Shown in pieces: positions 1 to 64,000 of a stretch of 64,000 nucleotides of DNA. The position numbers and the translations under genes are program-made. The stretch comes from Nitrospirota bacterium (GTDB lineage Bacteria > Nitrospirota > Nitrospiria > Nitrospirales > Nitrospiraceae). The stretch spans positions 1 to 64,000 of the forward strand of contig SCVN01000020.1 in the NCBI GenBank assembly GCA_004296885.1, given 5' to 3'. The notes under the pieces are model-generated. The model ran no database searches. It was not told the origin of the DNA and saw only the letters and a list, made by a program, of their open reading frames with translations. Every line of letters starts with the position of its first letter. Within the stretch, counting starts at the first letter, position 1.

Positions 1-156
1 CCGAAGGAATGCTTGATCCGCATCACGAAGGCGGAAGACGGCGGCATCGGGGCGCGCGGTCCATGGGAGCCGGTGCGCACGGGCTTTACCCCGGCGCAGG
101 AGAACGAGTTCATGATCAAGTGGCTCAAGGGCGAGCACATCAAGATCAAGGTGTAA
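1..156 (+). CDS. nxrA: Nitrite oxidoreductase alpha subunit, C-terminal end (partial)
   Basis: The window opens inside a reading frame in phase 1 that runs 51 codons to a TAA. The tail ends in EHIKIKV and is rich in Lys and Glu. The catalytic Mo-bisMGD and FeS parts lie outside the window, so the identification rests mainly on position: it ends 60 bases before a clear nxrB, the fixed nxrA-nxrB order of Nitrospira. NxrA is the molybdopterin subunit that oxidises nitrite to nitrate on the periplasmic side. Nothing in the visible piece contradicts this, but the piece alone would not prove it. Confidence 0.8.
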   Translation, partial: PKECLIRITKAEDGGIGARGPWEPVRTGFTPAQENEFMIKWLKGEHIKIKV

Positions 157-216
157 CCCGAGCGCCCACTCGTTCGCGCATGGCGATTAACCGATTGCAA
201 TTGGAGGAGTACAACA

Positions 217-1506
217 ATGCCGGAAGTCTATAACTGGCAACTGGGACGGAAGATGCTGTATCCCTACGAGGAGCGGCATCCGAAGTGGCAGTTCGCCTTC
301 GTGTTCAACATCAACCGGTGCTTGGCGTGCCAGACCTGTTCGATGGCCGACAAGTCCACCTGGCTCTTCAGCAAGGGCCAGGAATACATGTGGTGGAACA
401 ACGTGGAGACCAAGCCCTACGGCGGGTATCCCCAGTTCTACGACGTGAAGATCACGCAGTTGATCGAGCAAGTGAACCCGGGCGGCCAGGTGTGGAACGT
501 GCGGGTCGGCCGCAAGCACCATGCGCCGTATGGGGTGTTTGAAGGGATGACCATTTTCGACGCCGGGGCCAAGATCGGCCAGGCGGCGATCGGCTACATC
601 CCCACGGACCAGGAGTGGCGGTTCGTGAACATCTACGAGGACACGGCCACGTCGATGCGCGCCATCGTGGAAGGCGTCGACAAGACCGGGTTCTCGCGCG
701 ATGAACCGTGGAAGTTGCAGGGCAGCAGCCTGCCGGAGCATGAGACGTTCTTCTTCTATCTCCAGCGGATCTGCAACCACTGCACCTATCCGGGCTGTCT
801 GGCCGCCTGTCCGCGCAAGGCCATCTACAAGCGGCCGGAGGACGGGATCGTGCTGATCGACCAGAACCGGTGCCGCGGGTACAAGAAGTGCGTCGAGCAG
901 TGCCCGTTCAAGAAGCCGATGTATCGGGGCACGACGCGCGTCAGCGAGAAGTGCATCGCCTGCTACCCGCGCATCGAGGGCAAGGACCCGCTGACCGGCG
1001 GCGAGCCCATGGAGACGCGGTGTATGTCGGCCTGCGTGGGCAAGATCCGCATGCAGTCGCTGGTGCGGATCGGCGAGGACGGCCTCTGGGCCGAAGATCG
1101 CTGGCATCCCCTGTACTTCGCCATCCGGGTGGAGCAGGTGGCGCTGCCCTTGTACCCGCAATGGGGCACCGAGCCCAACGGGTATTACATTCCGCCGCGG
1201 TGGGCGCCGCGGGGCTATGCCCGGCAGATGTTCGGCCCGGGCGTGGACAACGCCATCGAGAAGTTCCTGGTGCCGAGCCGGGAGCTGTTGGCGGTGTTCC
1301 AGCTGTGGCGCGCCAGCCAGCAGATCATCTTCCGGTACGACGTGATTCCGGGCCCGAAGGTGTTCGAAACCCAGATCCACGGGAAGCGGTTCGAGATGTA
1401 CAACGATACCGTGCTGGGCTTCAACAAGTCGGGGAAGGAAGTCGCCCGTATCCAGGTCGAAGAGCCGATCTACATTCGGCCGGCCGAGCGCGTGAACTGG
1501 CTGTAA
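217..1506 (+). CDS. nxrB: Nitrite oxidoreductase beta subunit (NxrB)
   Basis: This 429-residue iron-sulfur electron-transfer subunit passes electrons from NxrA to the haem b gamma subunit. Four Cys groups are visible: C35/C38/C41, then C186/C189/C194/C198, then C219/C225/C229, and C246/C249/C269/C273. In the third group Tyr222 sits where 4Fe4S proteins have Cys (NarH has Trp), as expected for a 3Fe4S centre. In the first group the fourth Cys seen in NarH-type proteins is Asp45. The run CLACQTCSMADKSTW is typical of Nitrospira NxrB. There is no signal peptide, so export would be with NxrA through Tat. A good Shine-Dalgarno (TTGGAGGAG) precedes the ATG. It is co-transcribed with nxrA. Confidence 0.97.
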   Translation: MPEVYNWQLGRKMLYPYEERHPKWQFAFVFNINRCLACQTCSMADKSTWLFSKGQEYMWWNNVETKPYGGYPQFYDVKITQLIEQVNPGGQVWNVRVGRKHHAPYGVFEGMTIFDAGAKIGQAAIGYIPTDQEWRFVNIYEDTATSMRAIVEGVDKTGFSRDEPWKLQGSSLPEHETFFFYLQRICNHCTYPGCLAACPRKAIYKRPEDGIVLIDQNRCRGYKKCVEQCPFKKPMYRGTTRVSEKCIACYPRIEGKDPLTGGEPMETRCMSACVGKIRMQSLVRIGEDGLWAEDRWHPLYFAIRVEQVALPLYPQWGTEPNGYYIPPRWAPRGYARQMFGPGVDNAIEKFLVPSRELLAVFQLWRASQQIIFRYDVIPGPKVFETQIHGKRFEMYNDTVLGFNKSGKEVARIQVEEPIYIRPAERVNWL

Positions 1507-1587
1507 TCCTACGCCAGGTCGCGAGGACGTGAGTCACGGAGGGGCGTCGCACCGGCACAGGCGGCGTCCCTCCGGCTCGCTGAGGAG

Positions 1588-1616
1588 GGGGCGGGAGGCC
1601 TCCCCGCCCCTTACCT
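1588..1616 (+). terminator. GC-rich hairpin after nxrB, possible terminator
   Basis: GGGGCGGGAGG is followed at once by CCTCCCCGCCCC, giving a very stable stem with one bulged C. Only a short TT follows, so the U-tract is poor. It lies 82 bases after the nxrB stop and could end the nxrAB transcript or protect its 3' end. Confidence 0.4.
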
Positions 1617-1675
1617 CGTCCCTTCCCACATCATCCTGATACACAGCCGTTCCGCTCCCTCGGGACGAGAGTAAG

Positions 1676-2527
1676 GTGGTGTCTATCCCTTCACCCATCC
1701 GCCTCAGGCTGCCAGGCTGGCGGCGCATCGTGATCAGCTTGCTGGTGATCGGCTTGGGGCTGTTGAGCGCCCAGGCCTTGCAGCGGATCGACCAGGATCT
1801 GCGGGTTATATACACCGAGTACACGCTGGCGGCCACGGACTTGGCTCATGTCCTGGCCGATGTCATGCGCTATCGGACGACCATCATCCGGGCCCTGGAA
1901 GCTCCCAGCCAGCGGGATTTTGAGCGCCTCACCGTGTCGCTTCCGGATCAACGGGTTCGCATTCTGTCCGCGGTGGACCGTTTCGCCGCCGCTGGTTTAC
2001 GCGTGTCGCACGGCGGGCGCAGCGAAAGCCAGGATGTCCAGGCCGTGCGGGTCAGCCTCGATGCCTATTTTTCCGCTGCCGATCAGACCTTGCGGCTGCT
2101 CCGCCAGGTTTGGCGCGCCGACTCCCCGCAAGAGGCGGCCAAACTGCGCAATGAGGCCGAACGGCATGCGGCCGACAATGCCGGCGCGAAGTTGGTTGAA
2201 GTGACACTGGCGTTGGATCGTCTTCTGGAGACCGTGGCCGATGTGGGAAAAGATTTGCGCGGAGAGGGGATGGGCATGGTTCGAATGACCAGCCTGGCCC
2301 TTCTGATCGGAAGTTTTCTGGTCGCCACGCTGAATCTGCTGATGAATAGGCCGCAGACGAATCTGATTCCTGTCCAGGCCACTCCGTTCGGTCCATCAAC
2401 GAATCTGGCTTCTGCCGGGATGGGTACGGGCACGGGCACCCACAGCCTGCTGCCGGATGTGCGCGTCCCAGAACCTCCTCAAAGAGAAAAAGAAGAACAA
2501 TCCTCGTCAGGCTCAGCGACTGCTTAA
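1676..2527 (+). CDS. Membrane protein with periplasmic helical (4HB-like) sensor region, no output domain
   Basis: This 283-residue protein has a membrane span at about residues 16-34, a long helical periplasmic region (about 38-195) and a second span near 201-223. A low-complexity cytoplasmic tail rich in Pro, Gly and Ser follows. The layout matches the ligand-binding four-helix bundle of chemoreceptors and histidine kinases, but no HAMP, kinase, GGDEF or MCP signalling domain follows. It could work by protein-protein contact. The start is GTG (a second GTG follows directly), and the Shine-Dalgarno is weak. Position directly after nxrB suggests a link to nitrite oxidation, which is inference. 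No family name can be given with confidence. Confidence 0.7.
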   Translation: MVSIPSPIRLRLPGWRRIVISLLVIGLGLLSAQALQRIDQDLRVIYTEYTLAATDLAHVLADVMRYRTTIIRALEAPSQRDFERLTVSLPDQRVRILSAVDRFAAAGLRVSHGGRSESQDVQAVRVSLDAYFSAADQTLRLLRQVWRADSPQEAAKLRNEAERHAADNAGAKLVEVTLALDRLLETVADVGKDLRGEGMGMVRMTSLALLIGSFLVATLNLLMNRPQTNLIPVQATPFGPSTNLASAGMGTGTGTHSLLPDVRVPEPPQREKEEQSSSGSATA

Positions 2528-2623
2528 CCTCCAGCGGTACCGGCCGCGCCTTCTGTCGTTATTCTGTTGTTATAGTGGGGGCGGTCGGGTCATTCCCAAT
2601 TTTTTCAGCCGAGACAATGGGGG

Positions 2624-2652
2624 TTGACAGAGAAAGTCGACTTGAGTATCTT
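2624..2652 (+). promoter_or_regulatory. Sigma-70-type promoter of the multicopper oxidase gene
   Basis: A perfect TTGACA (2624-2629) is followed after 17 bases by TATCTT (2647-2652). It lies about 140 bases upstream of the multicopper oxidase start codon, in the 267-base gap 2528-2794, where I see no other gene. The long leader has no recognisable riboswitch. Confidence 0.6.
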
Positions 2653-2794
2653 TGGGCCTTCTCGCGAGCCTCGAGAGGCGCGCGCTTGGTGTATCTGGGT
2701 CAATCCGGAGATCCTTTCCACAACCTGCCAGAGTATTTCTATATGTAACCGTCAGGGTCATTCATCAGTCGTATTCTAGTAAGGAGGCCGGTCC

Positions 2795-5700
2795 ATGTAC
2801 CATTCCACATTCTCACTGCACAGTTTTGTTCGCACGCTCGGCTTGATGGCCGGCGGCGCCCTTCTGTGGCTGCCGCTGTCCGCCTCGGCTGAGTCCGCCT
2901 CGTCCCACGAGGGGCACGCCACCGTCCAGCAGACCGCCATGTCGCACCAGACGCCGGCCTGGGCCGAAAAGCTCAAGGGCCAGACCATCGTGGAAGACAC
3001 GATGTCGGGGCGCGCGGAGCGGTCCGCACAGGTTGAGCAGCAGCATCAGCGGATCATGGACCATATGAACCAGGATCCGCAGGTGCAGGGCGTCAACACG
3101 GGCATGTTCAACACCACGTCCATGCTGCACCAGTATGGAGCCGGCGGCCAGGACCTGCTGCTGGTGTCGGATCCCCGTGTGGAACCGGTGTCGATGAATG
3201 CGGGCGGCAAGTGCCCCGCCAGCGCGCCGGTGAAATCCTACGACGTCTCGGCGATCAACGTCGAGATCACCCTGAACCAGTGGCTGGATTTCTATCCCGG
3301 CTACATGTATGCGCTGACCGAGAACCTCGACAAAGTGCGCGAAGAAGAGGCCAAGAACAAGGCGGCGCGCGAGAAGGAAGGGTGGGATCCTGGTGCGGTG
3401 CTTCCCGGCATCCAGGCCCAGTGGATCCAGCCCCTCGTGATCCGCGGCAACCAGGGCGACTGCGTCAAGATCACCTTGCAGAACAAGCTGGAGGGCGGCG
3501 AGGAAGTCAGCCTCCATATCCACGGGTCCAGCACGGTCATCAGCGCCACCGGCAAGCCGGCGACAACGACCAACCCGGACACGGCCGTGGCGAAAGACAA
3601 GAGCGTGGAGATGGAGTGGTACATCCACCCCAGCACGCAGGAGGGTGGTCGCCAGTTCCATACCTACAGCAACGATCGGGAACTGACCGTGATGGGCCTG
3701 TTCGGGGTCTTCGTGGTTGAGCCGAAGGGCTCCGAATACCTGGAGCCGCTCGGCACCGGCGATCCGACTCCCGCCCGGAGCGGCTGGCAGGTAATCATCA
3801 AGAACGGCAGCGGTCCGGACTTCCGCGAGTTCGCGCTGATCTATCATGAGGTGGGAGACGAGGCGTTCCGTCCGGTGAACAAGAAGGGCGACTTCCTCCC
3901 GCAGCGCGACCCGCTGACCGACGCTTACCGTCCGGGAGGCCGTGCGATCAACTATCGCAGCGAGCCGTTCGGCATCAACAACATGCACGTGCAGCACGAG
4001 TACTTCGGGTTCGAGGACGAGTCGATGGGCTACAGCTCCTATACCTTCGGCGATCCGTCCCCGACGATTCCCCGGTCCTACATGGGCGATCCGGCCAAGT
4101 TCCGCCTGGTTCACGGCGGGTCCGAGGTGTTCCACTCGCACCATCCCCATGGGGGCACCATCCGCTGGCCGCGCAGCCCGCGGGCCATCGACGACATGAA
4201 CCTCTGGGCCACGGCCACCAACGGACCGGTGAAGTATCCGGTCATCCGGCACAAGACGGACCGGGTGGACGTGGAAGTGATCGGGCCGTCCGAGGCGCTG
4301 GACCTGGAGACCGAGTGCGGCTCCGGGCTCTGTCAGCAGTTGGCAGGCGACTTCCTGTTCCACTGCCACGTGGCGCACCACTATGTGGCCGGCATGTGGG
4401 GCTACTGGCGCGTGTACAACACGATGCAGGTGGGCGAGTACCGGAACGACACGATGCCGGACCTGCGCGAGCTGCCGGATCGCAAGGGCCGGATGAAACT
4501 CCCGGTCACGTCCGATCAGCTGGTCGGCAAGACCGTGGACTGGTTCGGCAAGACCTTCAAGATCGTCGAGAAGGGCAAGAGCGATTGGAAGTCCAACCCG
4601 GCCGTGATCACCATCAAGGACTGGGTCGAGATGCAATTGCCCCCGCGAGGGAAGCCCGGCCACAAGGACGACGAGAAGGGCCAGATCGTGTCCTACGATG
4701 CGACCGTGTTGGATTGGACCTGGGAAGGCAATCGTGCGTTGAGCGAGAAGGAAAGCACGATCGACAATCCCAAGTACAAGTCCAGCCATCCCGGCAAGCG
4801 GCATCCGATCACGTTCGAGCCGACGACCGGAAAGGTCGCCTGGCCGCATCTGACGCCGCACTTCGGGAAGCGCGTGATGTTCTCGCCGAATCACGTGGGG
4901 GCCCCCTGGCTGGAGATGATCCGTCGGGATGCCAACGGTGAGGAGAGCACGGAGCAGGCTGCGCCGGGCGAGAACGGGGTCTGGAGCCTCTGTCCGGAGA
5001 ACGCGGGCCGGAAGAACTACAACGTGCACTTCATCAAGTTGCCGATCAAGATCGCCAAAGCGCAGGGCAAGGAGCCGGCGGTGGTCGATCCCAACGGCTT
5101 GATCTATGTGCTCCATGAGGAAGAAGAAGCGATTCGCAAGAACGATGACCTCAAGTATCCGTTGGTCGTCCGCGGCAACATCTATGATTGCGTGGATTGG
5201 ACGTTGACCAGCGAGTGGGACGATGACGACTACACGAACTTCCAGTCGTCCAAGATCAACACCCACTGGCACTTCCTGCAGTTCGACAACCAGGCGTCGG
5301 ACGGCGTGATCACCGGCTTCTCCTATGAACAGTCGGTGCGTCCGTTTACGATGCTGGAGAAAAAGAACAAGAAGGGGCTGCCCCCGCCGATGAACACGGT
5401 GCTGACCGCGGCGGCCAAGAAGGGCGCGACCAGCCTGTCGGTCAAGAACGCGGCCCAGTATCATGTGGGAACCGACATTTTGGTCGGGGCTGATAATGTG
5501 AAGGGGAACGAAGTTTCCCGGATCAAGGCGATCAGCGGCAACACGATCACCCTGACCAAGGGTCTGCGGAACGATCACCCGGCGAACGACATTGTGACGG
5601 TCGAGTTCGTCCGGCAACGGTTCTGGGTGGATGCGGACGTGGGGACGGTGTTCTGGCACGACCACGCGTTCGGCGCCACGACCTGGCCGCACGGCGGGTT

Positions 5701-7669
5701 CGGGACATTCATCGCCGAGCCGGTCGGTTCGACCTACCATGACCCGAAGACCGGCAAGCTGATCCGGAGCGGCCCGATCGCGGACATCCGGACCGTCGAA
5801 CCGGTGGGCTACGGCGTGAACGGCAGCTTCCGGGAGTTGATGGTGCAAGTGCACGATACGGTGCCGCACACGGTGAACATCGTGACCGCGGGGAATCCGC
5901 CAGGCCAGCCGATCGAGGTGGCGCTGGAAGCGGGCAAGACCGTGTCGTTCATGATGCCGGAGAAGATCTACATGACGCCGATGCCGTTCCTGAACGGCGG
6001 CACGCACACGACCGGAAGCGGCTTGAACTTCAGGGCCAGCCCGATCGCGCAGCGGTTGGCGACCAATCCCGAATCGTCGCAGATTTTCAACAGCGCCATC
6101 CACGGCGATCCCTATACCCCGTTGTTGCGGGCGTATACGGGGGACACGATGGTGTTCCGGCTGTTGCATACCCTCATGAACGAGACGATGACCTGGACCC
6201 TCTCCGGCCATACGTTCTTGTCGGAGCGGTATGCGGGCGATGCCAACAGGAAGTATTCGATGCATATCGGGATCGCCGAACGGTACGACCTGGTGGTGCC
6301 GCAGGCCGGCGGCCCGCGGCTGCAGGCCGGCGATTACATCCACTTCAACGGCCGGTCCTCCAAGTTCTCCGAGGGCGGCTGGGGCATCGTGCGTGTGTAT
6401 GACAAGGAACAGCAGGACCTGCAGAGGTTGCCGGCCGGCTATTCGGGCCGGAACGAGATCCCGGCGGCGAAGCCGGTCTGCCCGGCCGATGCGCCGGTGA
6501 AGAGCTTCAACGTCGTGGCCATGGACTATCCGTCCATGAAGTTCAACCCGAATGCGCCCGAGGCGATCGAGGTGGACTTCGAACGGAAGATCCAGATCTC
6601 GAATCCCGACGCCAAGATCTACGCGTTGGAAGAGGACGTTACAAAGGTGGCGGGGGGCATGCAACCCATGCCGTTGACCATCCGCGCGAACGTCGGCGAC
6701 TGTATCAAGGTGAACCTGAAGAACAACATGAAGGCGAGCCGTGCGTCCTTCTCGGCCATCGGCTTGGCCTTCGACCCGAAGGATTCCCTCGGGGCCAACG
6801 TGGGGAACAACGCCGGAGATCAGACGATCGCGGCGGGCGAGAGCCGGACCTACACCTACTATGCCGATCCTTTCCTGGGAGAGGCGACCTCGATTGTGTG
6901 GGACTGGGGCAATGTGATGGTGAACCCGCGCAACGGGCTGTTTGGCGCGGTAGTCATCGGGCCGAAGGGGTCCAAGTACCGCGATCCCAAGACCGGCGCC
7001 GATATTACGACCAAGAACAGCTGGGCAGCCGACGTGATCGTGGACCGCACGATTCCCGGCAACGAAACCCGGCACAACTACCGGGACGTGGCGCTGTTCT
7101 TCCAGGATGAGGACAACATCATCGGCACCAGCTTCATGCCCTATGTGCAGAACGTGGCCGGCTTGACCGGCGTCAATTACCGGTCCGAGCCGTACAAGTA
7201 TCGTGAAGAACAGGGCTGTTCGTTGGGCAAGGTCTTCCAGCCGTGCAAGGTGGACAAACCCGAGGATCCCGTGACGCCCATTATCCAGGCGCACGCGGGC
7301 GACCCGGTTCGGATTCACATCTTGGGCGCCAATAACGAACAGAACGGGATGTTTAGCGTCGAAAAGCATGAGTGGCCGATCGAGCCCTTCATGCGCGGGG
7401 CCGACCAGATCAGTGTGGTCGAGTTCTCCGGCTCGGAAGCGATCGATGCCTACATCCCATCGGCCGGCGGGCCTGCCCGGATGGCCGGTGATTATGTGTA
7501 CAGCAACCAGCGGCTGCCGTACTCGCAGTCCGGTCAGTGGGGTTACCTGCGGGTACTCCCGTTCGGCGACCAACGGATCCTTCCGTTGGCTGGTGCGGCG
7601 GCGGGCGTGAAGAGCGCGCAGCAGGAAGAGCCGGCCCAGGCGCAGGCCATTCCCGTGGCGGCGAAGTAA
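2795..7669 (+). CDS. Giant secreted multicopper oxidase with three cupredoxin modules
   Basis: This 1624-residue protein has a Sec signal peptide ending near ALA/ASA at residue 32. Three homologous modules start near residues 147, 740 and 1235; each begins with a K-x-[YF]-x-V strand and continues to a PL-x-[IV]-R-x-N-x-GDC-like block. Module 1 holds HIHG at 241, H289, the HSHHPHG run (447-452) and a full type-1/type-3 copper motif HCHxxxHxxxxM (C524, H529, M534). Module 2 has HWH (824) and HDH (955) with H966 but no HCH motif. Module 3 shows no copper ligands. It is probably a periplasmic or outer-surface oxidase; the substrate (metal ion, nitrogen compound or other) is unknown. The Shine-Dalgarno AAGGAGG is strong. 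It has its own promoter and terminator. Its size is about three times that of a laccase. Confidence 0.85.
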   Translation: MYHSTFSLHSFVRTLGLMAGGALLWLPLSASAESASSHEGHATVQQTAMSHQTPAWAEKLKGQTIVEDTMSGRAERSAQVEQQHQRIMDHMNQDPQVQGVNTGMFNTTSMLHQYGAGGQDLLLVSDPRVEPVSMNAGGKCPASAPVKSYDVSAINVEITLNQWLDFYPGYMYALTENLDKVREEEAKNKAAREKEGWDPGAVLPGIQAQWIQPLVIRGNQGDCVKITLQNKLEGGEEVSLHIHGSSTVISATGKPATTTNPDTAVAKDKSVEMEWYIHPSTQEGGRQFHTYSNDRELTVMGLFGVFVVEPKGSEYLEPLGTGDPTPARSGWQVIIKNGSGPDFREFALIYHEVGDEAFRPVNKKGDFLPQRDPLTDAYRPGGRAINYRSEPFGINNMHVQHEYFGFEDESMGYSSYTFGDPSPTIPRSYMGDPAKFRLVHGGSEVFHSHHPHGGTIRWPRSPRAIDDMNLWATATNGPVKYPVIRHKTDRVDVEVIGPSEALDLETECGSGLCQQLAGDFLFHCHVAHHYVAGMWGYWRVYNTMQVGEYRNDTMPDLRELPDRKGRMKLPVTSDQLVGKTVDWFGKTFKIVEKGKSDWKSNPAVITIKDWVEMQLPPRGKPGHKDDEKGQIVSYDATVLDWTWEGNRALSEKESTIDNPKYKSSHPGKRHPITFEPTTGKVAWPHLTPHFGKRVMFSPNHVGAPWLEMIRRDANGEESTEQAAPGENGVWSLCPENAGRKNYNVHFIKLPIKIAKAQGKEPAVVDPNGLIYVLHEEEEAIRKNDDLKYPLVVRGNIYDCVDWTLTSEWDDDDYTNFQSSKINTHWHFLQFDNQASDGVITGFSYEQSVRPFTMLEKKNKKGLPPPMNTVLTAAAKKGATSLSVKNAAQYHVGTDILVGADNVKGNEVSRIKAISGNTITLTKGLRNDHPANDIVTVEFVRQRFWVDADVGTVFWHDHAFGATTWPHGGFGTFIAEPVGSTYHDPKTGKLIRSGPIADIRTVEPVGYGVNGSFRELMVQVHDTVPHTVNIVTAGNPPGQPIEVALEAGKTVSFMMPEKIYMTPMPFLNGGTHTTGSGLNFRASPIAQRLATNPESSQIFNSAIHGDPYTPLLRAYTGDTMVFRLLHTLMNETMTWTLSGHTFLSERYAGDANRKYSMHIGIAERYDLVVPQAGGPRLQAGDYIHFNGRSSKFSEGGWGIVRVYDKEQQDLQRLPAGYSGRNEIPAAKPVCPADAPVKSFNVVAMDYPSMKFNPNAPEAIEVDFERKIQISNPDAKIYALEEDVTKVAGGMQPMPLTIRANVGDCIKVNLKNNMKASRASFSAIGLAFDPKDSLGANVGNNAGDQTIAAGESRTYTYYADPFLGEATSIVWDWGNVMVNPRNGLFGAVVIGPKGSKYRDPKTGADITTKNSWAADVIVDRTIPGNETRHNYRDVALFFQDEDNIIGTSFMPYVQNVAGLTGVNYRSEPYKYREEQGCSLGKVFQPCKVDKPEDPVTPIIQAHAGDPVRIHILGANNEQNGMFSVEKHEWPIEPFMRGADQISVVEFSGSEAIDAYIPSAGGPARMAGDYVYSNQRLPYSQSGQWGYLRVLPFGDQRILPLAGAAAGVKSAQQEEPAQAQAIPVAAK

Positions 7670-7705
7670 CTCGGCCCCACGCGCTCGTTTGGACAGTTGA
7701 GCCTG

Positions 7706-7737
7706 AGGGGGAGCCGATGAGGCTCCCCCTTTTTTTT
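7706..7737 (+). terminator. Rho-independent terminator after the multicopper oxidase
   Basis: AGGGGGAGCC, loop GATGA, GGCTCCCCCT, then eight T. The 10-bp stem is perfect and ends the transcript 37 bases after the stop codon. Confidence 0.93.
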
Positions 7738-7799
7738 GTCCGACTCTTCGGTTAGGATGAGCCACCTGTCCGTCAATCATTCAGTCATACGGAGGCAGG

Positions 7800-8705
7800 A
7801 TGAATCGGTTTGCGATCACACTGTGCTTCGCGCTGTTCCTGGCATCGCCGGTCTTGGCGTATGACGTCGTCGAGGTCAAAGAGGGAGGGACGGTTGCGGG
7901 CCGGGTGACGTTGGATGGGCGGGTCCCGGCCCCCAAGGGCTACAATCTCGTCATCTATCCTGACCCCCAGTATTGCGGCCGGATTTCGAACGGGAATGGC
8001 TGGCGTCTGCTCTATGATTTCTCGGTGGATGGTGCGCACGGGCTGAAAGACACCGTCGTCATGCTCGAAGGGATTTCAGCCGGGAAGGCATTCGATGTTT
8101 CGGTGCCCCATGTCGAGGCGCGGGATTGTCGATTCATGCCCTTTGTGACGGTTGTGCGTGACGGTCATGCCGTCGAAGTCGTGAATATGGATCCGGTCAT
8201 GCACGATGTCCAGGCCTACGAAAACTCGCCGCTCCAGGGTGCGCGTGTTCTGTTCAACCAGCCCTTGCCGATGAATTTCCATCACAAGCGCGGGGACTTG
8301 CACGCGTCGCACCAGCACGAACTAGGCAAGTCCCTGCTGGGTCCCATCTACCTCAGCAAAGGGCGGCGGATGTTCGTCATGCAGTGTGGATTCCATCCCT
8401 ACATGGAAAGTTGGGCCGTCGCCATCGACAATCCTTACTATGCCATCACCGACACGTCCGGTTCGTTCACATTGACTGACGTTCCGCCCGGTACGTACCG
8501 GCTTGTGGCCTGGCATCCCCAGGCAGGCCTCATGTCCGCTCAACTGGTGATGGTGGAGCCGAACGGGATCGTGAACGCGTCCTTGTTCATGAAGGCCCCC
8601 GTCGGTCGCCGTACGGCGCATGAAGTGGTCGAAAACCCTCGCTTCGGCCCGGGCGTACTCGGTTATCCGCTCGACATTATCCCTCTCGTGGAGCGTCAGC
8701 AGTAA
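7800..8705 (+). CDS. Periplasmic cupredoxin-like copper protein with C-terminal carboxypeptidase-regulatory-like domain
   Basis: This 301-residue protein has a Sec signal peptide cleaved after PVLA (residue 20). A beta-sandwich opening with a GTVAGRVTLDG strand is followed by a region carrying blue-copper ligands: H135 (VMHDV) and C196-x2-H199-x2-M202, the His/Cys/His/Met order of type-1 copper sites. The C-terminal stretch SGSFTLTDVPPGTYRLVAW is typical of carboxypeptidase-regulatory-like domains. It could shuttle electrons or bind copper in the periplasm. The Shine-Dalgarno CGGAGG is clear. It is related to the protein at 10402, with similar length, signal peptide, copper motif and tail domain. 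The gene for a HEAT protein follows within 6 bases. Confidence 0.8.
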   Translation: MNRFAITLCFALFLASPVLAYDVVEVKEGGTVAGRVTLDGRVPAPKGYNLVIYPDPQYCGRISNGNGWRLLYDFSVDGAHGLKDTVVMLEGISAGKAFDVSVPHVEARDCRFMPFVTVVRDGHAVEVVNMDPVMHDVQAYENSPLQGARVLFNQPLPMNFHHKRGDLHASHQHELGKSLLGPIYLSKGRRMFVMQCGFHPYMESWAVAIDNPYYAITDTSGSFTLTDVPPGTYRLVAWHPQAGLMSAQLVMVEPNGIVNASLFMKAPVGRRTAHEVVENPRFGPGVLGYPLDIIPLVERQQ

Positions 8706-8710
8706 GATTG

Positions 8711-10141
8711 ATGGCGAACCACGGTCCGACTTCCCCACGTTTCTTTCAGCCCGCCCTGCCGCTGCTCCTGATGCTGCTTCCGATATTTTCCACCGGCTCG
8801 GCTCTGGCGACGGGTGAGAAGCCATCAGGTTCGATCAAGGAAGCCCACGCGGCTTATGAACAACGGCACTATGATCGGGTACTGACCTTGGTCGAGCCCT
8901 TCATTCAAGATGGAGGGCAAGGACTCGACGCGCTTCGGCTCAAGGCCAGGAGCCTGGTTCATCTTGGCCGGCCGGTGGATGCGCTGCCTGTCTACGATCA
9001 GGTCGCCGCCAAGTTGGGCAAAGATGACATGGTGCTGCTCCACGATGTGGCCTTCGGATTTATCGTGGTCGTGCTCAAGGACATGCGGGAGCAGATGCGC
9101 GGGGCCGGCTATTCCGCACTGAAGGAAGTGCCATCCGACGAGACCATTCCTTATTTTCTCGACGGACTCAGCGACGGATCGGGACTGGTGCGTGCGCTGG
9201 CGGCAGAGGGATTGGGGCGGCTGAAGCCGGGAGCCCATACGGCGAGGCTTAAGAAAGCCCTGGAGGATCAGGCCGCGATCGTACGGGTGGCGGTGTTGAA
9301 ATCTTTGGGCCGGTCGCGAGACCGGTCTCAAATTCCTGTTGTGGAGCCGTCGCTCAAGGACGAGCAGGTGACGGTCCGTATTGCCGCTTCTGGCGCCCTC
9401 GTCATGCTCGGGCGGGCCGAAGCTTGGGCCCAGGTGCGCGAGGCGGCGGAGGCGCAAAACCCGGAGGATCGTGCGGCTGCGCTTCGGATGTTGGGTGACT
9501 TGGAAGATCGGCGTGCGCTGCCGTTGTTGCAACAAGCCTTGACCCATGCTCAGCCTTCGGTGCGGGGGGCGGCAGCCACGGCTTTGGGAAGCTTGAAGGA
9601 TCCGGCGGCAGGGCCGGCTCTGGTCAAGGCGCTTCGCGATTCGATTCCAGGAGTACGGACTTCCGTGGCGGTCAGTCTGGGAGAGGTGGCAGCTTCTGAA
9701 TCAGTTGCTGCGCTAAAGGAATCGCTACTGGATCCGAACCCGGCCGTCCGGGCCGCATCGGTCTCCGCGCTACTGCACCTCGGGACTCCCTTTACGGAGG
9801 TCGTTGATACGGTCATGACCCTGATCCGCAACACAGATCCGGGCATCAGGGCCTCAGCTGGCAGAGCCCTTTCCCAGGCTCACGGAAAAGACCGTGCGGA
9901 GGCGGTAGAAGTCTTGCAATTATTGCTGGAGGACCCCCTCCCGAGGCCTCGGATTGCTGCGGCGAGAAGCCTTGGCCACCTTGCAAGTCCTGAGTTTAGG
10001 CAAGAGCAACTACGCGAAACGATTGCGATATTGAAGAATGGCCTCAAGGACAAAGACGAGGCGGTTCGGGCTACGGTCGGAGGAGCCCTCATCCGGGTGA
10101 TCGGCCTAGCTGAACAGGCTCAGCCTGCCATAGGACGGTAA
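8711..10141 (+). CDS. Exported HEAT-repeat protein
   Basis: This protein of 476 residues has a signal peptide ending near SALA (residue 35). A short TPR-like helical region (about 43-110) is followed by about ten HEAT/PBS-lyase-type helical repeats. Repeats are marked by patterns such as VRAAAxxALG, PAVRAASVSALLHLG and DEAVRATVGGAL. Such solenoids are protein-binding scaffolds and no catalytic residue is expected. It starts right after the first cupredoxin gene (ATG chosen over the preceding TTG) and is probably in the same transcript. Sitting between two related copper proteins, it may organise or assemble them, which is inference from context. Confidence 0.8.
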   Translation: MANHGPTSPRFFQPALPLLLMLLPIFSTGSALATGEKPSGSIKEAHAAYEQRHYDRVLTLVEPFIQDGGQGLDALRLKARSLVHLGRPVDALPVYDQVAAKLGKDDMVLLHDVAFGFIVVVLKDMREQMRGAGYSALKEVPSDETIPYFLDGLSDGSGLVRALAAEGLGRLKPGAHTARLKKALEDQAAIVRVAVLKSLGRSRDRSQIPVVEPSLKDEQVTVRIAASGALVMLGRAEAWAQVREAAEAQNPEDRAAALRMLGDLEDRRALPLLQQALTHAQPSVRGAAATALGSLKDPAAGPALVKALRDSIPGVRTSVAVSLGEVAASESVAALKESLLDPNPAVRAASVSALLHLGTPFTEVVDTVMTLIRNTDPGIRASAGRALSQAHGKDRAEAVEVLQLLLEDPLPRPRIAAARSLGHLASPEFRQEQLRETIAILKNGLKDKDEAVRATVGGALIRVIGLAEQAQPAIGR

Positions 10142-10165
10142 CCAGGGAAAATCGCAGGTTGGCGC

Positions 10166-10195
10166 TTGACAGGCTCTTGCCCGGTGGGCTATACA
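10166..10195 (+). promoter_or_regulatory. Sigma-70-type promoter of the second cupredoxin gene
   Basis: TTGACA (10166-10171), an 18-base spacer, then TATACA (10190-10195). It lies in the 260-base gap between the HEAT gene and the second cupredoxin gene. The leader of about 200 bases also holds a 10-base direct repeat, ATGGTCGTTC, at 10195 and 10272, and a CCTCAAG/CTTGAGG inverted repeat between the copies. Confidence 0.6.
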
Positions 10196-10401
10196 TGGTC
10201 GTTCGAAAGCCTCAAGGATGACCCTCCAGCACGGTCCGTATTGCCAATGGCTACCCCGGCGTGGCTTGAGGATGGTCGTTCCACCCATTGCTAACGGTCA
10301 TGCAGTCAAGGGTGTGCGGTAGTTCCAAGGGACTCATTCGAACGTCGCGGTTAACCGGTATCGGTCTGATCTTACGGTTTTACTCACAAGGAGGCGGTGA
10401 C

Positions 10402-11190
10402 ATGAAGAAGGGTGTAATGACGGTTGTGTTTGGTCTGGTGGCTGCGGCCCTCGTGGCGGCGCCGCTCACCTCGTACGCCGGCGGGACGGTGACCGGCAAG
10501 GTGACCTTTGCTGGCAAGAGTGATTCCAAGGAATTCTCCTTCGCGAAGTTCCCCAACCCCAAGTTCTGTCCGAAGATTCCGAAGAAGGAGCTTTCCCAGG
10601 GGGATAAGCGCATCCTCAATTCCATCGAGGTCGGTAAGGATGGCGGCCTGAAGGCAGCGGTGGTGGCCATCTCCGACATCGAAGACAAGGCGTTCATGGA
10701 TGGCTACAAGGGCACCGATGTGGTGGCCGAGTTCTGCGAATTTCAGCCCTACACGGGTGTGGTTGTGAAGCAGAAGAACTTCCATGTCGAGAACCACGAT
10801 TCGGACCCGGATGATCCCAAGTCCGTGAAGGGCGTGCTGCACAATCCGCACTCCTTCGAGGTGATGGGTTCCAGCTCGACGACGATCTTCAACATCGGTC
10901 TGGCCGAGAAGGGTTCCAAGCTGGACAAGCCGGCGGTGCTGCGCAAGGACAAGCAGGGGTCCATGATGCGGCTCCAATGCGACCAGCATGAATTCATGCA
11001 GTCCTTCTTCCTGCCGGTCTCCAATCCCTTCTACGCGGTGGTGCATGATGACGGCAGCTTCGAGATCAAGGACGTGCCGGCCGGCAAGCACAAGATCGTG
11101 GCCTGGCATCCGTTCGCGGGCCGCGTCGAAGCCGACGTGGATGTGCCGGAGGGCGGCAAGGTCGAGGCCAAGCTCCAGGTCAAGAAGTAA
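10402..11190 (+). CDS. Periplasmic cupredoxin-like copper protein, second member
   Basis: This 262-residue protein starts at the ATG behind AAGGAGG; an upstream in-frame extension lacks a ribosome site. It has a Sec signal peptide ending at TSYA (about residue 26). A GTVTGKVTFAG strand begins the mature part. Type-1 copper ligands are H150 (NPHSF) and C193-x2-H196-x2-M199, and the domain ends with DGSFEIKDVPAGKHKIVAWHPF. The order and spacing match the protein at 7800, so the two are paralogues. It carries its own promoter and terminator. A small soluble electron carrier between NXR and oxidases, or a copper store, are both possible. The mature protein is Lys-rich, unlike its paralogue. Confidence 0.82.
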   Translation: MKKGVMTVVFGLVAAALVAAPLTSYAGGTVTGKVTFAGKSDSKEFSFAKFPNPKFCPKIPKKELSQGDKRILNSIEVGKDGGLKAAVVAISDIEDKAFMDGYKGTDVVAEFCEFQPYTGVVVKQKNFHVENHDSDPDDPKSVKGVLHNPHSFEVMGSSSTTIFNIGLAEKGSKLDKPAVLRKDKQGSMMRLQCDQHEFMQSFFLPVSNPFYAVVHDDGSFEIKDVPAGKHKIVAWHPFAGRVEADVDVPEGGKVEAKLQVKK

Positions 11191-11222
11191 GGTTTCGAAT
11201 CGTTCATTCTTCGTTGCCTTCG

Positions 11223-11261
11223 AAACGGGCGGCAGCCAGCAAGGCTGCCGCCCGTTTTGTT
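11223..11261 (+). terminator. Rho-independent terminator after the second cupredoxin
   Basis: AAACGGGCGGCAGCC, loop AGCAA, then GGCTGCCGCCCGTTTT and TGTTT. The stem is perfect, 13-15 bp, and lies 32 bases after the stop. Confidence 0.95.
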
Positions 11262-11320
11262 TGCGGTGGGTGATGGCTCTGCAACCTCACCGGATGCCTA
11301 TTTCCTCCGTTTCCCCCGCC

Positions 11321-11350
11321 TTGCCTTTCTGTGACTGAACTGGGTAAGAT
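11321..11350 (+). promoter_or_regulatory. Likely promoter of the methyltransferase gene
   Basis: TTGCCT, 18-base spacer, TAAGAT (11345-11350). It would give a leader of only about 12 bases before the ATG at 11369, which has no Shine-Dalgarno. Confidence 0.45.
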
Positions 11351-11368
11351 TGACCGTTTTTCAACCGA

Positions 11369-12382
11369 ATGGCGCGGAGATCGCCGCTAAAGCGAGGCCT
11401 TGTGCGTCGGGAATTGTCGCTCGCCGAAATTTTCCAGATCGGTTACTACTGGGAGACAAAGATCCTTCTGACCGCGGTCAGGCTGGATGTGTTCTCGATA
11501 TTAGGAGAAAAAGAACGGACCTTGCCCGAGGTTGCGGCGCAGATCGGGGCGGACCCCCGAGCCTTGGAACTGCTGCTCAACGCTTTGGTGGCGATGAAGG
11601 TGCTGACCAAGGAGGGCATTCGCTTTGCCAATACTAATACGGCGCGTACTCACCTGGTGAAGAGTCGGCCCAACTACATCGGCCACTTGCTGTTGTTGCA
11701 CGATGCCGAGTGGAACAACTGGGGGAAACTGGACGAAACGATCAAGACCGGCCGTTCGCCGGTCAGCCAGCATGTGTTCGAAACCAACCCGGAACTGGGG
11801 GCCAATGTGCTGTCCGTCTTGGACCGGATTGGGCAGCAGAGCGGGCCAGGTTTGGCCAAGCGTCTGGGGTTGGATGGGGCGAAGACCTTGCTGGACCTGG
11901 GTGGGGGCGCCGGCACCAATGCCATTGCTTTCTGCGCCGTGTACCCGCAGATGAGGGCGGTTGTCTTCGATTTGCCCCAGACCTTGCAGGTCGCTGAGCG
12001 GGCGATCAAAGAGGCAGGCTTGGAGGGACGCATCAGTTTGCAGCCCGGCAATTTCAACGCAGACCCTCTTGGCGGTCCCTACGATGCCATTCTGATGTCC
12101 GATATTCTGCACTATCAGGGCCCCGAAGCTAATGAAGCCCTCGTCAGGAAGGCCTTCTCGCATTTATCGGCAGGAAGTAAGCTGATCATCAAGGATCGTT
12201 TCCTGGAGGAGTCGCGGACCGGCCCGGCCTGGGTTACGGCCTTTGCCGTCCATATTCTGGTGAATACGGAGCGTGGCCGCTGTTACACGGCGGCTGAGGC
12301 GGCGGGCTGGATGGAGAGGGCTGGGTTCGCATCGGTCGTCGAGTTGGAGCGTACTGCGGTGGTACAGGGGACAAAATCGTAA
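11369..12382 (+). CDS. SAM-dependent O-methyltransferase family 2-like protein with winged-helix dimerisation domain
   Basis: This 337-residue protein has an N-terminal winged-helix dimerisation part (about 15-100; LxxRxLxxLLNALVAMKVL-type helix) as in plant-type and hydroxyneurosporene O-methyltransferases. A Rossmann methyltransferase domain follows, with the SAM-binding LDLGGGAGTNAIAF motif near residue 172 and a later ILMSDILHYQG motif. It transfers methyl from S-adenosylmethionine to an unknown acceptor. It lies between the copper proteins and the respiratory cluster. Only 62 bases separate it from the next gene, and that gap holds degenerate GTGAAAC-like repeats. Confidence 0.8.
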   Translation: MARRSPLKRGLVRRELSLAEIFQIGYYWETKILLTAVRLDVFSILGEKERTLPEVAAQIGADPRALELLLNALVAMKVLTKEGIRFANTNTARTHLVKSRPNYIGHLLLLHDAEWNNWGKLDETIKTGRSPVSQHVFETNPELGANVLSVLDRIGQQSGPGLAKRLGLDGAKTLLDLGGGAGTNAIAFCAVYPQMRAVVFDLPQTLQVAERAIKEAGLEGRISLQPGNFNADPLGGPYDAILMSDILHYQGPEANEALVRKAFSHLSAGSKLIIKDRFLEESRTGPAWVTAFAVHILVNTERGRCYTAAEAAGWMERAGFASVVELERTAVVQGTKS

Positions 12383-12384
12383 GG

Positions 12385-12422
12385 CGTGAAACGTGAAGCG
12401 ACGGGTGAACGACGAGTGACGG
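12385..12422. repeat. Degenerate short tandem repeat, GTGAAAC-type
   Basis: The gap after the methyltransferase reads as imperfect 7-8-base units (GTGAAAC, GTGAAGC, GGTGAAC, GAGTGAC). Its role is unknown. The Shine-Dalgarno of the next gene (AAGGAGAG) follows it. Confidence 0.4.
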
Positions 12423-12444
12423 GATATGCGCGACAAGGAGAGTT

Positions 12445-13161
12445 ATGCTCGAATGGCTGAAGCAGCCCGGTTTTTTCGGGACCCATGCGACCTTGGGCGC
12501 GGACATCAGCCAGCTCATGGCGACCCTCTTCACCGGCCTCTTCATCATCGGGTGGGTGCAGGCCCGGCGGCGGCAGGCCGATGCACACCATTGGCTGATG
12601 CTGGGGGGGATGGTGACGATGCTGGTATTCTTCACGAACTACTATCTCTTTCGGCAACTCGGCGTGCTGGCCGTGGAGGGGAAGGAAGGGTTCGGCGGCT
12701 CGCAAGATCTCTATGACCACGTGTTCATTCCACTGCTGACCTTGCACATTCTCCTTGTCATTATCGGTTTGGTGATGGCCGTGTACATGATTGTTCTGGG
12801 GTTCCGCGCGCAAGCGTTTGACCAGGGGAAGCGCATGCTCGGAAACGTCACCTTGCTAACGTCGTGGGGCAAGATCGGCAAGATTTTCGGCGGCATCACG
12901 GCGGTGATTCTGCTCCTGTTTGCTTCCCGTGTCGCTAGCGCCGGCTTTTCTTCGCGCAAGCTGATGGTGTATCTGGGTCTGTTATTGCTGATTGCGATCG
13001 TGTTCTCCGTAGAGATCACGATTCAACGAATCTGGCCGAACGCGGAGCGGCGTCATCGGGTACTCGGACGGTTCACGATGATCATCTATTGTGTCCTGTT
13101 CGTGACCGGCAGCGTGACCTATACGATGCTGTATATCCTCTATCCAGGGAAAATCGGATAA
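12445..13161 (+). CDS. DUF420-family membrane protein
   Basis: This 238-residue protein has about six membrane spans (near 27-42, 50-66, 88-116, 134-152, 159-178 and 205-226). The sequence around YDHVFIPLLTLHILLVIIG and the closing HRVLGRFTMIIYCVLFVTGS fits the DUF420 family. In other bacteria these proteins sit beside terminal-oxidase genes and may help oxidase or haem a biogenesis. The Shine-Dalgarno AAGGAGAG is good. It is the first gene of a long co-directional cluster with two bd-like oxidases, which supports a respiratory role. Confidence 0.75.
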   Translation: MLEWLKQPGFFGTHATLGADISQLMATLFTGLFIIGWVQARRRQADAHHWLMLGGMVTMLVFFTNYYLFRQLGVLAVEGKEGFGGSQDLYDHVFIPLLTLHILLVIIGLVMAVYMIVLGFRAQAFDQGKRMLGNVTLLTSWGKIGKIFGGITAVILLLFASRVASAGFSSRKLMVYLGLLLLIAIVFSVEITIQRIWPNAERRHRVLGRFTMIIYCVLFVTGSVTYTMLYILYPGKIG

Positions 13162-13165
13162 TCCC

Positions 13166-13657
13166 ATGCTGGTCTGTGGCTGCGGGCGTTGGATGCATAC
13201 GCAAGGGGTGGATGAGGCATTCGCTGACGAGCCGCATTGCGCCTGGCTCGTCCGATCCGAGTGTCTGGGCTGCGGGCTCTCCGTGGGGTGCGAGGGAACG
13301 CCGGACGAAACCCTGGCTCTGGTGGATCGTCTGGTGTGGAGCGACGACGCGCGCCATGAGCTGGACCGGATGCCTCCCTATGTGGCTCCGTTGGTCAAAC
13401 AAGAGGTCGAGGCCTATGTCCGGTCCAAGGGGCAGAAGGTCGTCACGATGGACTTGATGGCCCAGGCCAGGCAGGGAGGGGCGGTCGCTTGGGAGCCGGA
13501 GGCGGAACAGCGGTTGGTCAATGTGCCTGGGCCGGTGCGGGCCATGGCCAGACTGGAGTTGGAGCGCACCGCGGTTGAGCGCGGCCTCGCCCAGGTGACG
13601 GTGGCGCTGATGGAAGAAGTGAAAGCCCGGTACTTCGGGATGGCGGCGTCGAAATGA
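13166..13657 (+). CDS. Tandem PCP_red-domain protein with Cys-rich N-terminus
   Basis: This 163-residue protein begins 4 bases after the DUF420 stop. The N-terminal 50 residues hold six Cys (CGC at 4-6, a later pair around ECLGCG, then SVGC), which may bind metal. Two copies of a short helical domain follow, near residues 60-105 (WSDDARHELDRMPPYV...) and 112-160 (WEPEAEQRLVNVPGPVRAMA...). Both match the C-terminal domain of the light-independent protochlorophyllide reductase B subunit (PCP_red). That domain occurs without chlorophyll synthesis in many non-phototrophs, where its role is unclear. Redox-partner binding is a guess. Confidence 0.65.
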   Translation: MLVCGCGRWMHTQGVDEAFADEPHCAWLVRSECLGCGLSVGCEGTPDETLALVDRLVWSDDARHELDRMPPYVAPLVKQEVEAYVRSKGQKVVTMDLMAQARQGGAVAWEPEAEQRLVNVPGPVRAMARLELERTAVERGLAQVTVALMEEVKARYFGMAASK

Positions 13658-13749
13658 TGAACGCAGAATGCTGAGCGATGAACGGCAGAGCGAAGAGGAA
13701 ATATGAGATGGTCTCAACTCTCCGTTCATCACTCAGCATTCTGCGTTCA
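13658..13749. repeat. Long near-perfect inverted repeat (intergenic palindrome)
   Basis: The left arm (13658-13690, TGAACGCAGAATGCTGAGCG...) and right arm (about 13717-13749) pair over about 32 bases, with one mismatch and one bulged C, around a loop of about 26 bases. There is no T-run, so this is not a normal terminator. It is probably a dispersed intergenic palindromic element or an mRNA-stabilising hairpin. Confidence 0.85.
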
Positions 13750-13763
13750 GCGTTGAGGAAGTG

Positions 13764-14846
13764 ATGTTGCACCGCTTGACGTTGCGGGTGCTGCCGCGGT
13801 TGACCTTGGCAGTGACCGAGGAGCAAGTTCGCAAGCGCAAGCGCCTGGTGATGTTTGTGCCGGGCCTCGTGGCCTTTGCCGTCTATCGTCTGGTCAAGCG
13901 TGCGGACCCGCTCTCCGATCCGTTGTTCTTGCTCCTGTTGAGCGGCGTGATCTCGGCGGCGACGGCCCTCTGGGCCTACAAGGTTGGCCGCGGGACCGGG
14001 CTCGCGATTCTGTGGAGGGAGGACGGGGGCAGGCTGCTCGGCTGGTTGACGGGCTGGATCGGCTTCCTCTATGGGGCGCAACTCTCGTTGATGGTGCTGG
14101 CTTTGTTGAAGATCCTCGTCGGGTACGACTATCTGCTCCATCCTGACGGGCCGGCCATGATGGCCATTATCATCGCCTGCACCTCGGTGGCGAGAGATGC
14201 TTTCGAGATCGGGCATGTGCGACGGTTGCAGCGCGATGGTCAATCGGTTCTGACGTTTCCCGATGGAACGGCTTTGCGCGCGCTGATTCGGGAGCAACCG
14301 GGGGCCGTGGCTTGGTGGACGCTCCTGGCGGGAGGCGCAGGGGGACTGCTAGCAGCCGTAGTGTCCGGGCTGAGCGAGACGGGTTCCACCCTGCTGGCGC
14401 AGTTTCTGGCGACCAGTCTGCTGGCCGGCTCTGTTGCACTGCCCGCCTATCTGTCGGGCCAGCAACGGCCGGGCGGGTGGGTGGCGGCCTTCGGCTCGCT
14501 GGGTTGGCCTGAGCTCTTCCGCTTCTGGTGGTGGCCGGGCTTGGCTTTTGCCGCGACCTATTACCTGGTGTTGGCCGGGGCGGTGGCGTTTCTGCTGCGG
14601 CCGGAGCATATGACCGGCTCGGTCCACGGGCTGATCGGTTTGCTGGTGACAGGAATCATGGCTCTTTATGGCTATTATCTTGGGTACCGGCGTGCCTTGG
14701 AGGATCGTATTCATCAGCAGGTGCCCACTTCCCTGTTGCGTTGTCCGTTTGTCTTTGGCATTCTGTCAAAAACGAGGACGGCACCGACTGACGGGACGGT
14801 TCCGCCGGTCGGGGTTGCCCTCGGGGGAAGCGGGAGGCAGAGCTAA
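13764..14846 (+). CDS. Polytopic membrane protein of unknown function
   Basis: This protein of 360 residues has six to eight hydrophobic segments and a short charged N-terminus (RKRKRLVMFVP near residue 25). No family is recognised. ATG at 13764 is preferred over the GTG just before it; TTGAGGAAG provides the ribosome site. It lies between the PCP_red protein and the first bd-like oxidase large subunit and ends 3 bases before the next frame, so it is surely co-transcribed. An accessory role in the oxidase complex is possible but unproven. Confidence 0.7.
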   Translation: MLHRLTLRVLPRLTLAVTEEQVRKRKRLVMFVPGLVAFAVYRLVKRADPLSDPLFLLLLSGVISAATALWAYKVGRGTGLAILWREDGGRLLGWLTGWIGFLYGAQLSLMVLALLKILVGYDYLLHPDGPAMMAIIIACTSVARDAFEIGHVRRLQRDGQSVLTFPDGTALRALIREQPGAVAWWTLLAGGAGGLLAAVVSGLSETGSTLLAQFLATSLLAGSVALPAYLSGQQRPGGWVAAFGSLGWPELFRFWWWPGLAFAATYYLVLAGAVAFLLRPEHMTGSVHGLIGLLVTGIMALYGYYLGYRRALEDRIHQQVPTSLLRCPFVFGILSKTRTAPTDGTVPPVGVALGGSGRQS

Positions 14847-14849
14847 TAA

Positions 14850-16766
14850 GTGCAAGGAGTGGTGGTGCGAGACGTGATGTCATCGGTCATGCGAATGGTA
14901 AGGCCGGCTTGTTTGTTACTGGCGCTGCTTGTTCTCTTATTCTGCGCCGCACCCTCCTATGTGCTTGCGCAAAACTCCTCCGAATCGGCCCAAACTGAGA
15001 CCCCGCGGGACATCTATTACAAGACCGGCGGAGTGCCGGTTGGGCCGCCGGCTCCGGCTCAAGACGAGGCTCGGTACCCGCGGTATGGCTCCTTCGACAA
15101 CCGGACCTTCGTCTGGTTCGTGACGCAACAGCATACCTATTTCGGCGGGTTTGTCCTGGCCCTGCCGATCTTCTGCGTGATCATCGAGTTGATCGGCCTG
15201 TTTACGCGCGACAAGTCGGTGGCGGCCCGGTATGACTGTCTGGCCCGCGACTTCCTGCGCGTCTCGCTGCTGGCCCTGTCCCTGACGGCGGTGGTGGGAA
15301 CGCTGATGCTGGGTATGTTCATCTGGCTCTATCCCAGCTTCATGCGTTACATGGGCGGGACCTTCAAGGCAATGATGCCGGTCTATGCGCTGGTCTTCGT
15401 CGCGGAATCCGTTTTTCTGATCGCGTATTACTATAGTTGGGACCGGATGGCCGCGCCGGCCTTGAAGTGGCTGCACGTGTCCCTTGGCGTGGTCGTGAAT
15501 AGTCTTGGGGGGGTGCTCCTGCTTCTGGCCAATGCCTGGGCGGCGTTCATGATGGCACCGGCCGGTGTGGACGCGCAAGGGCGCTACCTGGGCAACATGG
15601 CGCACTTGCTCCACTCCGCCTTGTGGAACCCGCTCAACGTCCATCGGTTTCTGGCGGACATCATGTCGGGCGGCGCGGTGGTCATTGCCTACGCGTCGTA
15701 CCGATTTTTAACCAGCAAGACCGACGAGGAACGGGCCTACTATGACTGGGTCGGGTACGTCTTCCTCTTCGTCACCGTCTGTGCGCTCCTGCCCATGCCC
15801 TTCGCCGGCTACTGGCTGATGCGGTCGGTCTATGCGTTTCGGCAGAGCATGGGGGTGACGATGATGGGCGGGCTGCTGACCTGGTTGTTCGTCGTCCAGG
15901 CGCTGCTCGTCGGAGTCCTGTTCCTGGGGATCAATTATTACCTCTGGCAGAGCATGGGGCGCATGAAGGGAGGGGAGCGTTATCAGCCCTACTTCCAGCA
16001 CCTGGTCTGGGCCCTCATGGCCTGCCTGTTCGTGTGGCTGACGCCGCATACGGTGGTCATGGCTCCCAGCGAGGTCAAGGCCATGGGCGGGGCACAGCAT
16101 CCGGTGATCGGCAACTATGGAGTCATGTCCTCAAAAAATGGCGCGATCAACGTCATGATCTGCCTGACAGCGCTGAGCTATATCTTCTTCCGGCGGGCCA
16201 ACCGAGCGATCACTGTCTCCTGGGAAAAAACAGGCAATATTCTGCTCGCGGTTCTGTTCGTGACGGGCATTATGAATATTATCTGGCTCTCGGTATATGG
16301 GTTCTACCTGCCTGCCAGTGTGCGGGTGGGTCTGTCCAGCCCGCAAGCCTTCACCACGTTGACGGTGCTCGTGGCGGGACTGCTGATCAATCGGAGCATG
16401 ATGCGGGGCGCGAAGGTCCATGGACCGATCGAGTGGGGGAAGATCTCCGTGCGCGGCATGGTGGCTCTGTTTGGACTTGCCGCGACCTTCACTTGGGTCA
16501 TGGGCCTGATGGGCTATATCCGATCCTCGGGACGGCTTTCCTGGCACGTGAACGAGCTGATGCCGGACTTGTCTCCCTGGGCCTATACTCCTTCGTTGGG
16601 CTTTGCCGCAAAAATGGTGACGCTGAACATGGTGGTGTTCTGGCTGACCGTCCTGTTGCTCTTCTGGATCAGCAGCCGGGACCGCCGGGCCGTCCCCGTG
16701 ACGGGCCTCATTCCGCAGAACAGTCGGCCGATCCTGCCCGAGGCGCGCGAGGCGCAGCCGTCATGA
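14850..16766 (+). CDS. Cytochrome bd-like oxidase large subunit, paralogue 1
   Basis: This 638-residue protein has an N-terminal signal or first span (about 8-30), a short periplasmic part, then many membrane spans (13 or more). It is far longer than CydA (about 520). The CydA-like haem ligand region QQHTYFGGFVLALPIF is present. Further conserved His lie in HLLHSALWNPLNVHR, TPHTVVMAP and GGAQHPVIGNYGVMSSKNG. The CydA quinol motif GRQPW is not seen. This is the Nitrospira bd-like oxidase family proposed as terminal oxidase or electron entry in these bacteria. Compared with paralogue 2 the C-terminal THTVG is PSLG, so one His is missing. It overlaps the next gene by 4 bases. An internal start (ATG at 14877) may be the true one. 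Confidence 0.8.
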   Translation: MQGVVVRDVMSSVMRMVRPACLLLALLVLLFCAAPSYVLAQNSSESAQTETPRDIYYKTGGVPVGPPAPAQDEARYPRYGSFDNRTFVWFVTQQHTYFGGFVLALPIFCVIIELIGLFTRDKSVAARYDCLARDFLRVSLLALSLTAVVGTLMLGMFIWLYPSFMRYMGGTFKAMMPVYALVFVAESVFLIAYYYSWDRMAAPALKWLHVSLGVVVNSLGGVLLLLANAWAAFMMAPAGVDAQGRYLGNMAHLLHSALWNPLNVHRFLADIMSGGAVVIAYASYRFLTSKTDEERAYYDWVGYVFLFVTVCALLPMPFAGYWLMRSVYAFRQSMGVTMMGGLLTWLFVVQALLVGVLFLGINYYLWQSMGRMKGGERYQPYFQHLVWALMACLFVWLTPHTVVMAPSEVKAMGGAQHPVIGNYGVMSSKNGAINVMICLTALSYIFFRRANRAITVSWEKTGNILLAVLFVTGIMNIIWLSVYGFYLPASVRVGLSSPQAFTTLTVLVAGLLINRSMMRGAKVHGPIEWGKISVRGMVALFGLAATFTWVMGLMGYIRSSGRLSWHVNELMPDLSPWAYTPSLGFAAKMVTLNMVVFWLTVLLLFWISSRDRRAVPVTGLIPQNSRPILPEAREAQPS

Positions 16767-17398
16767 TGCGGTTCGTGTTGGCGGCTTTGGTCGGCGTTTT
16801 GTGTCTGCATGTATCGTGGGCGGGGCTGGAAGCCCAGCCGGCCGGGCAAGCGGTGCTGGAAGATTTCACTGCGAAAGACGCCGACGGGTTTCCGAAAGAA
16901 TGGAAGGCCCAGCATGGGGAAGGAAAGGCCAGGCAGAGTTATGTGGTGCAACTGGACGGCACACAGCCCTTCCTGGCCGTGCGCAAGGCGGATCAACGGA
17001 TCTATAAAAGGAATATCTCATGGGCTCCGAAGGCCATGCCGGTGCTGACCTGGCGCTGGCGGCTGAAGGTGGCGCCGGCCGGGGCGGAGCCGATTGCGGC
17101 GGTGTTCGTGTCGTTGGATACGGATTTGATGGTGATTCCCGTGTCGAACAAATATGTGTGGAGTTCGACGAAGGCGAAGGGCACGACAACGGAAGGAGGG
17201 ATGTTCGGAGCATCCGAGATCATCCTTCGGTCCGGGCCACAGCCGATCGGAGAATGGATCGAAGAACGCGTGAACGTTTACGAAGACTTCAAGCGTATCC
17301 ACCAGCATGAACCGGCCGGCAAAGCCTGGGGCATTTCCTTGCAAGGCGGGCCCGGCGTAGAAGTGGATTTCGGTTCCTTGACCGTGTCGTCCCCCTAG
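16763..17398 (+). CDS. DUF3047-family periplasmic protein
   Basis: This 211-residue protein starts at an ATG overlapping the stop of the bd-like oxidase gene (ATGA); the frame is open further upstream but only as a shadow. It has a signal peptide near residues 1-20. The rest is a beta-rich domain with VLTWRWRLKV, AAVFVSLDTD and SNKYVWSS strands, as in DUF3047. The function of that family is not known. The tight coupling to the oxidase suggests an exported accessory protein. Confidence 0.75.
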   Translation: MMRFVLAALVGVLCLHVSWAGLEAQPAGQAVLEDFTAKDADGFPKEWKAQHGEGKARQSYVVQLDGTQPFLAVRKADQRIYKRNISWAPKAMPVLTWRWRLKVAPAGAEPIAAVFVSLDTDLMVIPVSNKYVWSSTKAKGTTTEGGMFGASEIILRSGPQPIGEWIEERVNVYEDFKRIHQHEPAGKAWGISLQGGPGVEVDFGSLTVSSP

Positions 17399-17417
17399 CG
17401 GTGCTTCTGAGGAACAT

Positions 17418-17819
17418 GTGACTTCCAGGGACGCCATGTCTCAAGCCTCATCCCGCAAGATCATCGACATGCTCTTGGGTGCGCTGGTCATGGGAACCGT
17501 GGGCTCGTTGCTAGGCTTGCTTATGGGGGGCGGGGTATTGCCGATTGCCATCGGGATCGGCCTGGTCATGGGAACGGTGGTCGGGCTCTTCGGGGGGCGC
17601 CGATTTCTGATCAGCATCCTGATCGGGACGATCCTCGGAGGCATTTTGGCCTGGCTGCTGGCCGGGGCGGAGAAGATTTCAGTCGGCGCGGGGGCTGGGG
17701 CGGCGATGGGCGGGTTCCTGGGCGTCCAGTACTCCATGCTGATGGACATGTGGGCCGAGCGCAAGCAGGTTGCGGTGCAAACGCAAGCCCCGTCAGGCGA
17801 GAACCAGGAGGCTCCTTGA
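17418..17819 (+). CDS. Small glycine-rich membrane protein
   Basis: The protein has 133 residues if it starts at GTG 17418 (GAGGA 5 bases before); ATG 17436 is the alternative. Four closely spaced Gly-rich hydrophobic segments (LLGLLMGGG, AIGIGLVMGTVVGLFGG, LIGTILGGILAWLLAG, GAGAGAAMGGFLG) resemble glycine-zipper membrane proteins. A short charged, Gln-rich tail follows. No function is recognised. It is part of the oxidase operon, 6 bases before the next gene. Confidence 0.65.
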   Translation: MTSRDAMSQASSRKIIDMLLGALVMGTVGSLLGLLMGGGVLPIAIGIGLVMGTVVGLFGGRRFLISILIGTILGGILAWLLAGAEKISVGAGAGAAMGGFLGVQYSMLMDMWAERKQVAVQTQAPSGENQEAP

Positions 17820-17825
17820 GGAACT

Positions 17826-18749
17826 ATGGAAAATAGAGGCGTCTTGATCGGGGCGATCGTCTTTGTCTTTGCCTCCTTTATCTTGATGATCGTAGCGCTG
17901 GTCTACGAGTCGTACCGAGCCAAGCAGCAGCGTCTGCTGGTCGAGTCCATCGTCGTGGAGAGCAAACCGGTTGCCCAAGCGGCGCCGCGGGACTATTCGA
18001 TTTATAAGACGACCGTCGGCGACGACGGTCGCGAGATGGTCCAGATTCCGGAAGGGCCGTTTACGATGGGGAGCAAGGACGGAGATCCGGACGAGGCACC
18101 CGAGCACCAGGTCTACCTGGGGACCTATTATATGGATAAAAAGGAAGTGACCCAAGCCGAGTATGAGCGCTTCGTCAAGATGACCAAGCGTGGCAAGCCG
18201 TTCATTCCGGTGTTTGAAGACGACCAGGCGAAGATTCTGAAGCCGGAATTGCCGGCCATGGGTATGTCTTGGGCCGATGCAGAAGCTTACTGCAAGTGGG
18301 CCGGCAAGCGGCTGCCCAGCGAGGCGGAGTGGGAAAAGGCCGGCCGCGGTGAGGGCAAACGGCGGTACCCTTGGGGTGATGACTTTGGATCGGGCCATGC
18401 GAACGTGGATGGCGACGAGGACGGCTTCAAGTACCTGGCCCCGCCAGGATCCTTTGAATCGGGACGCAGCCCATACGGGCTGTATGACATGACGGGGAAC
18501 GTGGCCGAGTGGGTTGCCGACACCTATGGCGAGCAGTATTATCAAAAGACGCCCTATCGGGATCCGCTCGGTCCTGAAGACGGGCAACACAAGGTAATCC
18601 GCGGAGGGTCTTGGCGGGAAACGTATCACAATGCGCGGCTCTCAAAACGCTTTCAGGCCAAAATGTGGAGAACCGACACGACGATCGGGATCCGATGCGC
18701 CAGGGATGCGGATGAGCCGCGTGCTGACGCAAAAAAAGTCAAAGGCTAG
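17826..18749 (+). CDS. Membrane-anchored SUMF1/FGE-like (formylglycine-generating-enzyme fold) protein 1
   Basis: This 307-residue protein has an N-terminal span (about 8-27) and an exported FGE-sulfatase domain (about 67-300). Hallmarks are MVQIPEGPFTMGS, VTQAEYERF, MSWADAEAYCKWAGKRLPSE, YDMTGNVAEWVAD and the final IGIRCARD. The redox-active Cys pair of true FGE is absent from the RGGSW...IGIRC segment, so formylglycine formation is unlikely. Non-catalytic relatives such as NirV occur beside copper or denitrification enzymes. It forms a pair with the next gene, inside the bd-like oxidase cluster. Confidence 0.9.
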   Translation: MENRGVLIGAIVFVFASFILMIVALVYESYRAKQQRLLVESIVVESKPVAQAAPRDYSIYKTTVGDDGREMVQIPEGPFTMGSKDGDPDEAPEHQVYLGTYYMDKKEVTQAEYERFVKMTKRGKPFIPVFEDDQAKILKPELPAMGMSWADAEAYCKWAGKRLPSEAEWEKAGRGEGKRRYPWGDDFGSGHANVDGDEDGFKYLAPPGSFESGRSPYGLYDMTGNVAEWVADTYGEQYYQKTPYRDPLGPEDGQHKVIRGGSWRETYHNARLSKRFQAKMWRTDTTIGIRCARDADEPRADAKKVKG

Positions 18750-18797
18750 GCTCGCCGCCGGCGTAGTGCTGACCGTCTGAGGTCTATATTCCGAGCC

Positions 18798-19712
18798 ATG
18801 CTGGAAACCAAGTTCAAAATCGCCTTTCTGCTGGTGGTCCTTGCCTTTACCAGTTTTCCCGTCATAGGGATTTTGCGAGGCACGACGCCGCCTCCGGAAG
18901 CTCCTCACGTCCCTGGAGAAGACTCGGCTCCGGCCCCCTCCGCATCCAGCCAGTCAGATTCCAGCGAGCTGCCGATTCCTGAAGAGATGGCCCCGATTCC
19001 AGCCGGCCCATTCCTGCGGGGCACCAAGGCGGGGGGCTATGACGAGCAGCCGGAACGGACCATATACGTAGACGCCTTCTCCATCGATCGATACGAAGTC
19101 ACCAATGCGCAGTATCAAGCTTTTGTCGCTGCGACGGGCCATCGGAAAGCCGCGCCTCCGTCTCGCTATGCCAAAAATATCAGCCGCATGAAAGGAATAA
19201 ACCAGCCTGCGACCTACGTGTCATGGGAAGACGCCGATGCCTATTGCCGGTGGAAGGGCAAGCGGCTGCCCACCGAAGCGGAATGGGAGAAAGCCATGCG
19301 CGGTGTGGATGGCCGGCTCTGGCCGTGGGGGACCGAGCCGGATCAGTTGGCGTTCAACGGAGGCTCGACTCAGGATGGGTTCGACGTTACGGCGCCGGTG
19401 GGATCGTTCAAGCGGGACGTCAGCCCGTTTGGCGTAGCGGATGGAACGGGGAATGTGATGGAATGGGTTGCCGATTGGTATGGGGAAGAGGCCTATCGCG
19501 ACGCAGTCGATCGAAATCCCGCAGGCCCCGAACATGGGGTATTTCGAGTAATGCGGGGAGGCGGGTATACAAGTGTGGGGACGGACGTGCGGATTACCAG
19601 CCGGAGCAAAATGGTCCCTGATTTTCGCGATGAAACGATCGGCTTTCGTTGTGCGGTTTCCGGGTCTGGAGAGGTAGGCGTGGCTAAGCCGACAATAAAC
19701 AGAAAATCATAG
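18798..19712 (+). CDS. Membrane-anchored SUMF1/FGE-like protein 2
   Basis: This 304-residue paralogue of the preceding protein has an N-terminal span (about 7-24) and a Pro/Ser-rich linker (30-60). The FGE-sulfatase domain follows: PIPAGPFLRGTKAGG, VTNAQYQAF, VSWEDADAYCRWKGKRLPTE, GTGNVMEWVADWYGEEAY and IGFRCAVSG. The catalytic Cys pair is again missing. Both proteins would sit on the outer face of the inner membrane. The last bases overlap a short antisense ORF that starts at 19811. Confidence 0.9.
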   Translation: MLETKFKIAFLLVVLAFTSFPVIGILRGTTPPPEAPHVPGEDSAPAPSASSQSDSSELPIPEEMAPIPAGPFLRGTKAGGYDEQPERTIYVDAFSIDRYEVTNAQYQAFVAATGHRKAAPPSRYAKNISRMKGINQPATYVSWEDADAYCRWKGKRLPTEAEWEKAMRGVDGRLWPWGTEPDQLAFNGGSTQDGFDVTAPVGSFKRDVSPFGVADGTGNVMEWVADWYGEEAYRDAVDRNPAGPEHGVFRVMRGGGYTSVGTDVRITSRSKMVPDFRDETIGFRCAVSGSGEVGVAKPTINRKS

Positions 19713-19811
19713 AAAATCAAAGTAATAGAGGATCAAAAACACGGCCAAAATTATATTGACAACCATTCCGGCCAAAACTATAATGTCGAACACTTTTGAA
19801 TTTTTGCTCAT
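19707..19811 (-). CDS. Tiny single-span membrane protein on the minus strand (34 aa)
   Basis: A 34-codon frame starts with ATG at 19811-19809 and ends with TGA at 19709-19707. The protein is MSKNSK, then a hydrophobic helix of about 25 residues, then YYFDFL. A ribosome site (GAGGG) lies about 6 bases before the ATG, and a promoter with perfect TTGACA lies about 35 bases upstream. It overlaps the end of the SUMF1-like gene 2 by 6 bases, tail to tail. Size and topology resemble small oxidase subunits such as CydX, but there is no sequence match I can claim. It is divergent from the two tiny + strand membrane ORFs. Confidence 0.5.
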   Translation of the reverse strand: MSKNSKVFDIIVLAGMVVNIILAVFLILYYFDFL

Positions 19812-19844
19812 CGTTTGCCCTCATCAGTAAAAACGACGAAGAGA

Positions 19845-19873
19845 GCAATAACATAGACTTAGCAGCCTGTCAA
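19845..19873 (-). promoter_or_regulatory. Minus-strand promoter for the 34-aa membrane protein
   Basis: Read on the minus strand: TTGACA (19873-19868), 17-base spacer, TATTGC (19850-19845). It would start transcription about 27 bases before the small ORF. Confidence 0.5.
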
Positions 19874-19945
19874 GACGCTGGCAGGCGATCATTGTTATAA
19901 GCGGAACGCGGACCGTCAACCAAGGTTGTAGCTGAGGAGAGAGAC

Positions 19946-20086
19946 ATGGGAGAAGCAGTCGCAAGCGCACCAGGTAAGCCGGATAGCGAGTTGAAGGTCA
20001 AGATCGGCAAGATGATTTTCTACATCACTTGCGCGGTGGGTCTCTGGTTTTTTTATTGGTTTGCGGGCATCCAGTGCCCCTGCTAA
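19946..20086 (+). CDS. Tiny single-span membrane protein (46 aa)
   Basis: A 46-codon frame with ATG behind GAGGAGAGAG. A polar N-terminus (MGEAVASAPGKPDSE) is followed by one hydrophobic helix (about residues 23-42, ending WFFYWFAG) and a short IQCPC tail with two Cys. It is the first of two small genes leading into the second bd-like oxidase gene, all in the same direction, and fits an accessory subunit of that complex. No family is recognised. Confidence 0.65.
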   Translation: MGEAVASAPGKPDSELKVKIGKMIFYITCAVGLWFFYWFAGIQCPC

Positions 20087-20112
20087 GAAGTGGTTCTTAA
20101 TCTGATCTGGTG

Positions 20113-20138
20113 TGCCACGCGGGTGATATGGCGTGGCA
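20113..20138 (+). other. Hairpin between the two tiny membrane ORFs
   Basis: TGCCACGC, a 10-base loop, then GCGTGGCA. It sits directly before the ribosome site of the 43-aa ORF. No T-run follows, so it could tune translation or mRNA decay. Confidence 0.5.
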
Positions 20139-20154
20139 GGAGGAGAGGGGAGCA

Positions 20155-20286
20155 ATGAGCGCGCTGAACAATCCCGTCATCGCTGTGATCGTATCCGTGA
20201 TTATCGCTGTGGGTTATTTTACGTTCGTGGATCATGCTCTGATGGACATGCAGGGTTTGGACTATTGGTATCTGTTCCGGAAGTAA
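20155..20286 (+). CDS. Tiny single-span membrane protein (43 aa)
   Basis: A 43-codon frame with ATG preceded by GGAGGAGAGGGG. A hydrophobic helix (residues 8-25, VIAVIVSVIIAVGYFTF) is followed by a short polar tail, HALMDMQGLDYWYLFRK. It lies 108 bases before the second bd-like oxidase large subunit. Size, topology and position suggest a small oxidase subunit. Confidence 0.65.
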   Translation: MSALNNPVIAVIVSVIIAVGYFTFVDHALMDMQGLDYWYLFRK

Positions 20287-20394
20287 TCGCAGTCATCATG
20301 ACGCGCCGCACCGACGTAGGGCGAGAGCGTCTGGTTTCGGGCGCAGGCTTGTTTTGCAACCATCTCGTGTCAGCTTTTGTTTAAGGAGGAAGCC

Positions 20395-22341
20395 ATGGGC
20401 AGTTTGACCAGAAAGAAGACGCTGGCGATCATGGCGTTAAGCGCGATGATTGGCCTCCTTCTCCTGCCGATCGTGGTCTCGGTTCCTGCGCTTGCAAGCG
20501 GGGGCGGGGCTCCGGCTGGTGGGCCTCCCCCGGACGTGGTCAAGAAAGAAGGGGGCGAGGGGGATAAGGACAAGAAGATCGAGAAGGCGCGCGACGTCTA
20601 TTACAAGACTGAGGGGATCGTGTCCGGACTGCCGGCTCCCAAGACAGGAGACAACGCAAAGGACTATCCGCGCTACAACTTCGAGAGTCGGGTGCTTCTC
20701 TGGTTCGCCAACCAGCAGCATCTTTACTATGGCAGCTTCGTCTTGGCGGTGCCAATTTTTTGTATGGTCATCGAGTTTATGGGGGTGATGACGAAGGATA
20801 AGGCGATGGCTAAGAAGTATGACCAGCTCGCCTACGACTTCATTAAGATCAGTTTGACGGCCTACTCGTTGACGGCAATCCTGGGCGGCATTCTGATCTT
20901 TACCTTCCTGACTCTCTATCCGGCCTTCTTTGGATACCTTTCGAGCATCTTCCGTCCGGTCATGCACATCTATGCCTTGATGTTTGTAGCCGAGAGCGGC
21001 ACCCTCTACATCTACTACTACGGTTGGGACAAGATGAAGGAGGGGTTCTTGAAGTGGATTCACCTCAGCATGTCAGTGATCTTGAACGTGATCGGGACGT
21101 TGCTGATGTTCCTGGCCAATTCCTGGATCGGGTTCATGATGTCCCCGGCCGGTGTGGATGAGCAGGGGCGCTATCTGGGAAACATCTGGCACGTGATCCA
21201 TACGGCGCTCTGGAATCCGTTGAATGTGCACCGGATCTTGGGCAATATGGCCTTCGGTGGCGGCGTGGTGGCAGCCTATGCGGCCTATCGGTTCCTGTCT
21301 TCGAAGACCGACGAAGAGCGGGCCCACTATGACTGGATGGGCTACATTGCCATGTCATTGGGTGTGGCGTTCTTGATCCCGTTGCCCTTTGCCGGCTACT
21401 GGTTGATGCGCGAAGTGTATGCCTATCGGCAGCAGATGGGTATCACGCTGATGGGCGGCCTGCTCGCCTGGCTGTTCATCATTCAGGCGACGATGATTGG
21501 CATTCTGTTCCTAAGCACCAATTACTATCTCTGGCAGGCTTTAGGACGGATGCGCGGCGCCGAGCGGTTTCAGCGCTGGATCAAGTACTTCGTGTTCCTC
21601 CTGGTGTGCGGTTTTCTGGTGTTCATTACGCCGCATACGATGGTGATGACTCCGGCTGAACTGAAGGCCATGGGTGGGCAGCAGCACCCGGTGTTGGGTA
21701 ACTACGGGGTCATGTCCGCGAAGAACGGCGGCATCAATGTGATCATCACGACAACCGTGTTGACCTTCATTTGGTATCAGCGCGGAAATCGAGTGCCGAG
21801 CGTATCCTGGTCCAAGTTCGGCAATATCTTCATGGGTGTGTTCTTCTTCTTTGCCTATGTGAATATTATCTGGTTGGCCATTTACGGCTACTTCATTCCG
21901 GCCAACGTCCGGGTTGGGTTGTCCGTGCCGCAGGTGGCGACCACGCTCTCCTGCTTGTTCTTTATGACCGCGCTGAACCTTGCCATGTTGAAGGGGGCCA
22001 AGCAAATCGGGCCGATTGAGTGGGGTAAGATCTCTGTGCGGTCCCAGTACGCCATAATCATGCTTGCCACGGCCTTCACCTGGATGATGGGCCTGATGGG
22101 CTACATCCGCTCCTCGGTGCGGTTGTTCTGGCATGTCAATGAGGTCATGCGCGACAATTCCCCTTGGGCCTACACGCACACGGTGGGATTCGCGGCGAAT
22201 ATGATTTCGTTCAACGTGTTGTTCTTCTGGATCAGTATCATGTTTGTCTTCTGGCTCGGTGCGTTGGCGGCCAAGAAGGCGCCGGTGGAAGCCAAGGCGC
22301 CGGTTCACGGAAGCGCGCCGCAGCCGGCGGTTGGGCACTAA
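20395..22341 (+). CDS. Cytochrome bd-like oxidase large subunit, paralogue 2
   Basis: This 648-residue protein starts at the ATG behind AAGGAGGA. It has a signal or first span (about 8-33), then a Lys/Asp-rich periplasmic stretch before many membrane spans. H109 lies in QQHLYYGSFVLAVPIF, the place of the CydA N-terminal haem ligand. Other conserved His are in HVIHTALWNPLNVHR, TPHTMVMTP, GGQQHPVLGNYG and WHVNEVM, plus H595 in YTHTVG, which paralogue 1 lacks. No GRQPW quinol loop was found. It is closely similar to paralogue 1 over its whole length. The tiny ORFs upstream and cytochromes c downstream make this the fuller oxidase operon. Confidence 0.82.
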   Translation: MGSLTRKKTLAIMALSAMIGLLLLPIVVSVPALASGGGAPAGGPPPDVVKKEGGEGDKDKKIEKARDVYYKTEGIVSGLPAPKTGDNAKDYPRYNFESRVLLWFANQQHLYYGSFVLAVPIFCMVIEFMGVMTKDKAMAKKYDQLAYDFIKISLTAYSLTAILGGILIFTFLTLYPAFFGYLSSIFRPVMHIYALMFVAESGTLYIYYYGWDKMKEGFLKWIHLSMSVILNVIGTLLMFLANSWIGFMMSPAGVDEQGRYLGNIWHVIHTALWNPLNVHRILGNMAFGGGVVAAYAAYRFLSSKTDEERAHYDWMGYIAMSLGVAFLIPLPFAGYWLMREVYAYRQQMGITLMGGLLAWLFIIQATMIGILFLSTNYYLWQALGRMRGAERFQRWIKYFVFLLVCGFLVFITPHTMVMTPAELKAMGGQQHPVLGNYGVMSAKNGGINVIITTTVLTFIWYQRGNRVPSVSWSKFGNIFMGVFFFFAYVNIIWLAIYGYFIPANVRVGLSVPQVATTLSCLFFMTALNLAMLKGAKQIGPIEWGKISVRSQYAIIMLATAFTWMMGLMGYIRSSVRLFWHVNEVMRDNSPWAYTHTVGFAANMISFNVLFFWISIMFVFWLGALAAKKAPVEAKAPVHGSAPQPAVGH

Positions 22342-22372
22342 CGTTCTTCGGCCTTTCAAGGCTTGCAGGGTG

Positions 22373-22398
22373 TCCTCCCCGGCGTAGACCGGGGAGGA
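22373..22398 (+). other. Strong intergenic hairpin after the bd-like oxidase gene
   Basis: TCCTCCCCGG, loop CGTAGA, CCGGGGAGGA: a perfect 10-bp stem with no T-run, just before the ribosome site of the next gene. It probably acts as an RNA processing or stability element inside the operon rather than a terminator. Confidence 0.6.
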
Positions 22399-22416
22399 AT
22401 CCGAGGAGGGTGTCAC

Positions 22417-23727
22417 GTGGTCGAGTTAATTCAGGCAGCGTTGGACATGGGGTGGCCGCTTTTGGCCTTTCTCGCCTGCTTGCTCGTCTATTTTCAGATG
22501 AGCATCAGCGATCCTGTGAAAAAGAAGCAGGCGACGTTCAAAACGTTTATCGGCATGATGGCGGCGTTTATGTTGCTGATGGCCATCGCCAACTACAAGA
22601 TCAACTTCTTCGCCAATTCGCGCCTCCTACCCGTCTCCCTGGCCATGATTACCGCGTTGGCCTTCATGATGGGCATCTACTTCACCAATATCGGGGCGCT
22701 CTTCAAGATTGGCGGGTTCATGTTCTTGGTGGCTGCTGGCCTCTCGGGGTATGGGAACTGGCTGCCCCAGGTGGAAGGCGGATTCCCTCCGCCTGAGGTA
22801 AAGCTGGACTTCGGGAGCATGTCGTCCCAGCAGCTGGCTGACGAAGGGGAGAAGATCATCTTTGGCGGGATCGGGCAGAGCAAGGTGCAGGGTGCGATCG
22901 GCAAGGGCCAATGCCCCCTCTGTCACGGTTTCAACGAAGGGTTCTTGAGCGAGCGAGCGCCGAACCTCTGGGGCGTTCCGGATCGGGCCAAGACCAGACT
23001 GGATGACCCACGCTACCACAAGGGTAAGCCGGGCGATCGTGACTCGGAGCAGAAGGAGGCGTTCCCTGGCTCTGGAACGGCTGAAACAGGACAGGAATAT
23101 ATCGCTGAGTCTCATTCCTGTCCGAGTTGCTTTGTTGTCGCCGGATTCGGAGTGAAAGGGACGAACGACAAGCAGAGCCCCATGCCGGCAATCCACAAGC
23201 CGCCCATCTCGCTCTCGCTGGGCGAATTGGCTGCCGTGGATACCTGGATGTACATTCGCGAAGGCAAGGAAGCGCCGTCCTTCGAGGAAATCACTAAGGC
23301 CTACGAGAAGTTTATCCCGGAGGCGGACCGTCCCAAGCAGCAAGAGGATAAGCCTGCTGGGGCTGGTGGTGGTGTGTTGGCGACGGGCGAGGAGCCGGTG
23401 GATCAGATCTTCCAGAAGGCCACCTGTGTGGCTTGTCATACGATTCCCGGGATCGCTGGCGCGGTGGGGACCATCGGTCCGAAACTGGTGGAGGGGACCA
23501 ATGCCCCGACCAGGATCAAGGACCCTGCCTATAAGGGTACGGCCAAGTCGACGCGCGAATACATTACGGAATCAGTCATTAATCCCAGCGCATACGTGGT
23601 GAAAGGCTTCCCGGACAATACCATGCCCAAGGAGTTCGGTAAGAAGCTGAGTGCCGGTGCGCTGAACAAGATCGTGGATTACCTCTCCCAACTGCAAGAG
23701 GGGAAGGAGCCTCCCAAAGTATCTTAA
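22417..23727 (+). CDS. Membrane-anchored dihaem cytochrome c
   Basis: The GTG start behind GAGGAGGG gives 436 residues. Three or four spans lie in the first 115 residues, then two cytochrome c domains. Haem sites are C166/C169/H170 (CPLCH) with a later SPMP Met, and C337/C340/H341 (CVACH) with NTMP Met. In domain 1 a further pair CPSC (235-238) sits where domain 2 has NPSA, so it is not a haem site but an extra CxxC. A flexible Gly/Pro linker joins the domains. It probably feeds the bd-like oxidase upstream. Confidence 0.85.
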   Translation: MVELIQAALDMGWPLLAFLACLLVYFQMSISDPVKKKQATFKTFIGMMAAFMLLMAIANYKINFFANSRLLPVSLAMITALAFMMGIYFTNIGALFKIGGFMFLVAAGLSGYGNWLPQVEGGFPPPEVKLDFGSMSSQQLADEGEKIIFGGIGQSKVQGAIGKGQCPLCHGFNEGFLSERAPNLWGVPDRAKTRLDDPRYHKGKPGDRDSEQKEAFPGSGTAETGQEYIAESHSCPSCFVVAGFGVKGTNDKQSPMPAIHKPPISLSLGELAAVDTWMYIREGKEAPSFEEITKAYEKFIPEADRPKQQEDKPAGAGGGVLATGEEPVDQIFQKATCVACHTIPGIAGAVGTIGPKLVEGTNAPTRIKDPAYKGTAKSTREYITESVINPSAYVVKGFPDNTMPKEFGKKLSAGALNKIVDYLSQLQEGKEPPKVS

Positions 23728-23774
23728 TGGCCAACGCCGATTAGGAACGGGAGTGTAAGAAGGAGAGCCGGACG

Positions 23775-24806
23775 ATGAAGGTATTAATCGGGTCAGTGCT
23801 TGGAGGGCTGGTGGTTGTGCTGATTGCACTGCTGGCCTTTGGTGTCCTTCCAGCCACGTCCCTCAAGCTGGTGGAAGGGTTCATGCCGATGCAGATGTTG
23901 TTCGAACTCGCCGTTAGCGTGGCGATTTTCGCCGCGATGAGCTACATGCTCAGCGCGGGCGGCATCCAGTTGCCTCGGTTCTGGCAGGGGATTCTCTTCT
24001 GGACGTACATCATCCTGTACCTGAAGTTTAGGGTGTATCCTCCCATCCCCTTCAGCGTGCGCGCCATGTATGGCACCGTATCGCTGATCGCCGTGTTTAT
24101 GTGGATGTCCAGCAACGAAGACGATTGGAAGAAGTTCAAACAGCCGATCATGAACGTGCTGGATGCTAATACCGGCTTTCACAAGGGGCTGCGCACGGCC
24201 TACCTGATTCTGCTGCCGATCCTCCTCTGGGGGTTCTCGTACAGCTCGTTCTTGCCGAATCTGGATGAGCCGGTCGAGTTACGTACGGTGCATCCGGCGC
24301 CGCCGGCCAGCACCAAGGTGCACGGGAAGACCTTCGTGCTTCAGACGTCCCAGAACCCCTACCGGGTCAATCCGGAAGGGAAATACGACCAGGAATACTC
24401 CAACGCCAGGATTGTCGAGCAAGCGATGGGACGGCTGATGAAGCCCGACGCCAATCCTTGGGATCCGAAGGCAGAGGGCTATTTGAAGTATGTGCGCGAA
24501 GGCGGGGAGATTTTCTTCCAGAACTGTCACTTCTGCCACGGTGACAATCTGAACGGACGCGGATTGCACGCCTTTGCATTCAACCCGATTCCGGCCAACT
24601 TCACCGATCCGGGCACAATCGCCCAGCTCCAGGAGACCTTTATCTTCTGGCGTGTATCAAAGGGTGGGATTGGGCTGCCGAACGAAGGATTCCCCTGGGC
24701 CTCGGTGATGCCGCCCTGGGAGCAGCACTTGACCACGGATGAGATTTGGAAAGTCGTTCTGTTTGAATACTGGCACACCGGCTATTATCCGAGAACTTGG
24801 GATTAA
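23775..24806 (+). CDS. Membrane-anchored monohaem cytochrome c
   Basis: This 343-residue protein has four to five spans within residues 1-165 (including one near 142-155). A periplasmic part carries C251/C254/H255 (CHFCH) and a Met candidate in SVMPPWE. The Pro/Tyr-rich segment between the spans and the haem is typical of the neighbouring cytochromes in Nitrospira. The start ATG follows AAGGAGAG. It is the second of three consecutive cytochromes and probably a subunit of the same membrane complex. Confidence 0.85.
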   Translation: MKVLIGSVLGGLVVVLIALLAFGVLPATSLKLVEGFMPMQMLFELAVSVAIFAAMSYMLSAGGIQLPRFWQGILFWTYIILYLKFRVYPPIPFSVRAMYGTVSLIAVFMWMSSNEDDWKKFKQPIMNVLDANTGFHKGLRTAYLILLPILLWGFSYSSFLPNLDEPVELRTVHPAPPASTKVHGKTFVLQTSQNPYRVNPEGKYDQEYSNARIVEQAMGRLMKPDANPWDPKAEGYLKYVREGGEIFFQNCHFCHGDNLNGRGLHAFAFNPIPANFTDPGTIAQLQETFIFWRVSKGGIGLPNEGFPWASVMPPWEQHLTTDEIWKVVLFEYWHTGYYPRTWD

Positions 24807-24839
24807 TCCCACACATCATTTCGGTGAAGGGGTATAGCT

Positions 24840-26612
24840 ATGAGGCATGTGACGAGTAAGGTGCTCTTAATCGCGATTGCAGCCCTGGGGATCACGATGC
24901 TCTCCGGCAGCGCAGGGGTTTCAATCTTTGCGCAAGAAGGAGGCGGCGTCCCCGAGGGCTTCAAGAAGGGTGAGCTGGCGCCGCTCCCGTCCGCGGAGAT
25001 GATCGAAGCCGGCAAGCGAGTCTATTTCACGAAGTGCGTCTGGTGTCATGGTGTGGATGGGGCTGGCGATGGGCCAGCCGCCGACCGACTCTGGCCTCGC
25101 CCGCGCAACTTCAACCAGGGGACGTTCAAGATCCGGAGGACCGCCAGCGGCGAGTTGCCGTTGTTCGATGCCAAGAAAGCGGTCGAGGCGGAAAACGACT
25201 TGTTCGCGACGGTGACCCACGGCCTCCCCGGATCGGCCATGCCTTCTTGGGAAGGCATTCTGACCGAGGAGCAACGGCTGCAGGTCTTGTCGTTTGTGAC
25301 GACCCAGCTCATCAAAGACCGCAAGTTCGACGACAAGGCGACGGAGACGCAGACCGTCCTGCAACTCGATGAGATCAAGCCGATTCCAGTCAGCAAGGAG
25401 AGCCTGGAAAAAGGCGCCCAGTTGATCGTGGACAAGAAGTGCATCGAGTGCCACGGGGTCACCGGGCGGGGGGACGGCAACGCGTTCAACCTGAAGGATG
25501 ACTGGGGTTTCCCGATTCAGCCGGCTAACTGGCACAAGTGTTGGAACTTCCGAGGGAGCCGCCAGGATCCGTACAACATCAAGAACATCTTCCGGACGTT
25601 CTCCACGGGGGTGAGCGGCACACCGATGCCGTCATTCGCGGACAACACGACGGTCGAAGAGCGGTGGCACATTGCCAACTTCGTGAACTCGCTCTGCGAG
25701 CGGGACCCCGAAGGGAACCCGTTGCCGATCGATCCGCTGACCGACAAGCCGAAGGTAAACTTCGTGATCCGGTCCGGTCCGGTGCTGGAAGGGGAGATCT
25801 CCGACGATCCGGAGAACGAGATGTGGCAGAAGCGTGAGCGCCGGATCGTGTTGTTCGGCGGGCAGATCACGCACAAGCCGAGGAATTTCGTCAACCGGAT
25901 CGACGACGTCTGGGTCAAGTCTCTGTACAACGATAAGAACATCGTGTTCCTGTTTCAGTGGGATGACCGATCCAAGAGCGTGGCCGAAGGGAAGCTGCCT
26001 TGGCAGCCCACCGAAGTGAACGTGGAGAACTACGGGGTCAAGGAACAGGCGCCGAAGACCGGCGAAGGGGATTCGATTGCCGCTCAACAGAGCAAGTATC
26101 CGGTTTACAACGACGCCTTTGCGTTCCAGTTCCCGGTGAAGTGGCAGGAATTGCCGGCCCCGATCAAGCCGCGCTACCTCTGGGGCGACCAGAAGTATCC
26201 GGTGGACATCGTGAAGTGGGAAGCCAACGGGACCATCAAGGCGTTTACAGGAACCGGCTGGGACCAGGACTTCCAGGATCGGGACGATTATACCGAGAAG
26301 CTCAAGGTCCTGAAGCAGGAGTGGAAGGATGGTCGCTGGACTTTGATGGTCAGCCGGCCCATCAAGGAAGACTATGACGAAGACACTTACTTCGAGATGG
26401 GCAAGTACATCCCGACGGTGTTCTTCGCGTGGGATGGGCACAACGGGGATGCAGGCCGCAAGATGGCCGTTTCCGCCTTCTACTACACGGTCTTGGAGCC
26501 GCCCATTCCCAGAGAGACCTACATCTATCCGACCCTGATCGCGATCGGTGTCGTGATCCTGGAAGGGTGGGTGTTGACTCGTCGGGCCAATAAGAAAAAG
26601 GGTAAAGTCTAG
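24840..26612 (+). CDS. Dihaem cytochrome c fused to an NxrC/ethylbenzene-dehydrogenase-gamma-like domain
   Basis: This 590-residue protein has a signal peptide (about 1-31) and two cytochrome c domains with C66/C69/H70 and C201/C204/H205. A domain of the EB_dh/NxrC type (about 320-560) and a C-terminal membrane anchor (565-582) with a positive tail follow. In free NxrC-like subunits the haem b ligands are Met (CMGQ) and Lys. Here the aligned Met position is Trp448 (YLWGDQ), while the Lys side is kept (K541, GRKM). Haem b may therefore be lost or bound differently. It is the last gene of the cluster, before a strong terminator. Confidence 0.85.
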   Translation: MRHVTSKVLLIAIAALGITMLSGSAGVSIFAQEGGGVPEGFKKGELAPLPSAEMIEAGKRVYFTKCVWCHGVDGAGDGPAADRLWPRPRNFNQGTFKIRRTASGELPLFDAKKAVEAENDLFATVTHGLPGSAMPSWEGILTEEQRLQVLSFVTTQLIKDRKFDDKATETQTVLQLDEIKPIPVSKESLEKGAQLIVDKKCIECHGVTGRGDGNAFNLKDDWGFPIQPANWHKCWNFRGSRQDPYNIKNIFRTFSTGVSGTPMPSFADNTTVEERWHIANFVNSLCERDPEGNPLPIDPLTDKPKVNFVIRSGPVLEGEISDDPENEMWQKRERRIVLFGGQITHKPRNFVNRIDDVWVKSLYNDKNIVFLFQWDDRSKSVAEGKLPWQPTEVNVENYGVKEQAPKTGEGDSIAAQQSKYPVYNDAFAFQFPVKWQELPAPIKPRYLWGDQKYPVDIVKWEANGTIKAFTGTGWDQDFQDRDDYTEKLKVLKQEWKDGRWTLMVSRPIKEDYDEDTYFEMGKYIPTVFFAWDGHNGDAGRKMAVSAFYYTVLEPPIPRETYIYPTLIAIGVVILEGWVLTRRANKKKGKV

Positions 26613-26636
26613 CCCGTAAGGGAAGACAAGCCTTGG

Positions 26637-26670
26637 AAAGGGGGTGGGATGGCCCACCCCCTTTTTTTTT
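26637..26670 (+). terminator. Rho-independent terminator ending the respiratory cluster
   Basis: AAAGGGGGTGGG, loop ATGG, CCCACCCCCTTT and further T (ten in a row). It lies 25 bases after the stop codon. Confidence 0.95.
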
Positions 26671-26717
26671 CTGCAGCAGTCGATGTGTTTACAGACATGA
26701 GTTCTACAATAGGGCAG

Positions 26718-27335
26718 ATGACCGGTCTGTTGCTGGCCGGGGGCAAGAGCCGCAGGATGGGGCGGGATAAGCGGTTTCTTGAGCTCGGGGGGCGGACCTT
26801 GCTGGAGCGGTCCCTGACCGTACTGGAAGGTCTGTTCGACGAGGTGATTGTGTCTGTGGCCGAACCCTTGCCCGAGTTAAAGGGTTTGCACGCCAGAGTT
26901 GTGACCGATTTGATCCCGGATTGTGCGACGATGGGGGGGCTCTATAGCGGACTCTCTAGCGCGAGCCATCCGCGCCTATTCGCGGCAGCCTGTGATATGC
27001 CCTTTCTGGCGGATTCGGTGATCCGCCGTATGGCCGATCTTGGGCAGGGCGCCGATGTGGTGATGGTCCGCCTGGCGAACGGGCTCCAGCCCATGCATGC
27101 GATTTACTCCAAGGCCTGCCTGCCGCACTTGGAGCGGATGCTCCATGCTAAAAGTCTGAGGGTACAGGACCTGGTTTCGATTTCTGATCTCTCCGTGAAG
27201 ATCCTTTCAGAAGAGGACATAAGAGCAGCAGACCCGCAGCTGCTCAGCTTCCTCAATGTGAATCAGCCGGCCGACTTGGAATTCGCCCGCAAGCTGTTTG
27301 CCGGGAAGCAAGGGGCGGCACGTGAGGGCTCATAA
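26718..27335 (+). CDS. mobA: Molybdenum cofactor guanylyltransferase (MobA)
   Basis: This protein of about 205 residues attaches GMP to molybdopterin to make the bis-MGD cofactor needed by NxrA. The nucleotide-binding LLLAGGKSRRMGRDK motif stands at the N-terminus, followed by ACDMPFL with the metal-binding Asp and a late NVNQPADL motif. The start is uncertain: ATG 26718 fits the family best (MTGLLLAGG), while ATG 26697 would add seven residues. A TACAAT box 7 bases before 26718 suggests the mRNA may be leaderless. It lies within 30 kb of nxrAB. Confidence 0.92.
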   Translation: MTGLLLAGGKSRRMGRDKRFLELGGRTLLERSLTVLEGLFDEVIVSVAEPLPELKGLHARVVTDLIPDCATMGGLYSGLSSASHPRLFAAACDMPFLADSVIRRMADLGQGADVVMVRLANGLQPMHAIYSKACLPHLERMLHAKSLRVQDLVSISDLSVKILSEEDIRAADPQLLSFLNVNQPADLEFARKLFAGKQGAAREGS

Positions 27336-27339
27336 ACCT

Positions 27340-28380
27340 ATGCGGCGATCTCTCTTGCTGATCCATCCCGGAGCTCTTGGAGATGTGCTGTTGGCCCTCT
27401 CTGCCATCCGCGCGATCCGGGCGGCTTTCCCGACGCACGAGTGCGGGCTGATTGCCGGAGAGCAAGTTGGCCGGTTGCTATTTGCTTGTGGGGAGGTGGA
27501 CCGGCTGTTCCCGCTGGAACAAGGCAGTCTGGCCGGGCTGCTGGCTGGAGCCGAATTGGTGGCTTCAGGCCTGCGTTCCTGGCTGGACAAGGCTGATTTG
27601 GCCATGGGGTGGATGAAGGATGCAGAGGGGAGCCTTGCGGCGACCCTCTACGCTCTCGGGGCTGGGAGAGTTATCATTCGGAGCCCTTTTGACGCCGGCT
27701 GTATGAACCTGCACCAGGCGGACCGGCACCTTGAGATAGTCGCCTCGATGGTCGGTGAAGAGCGAACGGCAAGGCCGCTGCGATTACCGGAGGCTATTTT
27801 GCAAGCTGCCACGGCTAGTTTGGCAGAGGCGGGAGTCCGGAAAGAGCAGATGCTCGTAGCGGTGCATCCGGGCAGCGGGAGCCCTCACAAATGTTGCGAG
27901 CCCGGATGGTTTGTCAAACTGGTTGCGCAGTTGCAAGCTCTTGGCGCCGTACCGCTCTTGCTGGCTGGACCGGCTGATACAGAGCAGGTCCAAGCAATCC
28001 AACGGTCCTGCGCAGCATCGCCCTTGGTGTTCGGGGGACAGGAGTTGATCTCGGTGGCAGCATTGATGGCTCAGGTTGCTCTGTATGTCGGGCACGATTC
28101 GGGGATCACTCACTTGGCTGCCTGTTTGGATGTGCCGACGATCGCACTCTTCGGGCCGACCGACCCAGAACGATGGGCTCCCCGTGGCCGTCACGTCGAG
28201 ATCTTAAGCGGAGCCCCTTGTCTCTGCAACGAGTGGAACAGGGTTCAGACTTGCACCGAGAAGCGTTGCTTACAGGTACCGATCGAACAGGTGATCGAGA
28301 GTTGTCTTGGAGGACTTCGGGCTAGAGCGAAAAGCACGTCCGCAGATCAGTTTCGCAGTTCCTTGTCTTGTCATGCCTGA
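27340..28380 (+). CDS. Glycosyltransferase family 9 (heptosyltransferase-like)
   Basis: This protein of 346 residues has the N-terminal HPGALGDVLLALSAIRAIR motif, AVHPGSGSPHKCCEPGWF in the middle and the closing GHDSGITHLAACLDVPTIALFGPT. All are hallmarks of ADP-heptose:LPS heptosyltransferases. It transfers a sugar to lipopolysaccharide core in the cytoplasm. It starts 4 bases after mobA and is probably co-transcribed with it. The exact sugar cannot be told. Confidence 0.88.
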   Translation: MRRSLLLIHPGALGDVLLALSAIRAIRAAFPTHECGLIAGEQVGRLLFACGEVDRLFPLEQGSLAGLLAGAELVASGLRSWLDKADLAMGWMKDAEGSLAATLYALGAGRVIIRSPFDAGCMNLHQADRHLEIVASMVGEERTARPLRLPEAILQAATASLAEAGVRKEQMLVAVHPGSGSPHKCCEPGWFVKLVAQLQALGAVPLLLAGPADTEQVQAIQRSCAASPLVFGGQELISVAALMAQVALYVGHDSGITHLAACLDVPTIALFGPTDPERWAPRGRHVEILSGAPCLCNEWNRVQTCTEKRCLQVPIEQVIESCLGGLRARAKSTSADQFRSSLSCHA

Positions 28381-28442
28381 GAGGTTGTGTTAGATTCACC
28401 CGCTGGTTTTTTGCTAGACAAAAGAAGGAGTTCGGCCAGGTT

Positions 28443-30200
28443 GTGTCTCACGATATTGTGCAGGAAAAAGTCATCGACGCCCTCCAGGATGCCTTGCAGG
28501 AAGCCAAGCGCAAGGGGCAATTAAGAGTGGAATCGATTCCGACCCTGACGCTGGATCTACCCAAGCGGCCGGAATGGGGCGACCTGGCTTCGACGGTGGC
28601 CATGAGTCTCGCGCCATCCGAACGGCGGGCTCCCTATGATGTCGCCCAGATCATTCTCGATAATATTGTCAGGCGCGAGGTGTTGTTCGATCGAGTTGAG
28701 ATAGCCAAGCCCGGCTTTTTGAACATGACGGTCAAGCGCGACCTCTGGTTGGAGGTATTGGCGGAGATCGAAGCGCGAGGGCAGGCCTATGGGCGGACGA
28801 CGATGGGTCAGGGGCGACGCGTACTGGTGGAATACGTCAGCGCGAACCCGACCGGGCCCCTCCACGTCGGTCATGGGCGTGGGGCTGCTGTTGGACAGGC
28901 GATTGCCAAACTGCTGCAAGCGACAGGCTATGAAGTGGTGCAGGAGTACTATATCAATGACGCCGGTCGCCAGATGAAACTGCTTGGAACATCTGTGTAT
29001 GCCAAGTATCTGGAATTGCTCGGTCGGCCCGTGTCGTTCCCCGAGGATGGGTATCGCGGCGCCTACATTGAGACGGTGGCTGCGCAGGTGCGTGAGCAGG
29101 CGGGGGAGTCGCTGCTCAACCTTCCGACCGAACAGGCGGAGCAACGGTGCCGGGAGCTGGCCTACAAGGATTTGCTCGAAAAGATCCGACAGGATCTCCG
29201 ATCCTTCGGCATCGAGTTCGACGCCTGGTTCAGCGAAGCTTCCTTGCTGGCGTCCGGGGGGGTTGAACAAGTGCTGGCCGATCTCCGCGCGCGCGATTTG
29301 CTGTTCGAACAGGATGGAGCCTGGTGGTTTCGGTCATCGTCATTTGGCGACGAGAAGGATCGGGTTGTGCGGAAGCAGGAAGGGGACTACACCTATCTGG
29401 CGTCGGATATCGCCTACCATCGGGATAAGCTCCAGCGCGGTTATGATCTGCTGATCGATGTCTGGGGCGCGGACCATCACGGGTATATCCCGAGGATGGA
29501 AGCGGTGGTGCAGGCCTATGGCTATCCCAAGGAACGGCTACGGGTGGTCCTCGTCCAGATGGTCAATCTGCTGCGCGGGGGCCGGAAGGTGGAAATGTCC
29601 AAACGCGCCGGCGAGTTTATTACCATGCGCGAGGTGATGGACGAGGTAGGCGCGGACGCGGCCAAGTTTTTCTTCCTGATGCGCCGGTCGGACACGCATC
29701 TGGACTTTGACCTGGAATTGGCCAAGCAACAGTCGGCAGAGAATCCCGTCTACTATGTCCAGTATGCGCACGCGCGGATCGCGAGTCTCTTTCGGGTGGC
29801 CGAAGAACGGGGTTTGCCGGTGCCGAAACCGAGTGCGGCGGACTTGTCGCTGCTGCGTGACCCGGATGAGTTCGTGCTGATCCGGAAGCTCTCAGCTTAT
29901 CCGTCCGTGGTCCAGGGCAGCGCGGCGGCTCTGGAGCCCCACCGGTTGACCTTCTATCTGCAGGAGCTGGCCGGCCTACTGCACACATTCTACTTCAAGC
30001 ATCGTATCATGCCGGTGGCCGCGGATCAGGACGTCGCCGAGGCCGCTGCGTTCGTCAAAGATGCGAGCGAGATGGGCAAGCAGCGGGAGCAAGTCAGCCC
30101 CGGCTTGACGGGAGCCAGGTTGGCGTTGATGTATGCCGTGCAGCAGGTGCTCCGCAACGGCCTGGAGCTCCTCGGGATCTCCGCCCCCGAGCGGATGTGA
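28443..30200 (+). CDS. argS: Arginyl-tRNA synthetase
   Basis: This class I synthetase of 585 residues charges tRNA-Arg. It has an N-terminal Add-1 domain (about 1-90), the HIGH-type motif HVGH (141-144, within ANPTGPLHVGHGRG), the KMSKS-type MSKR (385-388) and a C-terminal anticodon-binding DALR-type domain. GTG 28443 was chosen. An open frame reaches back to 28368 but adds residues not seen in the family; AAGGAG lies about 12 bases before the GTG. It is a housekeeping gene. Confidence 0.96.
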   Translation: MSHDIVQEKVIDALQDALQEAKRKGQLRVESIPTLTLDLPKRPEWGDLASTVAMSLAPSERRAPYDVAQIILDNIVRREVLFDRVEIAKPGFLNMTVKRDLWLEVLAEIEARGQAYGRTTMGQGRRVLVEYVSANPTGPLHVGHGRGAAVGQAIAKLLQATGYEVVQEYYINDAGRQMKLLGTSVYAKYLELLGRPVSFPEDGYRGAYIETVAAQVREQAGESLLNLPTEQAEQRCRELAYKDLLEKIRQDLRSFGIEFDAWFSEASLLASGGVEQVLADLRARDLLFEQDGAWWFRSSSFGDEKDRVVRKQEGDYTYLASDIAYHRDKLQRGYDLLIDVWGADHHGYIPRMEAVVQAYGYPKERLRVVLVQMVNLLRGGRKVEMSKRAGEFITMREVMDEVGADAAKFFFLMRRSDTHLDFDLELAKQQSAENPVYYVQYAHARIASLFRVAEERGLPVPKPSAADLSLLRDPDEFVLIRKLSAYPSVVQGSAAALEPHRLTFYLQELAGLLHTFYFKHRIMPVAADQDVAEAAAFVKDASEMGKQREQVSPGLTGARLALMYAVQQVLRNGLELLGISAPERM

Positions 30201-30215
30201 AGATGGCCTTCGACT

Positions 30216-31400
30216 ATGCTTGAGTTCACAGTGCAGCAGACGGATATGGGCGGATCGGCGCGTGTGGGTGTGCTCAAAACGGCCCATGGGACGATCGAGA
30301 CCCCTGCGTTCATGCCGGTCGGTTCCCTGGGGGCCGTCAAGGGGATTGGTCCCGAGGACCTGGCGGGACTCGGATTTCGATTAATCCTGAACAACGCCTA
30401 CCATCTGTACCTGCGTCCGGGGCATCGGGTGATTGAGGAACTGGGAGGATTGCACTCGTTCACGGGCTGGCCCGGGGCGATCCTGACCGACAGCGGCGGG
30501 TTTCAAGTGTTCAGCCTGGCGAAGCTCTGTCGGGTGACGGACGAAGGGGTGACATTTCAATCCCATGTGGACGGCTCTTCCCATCACATTACGCCGGAGC
30601 GGGCGATCGAGATTCAGGAGGCCTTGGGGGCCGACATCATTATGGCGTTCGATGAATGCGTGGCGCTTCCGTCTTCCCGCGAACGGGTCCACGAGGCGTT
30701 GCAACGGACGGGCGCTTGGGCCCGCCGTTGCCAGGCGGCGCGGCGCCGATCCGACCAGGCTTTGTTCGGGATCGTCCAGGGTGGGCATGACCCGGCTCTG
30801 CGCGTCGAGTCTGCGCAGGACTTGGTCTCGCTGGGGTTCGACGGGTACGCGGTCGGAGGGCTCTCCGTAGGGGAAGAGAAGTCCGTCATGTACTCGATGC
30901 TGGACGCAACCGTTCCTGAATTGCCGGCCGGGCGGCCCCGATATTTGATGGGGGTCGGACTGCCGGAAGATTTGGTCGAAGGAGTGGCCAGGGGCATCGA
31001 TTTGTTCGACTGCGTGGTGCCGACCAGGCATGGGCGTACCGGTTGGCTGTTCACGGCCGATGGGCGGGTGCTGATCAAGCAAGCCCGCTATGCCAAGGAC
31101 GAGCGCCCGATCGATCCAGCCTGTTGCTGTCCGGTCTGCCGGAAGCATTCGCGGGCGTACTTGCACCATTTGTTTGGAGTCAAGGAGATGTTGGGGGTGC
31201 GCCTCAACACCTTGCACAATTTGTATTATTTTGCCGACTTGATGCGGCAAATCCGCTCCGCCATTGCTGCCGGCTCGTTCGCTGCGTTTCGGCGGGAATT
31301 TCACGCGAAGCGGGAAGCGGCCGGCGTCGTCGGAGCGGACGATGCGGCTGATCGTGGTGGGATCGAAGAACTAGCAGCGGTGCAGGAGGGGAAGCGGTGA
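30216..31400 (+). CDS. tgt: Queuine tRNA-ribosyltransferase
   Basis: This protein of 394 residues exchanges guanine-34 of tRNAs with GUN anticodons for the queuosine precursor. LTDSGGFQVFSL with the catalytic Asp, FGIVQGG, the nucleophile Asp in FDCVVPTRHGRTG and the zinc site CCCPVC with a following His are all visible. It begins the conserved tgt-yajC-secD-secF order and overlaps yajC by 4 bases. Confidence 0.97.
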   Translation: MLEFTVQQTDMGGSARVGVLKTAHGTIETPAFMPVGSLGAVKGIGPEDLAGLGFRLILNNAYHLYLRPGHRVIEELGGLHSFTGWPGAILTDSGGFQVFSLAKLCRVTDEGVTFQSHVDGSSHHITPERAIEIQEALGADIIMAFDECVALPSSRERVHEALQRTGAWARRCQAARRRSDQALFGIVQGGHDPALRVESAQDLVSLGFDGYAVGGLSVGEEKSVMYSMLDATVPELPAGRPRYLMGVGLPEDLVEGVARGIDLFDCVVPTRHGRTGWLFTADGRVLIKQARYAKDERPIDPACCCPVCRKHSRAYLHHLFGVKEMLGVRLNTLHNLYYFADLMRQIRSAIAAGSFAAFRREFHAKREAAGVVGADDAADRGGIEELAAVQEGKR

Positions 31401-31726
31401 GCATGATGGCATCAGTGGCCTGGGCACAGGGAACGCAAGGCGGCGGCACAGGTCCGGGATCCTCGTTGCTGTCGCTGGTGCCGTTCGTACTGATCTTTAT
31501 CGTCTTTTATTTTTTGCTGATTCTGCCCCAGCAGAAGCGCCAGAAAAAATTGAAGGCGATGTTGGAGGCGCTCAAGAAGGGCGATAAGGTGGTAACGTCC
31601 GGCGGCATCTGGGGCACGGTCACCAATTTGGGCAAAGAAACGGTGACGCTGCAGATCTCGGACAATACCAAGATCAAGGTTCAGCGGGAATCCATTTCCC
31701 GGCTTCGGGCGGATGAAGAAGAATAG
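31397..31726 (+). CDS. yajC: Preprotein translocase subunit YajC
   Basis: This 109-residue protein has a short N-terminal part, one membrane span (about 25-45, ending LLILPQQKRQKK) and a small cytoplasmic domain (VVTSGGIWGTV). It associates with SecDF-YidC. GTG start overlaps the tgt stop. Confidence 0.95.
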   Translation: MSMMASVAWAQGTQGGGTGPGSSLLSLVPFVLIFIVFYFLLILPQQKRQKKLKAMLEALKKGDKVVTSGGIWGTVTNLGKETVTLQISDNTKIKVQRESISRLRADEEE

Positions 31727-31770
31727 CGAGGATTCCGTCAGGCGGGGCCGTTTCAACGATTGAGGGACGA

Positions 31771-33414
31771 ATGAAGAAGGTCGGCGGACGATTTGCATTG
31801 CTGGGCATCGTACTGGTGCTTTCGGTGGCGTTTTTTCTTCCCTCCTATCCTCGGCTGTATCAGGCCCTGCCTGACTGGTCGAAGAAGGTCCTTCCGACCA
31901 AGGGCATCACCCTGGGCCTGGATCTGCAGGGGGGGATCCATCTGGTTCTGGAGGTCGAGGAGGAACGGGCGGTGGAGATCGCCGTGGACCGGTCCGTCAC
32001 GGCCATGCAGGATCTGCTGGTCGACAAAAAAATTCCCGTCGAGTCGGTTAAGCGGACCGGGTCCTCCCAGGTCACGCTTGCCTTTCAGAACGCGGATCTG
32101 AAGACTCAGATCCAAAAACTTATGGAGGATTTCCCTTCCTTCTATGAGTTGGAACAGAAGAGCACGGGCGGCAGTCTGGTTTATGAATTGCGCGAAGGGG
32201 AGATTAAGCGGATCAAGGATTCGGCCATCAACCAGGCCTTGGAGACGATCCGGAACCGGATCGACCAATTCGGCGTGGCCGAACCGCTGATCCAGCGACA
32301 GGGACTCAAGCAGATCGTCGTCCAGCTTCCGGGCATTACCGAGCCGAAGCGGGCGAAGGATCTGATCAAGGAAACGGCGCTATTGGAGTTCAAGCTCTTG
32401 GACGAGTCCAGTAAGTTGGCCATGGATCTGCCGCAGCGAATCCCGAAAGGCAAGGAAGACGAGGTTCTCAAGCAGATCGCCGGACAACTTCCGGAAGGGG
32501 ACCAGATCCTGTTCGAGAAAGTGATCGAAAAGGACACGGGCCGAGAATTCCGCACGCCGTTCCTGGTCAAGAAGCGTGTGATGCTGGCCGGGGATGTGCT
32601 GAGCGATGCGCGCGTTTCGATCGGGCAGTTCAACGAGCCCTACGTGTCGGTGACCTTCGATGCCAAGGGCGCCCGGGAGTTCGAGCGCATCACATCCGAG
32701 AACGTCAAGAAGCGTATGGCGATCGTGCTGGACAATACCATCTATTCCGCCCCCGTCATTCAGGAGCGAATCAGCGGAGGGCGGGCGCAGATCAGCGGCA
32801 CCTTCACCATGCAGGAAGCCAACGATCTGGCGATCGTGCTCCGGGCCGGCGCCTTGCCCGCCCCGCTGAAGATCATCCAGGATCTGACCGTCGGCCCTTC
32901 GTTGGGGCGCGACTCGATCGAGAAGGGGGTCCGTGCCACCCTGTTCGCGGGCGGCTTGGTCGTCCTTTTTATGATGGTCTATTACCGGCTCTCGGGCGTC
33001 ATCGCCGATTTCGCCTTGGCGTTGAACCTGATCTGCCTGATCGGGTCGCTGGCCGGATTGAATGCAACTCTCACGCTGCCCGGCATCGCAGGGATCATTC
33101 TGACCATCGGCATGGGAGTGGATTCCAACGTCTTGATCTTCGAGCGTATCCGCGAAGAGTTGCGGCAGGGTAAGCCGGTACGTCTGGCGATCGATGGGGG
33201 CTATGACAAGGCGTTGCTGACGATCATCGACTCCCACGTGACCACCTTAATTACGGGCCTGGCGTTGTTCCTGTTCGGGACCGGGCCGATCAAGGGGTTT
33301 GCGGTCACGCTCTGCCTGGGGATTGCAATCAACCTGTTCACCGCGCTGGTCGGCACGAAAGTGGTCTTTGACACGTTGAATCAGCGCCGCAAAGTCGAAC
33401 AATTGAGCATTTAG
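31771..33414 (+). CDS. secD: Protein-export membrane protein SecD
   Basis: This 547-residue protein has a first span at about residues 10-27, the GLDLQGGIHLVLEV motif (P1 domain start), a large periplasmic domain and five clustered spans in the C-terminal 200 residues with GIAGIILTIGMGVDSNVLIFERIREE. With SecF it uses the proton gradient to complete Sec export, relevant here because so many products are exported. Confidence 0.97.
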   Translation: MKKVGGRFALLGIVLVLSVAFFLPSYPRLYQALPDWSKKVLPTKGITLGLDLQGGIHLVLEVEEERAVEIAVDRSVTAMQDLLVDKKIPVESVKRTGSSQVTLAFQNADLKTQIQKLMEDFPSFYELEQKSTGGSLVYELREGEIKRIKDSAINQALETIRNRIDQFGVAEPLIQRQGLKQIVVQLPGITEPKRAKDLIKETALLEFKLLDESSKLAMDLPQRIPKGKEDEVLKQIAGQLPEGDQILFEKVIEKDTGREFRTPFLVKKRVMLAGDVLSDARVSIGQFNEPYVSVTFDAKGAREFERITSENVKKRMAIVLDNTIYSAPVIQERISGGRAQISGTFTMQEANDLAIVLRAGALPAPLKIIQDLTVGPSLGRDSIEKGVRATLFAGGLVVLFMMVYYRLSGVIADFALALNLICLIGSLAGLNATLTLPGIAGIILTIGMGVDSNVLIFERIREELRQGKPVRLAIDGGYDKALLTIIDSHVTTLITGLALFLFGTGPIKGFAVTLCLGIAINLFTALVGTKVVFDTLNQRRKVEQLSI

Positions 33415-33445
33415 CGGTTTCGTCCGAGCTGCGAGAGGGGAATGC

Positions 33446-34363
33446 ATGTTCGAGATTTTGGGGAAGACCAATATTGATTTCATGGGCAAGCGGAAGATCG
33501 CGTTTGTTTTTTCGGGCGTGCTGGTTCTGCTGGGCATCGTGGCCGTGATTCAGATCGCCCGGGGAGCCGCCAACCTCGGGATCGACTTCGCGGGCGGGAC
33601 CGCCGTGCAGTTGAAATTCGACCAGCCCATCCCCATCGACGAGGCGCGCAAGGCGCTGGAGTCAAACGGGCTCGCCAATGCGGACTTACAGGAGTTCGTC
33701 GAGGCCAACAAGCTCCTGGTTCGGGTCAAAACCTCGACCACCATCGAGGAAAAAGTAGCGGACCGGGTCGTTGCCGTCTTCACCAAGGAATTTCCGAACA
33801 ACAAGTTTGTGGTGGACGCCTCCACAGAGATTGGCCCCACGATCGGGCAGAAATTACAGCAGGATGCGTTGATCGCTATCCTGGTGTCCTTCCTCGGCAT
33901 TATTCTGTATATCGCGGCACGCTTCGAGTTCCGCTTCGGCGTGGCGGCGGCACTCTCTACGTTTCATGATGTGCTGGCCGTGCTGGGCGCGTTTTATATC
34001 CTGGACAAGGAAATCACCTTGCTGGTCGTAACGGCCCTGCTGACGCTGGCCGGGTATTCGCTCACGGATACGGTTGTCGTGTTCGACCGGATACGCGAAA
34101 ATCTCCGCGTACGCCGTCGGGATAACATGGAAGCCGTGATCAACAACGGGATCAATCAGGTCTTGAGCCGGACAATCGTAACCAGTCTGACGGTTGTGTT
34201 GGTGCTGATTCCATTGACCCTGGCCGGGGGCGAAGTCCTGCACGACTTTTCTTTGGCGCTCCTTTGGGGAGTCATTTTCGGGACCTATTCCTCGGTCTTT
34301 GTCGCCAGCCCCTTGCTGCTGATCTGGCCAGGCCGGGAGGGGCGGCTGCTCAAGCGAGGGTAG
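33446..34363 (+). CDS. secF: Protein-export membrane protein SecF
   Basis: This 305-residue protein has a first span (about 17-36), the NLGIDFAGGTAVQL motif, a short periplasmic domain, then five spans with YSLTDTVVVFDRIRENLR. It forms the SecDF complex with the gene 31 bases upstream. Confidence 0.97.
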   Translation: MFEILGKTNIDFMGKRKIAFVFSGVLVLLGIVAVIQIARGAANLGIDFAGGTAVQLKFDQPIPIDEARKALESNGLANADLQEFVEANKLLVRVKTSTTIEEKVADRVVAVFTKEFPNNKFVVDASTEIGPTIGQKLQQDALIAILVSFLGIILYIAARFEFRFGVAAALSTFHDVLAVLGAFYILDKEITLLVVTALLTLAGYSLTDTVVVFDRIRENLRVRRRDNMEAVINNGINQVLSRTIVTSLTVVLVLIPLTLAGGEVLHDFSLALLWGVIFGTYSSVFVASPLLLIWPGREGRLLKRG

Positions 34364-34387
34364 GAGGAAGTTTCATGTTACCTTTGC

Positions 34388-34416
34388 TTGACATTCAAGA
34401 GAAGCCGAATGAAAAT
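34388..34416 (+). promoter_or_regulatory. Possible promoter of the histidine kinase gene
   Basis: A perfect TTGACA is followed after 17 bases by GAAAAT, a poor -10. It lies in the 84-base gap between secF and the kinase start at 34448. Confidence 0.35.
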
Positions 34417-34447
34417 GAGCACATAGAAAGGATGATTTGTTACCTAA

Positions 34448-37400
34448 ATGACAGCCTGGAGTCGGTCACACAGTCTCCAGCGTAAGATCATTACGGCCAT
34501 CGTAATGGTCGGTCTCCTGCCTCTGAGCCTCTCTCTCTTCCTGACCTACGTTGAAGAACGCCGCGCTCTCCGTGAGAGTGTCGGAGCCAATTTCAAGGAA
34601 TCGGCAGTAGAAGCGGCGCGCCGGGTGGAAATGCAGGTCACCCGCGGTCTCAGCGAAGCGCAACAGCTGGCTGCGACCCCGTTCCTGCGGACGGCCGTGA
34701 CCGAGGCCAACCGAGGCTATGCGGACAAAGACGAGGCCAGCATCCAAGCCATGATCAAGGACTGGCAGCAGCAGTGGCGTCAGCGGGAGCGCCGCAACGA
34801 ATTCCCTCTGTTCATCAATCGCATCGTGACGAATTACCTGATCCGCTGGCATGACATTCGGCGCTCGGACTACGTGGGGATTTTCGTGACCGACGCGCGC
34901 GGAGCCTTGGTGGTCAGCTCGATTCCCCAGGTGGAATATTACTATGGCAAGAGTGCTTGGTGGCGGGCGGTATACAGCGGCGGGACCGGGCAGCAATACG
35001 TCGGCGAAATCTACTTCGATCCTTCTTTCGGCACCCATGTGCTGAATGTGTCGGTGCCGATTCTCGATGACGACCAGCGGGCTGCGGTTGGAGCTGTGAC
35101 GGTCCTGTTGCGGCGAGACTCGCTGTTCCAGGCGGTGGCGGAGATCACGGTCGGCCAGACGGGACATGCGATGTTGTTGGCTTCGGACGGGACGCTGTTG
35201 ATCTGTCCGGTCCTCCCCCCCGAGGAGCATTCGGTGACCCCGGCCTTGCTCCAATCCGTCGCCGATCTTCAGGCCGGATGGGTTGTGGCCGCCGATGACA
35301 CGCATGGCGGTCGCGAGGGCATTGTCGGATTTTCTCCTGTCCGCTTGGGCGGCAAGCTCGCTCCGGGAAGCCTCGATGGAAAACGATGGCTGACCGTCGT
35401 CCGGCAGAACCCGGAAGAAACCTATGCCCCGTTGAACCAACTGGTGATCAAGGTCGCCGCCTACGGGGTCTTGGTCTTCGCCCTGCTCTGGGGCACGGGC
35501 GTGCTTGCGGCTCGGCGGATTGTCCGCCCGGTCCAGGCTCTCCACGAAGGAGTCAAGCGGATCGGGACCGGCAATCTGGACCAGCGGCTGTCGCTGCAGA
35601 CCGGCGATGAAATCGAGCAACTGGCTGAGGCGTTCAACGGGATGGCTGCGAATCTGAAGGCCTCGTTCACCCAGTTGGAGCAGCGGATGGCGGATATCCG
35701 CAGGCTGGAGGAACGGTATCGAGATCTGATCGAGAACTCGCCGGAGATGATCCACCAGATTAACAAGGCGGGGCAGTTCGTGCATGTCAATCAGACCGAG
35801 CTGGACAAACTGGGCTATAGCCTGGAGGAGATGTTGGCGATGCGTCTGTGGGACATCGTCCCGCAGGGACGCGGGCCGGAAATCCTGGCCTACCTCGAAC
35901 GGATGGTGTCGAAGGGGCGGTCCACGATCGAAACGGTGTTTCTGAGCAAAGACGGCCGGCCGATCGACGTTGAAATCCACTCCACTGCGCTATTCGACAC
36001 CGAGGGCGGGGGCCTTGTGTACTCTCGTGCATTTGTGCGGGACATCACCCAACGCAAGGCGTTGGAACAGAAGGTCCAGCGGCATACAACCCAACTGGAG
36101 CAGGAAGTAGCCGAACGGACCCAGCAATTGTCGCTCTCGCAGAAACGGTATAAGGCGCTCTTCGACCTGGCAGCGGATCCGGTCTTCATGGTGGAATCAA
36201 ATGGCTGCATAATGGCGGTCAATCAGCGTGAAGAGCGAGTTCTGGGCTATCCGGAGGCCGATTTGATCGGCCGCCCGCTGCTCAATCTGATCTCTTCCCA
36301 CCATCAAGAACTCACGCGTGCCTTGATGGAGAAGATCGTACGAGGCGAGCAGCAAGTGCCCACGGAGGAAATCGAAGTGGTGGGCCGTGACGGTGCGCCC
36401 ATGCTGGTTGAGATGGACCTGATTCGGATCGAGGACGGCTCTGCGGTCTCCATCATGGTGCAACTCCGGGATATTACGGAACGCAAACGGTTGGAGCAGC
36501 AACTGCACGAGTACAGCGTGGAGCTCGAAGCCAAGGTCAAGGCCAGGACCAGGGAGATAGAGGAAACCAAGACTTACCTGGAAAATCTTCTCGAGAACGC
36601 GAACGATGTCATCTATACGTTGGATACGGAGCAGCGGTTCACCTATGTCAACAACAAAGTCGCCGCCTGGGGTTATCGCAAGGAAGATCTGATCGGCCGC
36701 CCTTACCTCTCGTTGCTTTCGAAGCGACACCGTGGGCGTCGTCTGAAGAGTACGCTGGATATCGGCGCCAAGCAGGTCTATGAGGTCGAGGTGCTGAGTT
36801 GTTCGGGGGATACGCGGACGGTCATGGTGAGCGTGTCGCCGCTTCACGATCCGGACGGCCGTATCCAGGGCGTCCTGGGTATTGCGCGGGACATCACCGA
36901 CACCAAGAAGCTGGAGCAACAGATACTCAATACCGAGAAGCTGGCGTCGGTTGGAAAGCTCGCCGCCGGTGTCGCCCATGAGATCAACAATCCGTTGGGC
37001 GGAATTCTCAACTGCTTGTACAACTTGCGCAAGGGGACGCTGTCGCCAGCCAGGCAGGAGGAATACGTGGTCTCAATGGAAGACGGGCTTCGGCGGGTCC
37101 AGAAGATCGTCCGGCAGTTGTTGGACTTTTCCCAACAGCACGAACCGGAGCTTTCTTCCACGGACATCAATGCGGTCGTCGAGCGTGTCTTGGTGCTCAC
37201 CGAGCATGTCTTTGTGGCCGGCCAGATCCGTCTGGACAAGCAGCTCCAGGCAGATCTGCCCGCTTTGATGGTGGATCAGCACATGCTCGAACAGGTCTTG
37301 ATGAACTTGGTCCTGAACGCGACTCAAGCGATCAAGGGCGGGGGAACTGTCACCATCCGGACCCGGGTCGTGGGCGAAGCCTGCGTGATCGAGGTGCAAG

Positions 37401-37627
37401 ACACGGGTTGCGGCATCCAGCCCCATGTCTTGTCGCGTATTTTTGACCCCTTCTTTACGACCAAGGGCGTGGGCGAAGGAACCGGTTTGGGCCTGTCCGT
37501 CAGCCTCGGGATCGTGGAACGGCATGGCGGCCAGATTCTGGTCGAAAGCGAGGTGGGGCAGGGAGCGCTGTTCACCGTGTCGCTTCCGCTTGTACGGGAA
37601 CGGGTCGCGACAGGGAGGATCGCATGA
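34448..37627 (+). CDS. Hybrid-free sensor histidine kinase with Cache-like, HAMP and three PAS domains
   Basis: This 1059-residue protein has a span near residues 16-33 and a periplasmic Cache-like domain (about 40-325). A second span (about 332-352) and HAMP (about 355-405) follow. Three PAS domains lie near 420-540, 565-690 and 712-825. HisKA carries the phosphoacceptor H844 (GVAHEINNPLGG), and a HATPase domain with DTGCGI and GTGLGLSV ends the protein. It senses an unknown periplasmic ligand plus possible redox or small-molecule cues through the PAS domains. It overlaps the response-regulator gene by 4 bases, so they are a cognate pair. The ribosome site is weak. Confidence 0.95.
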   Translation: MTAWSRSHSLQRKIITAIVMVGLLPLSLSLFLTYVEERRALRESVGANFKESAVEAARRVEMQVTRGLSEAQQLAATPFLRTAVTEANRGYADKDEASIQAMIKDWQQQWRQRERRNEFPLFINRIVTNYLIRWHDIRRSDYVGIFVTDARGALVVSSIPQVEYYYGKSAWWRAVYSGGTGQQYVGEIYFDPSFGTHVLNVSVPILDDDQRAAVGAVTVLLRRDSLFQAVAEITVGQTGHAMLLASDGTLLICPVLPPEEHSVTPALLQSVADLQAGWVVAADDTHGGREGIVGFSPVRLGGKLAPGSLDGKRWLTVVRQNPEETYAPLNQLVIKVAAYGVLVFALLWGTGVLAARRIVRPVQALHEGVKRIGTGNLDQRLSLQTGDEIEQLAEAFNGMAANLKASFTQLEQRMADIRRLEERYRDLIENSPEMIHQINKAGQFVHVNQTELDKLGYSLEEMLAMRLWDIVPQGRGPEILAYLERMVSKGRSTIETVFLSKDGRPIDVEIHSTALFDTEGGGLVYSRAFVRDITQRKALEQKVQRHTTQLEQEVAERTQQLSLSQKRYKALFDLAADPVFMVESNGCIMAVNQREERVLGYPEADLIGRPLLNLISSHHQELTRALMEKIVRGEQQVPTEEIEVVGRDGAPMLVEMDLIRIEDGSAVSIMVQLRDITERKRLEQQLHEYSVELEAKVKARTREIEETKTYLENLLENANDVIYTLDTEQRFTYVNNKVAAWGYRKEDLIGRPYLSLLSKRHRGRRLKSTLDIGAKQVYEVEVLSCSGDTRTVMVSVSPLHDPDGRIQGVLGIARDITDTKKLEQQILNTEKLASVGKLAAGVAHEINNPLGGILNCLYNLRKGTLSPARQEEYVVSMEDGLRRVQKIVRQLLDFSQQHEPELSSTDINAVVERVLVLTEHVFVAGQIRLDKQLQADLPALMVDQHMLEQVLMNLVLNATQAIKGGGTVTIRTRVVGEACVIEVQDTGCGIQPHVLSRIFDPFFTTKGVGEGTGLGLSVSLGIVERHGGQILVESEVGQGALFTVSLPLVRERVATGRIA

Positions 37628-39069
37628 AAGCTCCGTCGGTCTTGATCATCGACGACGAGCCCCTGATGCGGCTCTCGATGCTCGATGCGCTGAAGGCCGT
37701 CGGCTATGACGTGCGTGCGGCGGCTACGGGGCAGGAGGGCCAAGCCATCCTCGCCTCCAACACGTTTGACATCGTGATTACCGACCTTCGCCTGCCCGGG
37801 TCGGATGGATTGTCGTTGCTCCAGGTGTGCAAGCAGCGGTCGCCACGTTCCGAGGTGATCCTGATTACGGCGCATGGCTCGGTGGAAACGGCGGTCGAGG
37901 CGATGAAGCTGGGCGCATACGACTACGTCACCAAACCCTTTGGGATGGACGAGCTGTTGTTGATTGTGGACCGGGTTTCGAAGGTGTTGGCGCTGCGCCA
38001 GGAAAATTTGCAGTTGCGCGAAGAGCTGGAGGGACGGTTCAGCTTCGAGGGTATTCTCGGGAAGAACGATCGGATGCGGGAGGTACTGGAGAAGATCCAG
38101 CTGGTTTCGGCTACGGATTCAACCGTGCTGATTGTCGGGGAGAGCGGGACCGGGAAAGAACTGGTGGCCAATGCGCTGCACCGCAGCAGCCCGCGCCGCG
38201 ATCACGCACTGATCAAGGTGAGCTGCGCGGCCTTGCCGGAGACCTTGCTGGAGGCGGAACTCTTCGGGCACGAAAAGGGGGCGTTCACGGGTGCGCTCAA
38301 GCAGCGGAGGGGCCGTTTCGAACTGGCGCACAAGGGGACGCTGTTCCTGGACGAGATCGGCGAAATTTCTCCCGTAGTGCAGGTGAAGCTGCTGCGCGTG
38401 TTGCAGGAGCGGCAATTCGAACGGGTGGGGGGGAGCGAAACCGTCGAGGTGGATGTGCGGCTCGTCTGTGCCACGCAGAAAGATCTCAAGAAAGAGGTGC
38501 AACAGGGACGGTTTCGGGAAGACCTCTATTATCGCCTCAACGTCGTCCCGGTGATCTTGCCCCCGCTGCGCGAGCGTCGGGAAGATGTGCTGTTGATCGG
38601 CGAACACATGTTGCAGGCCCGCGCGGCGAAAACAAGTAAGCCCGTGAAGGGGTTTTCCCAGCGGGCCCAGGAGCTCTTGCTCCGCTACTCGTTCCCGGGC
38701 AACGTGCGCGAATTGGAAAACATGATCGAGCGGGCGGTCGCCCTGGGGCGTCCGGAGGAGGATGTACAGCCCTGGGATCTCTGCGGATTTTCCGCGTGCC
38801 CCTACTTGGGCGGGACGCAGCAGGAGACCTGCGGGTTTTGCAGCGAGGGTTTGACCGGCAAGCGGGCGACCAGCGCCATGCTGGACTCGCTGGCTTCGGC
38901 CAGAGAAGAGTTCGAGAAGGACTATATCCTGGCCGTGCTGGAGCGGGTCGGCGGAAGCCGGACGGAAGCGTCGCGGTTACTGGGGCTCTCCCGAAAAGCC
39001 TTGTGGGAAAAGTGCAAGCGCTATGGCATCCCCTCCGCGCGTAGCGAGGCGGACGACGAAGGCGAGTAG
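37624..39069 (+). CDS. NtrC-family sigma-54 response regulator with Cys-cluster linker
   Basis: This 481-residue protein has a receiver domain with phosphoacceptor D54 (VITDLRLPGSDG) and an AAA+ domain with Walker A GESGTGKE (172-179) and the sigma-54 contact loop GAFTGA (219-224). A Fis-type helix-turn-helix (about 440-475; GGSRTEASRLLGLSRKALWEK) follows. Between AAA+ and the helix-turn-helix lie C387, C392, C403 and C406 (C-x4-C-x10-C-x2-C), which could bind Zn or FeS or act as a thiol switch; classical NtrC lacks this. It activates sigma-54 promoters on phosphorylation by the kinase upstream. Its targets are unknown. Confidence 0.95.
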   Translation: MKAPSVLIIDDEPLMRLSMLDALKAVGYDVRAAATGQEGQAILASNTFDIVITDLRLPGSDGLSLLQVCKQRSPRSEVILITAHGSVETAVEAMKLGAYDYVTKPFGMDELLLIVDRVSKVLALRQENLQLREELEGRFSFEGILGKNDRMREVLEKIQLVSATDSTVLIVGESGTGKELVANALHRSSPRRDHALIKVSCAALPETLLEAELFGHEKGAFTGALKQRRGRFELAHKGTLFLDEIGEISPVVQVKLLRVLQERQFERVGGSETVEVDVRLVCATQKDLKKEVQQGRFREDLYYRLNVVPVILPPLRERREDVLLIGEHMLQARAAKTSKPVKGFSQRAQELLLRYSFPGNVRELENMIERAVALGRPEEDVQPWDLCGFSACPYLGGTQQETCGFCSEGLTGKRATSAMLDSLASAREEFEKDYILAVLERVGGSRTEASRLLGLSRKALWEKCKRYGIPSARSEADDEGE

Positions 39070-39500
39070 TCGCTAGCAGGGTAGCGAGGCCCTCGCGTCC
39101 CCGCCTCTCGAAACGACCCTTCCGGGCTCTGCCGGGCGGAACTCCTTCGGAAATTCCTTCGCGGACTCAGTCAGTTTCCGCTTTCCTTCCCGGCAGAGCC
39201 TCGGTGGGTGCCCCGCTTCTCCGGCAATGTCCGCTCGGCCTCGCCACCCCACTTTTGAGAATGAAAGGCGACAGGCTTGTAGCGGCCTGTCGCCTTTCTA
39301 TTTTTATTAGCGGCTGGAAGGGATGAACTCGGAGGCGTTCGGCATGGCGGGATCGAGACATCGAGTGCTGCGGGATCGCCGCGAGCCGTTCTGCTGGTCC
39401 GGTGAGGCGAGCGGCCAACAGTACAACGTGAATAGCCGTGAAGGATCAACGCATCGTGCCGACGCCGGAGCAGTTCGCCCTTCGTCAGCCGCCGTCGAGT
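39070..39500. other. Gene-free stretch between convergent genes
   Basis: These 431 bases hold no credible gene. The short frames on both strands have no ribosome site and odd composition. It contains a 12-base inverted repeat, GGCTCTGCCGGG (39125-39136) and CCCGGCAGAGCC (39189-39200), 52 bases apart, and a terminator at 39263. Confidence 0.6.
39263..39308 (+). terminator. Rho-independent terminator downstream of the sigma-54 regulator
   Basis: GAAAGGCGACAGGC (39263-39276), loop of 8, GCCTGTCGCCTTTC (39285-39298), then TATTTTTATT. The 14-bp stem is perfect. It lies 193 bases after the regulator stop. Confidence 0.85.
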
Positions 39501-40601
39501 CTACTCCTGGGGCTCCGCCCCGCCTTCCCACAACTTCACGGTGCGGTCCCAAGAGGCGCTGAGCAGACGTTGTCCGTCAGGGGAGAAAGTGACGCCGCGC
39601 ACCGCTCCGGTATGGGCCTTCAACGTTCTGAAATGGCGGCCCGCGGCCAGGTCCCAGAGCTTGATCTGGTTGTCGTCCCCGGAACTGGCCAAGACCCGTC
39701 CGTCCGGCGACACGGCCAGGGACCGGACCCATCCCCCGTGGCCCTTGAGCGTCCGAATCTCGGTCATCTGGGGCATTTGGAAGAACTTGATCGTGGCGTC
39801 GCGGCTCCCGCTGATCAGCACCTGGCCGTCCGGCGTGAAGGTCAACGCGCCGATCCAATAGAGCATCGGTTTCTGGAACCCGCCCTCGTCCTCGACGAAG
39901 TACCCGCGATACTCGGTGGTGTCGTCGTCCTCGATCTCCTGCCAGTGGCCGTTGTGGAGGATCTTTTCTTCGCCGCTCGGAAGGACCTCCCAGAGCTTGA
40001 TCTTGCCGATGTCGGATCCGCTGGCTAAATGGAAGCCATCCGGGGAGAAGGCGACCACCGGAGACCAATGGTGGTCGAACTGATCCTTTCCGAGCAGGGT
40101 CATGAGTTCGGTGCCGGTGCTGATTTCCCAGATCTTGATGTCTTTGTTGTGGCTGCCCCGGGCGAGCATGAGCCCGTCGGGAGAGAGCGATAGGCTACAG
40201 ACGTTATGGTCGTAGCGCGTGAAGAGCAGCTTAGTGGGCTCCCCCGTCTTGGGGTTCCAGAGTCGAATGGTCCGGTCCTCACTGCCGGTGATCAGCGTCT
40301 GTCCGTCCGGGGTATAGAGGATGGCGCGGATGTCGTGGGTATGGCCGCGCAGGGACCGCAGCAGCCGTCCGGTTTCGATGTCCCAAATGCGGACCAGCCG
40401 GTCCGCGCCTCCGCTGGCAAAGGTGAGCCCGTCCGGCGAGAAGGCGACGGCCCAGATTCCGTGAGAATGGCCGCGGAACGTTTTCACCTCCCTGGTGCCG
40501 GCTTTCCAATATTCCAGGAGGTCGGCCGGCGGCGTCGATGTTCCAAGCGAGACTGAGCCTGGCTGGCTGCTGGAGGGGAGGGGCTGGGTCATTTCAGTCA
40601 T
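39501..40601 (-). CDS. WD40-repeat protein
   Basis: This 366-residue protein has about seven WD40 repeats, each with the VAFSPDG / LASGSxDxxIKLWD pattern, forming one complete propeller from about residue 35 to the C-terminus. It has no signal peptide and a Ser/Pro-rich N-terminus. Such propellers are protein-interaction platforms. The Shine-Dalgarno AAGGAGT precedes the ATG on the minus strand. It is divergent from the HExxH gene at 40837 and shares its promoter region. It is the largest gene on the minus strand in this window. Confidence 0.93.
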   Translation of the reverse strand: MTEMTQPLPSSSQPGSVSLGTSTPPADLLEYWKAGTREVKTFRGHSHGIWAVAFSPDGLTFASGGADRLVRIWDIETGRLLRSLRGHTHDIRAILYTPDGQTLITGSEDRTIRLWNPKTGEPTKLLFTRYDHNVCSLSLSPDGLMLARGSHNKDIKIWEISTGTELMTLLGKDQFDHHWSPVVAFSPDGFHLASGSDIGKIKLWEVLPSGEEKILHNGHWQEIEDDDTTEYRGYFVEDEGGFQKPMLYWIGALTFTPDGQVLISGSRDATIKFFQMPQMTEIRTLKGHGGWVRSLAVSPDGRVLASSGDDNQIKLWDLAAGRHFRTLKAHTGAVRGVTFSPDGQRLLSASWDRTVKLWEGGAEPQE

Positions 40602-40650
40602 AACGCACGTACTCCTTAATAGCAGCAGCCGCGGAGGCCCTGCCGGGTAT

Positions 40651-40680
40651 TTGCAAATACAGCGGCTGGATGGCTATAAT
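40651..40680 (+). promoter_or_regulatory. Promoter of the HExxH/ferredoxin genes
   Basis: TTGCAA, 18-base spacer, perfect TATAAT (40675-40680). Transcription would start near 40687, about 150 bases before the ATG at 40837. Confidence 0.6.
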
Positions 40681-40698
40681 CAGCGCAGGATTGCGTTG

Positions 40699-40728
40699 AT
40701 CATAAAAGATGGTTTGCAAGCAAGTCAA
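40699..40728 (-). promoter_or_regulatory. Promoter of the WD40 gene
   Basis: On the minus strand: TTGACT (40728-40723), 18-base spacer, TATGAT (40704-40699). The predicted start near 40692 lies within a few bases of the predicted + strand start, so the two transcripts run across each other's promoters. Confidence 0.55.
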
Positions 40729-40836
40729 GCCGCCGTATCCGTTCACGCCTCCGGTCAACCCTGAGATTCCTTCTCTCGTGTGAACGTAGCCGGTTAAGGC
40801 CAAGCGCAGCCGCGAGCAAGCAGGAGACACCCGTCC

Positions 40837-41835
40837 ATGGAGATTCGATTTCAGCCCGCCCTTCTTCAGGAAGTCATTGACTCCTTCGTGGAGAAAACGG
40901 AGCGAGAGGGCGATCCGACCTACTACAAGGAGTTTCACGAACTGGCCGATCCCATCTATGAGAAATTCTCGTTGGATGACCGGGAGGCGGAGTTCAAAAA
41001 ACTATACCAGTATCTGTTCGGCACCTGGGGATTTTCGGACATCGTCCGGGATGCGTTCGACGAGTTCCCCCAGCTCAAGGAGCGCATCGGGATCGTCCTG
41101 ATCAAGGGGGTTCTGAAAGAGGACCAGGAGGGCGTCGACATCCTGAGAAAATGGGGCTCCGTCGAACAAGACCTGGCCAAGCAGTTCGAGGATAAGGGGC
41201 TCAAAGGAGTGGGGATCAAGTTGATCCCGCGTCGATTCTATGATCCGGCGCTGACCCGTTACTGCCGCCATGAACTCATGCACATCGCCGACATTCTGGA
41301 TGAAACCTTCGGCTACGACCCGGACACCAAAGTCGGGCAGAACCCGGGTGAAGAAACCCTGATCCTGCATCGCTACCGGGTGCTCTGGTGCCTGCACATC
41401 GATTCCCGACTGTTGCGCGAGGGGAAGGAGTCGATGCTGACCCGGGAGGACCGCTTCAAGGAATTCCGCTCCTGGTATCGCAAGATTCCTCCGGCGCAGT
41501 TGAAATCGGTATTCGAAGGACTGTGGCAGGCGGACCAGCTGACCCACGCGGAGCTCGTCGAGATGGCCACCGACACCCTGCGCGTCATGGACCGGGCACT
41601 GGATGTGGAGGGCGGGGAGCTTCCAGAGGTTCAGAATAAAGTCATGCTGATGCCGGGTTTCCCATGCCCGCTCTGTCGCTTTCCGACTTATTCATGGGTT
41701 GAGGATCTCGAGAATAAATTGGAAAAGCACGTATTGGATTTCATCCGGGACAATCATCCCGGGTGGGATACAGAGTTCGGAGCCTGCGATCGTTGCGTCG
41801 AAGTGTATAAACTTCGTGCCGACGGCGTGATGTGA
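40837..41835 (+). CDS. Uncharacterised HExxH protein with C-terminal zinc-ribbon-like motif
   Basis: This 332-residue protein belongs to no family I recognise. A helical N-terminal half is rich in Glu, Lys and Phe. RHELMHIADILDE carries H145-E146-x2-H149, the zinc-protease signature. Near the C-terminus C277/C280 (CPLC) and C317/C320 (CDRC) form a C-x2-C-x36-C-x2-C pattern like a zinc ribbon. There is no signal peptide, so it is cytoplasmic. Its stop overlaps the ferredoxin start (TGATG), and the TorD-like chaperone and NxrC follow, which points to a role in NXR assembly or quality control. HELMH could also be a chance helix; the third metal ligand is not obvious. Confidence 0.75.
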   Translation: MEIRFQPALLQEVIDSFVEKTEREGDPTYYKEFHELADPIYEKFSLDDREAEFKKLYQYLFGTWGFSDIVRDAFDEFPQLKERIGIVLIKGVLKEDQEGVDILRKWGSVEQDLAKQFEDKGLKGVGIKLIPRRFYDPALTRYCRHELMHIADILDETFGYDPDTKVGQNPGEETLILHRYRVLWCLHIDSRLLREGKESMLTREDRFKEFRSWYRKIPPAQLKSVFEGLWQADQLTHAELVEMATDTLRVMDRALDVEGGELPEVQNKVMLMPGFPCPLCRFPTYSWVEDLENKLEKHVLDFIRDNHPGWDTEFGACDRCVEVYKLRADGVM

Positions 41836-42461
41836 TGGGAGAAAAGCCCGTGGTTGCGGATCCGCAGTATGGCCGTCGTCATTTCCTCAAGGATTCCGTT
41901 CTGTCCGTCGCCAAGACGGCGCAGGAATTTGTCAAACATCGGGATGCGTCGCCGGAGCAAGCCAAGCCGGAGCCGGCTGCCAGAACCGACTGGCTTAGGC
42001 CGCCGGGTGCGGTCGCCGAGGCGCTTTTTCTTGAGCGATGCACCCGCTGCGGAGATTGTCTTAAAGTCTGTCCCTACGGCAGCATCAAGCCGGAACCCAA
42101 GTCCGGCACACCTGTGATCTTTCCGGATGAGACGCCGTGTCATCTCTGCGAGGACTTTCCTTGCATCAGCGCATGCGGAACCGAGGCTCTGCTCTCCGTG
42201 GCCGGCCGTGAAGAGGTCGCCATGGGGGTTGCCGTTGTGTCACATCGAATCTGTACTGCAGGCCAGGGCTGTCACGCCTGCGTTTCCCGTTGTCCCACTG
42301 AAGCGCTGGCCATGGATTTTGATTCGTTCCGTTTGGTGGTTATGAAGGAACGATGTGTGGGGTGTGGTCTCTGCGAGCAGACGTGCAAAACCGTGAATGA
42401 CAAGGTCGCCATCACGATCACACCGACACGGGTGTTGGCATCCGGTGGAGGCGCCAGATGA
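41835..42461 (+). CDS. NapG/NapF-like ferredoxin with four FeS cluster motifs
   Basis: This 208-residue protein has four Cys clusters: CTRCGDCLKVCPYG, CHLCEDFPCISACGTEA, CxxGQGCHACVSRCPTEA and CVGCGLCEQTCK, as in NapG/MauN-type proteins. The N-terminus holds YGRRHFLKD, a twin-arginine-like box, but the stretch after it (SVLSVAKTAQEFVKH) is only weakly hydrophobic, so real Tat export is doubtful. It may deliver electrons during assembly of the Mo enzyme. ATG 41835 overlaps the previous stop. Confidence 0.88.
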   Translation: MGEKPVVADPQYGRRHFLKDSVLSVAKTAQEFVKHRDASPEQAKPEPAARTDWLRPPGAVAEALFLERCTRCGDCLKVCPYGSIKPEPKSGTPVIFPDETPCHLCEDFPCISACGTEALLSVAGREEVAMGVAVVSHRICTAGQGCHACVSRCPTEALAMDFDSFRLVVMKERCVGCGLCEQTCKTVNDKVAITITPTRVLASGGGAR

Positions 42462-42551
42462 GCGGAGTCCGGCGAACGAGCCAGGTTCAATTGAAAAATC
42501 ATAGGGTTCCATTTGTGCAACATGAGGGAAATATGAGGGTTGAGTTCGGGC

Positions 42552-42580
42552 TTGACTTCCCCCTGTGCATTGCCTATCAT
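42552..42580 (+). promoter_or_regulatory. Promoter of the TorD-like chaperone / NxrC unit
   Basis: TTGACT (42552-42557), 17-base spacer, TATCAT (42575-42580). It lies about 50 bases before the chaperone ATG, in the 169-base gap 42462-42630. Confidence 0.6.
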
Positions 42581-42630
42581 ACGCGGGCTTACGCCTGAAT
42601 GGTGGTAAGGACCCGTCGGAGAATGTGTTG

Positions 42631-43596
42631 ATGAATACGAAGGAAAGCCAGCGGGGAGTAGCGGATTCTCTCGCAATGCCTGCTGGCTCCGTAGCCATCA
42701 AGGACTCACCTGCCGTTGAACGAGCGCTAGGGCGCAGCAAGCTCTACCTCCTGCTTTCCTGGAGCATGCTCTATCCGGAAGACGATGAGTTCCTGGATTA
42801 TCTGCAATCCGGGGAATTCGTGGAAGATGCGCGAACGGCGCTGGAAAGTCTCCGCCAGGGCTTGGAGGGAATGGGCGGAGAGCGGGCGCGGACGAAACTC
42901 GCAGCCGTCGCCAAGTCTCTGGACCAAGTCGAAGCCCTCGTGGCATCCGAATGCGTCAACTGGCAATTGAGTGACCTGCAAGCCGAGCACCGGCGGGTGT
43001 TCAGTAACGTGATCACCCTGGATTGTCCGCCCTACGAAACCCTCTTCGGCAACGATCACGTATTTGGCCAGGCCCATGTGATGGGCGATATCGCCGGCTA
43101 CTATCGAGCGTTCGGAGTCGAGCTCTCCAAGGATATCCATGAGCGCATGGACCATTTGAGCGTTGAGCTCGAGTTCATGCACTTTCTCGCCTACAAGGAA
43201 TCCTATGCCCGTTGTCACGATGGTGTCGATAAGACACAGATCGTGGTGGACGCGCAAAAAAAGTTTGTCAAGGACCACATCGGTCGGTGGGTTCCCCTGT
43301 TTTGCCGTATGTTGGTTAAAAAGGCGGACTCAGGGTTTTTCCGACATATGGCCGACTTCGGCTCCGACTGGATGGACTTTGAAGCGGCCTACCTTGGGGT
43401 TACCCCGCAGCCCTATTCCGAGGCCGATTATCGACCGGCCACATTTAATGCTCCTGAAGGCCAGACCTATGAGTGTGGCGCGCAAGATCAGGGGAACGAA
43501 CTGAACATCCTGCTCAATGAAGTGGGTGCGTCGTCCTTCTTGGATAAAGACAAGAATAAGGATAAAGATGAGGCTGGGCCTGTTGGCACGGCGTAA
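42631..43596 (+). CDS. TorD/NarJ-like chaperone for the nitrite oxidoreductase
   Basis: This 321-residue protein is longer than typical TorD (about 200) because of N- and C-terminal extensions; the tail is rich in Lys/Asp. The core (about 35-270) is all-helical. The family features are DCPPYETLFGNDHVFGQAHVMGDIAGYYRAFG (quoted in two parts in the family: PPYETLFG and GDIAGYYRAFG) and DHLSVELEFMHFLAYKE. Such chaperones bind the Tat signal of the Mo subunit and guide cofactor insertion. ATG 42631 was chosen over an upstream in-frame codon because the promoter would overlap the longer form. It is followed by NxrC. Confidence 0.9.
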   Translation: MNTKESQRGVADSLAMPAGSVAIKDSPAVERALGRSKLYLLLSWSMLYPEDDEFLDYLQSGEFVEDARTALESLRQGLEGMGGERARTKLAAVAKSLDQVEALVASECVNWQLSDLQAEHRRVFSNVITLDCPPYETLFGNDHVFGQAHVMGDIAGYYRAFGVELSKDIHERMDHLSVELEFMHFLAYKESYARCHDGVDKTQIVVDAQKKFVKDHIGRWVPLFCRMLVKKADSGFFRHMADFGSDWMDFEAAYLGVTPQPYSEADYRPATFNAPEGQTYECGAQDQGNELNILLNEVGASSFLDKDKNKDKDEAGPVGTA

Positions 43597-43685
43597 TGGG
43601 CTGTTTCATTCGTCATCAGGAGCGGAAGAGTTGGTCGTTTTTGCGAGCAGTCTTTAATCATTAATCGAGAGGAGGGTATATTCAT

Positions 43686-44639
43686 ATGAGAGTGGTGCAG
43701 ACACGCAACAAGAAAGTGGTGTTTGGCATTCTTCTCTCGGCGCTGGTCGTGGGCGTCATGTTGACGCTGGGTCAGGTGCCGCTGGCGGTGAGCCAGCCGG
43801 TTACGATCCCGGTGAAGGCCATCAAGGGCCCGATCCCCATGGACGGAGCCAATCCCATCTGGGAGGGAGTGCCGGGCGTAGTCATCCCGCTGAGCGGGCA
43901 GACGATCACGACGCCGATGCATCCGAACATTTCCGTGAAGTCCGTCTTCGTCAAGGCGGTCTCGAACGGAAAGGAGTTGGGCTTCCGCCTGGATTGGGCG
44001 GACCAGACCATGAACAATACGACGATCGGGCCGCAGGACTTCCGCGATCAGGCCGCGATCCAGTTCCCGGTGAATACCTCCGGGGCGCCGCCGTTCCAGT
44101 GCATGGGGCAGTCCGGCGGGACCGTCAACATTTGGCGGTGGAATGCGGAGTGGCAGAAGGACCTGGGCAAGGACAGCGCCGGGCTGTGGGACGTGGACGA
44201 CCAGTACCCGGGCATCTTCTGGGATTACTATTTTGAAGAGCCGGCGGGCGGCGTGACCTATCCGGATCGGATCGGCCGCAGCCTTGGGCCCTTCAATCCG
44301 GGCATCTGGTCCGGCAACATTATGTCCGATCCGACGCTGCGCGTGAGCTCCGTGGAAGACCTCAATGCCAACGGGTTCAGCACCTTGACCACTCAATCCC
44401 ACCAGGATGTGATTGGCAACGGCGTGTGGGAGCCGTCCGGTTCCGTCAAGGGCGGCTGCTGCACGGGCCCGACGTGGCGGATCGTGGTGAAGCGCGCGTT
44501 GACCACCAGCGATGCGAACGACGTCCAGTTCAAGGCCGGTGCCTCGGTCCCCGTGGCTTTTGCGGTCTGGGACGGCACCAACGTCGAGCGGAACGGCATG
44601 AAGGGCATCTCAACCTGGTTTACGCTGAAGTTGCCCTGA
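43686..44639 (+). CDS. nxrC: NxrC-like gamma subunit (haem b, ethylbenzene-dehydrogenase-gamma type)
   Basis: This 317-residue protein has a signal peptide or anchor (about 10-36). The beta-sandwich domain holds the haem b ligand candidates M140 (QCMGQ) and K306 (RNGMKGIS), the Met/Lys pair known from DdhC and EbdC. FRLDWADQT, VNIWRWNAEWQ and SSVEDLNANGFSTLT match gamma subunits of the DMSO-reductase type II group. It takes electrons from NxrB. The Shine-Dalgarno GAGAGGAGG is strong. It follows the chaperone gene and ends in its own terminator. Confidence 0.9.
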   Translation: MRVVQTRNKKVVFGILLSALVVGVMLTLGQVPLAVSQPVTIPVKAIKGPIPMDGANPIWEGVPGVVIPLSGQTITTPMHPNISVKSVFVKAVSNGKELGFRLDWADQTMNNTTIGPQDFRDQAAIQFPVNTSGAPPFQCMGQSGGTVNIWRWNAEWQKDLGKDSAGLWDVDDQYPGIFWDYYFEEPAGGVTYPDRIGRSLGPFNPGIWSGNIMSDPTLRVSSVEDLNANGFSTLTTQSHQDVIGNGVWEPSGSVKGGCCTGPTWRIVVKRALTTSDANDVQFKAGASVPVAFAVWDGTNVERNGMKGISTWFTLKLP

Positions 44640-44713
44640 GGTTCTCCCAGTTCCCCGCGAGGGGATAGAATCATGGCCTGAGGCGGCTGCCCACCGAAGG
44701 CTGTGACAGAAAT

Positions 44714-44755
44714 AGCCCCGAGTCGCCTGTGAAGGTGATTCGGGGCTTTTCTTTT
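44714..44755 (+). terminator. Rho-independent terminator after nxrC
   Basis: AGCCCCGAGTCGCCT, loop GTGA, AGGTGATTCGGGGCT, then TTTCTTTT. The stem has two G-T pairs. Confidence 0.9.
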
Positions 44756-44806
44756 CCCTCGATGCAAGGGGCGGCATGACTTCGAACTGGCTGGCCTTGT
44801 GTGCAG

Positions 44807-44836
44807 TTGCATTTGAGAAAGCCGCAGGTGTATAAG
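44807..44836 (+). promoter_or_regulatory. Promoter of the radical SAM gene
   Basis: TTGCAT (44807-44812), 18-base spacer, TATAAG (44831-44836), about 50 bases before the GTG/ATG region of the radical SAM gene. Confidence 0.5.
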
Positions 44837-44885
44837 AAATAGCCTGCAGTAGATCGTCTGAAAAGCCTGCAACCGAAGGGTTTCC

Positions 44886-46667
44886 GTGAAGATATCCCTG
44901 TTATTTCCACCAACCTGGCATCCGTCGCAGCCCTATTTGAGCCTTCCTTCTTTGACGGGGTTCTTGACCAAGGCCGGAGTCAAAAACGTCCGGCAGCGAG
45001 ACCTCGGAATCGAGGTACTGGACGCCGTTCTGACGCAGGAGTATGGGGCGGAAATCTACCAGCGGCTCGTTGACAAGGTGAAGAGGCTGGAGCAAGAGCG
45101 GACGGGGGAGGCAGGGCCTGGGAGTGCGGAACACTACACGCGCCTGGTCGAGTCCTTGGACCGTTTTCCATACCTGATCGACGCGATCGAGCCGGCCAAG
45201 GAGTCACTGCGGGGAGAAGAGTTTTATGACATCGAGCGATACCGCGAGTGTCTTTTCCTGATCGACAAGTGGTTGGAGCTCGTGTCCACGCTCTATTTTC
45301 CGACCCGGCTGACGGTAGTCGACAATCAGTTCAGCACATACTCCATCTACTCGTCCAAGGACCTGCTCAAGGCCATCCGTGACGAAGAGCAAAACCCCTA
45401 TCTGAGTCTGTTCCGCGACCGTTTCCTCCAGTCAATCCTGGTGGATCAGCCTGACCTGGTGGGGGTTTCGATCACGGCCACGAGCCAGATCATTCCAGGC
45501 CTGACCCTCTGCCGCCTTATCAAGGAAGCCAACCCGAACCTGCATCTGACGATCGGCGGCAGTATCTTCACCAGGCTGGTCGATAATCTGCGCCGGTGTC
45601 CGTGGTTGTTCGATCTGACCGACGACTTCATTGTCTTTGAAGGCGAAACGGCTCTGTTGGAGTTGGTCAATCAGCTTGATGGGAAGCGGGATTTTAGCAA
45701 GGTTCCGAACCTGATCCATCGCCAGAACGGCAAGATTACGGTCAACCAGCCGTTCTACTCTGAGAATATCAACGAGCTGCCGGCTCCGAACTACGATGGC
45801 TTTCCGCTAGGGCGGTACCTGTCTCCCAGCACGGTCCTGCCGGTGCAGTTCTCCCGAGGCTGTTACTATAAAGACTGCGCGTTTTGTGCGCTCACACTCG
45901 ACCACCAAAACTTCCGCCAGCGGGACCCAGGCAAGACCGTCGACGACTTGCAGTGGCTCTCGGCTCGCTACAACACGCAGTATTTTTTCTTCACCGACGA
46001 ATGTTTTGCCCTGTCGCCGACCAAACGCCTCTGTCAGCAGATGATCGACCGCCGCGTGAATTTCTCATGGACCTGCGAGATGCGATTCGAAAAAAATCTG
46101 TCGCGCGAGCTGTTGACGCAGATGCGCGATGCGGGTTGCCTCAAGATTGTCTTCGGACTCGAATCCTTCAATCAACGGGTAATGGATTTTATGAAAAAGG
46201 GGATTGCCCAGGCGAGCGTCCGGCGCATTACGGAGGACTGTCTCGATCTGGGGATCGCCATCCATTGCTATATCATCGCGGGCTTTCCGACCGAAACCGA
46301 GGCGGAGGCGATGGAAACGGCCAACTTTGTCGTTCACAACGAACGTCTTAACCAATCGTATGGGTTTTCCTGCCAGCCGTGCCTGTTTGATCTTGAAAAA
46401 GAAGCGCCTATCATGAGCGACCCAGGCAGTTACGGGATTCAGCGCATCATGCGGCCGGCCTCGGAGGACCTCAGCCTTGGGTTTTTCTATGAAGTCAAGG
46501 AAGGCATGACGCCGGAACAGGCCGAACGGGTCTACCAGGAGATTTACGGGAAGATCAGCGAGGTTGTCTGCGAGTTGCCGTTTAATTATTCGATGGCGGA
46601 CGGTCTCCTCTACATTGCCCGGGAAAAGGCCAAAGTTCAGCGCGTTCCCTTGCCTGCCGGTTCCTAA
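44886..46667 (+). CDS. B12-binding radical SAM protein
   Basis: This protein of 593 residues begins with GTG (MKISLLFPPTWHPSQPY), with an N-terminal cobalamin-binding-like domain (to about 230), a radical SAM domain (about 315-520) and a C-terminal helical part. The cluster motif is C326-x4-C331-x2-C334 (SRGCYYKDCAFC), one residue longer than the usual Cx3Cx2C, as in some B12 enzymes and peptide-modifying enzymes. FGLESFNQRVMDFMKKG and CYIIAGFPTETE are typical of the family. The substrate is unknown; a precursor peptide was not seen nearby. It lies between the two NxrC genes. Confidence 0.88.
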   Translation: MKISLLFPPTWHPSQPYLSLPSLTGFLTKAGVKNVRQRDLGIEVLDAVLTQEYGAEIYQRLVDKVKRLEQERTGEAGPGSAEHYTRLVESLDRFPYLIDAIEPAKESLRGEEFYDIERYRECLFLIDKWLELVSTLYFPTRLTVVDNQFSTYSIYSSKDLLKAIRDEEQNPYLSLFRDRFLQSILVDQPDLVGVSITATSQIIPGLTLCRLIKEANPNLHLTIGGSIFTRLVDNLRRCPWLFDLTDDFIVFEGETALLELVNQLDGKRDFSKVPNLIHRQNGKITVNQPFYSENINELPAPNYDGFPLGRYLSPSTVLPVQFSRGCYYKDCAFCALTLDHQNFRQRDPGKTVDDLQWLSARYNTQYFFFTDECFALSPTKRLCQQMIDRRVNFSWTCEMRFEKNLSRELLTQMRDAGCLKIVFGLESFNQRVMDFMKKGIAQASVRRITEDCLDLGIAIHCYIIAGFPTETEAEAMETANFVVHNERLNQSYGFSCQPCLFDLEKEAPIMSDPGSYGIQRIMRPASEDLSLGFFYEVKEGMTPEQAERVYQEIYGKISEVVCELPFNYSMADGLLYIAREKAKVQRVPLPAGS

Positions 46668-46710
46668 GGTTCCCTAGCCCTCGTTGTTGCTCGCTGCGGC
46701 CGCCTTCAGG

Positions 46711-46740
46711 TTGACGCTCTTGGACGCTTCTGGCTATAAT
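46711..46740 (+). promoter_or_regulatory. Promoter of the membrane protein / TPR / tatA group
   Basis: TTGACG, 18-base spacer, perfect TATAAT (46735-46740). It lies 46 bases before the ATG at 46787; the ribosome site is AGAGGA. Confidence 0.65.
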
Positions 46741-46786
46741 CCATCGGTATCCTTAGCGTTTACGGTCAACAAAGGATCTAGAGGAT

Positions 46787-47905
46787 ATGGCAGGGACAGC
46801 GGTTTCAGAGAAAGGGGGGGGGCGGCTTGAGGAACATGGGCTCCTCTTCGAATATACCGCCAAGTTTCTGCTGCTAGCCGGGTTTCTCGAGCTGCTCTTG
46901 TACCGCCTGGTTTCGCGCCTGGGTATGCATCTGAGCAAACTGGCGCAGAAATATGAGTCGGTGCGGATCACCCTCAAGACCCTGTCGTCTATCGGATTTA
47001 CTCTATTGAACCTCGTATCGATGCTGGTGTTTCTGGCCTTGTTCCTCCTGCTCCTCAACAAGAATCGCGGGGTAGGGAGCGGACGGTATGATGCGCTCTT
47101 GATTCCCTCCGTCTCCTTGCTGGTGCTGTTGACCGTCGCGTTCCTGTTCTTTCCCCCCACGATGCTCGGCTCGGTCCTCTACAATGCGGTCTTTGTCGCG
47201 GTGCTGGCCGTGCTCGTGGCCGAGCACCTGGCGGCCAACCACTCGTGGCCCCAGCGTGCCACGGTCCTGTGCTTTGTGCTGGGCATCGGCGGATGGCTCT
47301 ATTATCAGACGCTCTCCACAACCTATGGCTTGCTCAAGCTGGCTGCGGCCCCGCCGTTCGTGCACGAGATCAATCGGATCGGGGAGGCGCTCATGGTTCT
47401 GGCCAGCATTTTGGTGTTCTGGGCCTATGGCGCGACGCCCCTGTGGACCAGCAACAGGAGGCAACGTCGCCGGGCCGCAATCTTTGCGCTGGTCGGCGGC
47501 AGTGTGTTCCTTGGGCTACTGGGTCTTGACTATATACTGGGGCTCTATGACCCGACCGTGGCGGAAAGTGTTCGCAAGGCTGGCGAGGGGATCGGGTGGA
47601 TCTTTCAAATGGGCATGGGCTACACCTTTTACCTGCCCTTCGCCTTCTATGTGGCGGGCCTGTTGTGTTGGGGCTATACGGTCATCAAGTTGCTGACCAT
47701 CGGACGTCTGGCTGGATACGGGTTGGGACTGATGTTTATCGCCGGCTACGCCTTGCAACTCTCGCATTTGACCCTTATGGTGGTGCTCGGGCTGATGCTG
47801 CTGAATTTGGACAAGCGTCGAGGCATGGCGCCGGCCGGCGAGACGGGGCTTGCAGAAGGGTTGCTCCCGCAAGCGACAGGGACATTGCTCAGTGAACGAA
47901 CCTAA
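46787..47905 (+). CDS. Polytopic membrane protein of unknown function
   Basis: This 372-residue protein has about ten membrane spans. An amphipathic helix near residues 20-60 links the first two, and later spans carry Trp/Tyr-rich ends. The tail is short and polar. I recognise no family. It is transcribed with the TPR gene 23 bases downstream and then tatA, from a clear promoter. Being in the NXR accessory region, it could be a membrane partner of NxrC or of export, but nothing in the sequence shows it. Confidence 0.75.
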   Translation: MAGTAVSEKGGGRLEEHGLLFEYTAKFLLLAGFLELLLYRLVSRLGMHLSKLAQKYESVRITLKTLSSIGFTLLNLVSMLVFLALFLLLLNKNRGVGSGRYDALLIPSVSLLVLLTVAFLFFPPTMLGSVLYNAVFVAVLAVLVAEHLAANHSWPQRATVLCFVLGIGGWLYYQTLSTTYGLLKLAAAPPFVHEINRIGEALMVLASILVFWAYGATPLWTSNRRQRRRAAIFALVGGSVFLGLLGLDYILGLYDPTVAESVRKAGEGIGWIFQMGMGYTFYLPFAFYVAGLLCWGYTVIKLLTIGRLAGYGLGLMFIAGYALQLSHLTLMVVLGLMLLNLDKRRGMAPAGETGLAEGLLPQATGTLLSERT

Positions 47906-47928
47906 ACGAAACAGATAGGATTGGCACC

Positions 47929-48741
47929 ATGAGTGAACAGGATCCCACGAAGGCGACGGAAACCGGCGGTGCGGCAGTTGAACAACCGGAACCGCAATTG
48001 ACCCCCGATGAGGAGATTGCCGAGCTTGAGAAACTGCTTGGCGAGGAGCCGGATGATTTCCAGGCCCGCTGTCGTCTCGGGGAGCTGTACTTCAGCAAGG
48101 GTCGGATGGACGACGCTCTCACCGAGGTCAAGAAGTCCATTGAAATGGCCGAAGTGCTCAGGGAGGAAATGAACCGCTCGCTGGCCATGTACTACTCGAA
48201 TCTCGGCACGATCTATGCGACCAAGAACATGGTCGACGAAGCGGAGGCGCAATTCAAGAAGGCGCTGGCGGTCCATGCCTACGATGTCCTCGCGCTGTTC
48301 AATCTCGGTCGTGTGTATTGCGAGAAGCGGCAGTTTATGGAGGCGAAGTCTTATTATGAACGGCTGGTCGAGGTCACGCCCGACGATCCCATCGCCTGGT
48401 ACAATCTCGGCAGCGTCTATGTGGAGCTGGATAATCCGGCGGTGTCGGATTACAACACCATTGATATGGCGATGCAGTGCTACCTGCGGACCCTCGAACT
48501 CGACCCGCAGCACTTGGACGCCAGCTTCAAGCTCATGGACATCGCCCTGAACCACAAGAAGACCGACTTGGCCATCAAGGTGATGGAAGATGCCGTGGAA
48601 CACAACCCCGACGAACCGCTCGTCTACTATAACCTGATCAGCGCCTATGAAAAGTGCAAGATGTTCGAACAGGCGGAGCAAGCCAGGCAAAAGCTCAAGG
48701 ATCGCTTTGCCAAGCGGACGAAAGAAACGGGGAAGGGCTAA
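47929..48741 (+). CDS. TPR-repeat protein
   Basis: This 270-residue cytoplasmic protein has an acidic N-terminus and about five or six TPR units (for example [55 protein letters not shown] and [15 protein letters not shown]). It is a protein-binding scaffold and a possible assembly factor for neighbouring redox proteins. The tatA gene begins 32 bases later. Confidence 0.9.
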
Positions 48742-48773
48742 CAGGCGTTCATTCTGAAGGAGAAAGGGTCACC

Positions 48774-49076
48774 ATGTTTGGGAGCCTTGGGTTCACCGAG
48801 TTAATTTTGATTCTGGTCATTGTGCTGATTATTTTCGGCGCGGGCAAGTTGCCGCAGCTCGGAGAGGGGCTGGGTAAGGCGATCAAGGGGTTCAAGAAAT
48901 CCGTCCACGAAGCGGACGCCATCGAAGCGGAAGCCCAGGCGCAAGCGCAGATGACCGAGCAGGCGCAAGGCCAGGCTCCGCAGATTCCGGCGCCTGGCGC
49001 GGGGGCTGTTTCCCCGTCCCCGGCTGCTGCGCCGGAGCAGCCTGCCGCGTCTACGCCGCCGTCTTCAAAGGCCTAG
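48774..49076 (+). CDS. tatA: Twin-arginine translocase subunit TatA/E
   Basis: This 100-residue protein has one N-terminal span followed by the [22 protein letters not shown] amphipathic helix (residues 20-41, two parts: [21 protein letters not shown]). The Gln/Ala/Pro-rich tail is typical. ATG behind GAAGGAGAAAGG was chosen. It forms the pore for folded proteins such as NXR exported with their cofactors; tatC is not in the window. Confidence 0.93.
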
Positions 49077-49166
49077 CCGGTTCCGCATGACTCGTGCCGT
49101 GTTCAGGTCGTCTGCGCGGTGCGGTCTTGGTCTGAGTTGCGGTGTTGGCGGAAGGAGTACGTGATT

Positions 49167-50420
49167 ATGGAAACCGGAGTCGTACTGCCGGTCGGCTATA
49201 TCGAGACCTTTGCGGGCAACGGCAAGGCTCGCAGCACGGGGGACGGCAAGCGGGCGGTCAAGTCCGGCATTCCGCTTCCCCACCACGTGGCGCTCGATAA
49301 AGACGAGCGATACCTCTACTTCGCCGAATCCGGGTCGGACCGGGTCCGACGCATCGACCTGCATGAAGGGACGATCCATAATTTTGCCGGGATCGGGGAG
49401 ACTTGCTACAGCGGGGACTCAGGCCTGTGCGGGGAGGCCGGTCTCTATCTTCCCCTCGGCGTCGCGTTCGACTCCCACAACGATCTTTACATCTGCGATT
49501 CGGGCAGCAACCGGATCAGAAAAGTCGACCATGAGACCGGCGTCATCACCACCGTCGTCGGAACGGGGCAGTTTGGTTTCAATGGCGACGGCTCCGCCCT
49601 GGACGTGAATCTCACCTATCCCGCGGCGATTACGTTCGACGCGGACGACATCCTGTATATCGCCGACACCCAGGCCCACCGGGTCCGTCGTTATGATCCC
49701 AGGACCGGTCACGTCACTACGATTGCAGGGACTTGGTCCGCCGAGGATGATGCGCGCGAGCAGCCCTTGGTGGCGAGAAACCTGGTCGTGCTATCCGGCG
49801 ACTCGATCGGGATTGATTTCAGCGACGATCACGGATGGCTCAGGCCGGAATGTTCGGATGGCCTGGACCTGTCTTTTTATCTGGATGACGGTCGGTCGGC
49901 TTTGGACGCCAGGCTGTATGATTTGGTCGGGATCGCCGTGGATGTCCAGGGGCACGTCTATGTCGTCGATAAGGGCAGCAACCGGGTCCGGAAGATCGAT
50001 GGCCAGAGCGGGATCATTTCCACCGTGGCCGGAGTGTGCCGCTATGGATTCGACGGGGATAACAAGCCGGCGATCAAGGCCATGCTGCATGCGCCTGAAG
50101 CAGTGGTTTTCGACCCGGCCGGCAACTTCTATATCTCGGATACGATGAATCATCGAGTTAGAAAGGTCGATATCGCGACCGGCCTCATCACGACCGTGGC
50201 CGGAAACGGAGATAGCGGGTACGAGGATAAGAATATGGGCGGATGCGGAGCGGCCCAATTCGTGGCGAAGGAAAGCGCGGGCATGATTAAGCACGGCGAC
50301 GGCTTGCTGGCGGTGGAGGCAGTGGTCAACTCACCGGTCGGGCTGGCCCTCGACTCACAGGGATTCCTCTATATCTGCGAGCGCGGCGAGAACAAGATCA
50401 GGCGCGCAAAATTGTGGTGA
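49167..50420 (+). CDS. NHL-repeat beta-propeller protein
   Basis: This 417-residue protein has five or six NHL repeats, each with the patterns LYIxDSGSNRIRKVD and ITTVxGxGxxGFxGDG (for example at about 100-125 and 275-300). It is one closed propeller with no signal peptide and no catalytic motif. It probably binds proteins or ligands. ATG 49167 is set 9 bases after AAGGAG. It lies between tatA and the second NxrC-like gene. Confidence 0.9.
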   Translation: METGVVLPVGYIETFAGNGKARSTGDGKRAVKSGIPLPHHVALDKDERYLYFAESGSDRVRRIDLHEGTIHNFAGIGETCYSGDSGLCGEAGLYLPLGVAFDSHNDLYICDSGSNRIRKVDHETGVITTVVGTGQFGFNGDGSALDVNLTYPAAITFDADDILYIADTQAHRVRRYDPRTGHVTTIAGTWSAEDDAREQPLVARNLVVLSGDSIGIDFSDDHGWLRPECSDGLDLSFYLDDGRSALDARLYDLVGIAVDVQGHVYVVDKGSNRVRKIDGQSGIISTVAGVCRYGFDGDNKPAIKAMLHAPEAVVFDPAGNFYISDTMNHRVRKVDIATGLITTVAGNGDSGYEDKNMGGCGAAQFVAKESAGMIKHGDGLLAVEAVVNSPVGLALDSQGFLYICERGENKIRRAKLW

Positions 50421-50511
50421 ACCCCTGCCTCCGTCGGATGGGCCTGGTTGTCCGTCCGTGAGAGGCGCGCCGTTCCCACAACGGCTGTCCATCTGGAAGC
50501 GAGGCGTCGGT

Positions 50512-51360
50512 ATGGCGCGATTCGAGCGAGCTTGGGGTCGGCAAGGTCGGATAGCCTCGATCGTTCCGTTGTTCGCCGGGCTCCTCGCAGGTGCGGCGGT
50601 GCTTGGGTGGCTGGGGATTCCCGTTGTCAGTTCCGAAGGTCTCTTTGTTCGGTCCTACCTGATTGCCGGTGATGTCCCTTCCGCCCCGGAAGATTTAGCC
50701 TGGGAGAAGGTCCCGCCGTTGACGCTGCCGTTGAGCGGGCAAGTGATCACGAGGCCCGTCTGGCCTGAACCCAGTGCCAGGGCTCTGGGGGTCCGGTCTG
50801 TCCACAACGGCGTCGAGATTGCGTTCCTGCTGGAATGGCAGGACAACACAAAGAACGATCGGTTGACCCCTGGCACGTTCCGAGACGGCGTGGCGATCGG
50901 GCTCCCGCTGGGGGAGGCGCCCGCCTTTTTCTGCATGGGCCAGCTCGATCACTACATCAACATCTGGCACTGGAAGGCCGACTGGCAGAGCGACATCGAC
51001 CGGCGGGCCGCCAAGGCTGCCGAGCGCAAGGGAGAAAGCGGGGAAGTCCGGCGATTCGAGGTCATTCCCCGCCGAGCCTCCTCCGTTGAAGACCTGGTCG
51101 GCGGCGGCTTCAGTACCCTGACCAGCAAGCAGTCACAGGGGCGGGTGCAAGGCAAGGCCATCTGGAAGGATGGGGTCTGGCGTGTGGTCATCAGGCGGCC
51201 GTTGGCCAGCACCGATCCGGAAAATGAAGCCAGGTTGGAGCCGGGTCGCTTGCAAGCCGTTGCCTTTGCGGTGTGGAACGGCGAGAACAAGGAGCGCAAC
51301 GGGCAAAAGGCCGTGGCGCCCTGGTTCCAACTCTCCATCGATCCCACGGTGAAGCTGTGA
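50512..51360 (+). CDS. nxrC: Second NxrC-like gamma subunit
   Basis: This 282-residue protein has an N-terminal span (about 15-37), then the same domain as the protein at 43686. M142 (FCMGQ) and K266 (RNGQKAVAPW) are the haem b ligand candidates; INIWHWKADWQ and SSVEDLVGGGFSTLTS are shared. It is about 35 residues shorter, lacking the middle loop that in the first copy holds YPGIFWDYYFEE. ATG 50512 was chosen with GAGG before it. It may be an alternative gamma subunit for another NXR copy or condition. Confidence 0.88.
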   Translation: MARFERAWGRQGRIASIVPLFAGLLAGAAVLGWLGIPVVSSEGLFVRSYLIAGDVPSAPEDLAWEKVPPLTLPLSGQVITRPVWPEPSARALGVRSVHNGVEIAFLLEWQDNTKNDRLTPGTFRDGVAIGLPLGEAPAFFCMGQLDHYINIWHWKADWQSDIDRRAAKAAERKGESGEVRRFEVIPRRASSVEDLVGGGFSTLTSKQSQGRVQGKAIWKDGVWRVVIRRPLASTDPENEARLEPGRLQAVAFAVWNGENKERNGQKAVAPWFQLSIDPTVKL

Positions 51361-51407
51361 CCGGACAGCCGCCGCTCTTGTCGAATTGTGTTTATGCCGG
51401 GGCGTGA

Positions 51408-51893
51408 ATGAGCGGTCGGCGGTTTTGGAACAGGTTGAGACGAGGACGAGCCCTCCCCACGGGTAGGGCTTTTTTCTTGTGCCTGGCTGCGTTGGGCTGC
51501 TGGATGTGGGCTGCGGGATCGGTCGTCGCCGCCGCTCCGGAAGCGGCGATGACGGAGGCTGAAGCAGTCCGGCTCGGGGAAGAATTCGGCATCGTGGTGG
51601 GCCCCGTCGACGAGGACATTCAAAAAGAACTCAAGATGCAACGGCCCGAAGGGGTGGTGGTCTTCGAGGTCATCGGCGGCACGCCGGCCGACCTGGCTGG
51701 CATCAAGGTGCGGGCCGTGATCAAGGAGATCGATAAAGTTGAGGTGCGCACCTTGCTCGATTTCGGCCGGGCCCTCAAGCGGGCCATCCCCACCGGAAAT
51801 TTCACGGTCGGGAGCTACGAGCCCGCGGACCCGGAAGTCCAGGGAGTGGGCGGCCTGATTAATTTTCATTTCGTGCGGATTGTGAAAGACTGA
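51408..51893 (+). CDS. Exported PDZ-domain protein
   Basis: This protein of 161 residues has a signal peptide region (about 22-42) and one PDZ domain (about 75-135; VVFEVIGGTPADLAGIKVRAVIKEID). There is no protease domain. It probably binds peptide tails of periplasmic partners. The start is uncertain: a terminator-like hairpin lies at 51449-51475 inside the first 25 codons, and TTG at 51477 with AGGG upstream is an alternative start giving a shorter signal peptide. Confidence 0.8.
   Translation: MSGRRFWNRLRRGRALPTGRAFFLCLAALGCWMWAAGSVVAAAPEAAMTEAEAVRLGEEFGIVVGPVDEDIQKELKMQRPEGVVVFEVIGGTPADLAGIKVRAVIKEIDKVEVRTLLDFGRALKRAIPTGNFTVGSYEPADPEVQGVGGLINFHFVRIVKD
51449..51475 (+). terminator. Terminator-like hairpin inside the 5' end of the PDZ gene
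   Basis: AGCCCT-C-CCC, loop AC, GGG-T-AGGGCT, then six T. It would end the NxrC-like transcript about 110 bases after its stop, or act as an attenuator for the genes downstream. Confidence 0.5.
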
Positions 51894-51923
51894 TCGTTGC
51901 CCGAGCGGGGCTGCGGAGTACGT

Positions 51924-53219
51924 ATGGTACGGATGCCTAAGTTGGCGATCGTGGCGATGGTGGCCTGTGTCGTGGCCCTCAACGCCCTCTACCATGATCG
52001 GGCGGTGGCCCAGAAGGCGGAGAGCCATCCGGCAAGCCCCTGGGTAGCCGAGATCGAACAAGTCTTTATCCGATCCGAGGATTGCAAACAGTGCCATGAT
52101 CGTCACTATGAAGAATGGAAAGGCATGCGCGAGCAAACTCCCGATCTGAAGACGTTCGGACGCGTCGATGCCGCCCTGCTCCACGGAACGTCTCTCGAGT
52201 CACCCGTCTTCAAGACCGTCCTCGGGCTCTGGCTGCAGACTAATCCCACGGCCGAGGAGCGGACCCGCTGCCTGTCTTGCCATGTGCCGGCGGTCACGGT
52301 TTTTCCGCAACACACGGACAAGATCAGCCAGCAAGTGCTCTCCGGCAAGGTGGAAGTCGAAGGGATCAGCTGCGCCTCGTGCCACCTCATCAACGGCGTG
52401 TCCGGGGCGCCAGCCAACCCGCCGACCTTCAAGTTGCAGCCGGGCAAGATGATGTATGGGCCGTACGCGGAGCCGGAGGAGAACCTGGTCCATCCGGCGA
52501 GCCAATCGGACCTGTATCGCGGGGCCAACTATTGCGCCTCATGCCACTTCGATAAGGTCAAGGACGTGACCAAGCGAGAGTTGCCCGGCGAGATCCTGCA
52601 AGGCACCATCTGTCAGGATTGCCACATGGAGCCTTCGACCGGCAGTTCGACCTCGAAGCGCGGGGCGATGACCAGATCCATCGGCCGGCACTGGTTCCGT
52701 GGCGTGGTGATCCCCGGCATTATGTTGAAGAACCGCAATCTGCAAGCCGAATGGATGCCCCGTGTGGATGTTGAAGCGACTAAGTCTCAAGTCTCCGTGG
52801 ACGGGACTGTCTTGGTGCGGACGGGCAGTCTCCCGCACAGCTTTCCGGATGGAGACCCGGTGCTCAAACAATTCCTGGTGACGATCACGATCAAAAATGC
52901 GCAGGGGCAGGTGTTGGCCAGCGAACAGAAGCGCTTTGGGGTGCCGTATGAACAAATATTGAGAGGACCCATTCCGGAGCCCTTGGTGCGCGGAGGGACT
53001 ACGAAACGCGTGCCTTTCACCCTGGCGTTGCCTGCCGGGGCCGTTCCTGCCACGGTGGAGGCGTTGCTCTCCTATGCGTTGATTCCGGAGCCGAGCCCGG
53101 AGCTGAAAAAAAAGTACCTGGCGACGTTGCCTGGGGAGAAGGAACGGGCGGCTGCCGTCAAGTTGCTTGAGGACTATGCGCAAGCACGGGTGCTGACCTT
53201 TCGCAATAAGGCTCTATAA
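51924..53219 (+). CDS. Pentahaem cytochrome c with C-terminal beta domain, copy 1
   Basis: This protein of 431 residues has a signal peptide (about 1-30, ending RAVAQ), five haem sites (CKQCH from C54, CLSCH, CASCH, CASCH, CQDCH) within the first 240 residues and extra His as possible sixth ligands. A beta-sandwich of about 170 residues follows. It is related to cytochrome c554 / NapC-NrfH-like multihaem proteins in spacing, but lacks their exact motifs. It is periplasmic and could connect NxrC to other carriers. A paralogue follows immediately. Confidence 0.9.
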   Translation: MVRMPKLAIVAMVACVVALNALYHDRAVAQKAESHPASPWVAEIEQVFIRSEDCKQCHDRHYEEWKGMREQTPDLKTFGRVDAALLHGTSLESPVFKTVLGLWLQTNPTAEERTRCLSCHVPAVTVFPQHTDKISQQVLSGKVEVEGISCASCHLINGVSGAPANPPTFKLQPGKMMYGPYAEPEENLVHPASQSDLYRGANYCASCHFDKVKDVTKRELPGEILQGTICQDCHMEPSTGSSTSKRGAMTRSIGRHWFRGVVIPGIMLKNRNLQAEWMPRVDVEATKSQVSVDGTVLVRTGSLPHSFPDGDPVLKQFLVTITIKNAQGQVLASEQKRFGVPYEQILRGPIPEPLVRGGTTKRVPFTLALPAGAVPATVEALLSYALIPEPSPELKKKYLATLPGEKERAAAVKLLEDYAQARVLTFRNKAL

Positions 53220-53273
53220 GCAAGGCCCGCGGCGTCAAAAGATGTGAGGGAGCGTGGAGTGGGGATAAGATTC

Positions 53274-54497
53274 ATGCGAAAGATCAGGCCGATCTTGACC
53301 GTTCTCGGGCTGCTGGCTTTCGTGGCGATCTCGGGTCACGGGGCGATGGGGCTGGCCGAGGAACCGTCGAAAACGAAGGGGGCCTTGGAGAAGGTTTTCC
53401 CGAACTCGAACAAATGCAAACGTTGTCATGAACGGGTCTTCGAGGAGTGGGAAACGTCGCCCCTCTCGCGCTCTATTCATTCGCCCGCTTTTCGTGCCTC
53501 GCTGGATGAGTACCTGACCTTTTCAGTCGGCAAGGATAAGGCGCTGTGCTTTCGCTGCCACGCGCCCCACGTCAGTGAATTCGTCGATCAGGCGCCCATG
53601 TTCGTGGCACAAGTCCAGTCCGGAGATCCGGTCATCGACGGAGTGGGTTGCACCCAATGCCATCTGATCAAGCAAGTCGATCGGAGCAGCCATCCGCCCG
53701 TGCCGAAGTACGAGCCGGGCAAGACGCTCTATGGCCCGTACAAGGATTTCGTCCAGAACTTGGCCCACCAGTCCATGGAGTTGGAGCTGTTCCGCAAGTC
53801 AGACCTCTGTATGAACTGCCACCAGTCCGTGCCGGCTTCGGCCAACTTGGGCAAGTCGACCGAGCTGTTGGGGCCATGGGAAGGCAGCCAGGCGGTCAAA
53901 GGCGGCAAAGAATGTCAGACCTGCCACATGCCGGAGCAAGTCGGGGAGTCGGCGAACGGCGAGAATAAGCGCAAGGTGGCCAACCATTCGTTCCCGGGCC
54001 GGATCGGGAAGCTGCGGCAGGAGGCGGCGAAGCTGGCTCTGGAGACCTCTGTCAAGGGAGAGCAGACCAGCGTGGTCGTGACCGTTCAAAGCCTGGTGCC
54101 CCATAACCTCCCGACCACCCATCCGGCCTGGGCCAAGGTGGTGCTGGAGCTGGCAGTGAAGGGCAAGAATCTCAAGACCGTCTATACGGGCCAGCGGGTC
54201 TACGGACGTGTGTTCGCGGATGCCAAGGGACAGAAAACGTTGTTTGACTTCAAGGCCACGAAGGTGCTGGAAGATACGGTGCTGAAGCCGGAAGAGACGC
54301 GGACGGAGACCTTCACGTTCCCGACTCCAAAGGATACCCGGTCGTTCGACGTCGAGGTGTCGTTGAGCTATGCGCCGGTGACAGGGCCGCCGGAGTTCCT
54401 CCAGCGGGTCGAGGCGGAGTCTCCCAAGGGAGCCCAGGATCCGGTGTTCCAGCCGATCCCGATCGTGAAGCAGGCGCTGAATGTGCCGTTGAAGTAA
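53274..54497 (+). CDS. Pentahaem cytochrome c with C-terminal beta domain, copy 2
   Basis: This protein of 407 residues has a signal peptide (about 1-27). Haem sites are CKRCH (from C48), CFRCH, CTQCH, CMNCH and CQTCH, then a beta-sandwich with VPHNLPTTHPAWAKV. The haem order and the KxEPGKTLYGPY segment match copy 1 (KLQPGKMMYGPY), so they are tandem duplicates that have diverged. ATG 53274 was chosen. It is periplasmic, and probably part of the same electron route. Confidence 0.9.
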   Translation: MRKIRPILTVLGLLAFVAISGHGAMGLAEEPSKTKGALEKVFPNSNKCKRCHERVFEEWETSPLSRSIHSPAFRASLDEYLTFSVGKDKALCFRCHAPHVSEFVDQAPMFVAQVQSGDPVIDGVGCTQCHLIKQVDRSSHPPVPKYEPGKTLYGPYKDFVQNLAHQSMELELFRKSDLCMNCHQSVPASANLGKSTELLGPWEGSQAVKGGKECQTCHMPEQVGESANGENKRKVANHSFPGRIGKLRQEAAKLALETSVKGEQTSVVVTVQSLVPHNLPTTHPAWAKVVLELAVKGKNLKTVYTGQRVYGRVFADAKGQKTLFDFKATKVLEDTVLKPEETRTETFTFPTPKDTRSFDVEVSLSYAPVTGPPEFLQRVEAESPKGAQDPVFQPIPIVKQALNVPLK

Positions 54498-54520
54498 GGA
54501 CGTGGTTCGACGGGGGTCGG

Positions 54521-54775
54521 CTAATCGGTGGCGATCTTCGAGCCGGGCGACTTCATCTTGAAGATTTGAATAGCGGCATAGATATTCTTGGCCGGCTGAT
54601 TGAGGACGAGGGTCGAGTTCGTGATGTGCGTATCGATCAATTCGAACGGCCCGCCGCTGTAATAGACCCGGCACAGATCCATGGTGCAGTTCTTGAAAAC
54701 ATGGTTGTCGAGCGTCAGTTGTTCTTCCTTGAACGTCTTGCCCTCAACCAGGATGTACTCAGGCCCTAGCCCCAT
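54521..54775 (-). CDS. Small beta-helix-like protein of unknown function
   Basis: This 84-residue protein on the minus strand starts at the ATG 6 bases after GGAGGAG; longer in-frame starts read through that site. The repeats of short strands (LTLDNHVFKNC, ELIDTHITNSTLVL) suggest a right-handed beta-helix fragment. It has no signal peptide and no known function. It converges on the pentahaem cytochrome gene and is divergent from hppA. Confidence 0.7.
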   Translation of the reverse strand: MGLGPEYILVEGKTFKEEQLTLDNHVFKNCTMDLCRVYYSGGPFELIDTHITNSTLVLNQPAKNIYAAIQIFKMKSPGSKIATD

Positions 54776-54872
54776 ACACATCTCCTCCGGCGGCCAACTA
54801 TAACAGACCGTCTTCCGGCGACGCAACAAACCGACGAGCAAGGTCCGGCAATGCAGCGGGCGGTGTTTCGCC

Positions 54873-54901
54873 TTGATCATTGCCACCTGTCTGTATACAA
54901 T
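54873..54901 (+). promoter_or_regulatory. Possible promoter of the pyrophosphatase gene
   Basis: TTGATC, 17-base spacer, TACAAT (54896-54901), about 95 bases before the GTG start. Confidence 0.4.
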
Positions 54902-54994
54902 GGCCCGACTTTTGTGCCGCCGGATGCCTTACCGTGGGGATGGGGCTTGTGCGTAGAGACGGGGAGACGCGTCGTTTAAGGGGAGGATTGCTCA

Positions 54995-57046
54995 GTGGAT
55001 GCAACAGCGGTTATCTGGTTTTCGATCGTCACGGCGCTTGCCGGAATCGGCTATGGGTTTTACCTGGCGTTTTGGGTCTTTAAGCTTGACGCCGGCAATC
55101 AGGAAATGCAGCGCATTGCCCAGGCCATCCAGGAAGGGGCGAGCGCCTATCTGAATCGGCAGTATCGAACCGTCGGCCTTGTTGCGGCTGTTTTGTTCGC
55201 GGTTCTGTGGCTGGCCGGGATCTGGTCGGATAAGTTTGGGTTGCTGACGGCGGTCGGATTCCTCATCGGAGCCGGTGCCTCGGCACTGGCCGGCTACGTG
55301 GGCATGTATATCGCCGTTCGGGCCAACGTCCGCACCGCGCAAGCGGCCCATCAAGGGCTCAATGCGGCGTTGACCGTGGCCTTCAGGGGCGGGGCGGTGA
55401 CCGGGCTCCTGCTCATTGGCTTGGCGCTGCTGGCGTTGACCGGCTTCTACACCATTGCCTCGGCCATTGCCGGACAGGAAAAGGCGATTCATGCGCTGTT
55501 GAGCCTGGGCTTCGGCGGCAGTTTGATCTCGGTCTTCGCCCGCGTCGGGGGCGGCATTTACACGAAGGCGGCGGATGTGGGCGCCGATCTGGTTGGCAAG
55601 GTGGAGGCGGGTATCCCGGAAGATGATCCCCGGAATCCGGCCGTCATTGCGGACAACGTCGGCGACAATGTCGGGGACTGTGCCGGCATGGCCGCGGATT
55701 TGTTTGAAACCTATGCCGTGACCAAGGTGGCGGCGATGGTGCTGGCCTTCACGTTGTTCGGGGGCCAAGCCGCGCCGATTCTGTATCCTCTGGCCCTGGG
55801 CGGGTTATCGATCCTGGCGACCATCGTCGGCATCATGTTCGTGAAAGTGGGGCCCGGCGGGGGCATTATGACCGCGCTCTACAAAGGCCTCTTCGTCGCG
55901 GGCGGGATCTCCGCCGTGGCGTTCTACCCGGTGACCATGAAGATGATGGATGGGGTCGGGGGCGTCAGCGGGATGAGCTACTACCTGGCGGCCCTGGTGG
56001 GGCTTGCGGTGACGCTGGCGCTGGTCTTCATCACCGACTATTACACGTCCAAGAGCTACGCGCCGGTGAAAGAGATCGCCAAGGCCAGCGAGACCGGCCA
56101 CGCGACGAACATCATTGCGGGGCTGGCGGTGGGCATGCAGGCCACGGCCTGGCCAGTAGTGGTGATTGCGGCGGCCATCCTCGGCAGTTACTGGCTCTGC
56201 GGGGGAGCGGCCCAGGGCGGCCTCTTCGGCGTGGCCGTTGCGGCCGTGTCCATGCTGTCCATGGCGGGTATTGTCGTGGCGATCGACGCCTTCGGTCCGA
56301 TCACCGACAATGCCGGGGGTATCGCCGAGATGTCCCACCTGGGCAAGGAAGTTCGCGACATCACCGATCCGCTGGACGCCGTGGGCAATACGACCAAGGC
56401 AGTGACCAAGGGGTATGCCATCGGGTCAGCCGGCCTGGCGGCGGTGGTCCTGTTCGCGGAGTACGCGAGGGCCGTGGAGGGGCAGAGCAAGGGGATGACC
56501 TTCGATCTGTCGAACCCCAAGGTGTTGGTCGGTCTGTTCCTGGGAGGCATGTTGCCCTTCCTCTTCGGGTCGATGTGCATGAAGGCAGTCGGGCAAGCCG
56601 CCGGGTTGGTGGTCGAGGAAGTCAGGCGGCAGTTTCGAACCATCAAGGGGATCATGGAGGGGACGGGCAAACCCGAGTATGGGACCTGTGTGGACATTGT
56701 CACCAAGGCCGCCATCAAGGAGATGATGGTGCCCGGTCTCATCCCGGTGCTCTCCCCGATTGTCGTCGGCGTAGTCCTGGGTCCGCAGGCGTTGGGTGGT
56801 GTGCTGGTGGGCAGTATCGTCACGGGTCTTTTTGTGGCCATTTCCATGACCAGCGGCGGTGGCGCGTGGGACAACGCGAAGAAGTACATCGAGGAGCAGG
56901 GGCTGAAGGGAAGTGACACGCACAAGGCGGCCGTGACCGGCGATACCGTGGGCGATCCCTACAAGGATACGGCCGGGCCTGCGATCAACCCGATGATCAA
57001 GGTGATCAACATCGTGGCGCTTTTGATCGTGTCCTTGATCGTATAA
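54995..57046 (+). CDS. hppA: K+-independent proton-translocating pyrophosphatase
   Basis: This 683-residue membrane protein has about 16 spans and hydrolyses pyrophosphate to pump H+. The [11 protein letters not shown] signature (D194 onward) and the [17 protein letters not shown] run are complete. In [16 protein letters not shown] (464 onward) Lys468 occupies the place that decides K+ dependence; Lys marks the K+-independent type. GTG start behind GGGGAGGA. Useful to an energy-limited nitrite oxidiser, because biosynthesis releases pyrophosphate. Confidence 0.96.
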
Positions 57047-57072
57047 GAGATTGTTGAAGGGCGGGCCTCGGC

Positions 57073-57101
57073 TTGACGCGGTGGGGGGCCTGGGGTATCC
57101 T
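57073..57101 (+). promoter_or_regulatory. Promoter of pup
   Basis: TTGACG, 17-base spacer, TATCCT (57096-57101), about 73 bases before the ATG. Confidence 0.5.
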
Positions 57102-57173
57102 GACTCCGTGAGCGATCCCAGTTCAAAAGGCAGGTGATCCGGCCATTATTCGACGACGCTTGGAGGTGCTCCT

Positions 57174-57371
57174 ATGGAACGACAGGAGAAGAAAGCGGAG
57201 TCTAAACGAGACCAGCAGGCTCGAGACGAGGCCAGGCCCAATCCCAAGGTGCTTGAAGCCGGGAAGAAGCTGAAAGAGGATATTGACAAGCTGGTCGACG
57301 AGATTGATGAGGTCCTTGAGGAAAACGCCGAAGAATTCGTCAAGAATTATGTCCAAAAGGGGGGGGAATAA
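57174..57371 (+). CDS. pup: Prokaryotic ubiquitin-like protein Pup
   Basis: This 65-residue highly charged protein has a basic/Gln-rich N-terminal half and a C-terminal half, DEIDEVLEENAEEFVKNY, closely like actinobacterial Pup. It ends in VQKGGE, the Gly-Gly-Glu form ready for ligation without deamidation. Pup is attached to lysines of substrates by PafA and leads them to the 20S proteasome or the ATPase Mpa. No dop, pafA, mpa or prcBA gene lies in this window. The Shine-Dalgarno (GGAGGTG) is 9 bases before the ATG. Confidence 0.93.
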   Translation: MERQEKKAESKRDQQARDEARPNPKVLEAGKKLKEDIDKLVDEIDEVLEENAEEFVKNYVQKGGE

Positions 57372-57421
57372 ACTTCCGCTTCCAGCCTCCCGCAGGTGGG
57401 CCTAATTCAGGTTCCGTCATG

Positions 57422-57444
57422 GCGGCTCGCTTCCAGCGAGCCGC
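57422..57444 (+). other. Hairpin downstream of pup
   Basis: GCGGCTCGC, loop TTCCA, GCGAGCCGC: a perfect 9-bp stem, without a T-run. It may stabilise the pup mRNA end. The rest of the 241-base gap to recJ shows only a weak promoter-like TTGACA / TATAAG pair with a 15-base spacer (57526-57552). Confidence 0.4.
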
Positions 57445-57612
57445 TGTCCTTCCCCTCGGTTCCAGCCTTTCCTTTCCGGTGATTGCTCTGCTCAGCAGTT
57501 CATGAGGTGTCTCTCGCAGGCTGGTTTGACAAAGTCCGTCCCGCACTATAAGCTTTTACTCTAATTTCAGTGGGTTGCGTAAGTTTGTCCGGTGAGGAAG
57601 GGCGGAGATTTC

Positions 57613-59316
57613 ATGCTGACCAAGCAGTGGGTCTTGCGCGAGGTGGACCAGCTGCAACGTGCGGCCTTGGCCAAGTCCCTCTCCATTTCTCCCATCACAG
57701 CGGCCGTACTCCTGGCGCGAGGGGTCACCACCGCCGCCCAGGCACAAACTTGGTTGGCCCCCCATCTAGTGGCCTCGCACGATCCGCTTCTAATTCCTGA
57801 CATGGAGCCGGCGATTGATCGGCTTCACCGGGCCCTGGTGGAAGGGGAGCGGATTTGTTTCTACGGCGATTACGATGTCGATGGGATGGCCGCGACAAGC
57901 CTCTACCTGACCTATTTTCGAGGCCAGGGCGGCCAGGCGATCAGTTATATCCCGCACCGAGTCCGGGAAGGGTATGGGTTGAACGAAACGGCCCTGCGGT
58001 GGCTCCATCGGCAGGGGGTCAGCTTAGTGGTGACGTCCGACTGTGGTACGACCGCCCATCGGGAAGCCGAGGTGGCGAAACAGCTCGGGCTCGATCTCAT
58101 TATTACGGACCATCACCAATGTGACGAACGATTGCCACCGGCTCTGGCTCTGTTGAATCCGCACCGGCCCGATTCCGCCTATCCGTATACGGGCCTCTGT
58201 TCCGGAGGCTTGGCCTACAAAGTGACCCGGGCCTATCAGGACAAGTATGGGACCAGCGGGCCGGAGCCTGAAACCCTCCTGGACCTCGTGGCCTTGGCGA
58301 CGGTGGCCGATATCGTTCCACTCCAAGACGAGAATCGGATTTTGGTCCGAGAAGGGCTGGACTTGATCGCGCGCGGATCCCGTTGTGGAGTGCGCGCGCT
58401 CAAAGAAGTGGCGGGCGTCGGACGCGACGTCAATACGGGAACCGTGGCCTTTCGGCTGGCGCCGCGGATCAACGCCGCGGGACGGATGGCCCATGCGGAG
58501 ATGGGGGTTCGACTCCTGACTACGGAATCCGATGTGGAGGCCAGGGAGGTGGCCGATCAGCTTGAGCAACTGAATCGAGCTCGGCAGCGCCTGGAAGAGG
58601 AAACGACGTCGGAGGCCGTCTCGATGGTGAAGGCCGAGACGGAGCCGGCCGCCTTGGCCGTTTGGGCCGGGCACTGGCATCTCGGGGTGGTGGGGATCGT
58701 GGCGGCTCGGCTCGTCGAGCGTTTCCACCGTCCTGCCGTCGTGATTGCGGTGAATGACCAGGGGATTGGCAAGGGGTCCGCCCGTAGCATCCCGGGATTT
58801 GATCTGTACCAGGCCCTGTCTGCCTGCCGCGATCTGTTGGATGCCTTCGGTGGGCATCCTTGCGCTGCTGGTCTGACGATTCGGGAGTCGCGCCTGGAGT
58901 CGTTCCGTGAGCGCTTCGCTGAAGTCGCGGCTTGCTGGGAGGGAGGCGTGCCGAAGCAACCCTTGCTCCACCTTGATGCGGAGGTCCATCTCAGCGAGGT
59001 GAACGACCAGTTGGTGCAGGAGTTGGGCTTGCTCCATCCTTTCGGAGCGGGCAATCCAGAGCCGACCTTGGCGGTCAGGAACCTGGCGATTCTGGGCAGC
59101 CGTGTGGTCGGGGAGCGCCATCTTAAGCTGACGGTCCGGCACGGCAATTCCAAGCCGTTCGACAGTATCGGATTCCGCATGGGCTCTTTGGCCGATTGCG
59201 GGCTGTCGGCCGCGCAATCGGTGGATCTGGCGTTCGTGCCTGAACGAAACAGCTGGAATGGCCTGGATCGGATTCAGCTGAGGATTCGTGACCTGAAGGC
59301 CAGTCAACCGCTCTAA
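57613..59316 (+). CDS. recJ: Single-stranded-DNA exonuclease RecJ
   Basis: This protein of 567 residues is a 5'-3' exonuclease for repair. DHH-domain motifs are DYDVDG (86-91), the CGTTA-type loop and DHH (166-168); a DHHA1 domain with SARSIPGFDLYQAL and GGHPCAAGLTI follows, then an OB-like RecJ tail. ATG 57613 follows GGAG at a good distance; GTG 57592 is an alternative adding seven residues. Confidence 0.95.
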   Translation: MLTKQWVLREVDQLQRAALAKSLSISPITAAVLLARGVTTAAQAQTWLAPHLVASHDPLLIPDMEPAIDRLHRALVEGERICFYGDYDVDGMAATSLYLTYFRGQGGQAISYIPHRVREGYGLNETALRWLHRQGVSLVVTSDCGTTAHREAEVAKQLGLDLIITDHHQCDERLPPALALLNPHRPDSAYPYTGLCSGGLAYKVTRAYQDKYGTSGPEPETLLDLVALATVADIVPLQDENRILVREGLDLIARGSRCGVRALKEVAGVGRDVNTGTVAFRLAPRINAAGRMAHAEMGVRLLTTESDVEAREVADQLEQLNRARQRLEEETTSEAVSMVKAETEPAALAVWAGHWHLGVVGIVAARLVERFHRPAVVIAVNDQGIGKGSARSIPGFDLYQALSACRDLLDAFGGHPCAAGLTIRESRLESFRERFAEVAACWEGGVPKQPLLHLDAEVHLSEVNDQLVQELGLLHPFGAGNPEPTLAVRNLAILGSRVVGERHLKLTVRHGNSKPFDSIGFRMGSLADCGLSAAQSVDLAFVPERNSWNGLDRIQLRIRDLKASQPL

Positions 59317-59328
59317 CGGTACGTGGCG

Positions 59329-61509
59329 ATGCCGAGCGATACGATCACCGACTTGGATCAACTGCTCACGAAGGTCCGGACGTACAATCCGGACGCCGAC
59401 GTGGATTTAGTTTGCCGGGCGTATGCCTTCTCGGCCAAAGCGCATGAAGGCCAGACCCGGCGCTCCGGTGAACCATATCTTCAACATCCCCTGGCCGTGG
59501 CCGGGGTGCTGACCTCCCTTCGATCCGATGTGCCGGCGATCGTGGCCGGGCTGCTTCATGACACCCTTGAAGATACGCTGACGACGCCGGAAGTCCTCGA
59601 GCAGGAGTTCGGCAAGGATGTCGCCCGCTTGGTGGACGGAGTCACGAAGATCGGCAAGATCCAATTCCGGAACCACGAGGAAAAGCAGGCCGAAAACTTC
59701 CGGAAAATGGTTCTGTCGATGGCGGATGACATCCGGGTCATCCTGATTAAGTTGGCAGACCGTCTCCACAACATGCGGACGCTTGAGCATCTGAAGGAGG
59801 CCAAGCAGCAGCAGATCGCGCAGGAAACCCTCGAGATTTACGCGCCGCTGGCCAACCGGCTTGGAATCGGGTGGATGAAAAACGAGTTGGAGGATCTCTG
59901 CCTGAAGTACCTGAAGCCGGATGTCTATGCCGCCTTGAAACTACGCGTGGCCAAGCGAGATGAGGATCGCCAGCAGTACATCGAAGAAGTCGTCCGCCTC
60001 GTGAAGCAGGCGTTGGCCGAGGCGGGGCTGAAGGGGGAAGTGCAAGGCCGCCCCAAGCACCTCTATGGCATTTATCAAAAGATGGAGCGGCAGTCCATCT
60101 CCTTTGAGGAAGTGTATGATCTCACCGCGATTCGGATCATTACCGATACCAAGATGAACTGCTATGCGCTCCTGGGCCTTATTCATTCTCTCTGGCGCCC
60201 CGTGCCGGGGCGCTTCAAGGATTACATCGCGATCCCGAAGTCGAACCTCTACCAATCCCTGCATACCACGGTCGTCGGCCCCAAGGGTGAGCATGTCGAA
60301 TTCCAGATCCGCACGGAGGAGATGCATCGCCTCGCCGAATACGGCATCGCGGCGCATTGGAAATACAAGGAGCGGGGCCAGGTCGACGACAAGGACGGCA
60401 AGGTGTTCAGCTGGCTCCGCCAGTTCGTGGAGTGGCACCAGGACCTGACCGACAACCGGCAGTTTATGGACTCGGTCAAGCTCGACCTGTTTCACGATGT
60501 GGTCTATGTGTTTACGCCCAAGGGGATGGTCAAAGAGATGCCGCTCGGATCGACCCCGGTGGATTTTGCCTATGCCATCCATACCGAGGTCGGCGATCGT
60601 TGTGTCGGCGCCAAGGTCAACGGAAAAATTGTGCCGTTGAGGCATCAGCTGACCAGCGGGGACGCCGTCGAAATTCTGACGTCGCCCTCCCAGGTGCCGC
60701 ACAAGGATTGGCTCAAGTTTGTCCGGACGCCCAGGGCCAAGGCCAAAATCAAGCACTGGCTCAAGGTCGAAGAGCAGAAGCGCAGCCTTGAAATCGGACG
60801 CCGACTGCTGGAACGGGAGTTCCGGAGGCATGACATGGCCCCGGCGCAAATGCTGAAGTCCGAGCAGTTGCTGGGGGTGGCTCATGAATTGGGCTTTGAT
60901 ACGGTCGATGAGATGAGCGCAGCGGTCGGCTACGGACGGCTCTCGACCGGGCAGGTCATGAATCACTTGTCACCGGCCGTTCCCCGGGAAGGCAAGCCCG
61001 AGGTCCCGGAAGAGTTGCAGCCGTCTCGTCCGCAAGTCGGCAAGCAGGATGAGAAGGGGGTCAAGGTCAGGGGAGGCCGCGACTTGCTCATGCAGCTGTC
61101 CCGTTGTTGCAACCCGGTTCCTGGGGATCGAATTATGGGGTACATCACCAGGGGGCGGGGGCTCACGATTCATTCGGTCGGATGCCCCAACTTGGAGGCG
61201 TTGGATTACGACAAGGAACGCTTGGTTGAGGTCGACTGGGATACGGCGACTGCCAGCACCTATCCGGTGAAGGTGTCCGTTCTGGCGGTGGACAAGACGG
61301 GGGTTTTGGCCAACGTCTCGTCGGCCATATCGGGAGCGGAAGCGAATATTAGCCGGGCTGAGATTACCACCAGGGAAGACCGCAAGGCGGTCCTTGATTT
61401 CGTGGTCGAGGTCAGCAACACGGCGCACCTGGGGCGTGTGCTGAAGGCCATCGAAGGAGTGGAGGGAGTCATCACCGCACGGCGTATCCGAGCCTGGCAG
61501 GCCCGGTAG
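59329..61509 (+). CDS. rel: Bifunctional (p)ppGpp synthetase/hydrolase (RelA/SpoT family)
   Basis: This protein of 726 residues has an HD hydrolase domain with HDTLEDT (from H77), a synthetase domain with YDLTAIRIIT and HTTVVGPKGEHVEFQIRT, a TGS domain (VFTPKGMVKEMPLGSTPVDFAY region) and a C-terminal ACT domain. Both catalytic sites look intact. It sets the stringent-response alarmone level. ATG 59329 is preferred; GTG 59323 is just upstream. Confidence 0.95.
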   Translation: MPSDTITDLDQLLTKVRTYNPDADVDLVCRAYAFSAKAHEGQTRRSGEPYLQHPLAVAGVLTSLRSDVPAIVAGLLHDTLEDTLTTPEVLEQEFGKDVARLVDGVTKIGKIQFRNHEEKQAENFRKMVLSMADDIRVILIKLADRLHNMRTLEHLKEAKQQQIAQETLEIYAPLANRLGIGWMKNELEDLCLKYLKPDVYAALKLRVAKRDEDRQQYIEEVVRLVKQALAEAGLKGEVQGRPKHLYGIYQKMERQSISFEEVYDLTAIRIITDTKMNCYALLGLIHSLWRPVPGRFKDYIAIPKSNLYQSLHTTVVGPKGEHVEFQIRTEEMHRLAEYGIAAHWKYKERGQVDDKDGKVFSWLRQFVEWHQDLTDNRQFMDSVKLDLFHDVVYVFTPKGMVKEMPLGSTPVDFAYAIHTEVGDRCVGAKVNGKIVPLRHQLTSGDAVEILTSPSQVPHKDWLKFVRTPRAKAKIKHWLKVEEQKRSLEIGRRLLEREFRRHDMAPAQMLKSEQLLGVAHELGFDTVDEMSAAVGYGRLSTGQVMNHLSPAVPREGKPEVPEELQPSRPQVGKQDEKGVKVRGGRDLLMQLSRCCNPVPGDRIMGYITRGRGLTIHSVGCPNLEALDYDKERLVEVDWDTATASTYPVKVSVLAVDKTGVLANVSSAISGAEANISRAEITTREDRKAVLDFVVEVSNTAHLGRVLKAIEGVEGVITARRIRAWQAR

Positions 61510-61599
61510 CCGGAGACGATACGTCTGTCAGATGGACCACCGGGTGCCTGTGTGTGGCCCGGGCGTAACAGAGCCTTGAACAGTCCAGTAGTTCCGCGT

Positions 61600-62133
61600 T
61601 CAGCGGGTTGGGGGAGAGGGGGGGAGCTGGAACTGCAGCTTTGCCCCGCGTTGCAGTTTCAAGGCCTCGGCCATTCCGGCCGCGACTTCCAGCACATACA
61701 GGGCGTCATGGATGGGCTGATACTGGGGACAGCCGTCGTCGCTTCGGCTGCAGCCGGGAACGTTCCGCTCGATGTAGACGATGCGCTTGGACTGGTCCAT
61801 CCAAATGATGTCCAGCGGAATCTTCGTGTTTTTCATCCAGAAGGTCCACTGTTGAGGCTCGGGAAAGATGAAGAGCATCCCCCGGTCTTGGGCCAAGGAT
61901 TGACGAAACATGAGGCCGCGCGCCCGCTTTTCCGTTGTGTCCGCCAGTTCCACGAGGAGGGTGTCTTTCTGAGGCGTGGTCACGGAGACGATCGGTTCTT
62001 CCGGTCCTGTGCTCGGCGCGCCCGCCGCCAGGGCCTGCGATGATCCCAGGCAAAGGGTAATCCCGAGAAGGCCGGTTATGCCGAATGTTGGCCAGAACCA
62101 CGTCGAGCGGAGCCGAAAAATGCTGGCGGACAT
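61600..62133 (-). CDS. DUF192-family exported protein
   Basis: This 177-residue protein has a signal peptide (about 1-36, ending ALAAG) and a DUF192 domain (about 50-168) with RARGLMFRQSLAQDRGMLFIF and TFWMKNTKIPLDIIWMD. The function of the family is unknown. It is probably transcribed from a TTGACA promoter whose start point coincides with the ATG, so the mRNA may be leaderless. Confidence 0.88.
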   Translation of the reverse strand: MSASIFRLRSTWFWPTFGITGLLGITLCLGSSQALAAGAPSTGPEEPIVSVTTPQKDTLLVELADTTEKRARGLMFRQSLAQDRGMLFIFPEPQQWTFWMKNTKIPLDIIWMDQSKRIVYIERNVPGCSRSDDGCPQYQPIHDALYVLEVAAGMAEALKLQRGAKLQFQLPPSPPTR

Positions 62134-62139
62134 AGGCGA

Positions 62140-62168
62140 ATCCTAGCGGCCTGCTGACAGGCTGTCAA
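62140..62168 (-). promoter_or_regulatory. Promoter of the DUF192 gene
   Basis: Minus strand: TTGACA (62168-62163), 17-base spacer, TAGGAT (62145-62140). The A of the ATG is 7 bases after the -10 box. Confidence 0.6.
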
Positions 62169-62183
62169 GGAGCGGAGCCTGCA

Positions 62184-62213
62184 TTGACAATCGCTGCGGG
62201 GGCGGGCTAGGGT
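62184..62213 (+). promoter_or_regulatory. Promoter of the acyl-CoA ligase gene
   Basis: TTGACA (62184-62189), 18-base spacer, TAGGGT (62208-62213). It is back to back with the DUF192 promoter, with 15 bases between the two -35 boxes. Confidence 0.5.
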
Positions 62214-62235
62214 ACCCTGAGTGTGTGTGGACAGA

Positions 62236-63936
62236 ATGGATCCGATCTGGATTAGACAGTACGACCCCGGTGTCCCTGCGGCTCTTTCTTATCCCGACAG
62301 CACCCTTCCCGATCTGCTGACCCAGGCCGCGACACGGTATCCTGGCCGGGCGGCGATTCATTTCTACGGCAACGAAATCCATTATGTCGAACTGGACCGA
62401 CTCGCACATCGTTTTGCGCGCGCACTGAGAGAGCTGCAGATGGAACCGGGCAGTGCGGTTGGGCTTATGCTGCCGAACATGCCACAGACGGTCATCGGCT
62501 ATTATGGGAGCCTGCGGGCCGGCGTGAGGGTGACGCCAATCAATCCCCTGTACGTCGAAAGCGAAATCGAACACCAAGTGCAAGATGCCGGGTGCGAGAC
62601 GATCGTGGTGTTGGACCACCTGTACCAGCGTGTTCAGCCGTTGATCGGGCGCACCGGCTTGAAACGGGTCATTGTCACCGGCGTCGAGGACTACCTGCCT
62701 ACAATCAAGCGCCTGTTGTACCCCTGGCAGGCCATGAAGGAGGGGCAGCGCACCCCCGCGGTGCTGGGCTCTGGAACCGTCCGTCTGCGGGACCTTATGA
62801 CCGGATCGGATGCGCCGCTGGGGGTGTTGATGAAGCCGGACGACGTGGCCTTGTTGCAGTACACAGGCGGAACGACCGGCGTTCCCAAGGGAGTGGCGCT
62901 CACCCATCGGAACCTGTTGAGCAATGCCTGGCAATGCCGGAGCTGGATGCCGTCATTGCGAGAAGGGGCAGAAGTGTTCCTCGCCGTTCTTCCATTTTTC
63001 CATGTCTACGGTATGAGTGTCTGCCAGAATCTGGCGATCGCGGTTGGGGGCTGTCAGGTGTTGCTGCCCCGCTTTCAGATGACGGAGGTGCTCAAGGTCA
63101 TCCAACGCGAACGGGTCACGGTGTTTCCCGGCATCCCGGCCATGTATCAAGCCATCAACAACTATCAACATCTGGAGCGGTACGATCTCCGATCCATTCG
63201 CATCTGTATCAGTGGGGCTGGTCCGTTGCCGCCGTCGGTCCAGGAGCGATTTGAAGCGATTACAGGGGCGCGGTTGGTCGAGGGCTATGGGTTGACTGAA
63301 GCCAGCCCGGTGACCCACGTCAATCCGATCAGCCCGCTGCCGGGCCATCAACGAACTGGCAGCATCGGGCTGCCGCTGCCGGATACCCAGGCCAAGGTCG
63401 TGGATATGGAGACCGGCGATAAGGAACTGCCCCCGGGAGAAGTTGGCGAGTTGGTGGTGCGGGGGCCTCAAGTGATGTTCGGCTATTGGAAGCACGAAGA
63501 TGAAAGCAGGCAGGTGCTCCGGAACGGCTGGCTATATACGGGTGATCTGGCGTGGATGGATGCCGAAGGGTTTTTCTACATCGCGGATCGTAAGAAGGAC
63601 ATGATCAAATCGGGAGGGGAGAACGTTTATCCACGCGAGGTCGAGGAAACGCTCCTCCGGCACGGTAAGGTGAAGGATGCGGTGGTGGTCGGGTTGCCAC
63701 AAGGATTGCGCGGAGAGCTCATCAAGGCCTACGTCGTCTTAAAAGAGGGGGCTCAGGCGAGTGCGGCGGAGATCCTGGAACATTGTCGCCAGCACCTGGC
63801 AAAATTCAAGGTGCCCAAGAAGGTGGAGTTTCGGCAGGATCTCCCCAAGACGTTGGTGGGCAAGGTGCTCCGGCGCGTGCTGATCGAAGAGGAGCGGAAG
63901 AAGGGGGCGCTGAAGGCGGGCGACGAAGCGGAATGA
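62236..63936 (+). CDS. fadD: Long-chain fatty acid-CoA ligase (AMP-forming)
   Basis: This protein of 566 residues activates a carboxylic acid with ATP and CoA. The P-loop-like YTGGTTGVPKGVALTH (from residue 209), YGLTEASPVTH, GWLYTGDLAWMD and the C-terminal KDMIKSGGENVYPREVEE and LPKTLVGKVLRR motifs are all present. ATG 62236 gives MDPIWIRQYDPGVP, the usual family start; GTG 62221 would be leaderless from the promoter above. Long-chain fatty acid is the likely substrate, inferred from the family. Confidence 0.92.
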   Translation: MDPIWIRQYDPGVPAALSYPDSTLPDLLTQAATRYPGRAAIHFYGNEIHYVELDRLAHRFARALRELQMEPGSAVGLMLPNMPQTVIGYYGSLRAGVRVTPINPLYVESEIEHQVQDAGCETIVVLDHLYQRVQPLIGRTGLKRVIVTGVEDYLPTIKRLLYPWQAMKEGQRTPAVLGSGTVRLRDLMTGSDAPLGVLMKPDDVALLQYTGGTTGVPKGVALTHRNLLSNAWQCRSWMPSLREGAEVFLAVLPFFHVYGMSVCQNLAIAVGGCQVLLPRFQMTEVLKVIQRERVTVFPGIPAMYQAINNYQHLERYDLRSIRICISGAGPLPPSVQERFEAITGARLVEGYGLTEASPVTHVNPISPLPGHQRTGSIGLPLPDTQAKVVDMETGDKELPPGEVGELVVRGPQVMFGYWKHEDESRQVLRNGWLYTGDLAWMDAEGFFYIADRKKDMIKSGGENVYPREVEETLLRHGKVKDAVVVGLPQGLRGELIKAYVVLKEGAQASAAEILEHCRQHLAKFKVPKKVEFRQDLPKTLVGKVLRRVLIEEERKKGALKAGDEAE

Positions 63937-64000
63937 GCGGCCGGGAGGAAGCAGGCCCGCTTGCATTTGTCCGTAGGCCTGTGTAATTTTGTGGCGATGT

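Follow-up and report, generated by a model that had tools for sequence, protein, structure and literature searches.

An HExxH/zinc-ribbon protein that accompanies NXR in Nitrospirota, a candidate accessory factor for its maturation

The DNA analysed here, a stretch of 64,000 nucleotides from a Nitrospirota genome (the window), carries a gene of no known family next to genes for a ferredoxin, a TorD-like chaperone and an NxrC-like subunit (table 1). The question raised by this locus is what a protein with the HExxH signature of zinc proteases may do among the accessory genes of nitrite oxidoreductase (NXR), by which nitrifying bacteria oxidize nitrite. We consider it rather probable that it is a cytoplasmic, zincin-like accessory factor for the maturation or quality control of NXR. 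More tentatively, and with somewhat less than even confidence, it is proposed to be a metalloprotease dedicated to NXR, which would work together with TorD and the NapF-like ferredoxin and represent a class of assembly or quality-control factor not described before for molybdoenzymes. We know of no laboratory host in which active NXR has been obtained, nor of a defined set of accessory proteins required for it.

Table 1. Features of the locus, with positions in the window
Feature	Position	Strand	Basis
Sensor kinase (34448-37627) and NtrC-type regulator (37624-39069)	34448-39069	+	ORFs, upstream synteny
Divergent WD40 protein, upstream neighbour	39501-40601	-	PF00400, synteny
HExxH/zinc-ribbon protein gene	40837-41835	+	ORF, 332 aa; no known family; 123 full-length homologues
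Codons H145-E146-L-M-H149, putative zinc site and catalytic Glu	41269-41283	+	H/E/H invariant, plus D152
Codons E172-E173, candidate third zinc ligand	41350-41355	+	Helix after the HExxH helix begins here (predicted helix 170-194)
Zinc-ribbon-like element C277-x2-C280-x36-C317-x2-C320, C-terminal	41665-41796	+	Four Cys invariant
NapF/NapG-like ferredoxin, four Cys clusters	41835-42461	+	NCBIfam NapG E 1e-32, NapF E 1e-17, below cut-off
TorD-like chaperone of type II DMSO-reductase enzymes	42631-43596	+	PF02613 E 2e-21; TIGR03482 E 6e-23, below cut-off
NxrC-like heme b subunit, ethylbenzene dehydrogenase gamma type (EB_dh)	43686-44639	+	PF09459 E 7e-28; TIGR03477 E 3e-42, below cut-off
B12-binding radical SAM protein, adjoins NxrC	44886-46667	+	Profile matches, synteny
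Membrane protein of the conserved cluster	46787-47905	+	Synteny in three families

The translated ORF contains HELMH at residues 145-149 and, towards the C-terminus, CPLC (277-280) and CDRC (317-320) separated by 36 residues, exactly as the first-pass annotation of this DNA had described. That annotation could not name the family, and the searches agree with it: no credible match to the protein was found in Pfam, NCBIfam, PHROGs or the sequences of the PDB. Relatives were also absent among viral contigs and plasmids. In a search of genome contigs, the best 80 of the 206 matches were all of the Nitrospira type, one of them located in a probably contaminated 'Bacteroidetes' bin. Shuffled versions of the protein produce an HExxH in 1.7% of the cases and the CxxC...CxxC pair in 0.04%. 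Because of the former, the motif is weak evidence when taken alone and its conservation is the stronger test. Neither a signal peptide nor a membrane helix was detected by hydropathy (19-residue maximum of 0.64 vs. 2.5 for NxrC), and since such a hydrophobic stretch is absent, the protein is predicted to reside in the cytoplasm. Divergent sigma-70-like promoters are located between the WD40 gene and the HExxH gene, and a sigma-54 site was sought upstream of the latter without a convincing match.

The conservation of the protein was followed in two alignments, one of 11 sequences (the most distant being 36% identical) and one of 33 rows. In the smaller alignment, no exception occurs at H145, E146, H149, D152, E172, E173, R179, W184, D189 and R191 or at any of the four cysteines; position 148 varies among L, M, T and V, and position 151 among A, F and S. 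The pattern RHExxHxxD is found in 123 out of 123 full-length homologues with variable residues in between, and the H, E and H of the motif are kept even in the distant relative from genome G034, which belongs to another class. Loss of H145, E146 or H149 in orthologues, which the first-pass annotation had named as evidence against its proposal, was not found in these homologues. E172 and E173 are invariant in all 33 rows of the larger alignment. In total, 84 of the 332 columns do not change, the 36%-identical relative included. In the most distant family of the Nitrospirales, the HExxH protein is ~73% identical to the copy of the window, compared with 53-57% for the ferredoxin and 56-62% for TorD. 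This identity is close to that of the radical SAM protein and lower than that of NxrC (82%).

The AlphaFold2 model, built from 33 sequences (mean pLDDT 87.6, pTM 0.70), shows strands followed by the HExxH helix (residues 139-154) and then by a helix (170-194) which starts at E172-E173. The gluzincin or minigluzincin fold that the first-pass annotation had suggested looking for was not recovered at a significant level by Foldseek, whose best match of any kind had an E value of 0.4. In the re-alignment with VIA, the top positions were taken by 4l7a (Z 4.2, rmsd 4.7, 151 aligned) and YbeY (Z 4.1), and the list includes selecase (4qhi, Z 3.9, rmsd 3.8, 95 aligned), thermolysin (1kei, Z 3.5), TTHA0227 (2ejq, Z 2.7) and, after thermolysin, M61, collagenase G, M1 and ACE. 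Zincins dominate the top of this list, with all Z values below 5. This enrichment is suggestive of a zincin-like fold in the model, which is not proven, because no Foldseek match was significant and no VIA match reached a Z of 5. HExxH proteins that are not proteases appear among the same weak matches, namely the YbeY nuclease (of zincin-like fold) and the HExxH domain of the ChlB oxygenase. A model of the core only (residues 60-258) was less informative and gave weaker and mixed matches, including ChlB-HExxH and FtsH, the probable reason being that its N-terminal strand is missing.

The modelled arrangement resembles the gluzincins (thermolysin) and the minigluzincins or mini-zincins (selecase and TTHA0227) in carrying the HExxH on one helix, with a sheet before it and acidic residues on the next helix. 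On the contrary, the protein of the window is larger, carries additional helices at its N-terminus and a zinc ribbon at its C-terminus, and shares no sequence similarity with them. A likeness to MtfA was also noticed, as in two MtfA relatives an HExxHxxD is followed further on by N(P/E)AE, to be compared with HELMHIAD and NPGE here; the spacing between the two motifs, however, is not the same. MtfA was rejected as a family assignment (Peptidase_M90, PF06167: no Pfam match in 33 members up to an E of 5, hhalign probability of 0.1% with a two-sequence profile), and so was SprT-like (PF10263), matched by only one of the 33 members at an E of 0.026.

Proteolysis, the activity proposed in the first-pass annotation, is plausible but weakly supported, on the basis of the intact HExxH and of the invariant Glu-Glu pair at a gluzincin-like spacing, the structural matches being enriched in zincins but weak. 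The accompanying comparison with hydrogenase proteases held as a functional parallel and failed as a shared domain. The [NiFe]-hydrogenase maturation endopeptidases (HycI/HyaD) are dedicated accessories of a single metalloenzyme, so that the likeness is one of analogy only. Their family is not known to be an HExxH zincin, and the protein matched no such family in Pfam (E up to 1) or NCBIfam.

The gene junction with the ferredoxin was described earlier as a fusion by overlap. The overlap exists: the stop codon TGA of the HExxH gene (41833-41835) and the ATG of the ferredoxin (41835-41837) share one base (TGATG). Since only the stop and the start overlap, the two genes abut translationally and are not fused, and in other genomes they are separated by 14 to 160 bases, a spacing that is not conserved. 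The ATG at 41835 is probably the real start of the ferredoxin, for which the ORF listing had a GTG at 41832. Its four Cys groups were confirmed. The scores remain below the cut-offs of both models (NapF 64 vs. 102 bits, NapG 113 vs. 269 bits). The N-terminus has an RR motif, low hydropathy and no hydrophobic signal region; judging from the sequence, an RR motif lacking the core of a signal peptide is as expected for a NapF-like protein.

Downstream of the ferredoxin, the TorD-like chaperone and the NxrC-like gene mentioned in the first-pass annotation are both present, as judged by their Pfam matches. This NapF/NapG-like and TorD-like pair recalls the NapF/TorD maturation of periplasmic molybdoenzymes, with the expected action before Tat export. 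In Rhodobacter, the Fe-S assembly of NapA before its export by Tat depends on NapF, a cytosolic protein with four clusters, and TorD-type chaperones assist the insertion of Moco (PMC10609526). A zincin-type partner of the Nap and Tor systems is not described in that review, whose text contains neither 'metalloprotease' nor 'zinc'.

The conserved cluster extends on both sides. Between NxrC and the membrane protein, the radical SAM protein has TIGR03975 (RiPP C-methyltransferase) as its nearest NCBIfam model, below cut-off, and is 72-86% conserved in every Nitrospirales locus that covers it; it is possible that it modifies a subunit of NXR or of a cytochrome. In one locus (L037), a similar-looking membrane protein follows the ferredoxin, recognized by eye with no tblastn match. 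Further downstream on the same strand, the cluster includes a second NxrC-like (EB_dh) protein (50458-51360) and two multiheme cytochromes c (51897-53219 and 53244-54497). On the 5′ side, the kinase, the NtrC-type regulator and the WD40 protein are syntenic in nearly all Nitrospirales loci that are long enough, and possibly regulate the cluster. The genes nxrA and nxrB lie outside the 64-kb window, and a match to nxrA at E ≤ 1e-30 was not found in the assembly of the window's genome, in spite of its complete accessory cluster. The missing nxrA is probably a collapsed multicopy gene, as multicopy nxr genes are known to assemble poorly (PMC12342949). The connection of this locus with NXR therefore rests on the conserved cluster and on comparative genomics.

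The cluster itself is already known. Lücker et al. (2013; PMC3578206) listed a gene set common to Nitrospira, Nitrospina and Kuenenia, including TorD, NxrC and 'one putative zinc finger' protein, and in N. moscoviensis the genes NITMOv2_3614-3631 are conserved with nitrite oxidation and encode several proteins of unknown function (PMC12342949). The latter region resembles the window in its NxrC and TorD (NITMOv2_3624 and 3625), the adjoining ferredoxin, the pentaheme cytochromes and the regulators (PMC12342949, PMC3578206, PMC6606698). Based on gene order, with the Nap-annotated gene at 3626, the HExxH gene should be NITMOv2_3627, for which these three papers give no function, motif or fold. 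In the open-licence literature searched, neither the HExxH protein nor a protease for NXR is described. Three points appear new: a metal site is predicted for this protein, its co-occurrence sharply sets NXR apart from NxrA-like clusters, and a distant relative exists in a different class.

The co-occurrence was surveyed in 396 Nitrospirota genomes with the NxrA of N. defluvii as the query for NXR; TIGR03479 was dropped as an NXR marker, as the NxrA of Nitrospira scores poorly with it. Within the window's order, 138 out of 144 genomes have the HExxH gene, in a few of them broken by the assembly; counted over its NXR-bearing families, the figure is 138 out of 141. The three misses within these families do have nxrA. 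In one of them the NxrC locus is missing altogether, and in two a contig ends beside the expected site of the gene; all three are assembly gaps. The remaining family of the order (f34, three genomes) has neither the HExxH gene nor NxrA and NxrC. By comparison with PMC12342949, it is probably UBA2166, the only family of the order without NXR.

Outside the order, a full-length gene was found in one of the 252 genomes, that is, G034 (77% complete). There a contig break splits the gene, the two ends being identical where they overlap, and the joined protein served as a search row only. The first piece has the order NxrB-TorD-NxrC-(5′ half) and the second (3′ half)-ferredoxin-membrane protein, which differs from the order of the window. 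The NxrB of G034 is 69.7% identical to that of N. defluvii, compared with 40-46% for the NxrB-like proteins elsewhere in the phylum; NxrA was not found in this incomplete genome. The presence of the same partners in a rearranged order suggests that the linkage of the HExxH gene has itself been selected.

Nine clusters of the phylum (L140-L148) contain an NxrA-like protein (37-41% identity, tblastn) together with NxrB, NxrC and TorD. None of these neighbourhoods encodes the HExxH protein, and their genomes are also devoid of it, except for G335. This Nitrospiraceae genome has an NxrA-like cluster (L147) plus an HExxH locus on another contig; the other eight clusters are from non-Nitrospirales. 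The gene is likewise absent from the Nitrospirota genomes in which an alpha subunit of type II DMSO reductases is clearly present. From these genomes it follows that the gene tracks the NXR-grade enzyme rather than the general distribution of type II molybdoenzymes, TorD or NxrC. The specificity for NXR put forward in the first-pass annotation is thereby well supported: within the Nitrospirota survey, the gene occurs only with an NXR-grade cluster, and a search for a full-length homologue in a genome without one returned nothing.

Because the gene is found almost only alongside true NXR in about 400 genomes of one phylum, its product is probably a dedicated helper of this enzyme. In the mechanism that we favour, the HExxH helix with its likely Glu ligand and the C-terminal zinc ribbon would form a metalloprotein that serves the periplasmic NXR and acts before NxrAB is exported by Tat, alongside the TorD-like chaperone and the NapF-like ferredoxin. 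The chaperone would insert the Mo-cofactor and the ferredoxin would deliver or check Fe-S clusters. As the third member of this assembly group, the HExxH protein may carry out a zinc-dependent hydrolytic step on an NXR subunit or an assembly intermediate, either for processing or for the disposal of misassembled enzyme. Being a near-perfect companion of bona fide NXR, it is a concrete candidate for an assembly factor that is still missing, and its gene could serve as a marker to tell true nitrite oxidizers apart from nitrate-reductase-like relatives. If the mechanism is true, few molybdoenzymes would have a helper of this type, and a metalloprotease would be required to build NXR, the maker of most of the world's nitrate.

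A serious alternative, which we nevertheless regard as rather unlikely, is a non-catalytic one. The protein would be a zinc-binding scaffold or cochaperone with a structural or regulatory metal site, holding NxrA/NxrB, TorD or the ferredoxin while the cofactors are loaded. To our knowledge, no cleavage of an NXR subunit that would require a protease has been observed. Moreover, the 84 invariant columns spread the conservation over the whole protein beyond the motif, which suggests extensive protein contacts, and the zinc ribbon is conserved to the same degree as the HExxH. A purely structural site, however, would not need the general base E146, which is kept in all 123 homologues.

The wider cluster also holds regulators, and for this reason the linkage of the HExxH gene does not single out maturation. 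The kinase, the NtrC-type regulator and the WD40 protein lie directly upstream in three out of three families, and together with the divergent promoters they would fit a metalloprotein with a role in regulation or in the stress response of the nitrite oxidizers' energy cluster, acting, for instance, by cleavage of a transcription factor or by redox sensing through the ferredoxin. This role is improbable in view of G034, which keeps NxrB, TorD, NxrC and the ferredoxin adjoining the gene, whereas the kinase and regulator of the window were not recovered beside it there and a regulator pair lies on another contig. It is very improbable that the protein is an ordinary lineage-specific one whose co-occurrence with NXR mirrors the shared descent of the Nitrospirales. 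The phylogenetic signal is indeed strong, with most matches within one order, but the sister family without NXR also lacks the gene and the genome from another class has it in a rearranged NXR-grade cluster. The maturation or quality-control role thus remains our preferred reading.

Two further copies of the gene look disrupted. In G105, the apparent disruption is an N-filled scaffold gap. In G212, a Nitrospiraceae genome whose nxrA is disrupted too, the gene is split into two parts of opposite orientation (C29, 20173-20577 on the + strand and 153043-153276 on the - strand), with residues 79-196 missing, which looks like a rearrangement or a misassembly and may be a true loss.

The zinc-ribbon part alone was found in four further genomes, within small proteins. 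These ribbon-only proteins of ~60 aa (one a tandem double) have the pattern CPxC...GxCxxCxxxY and no credible Pfam family. They are located at L133 (6923-7417), L134 (2150-2383), L164 (359-538), L040 (4986-5207) and L039 (4956-5444), the one of L134 being near DsrK-like genes.
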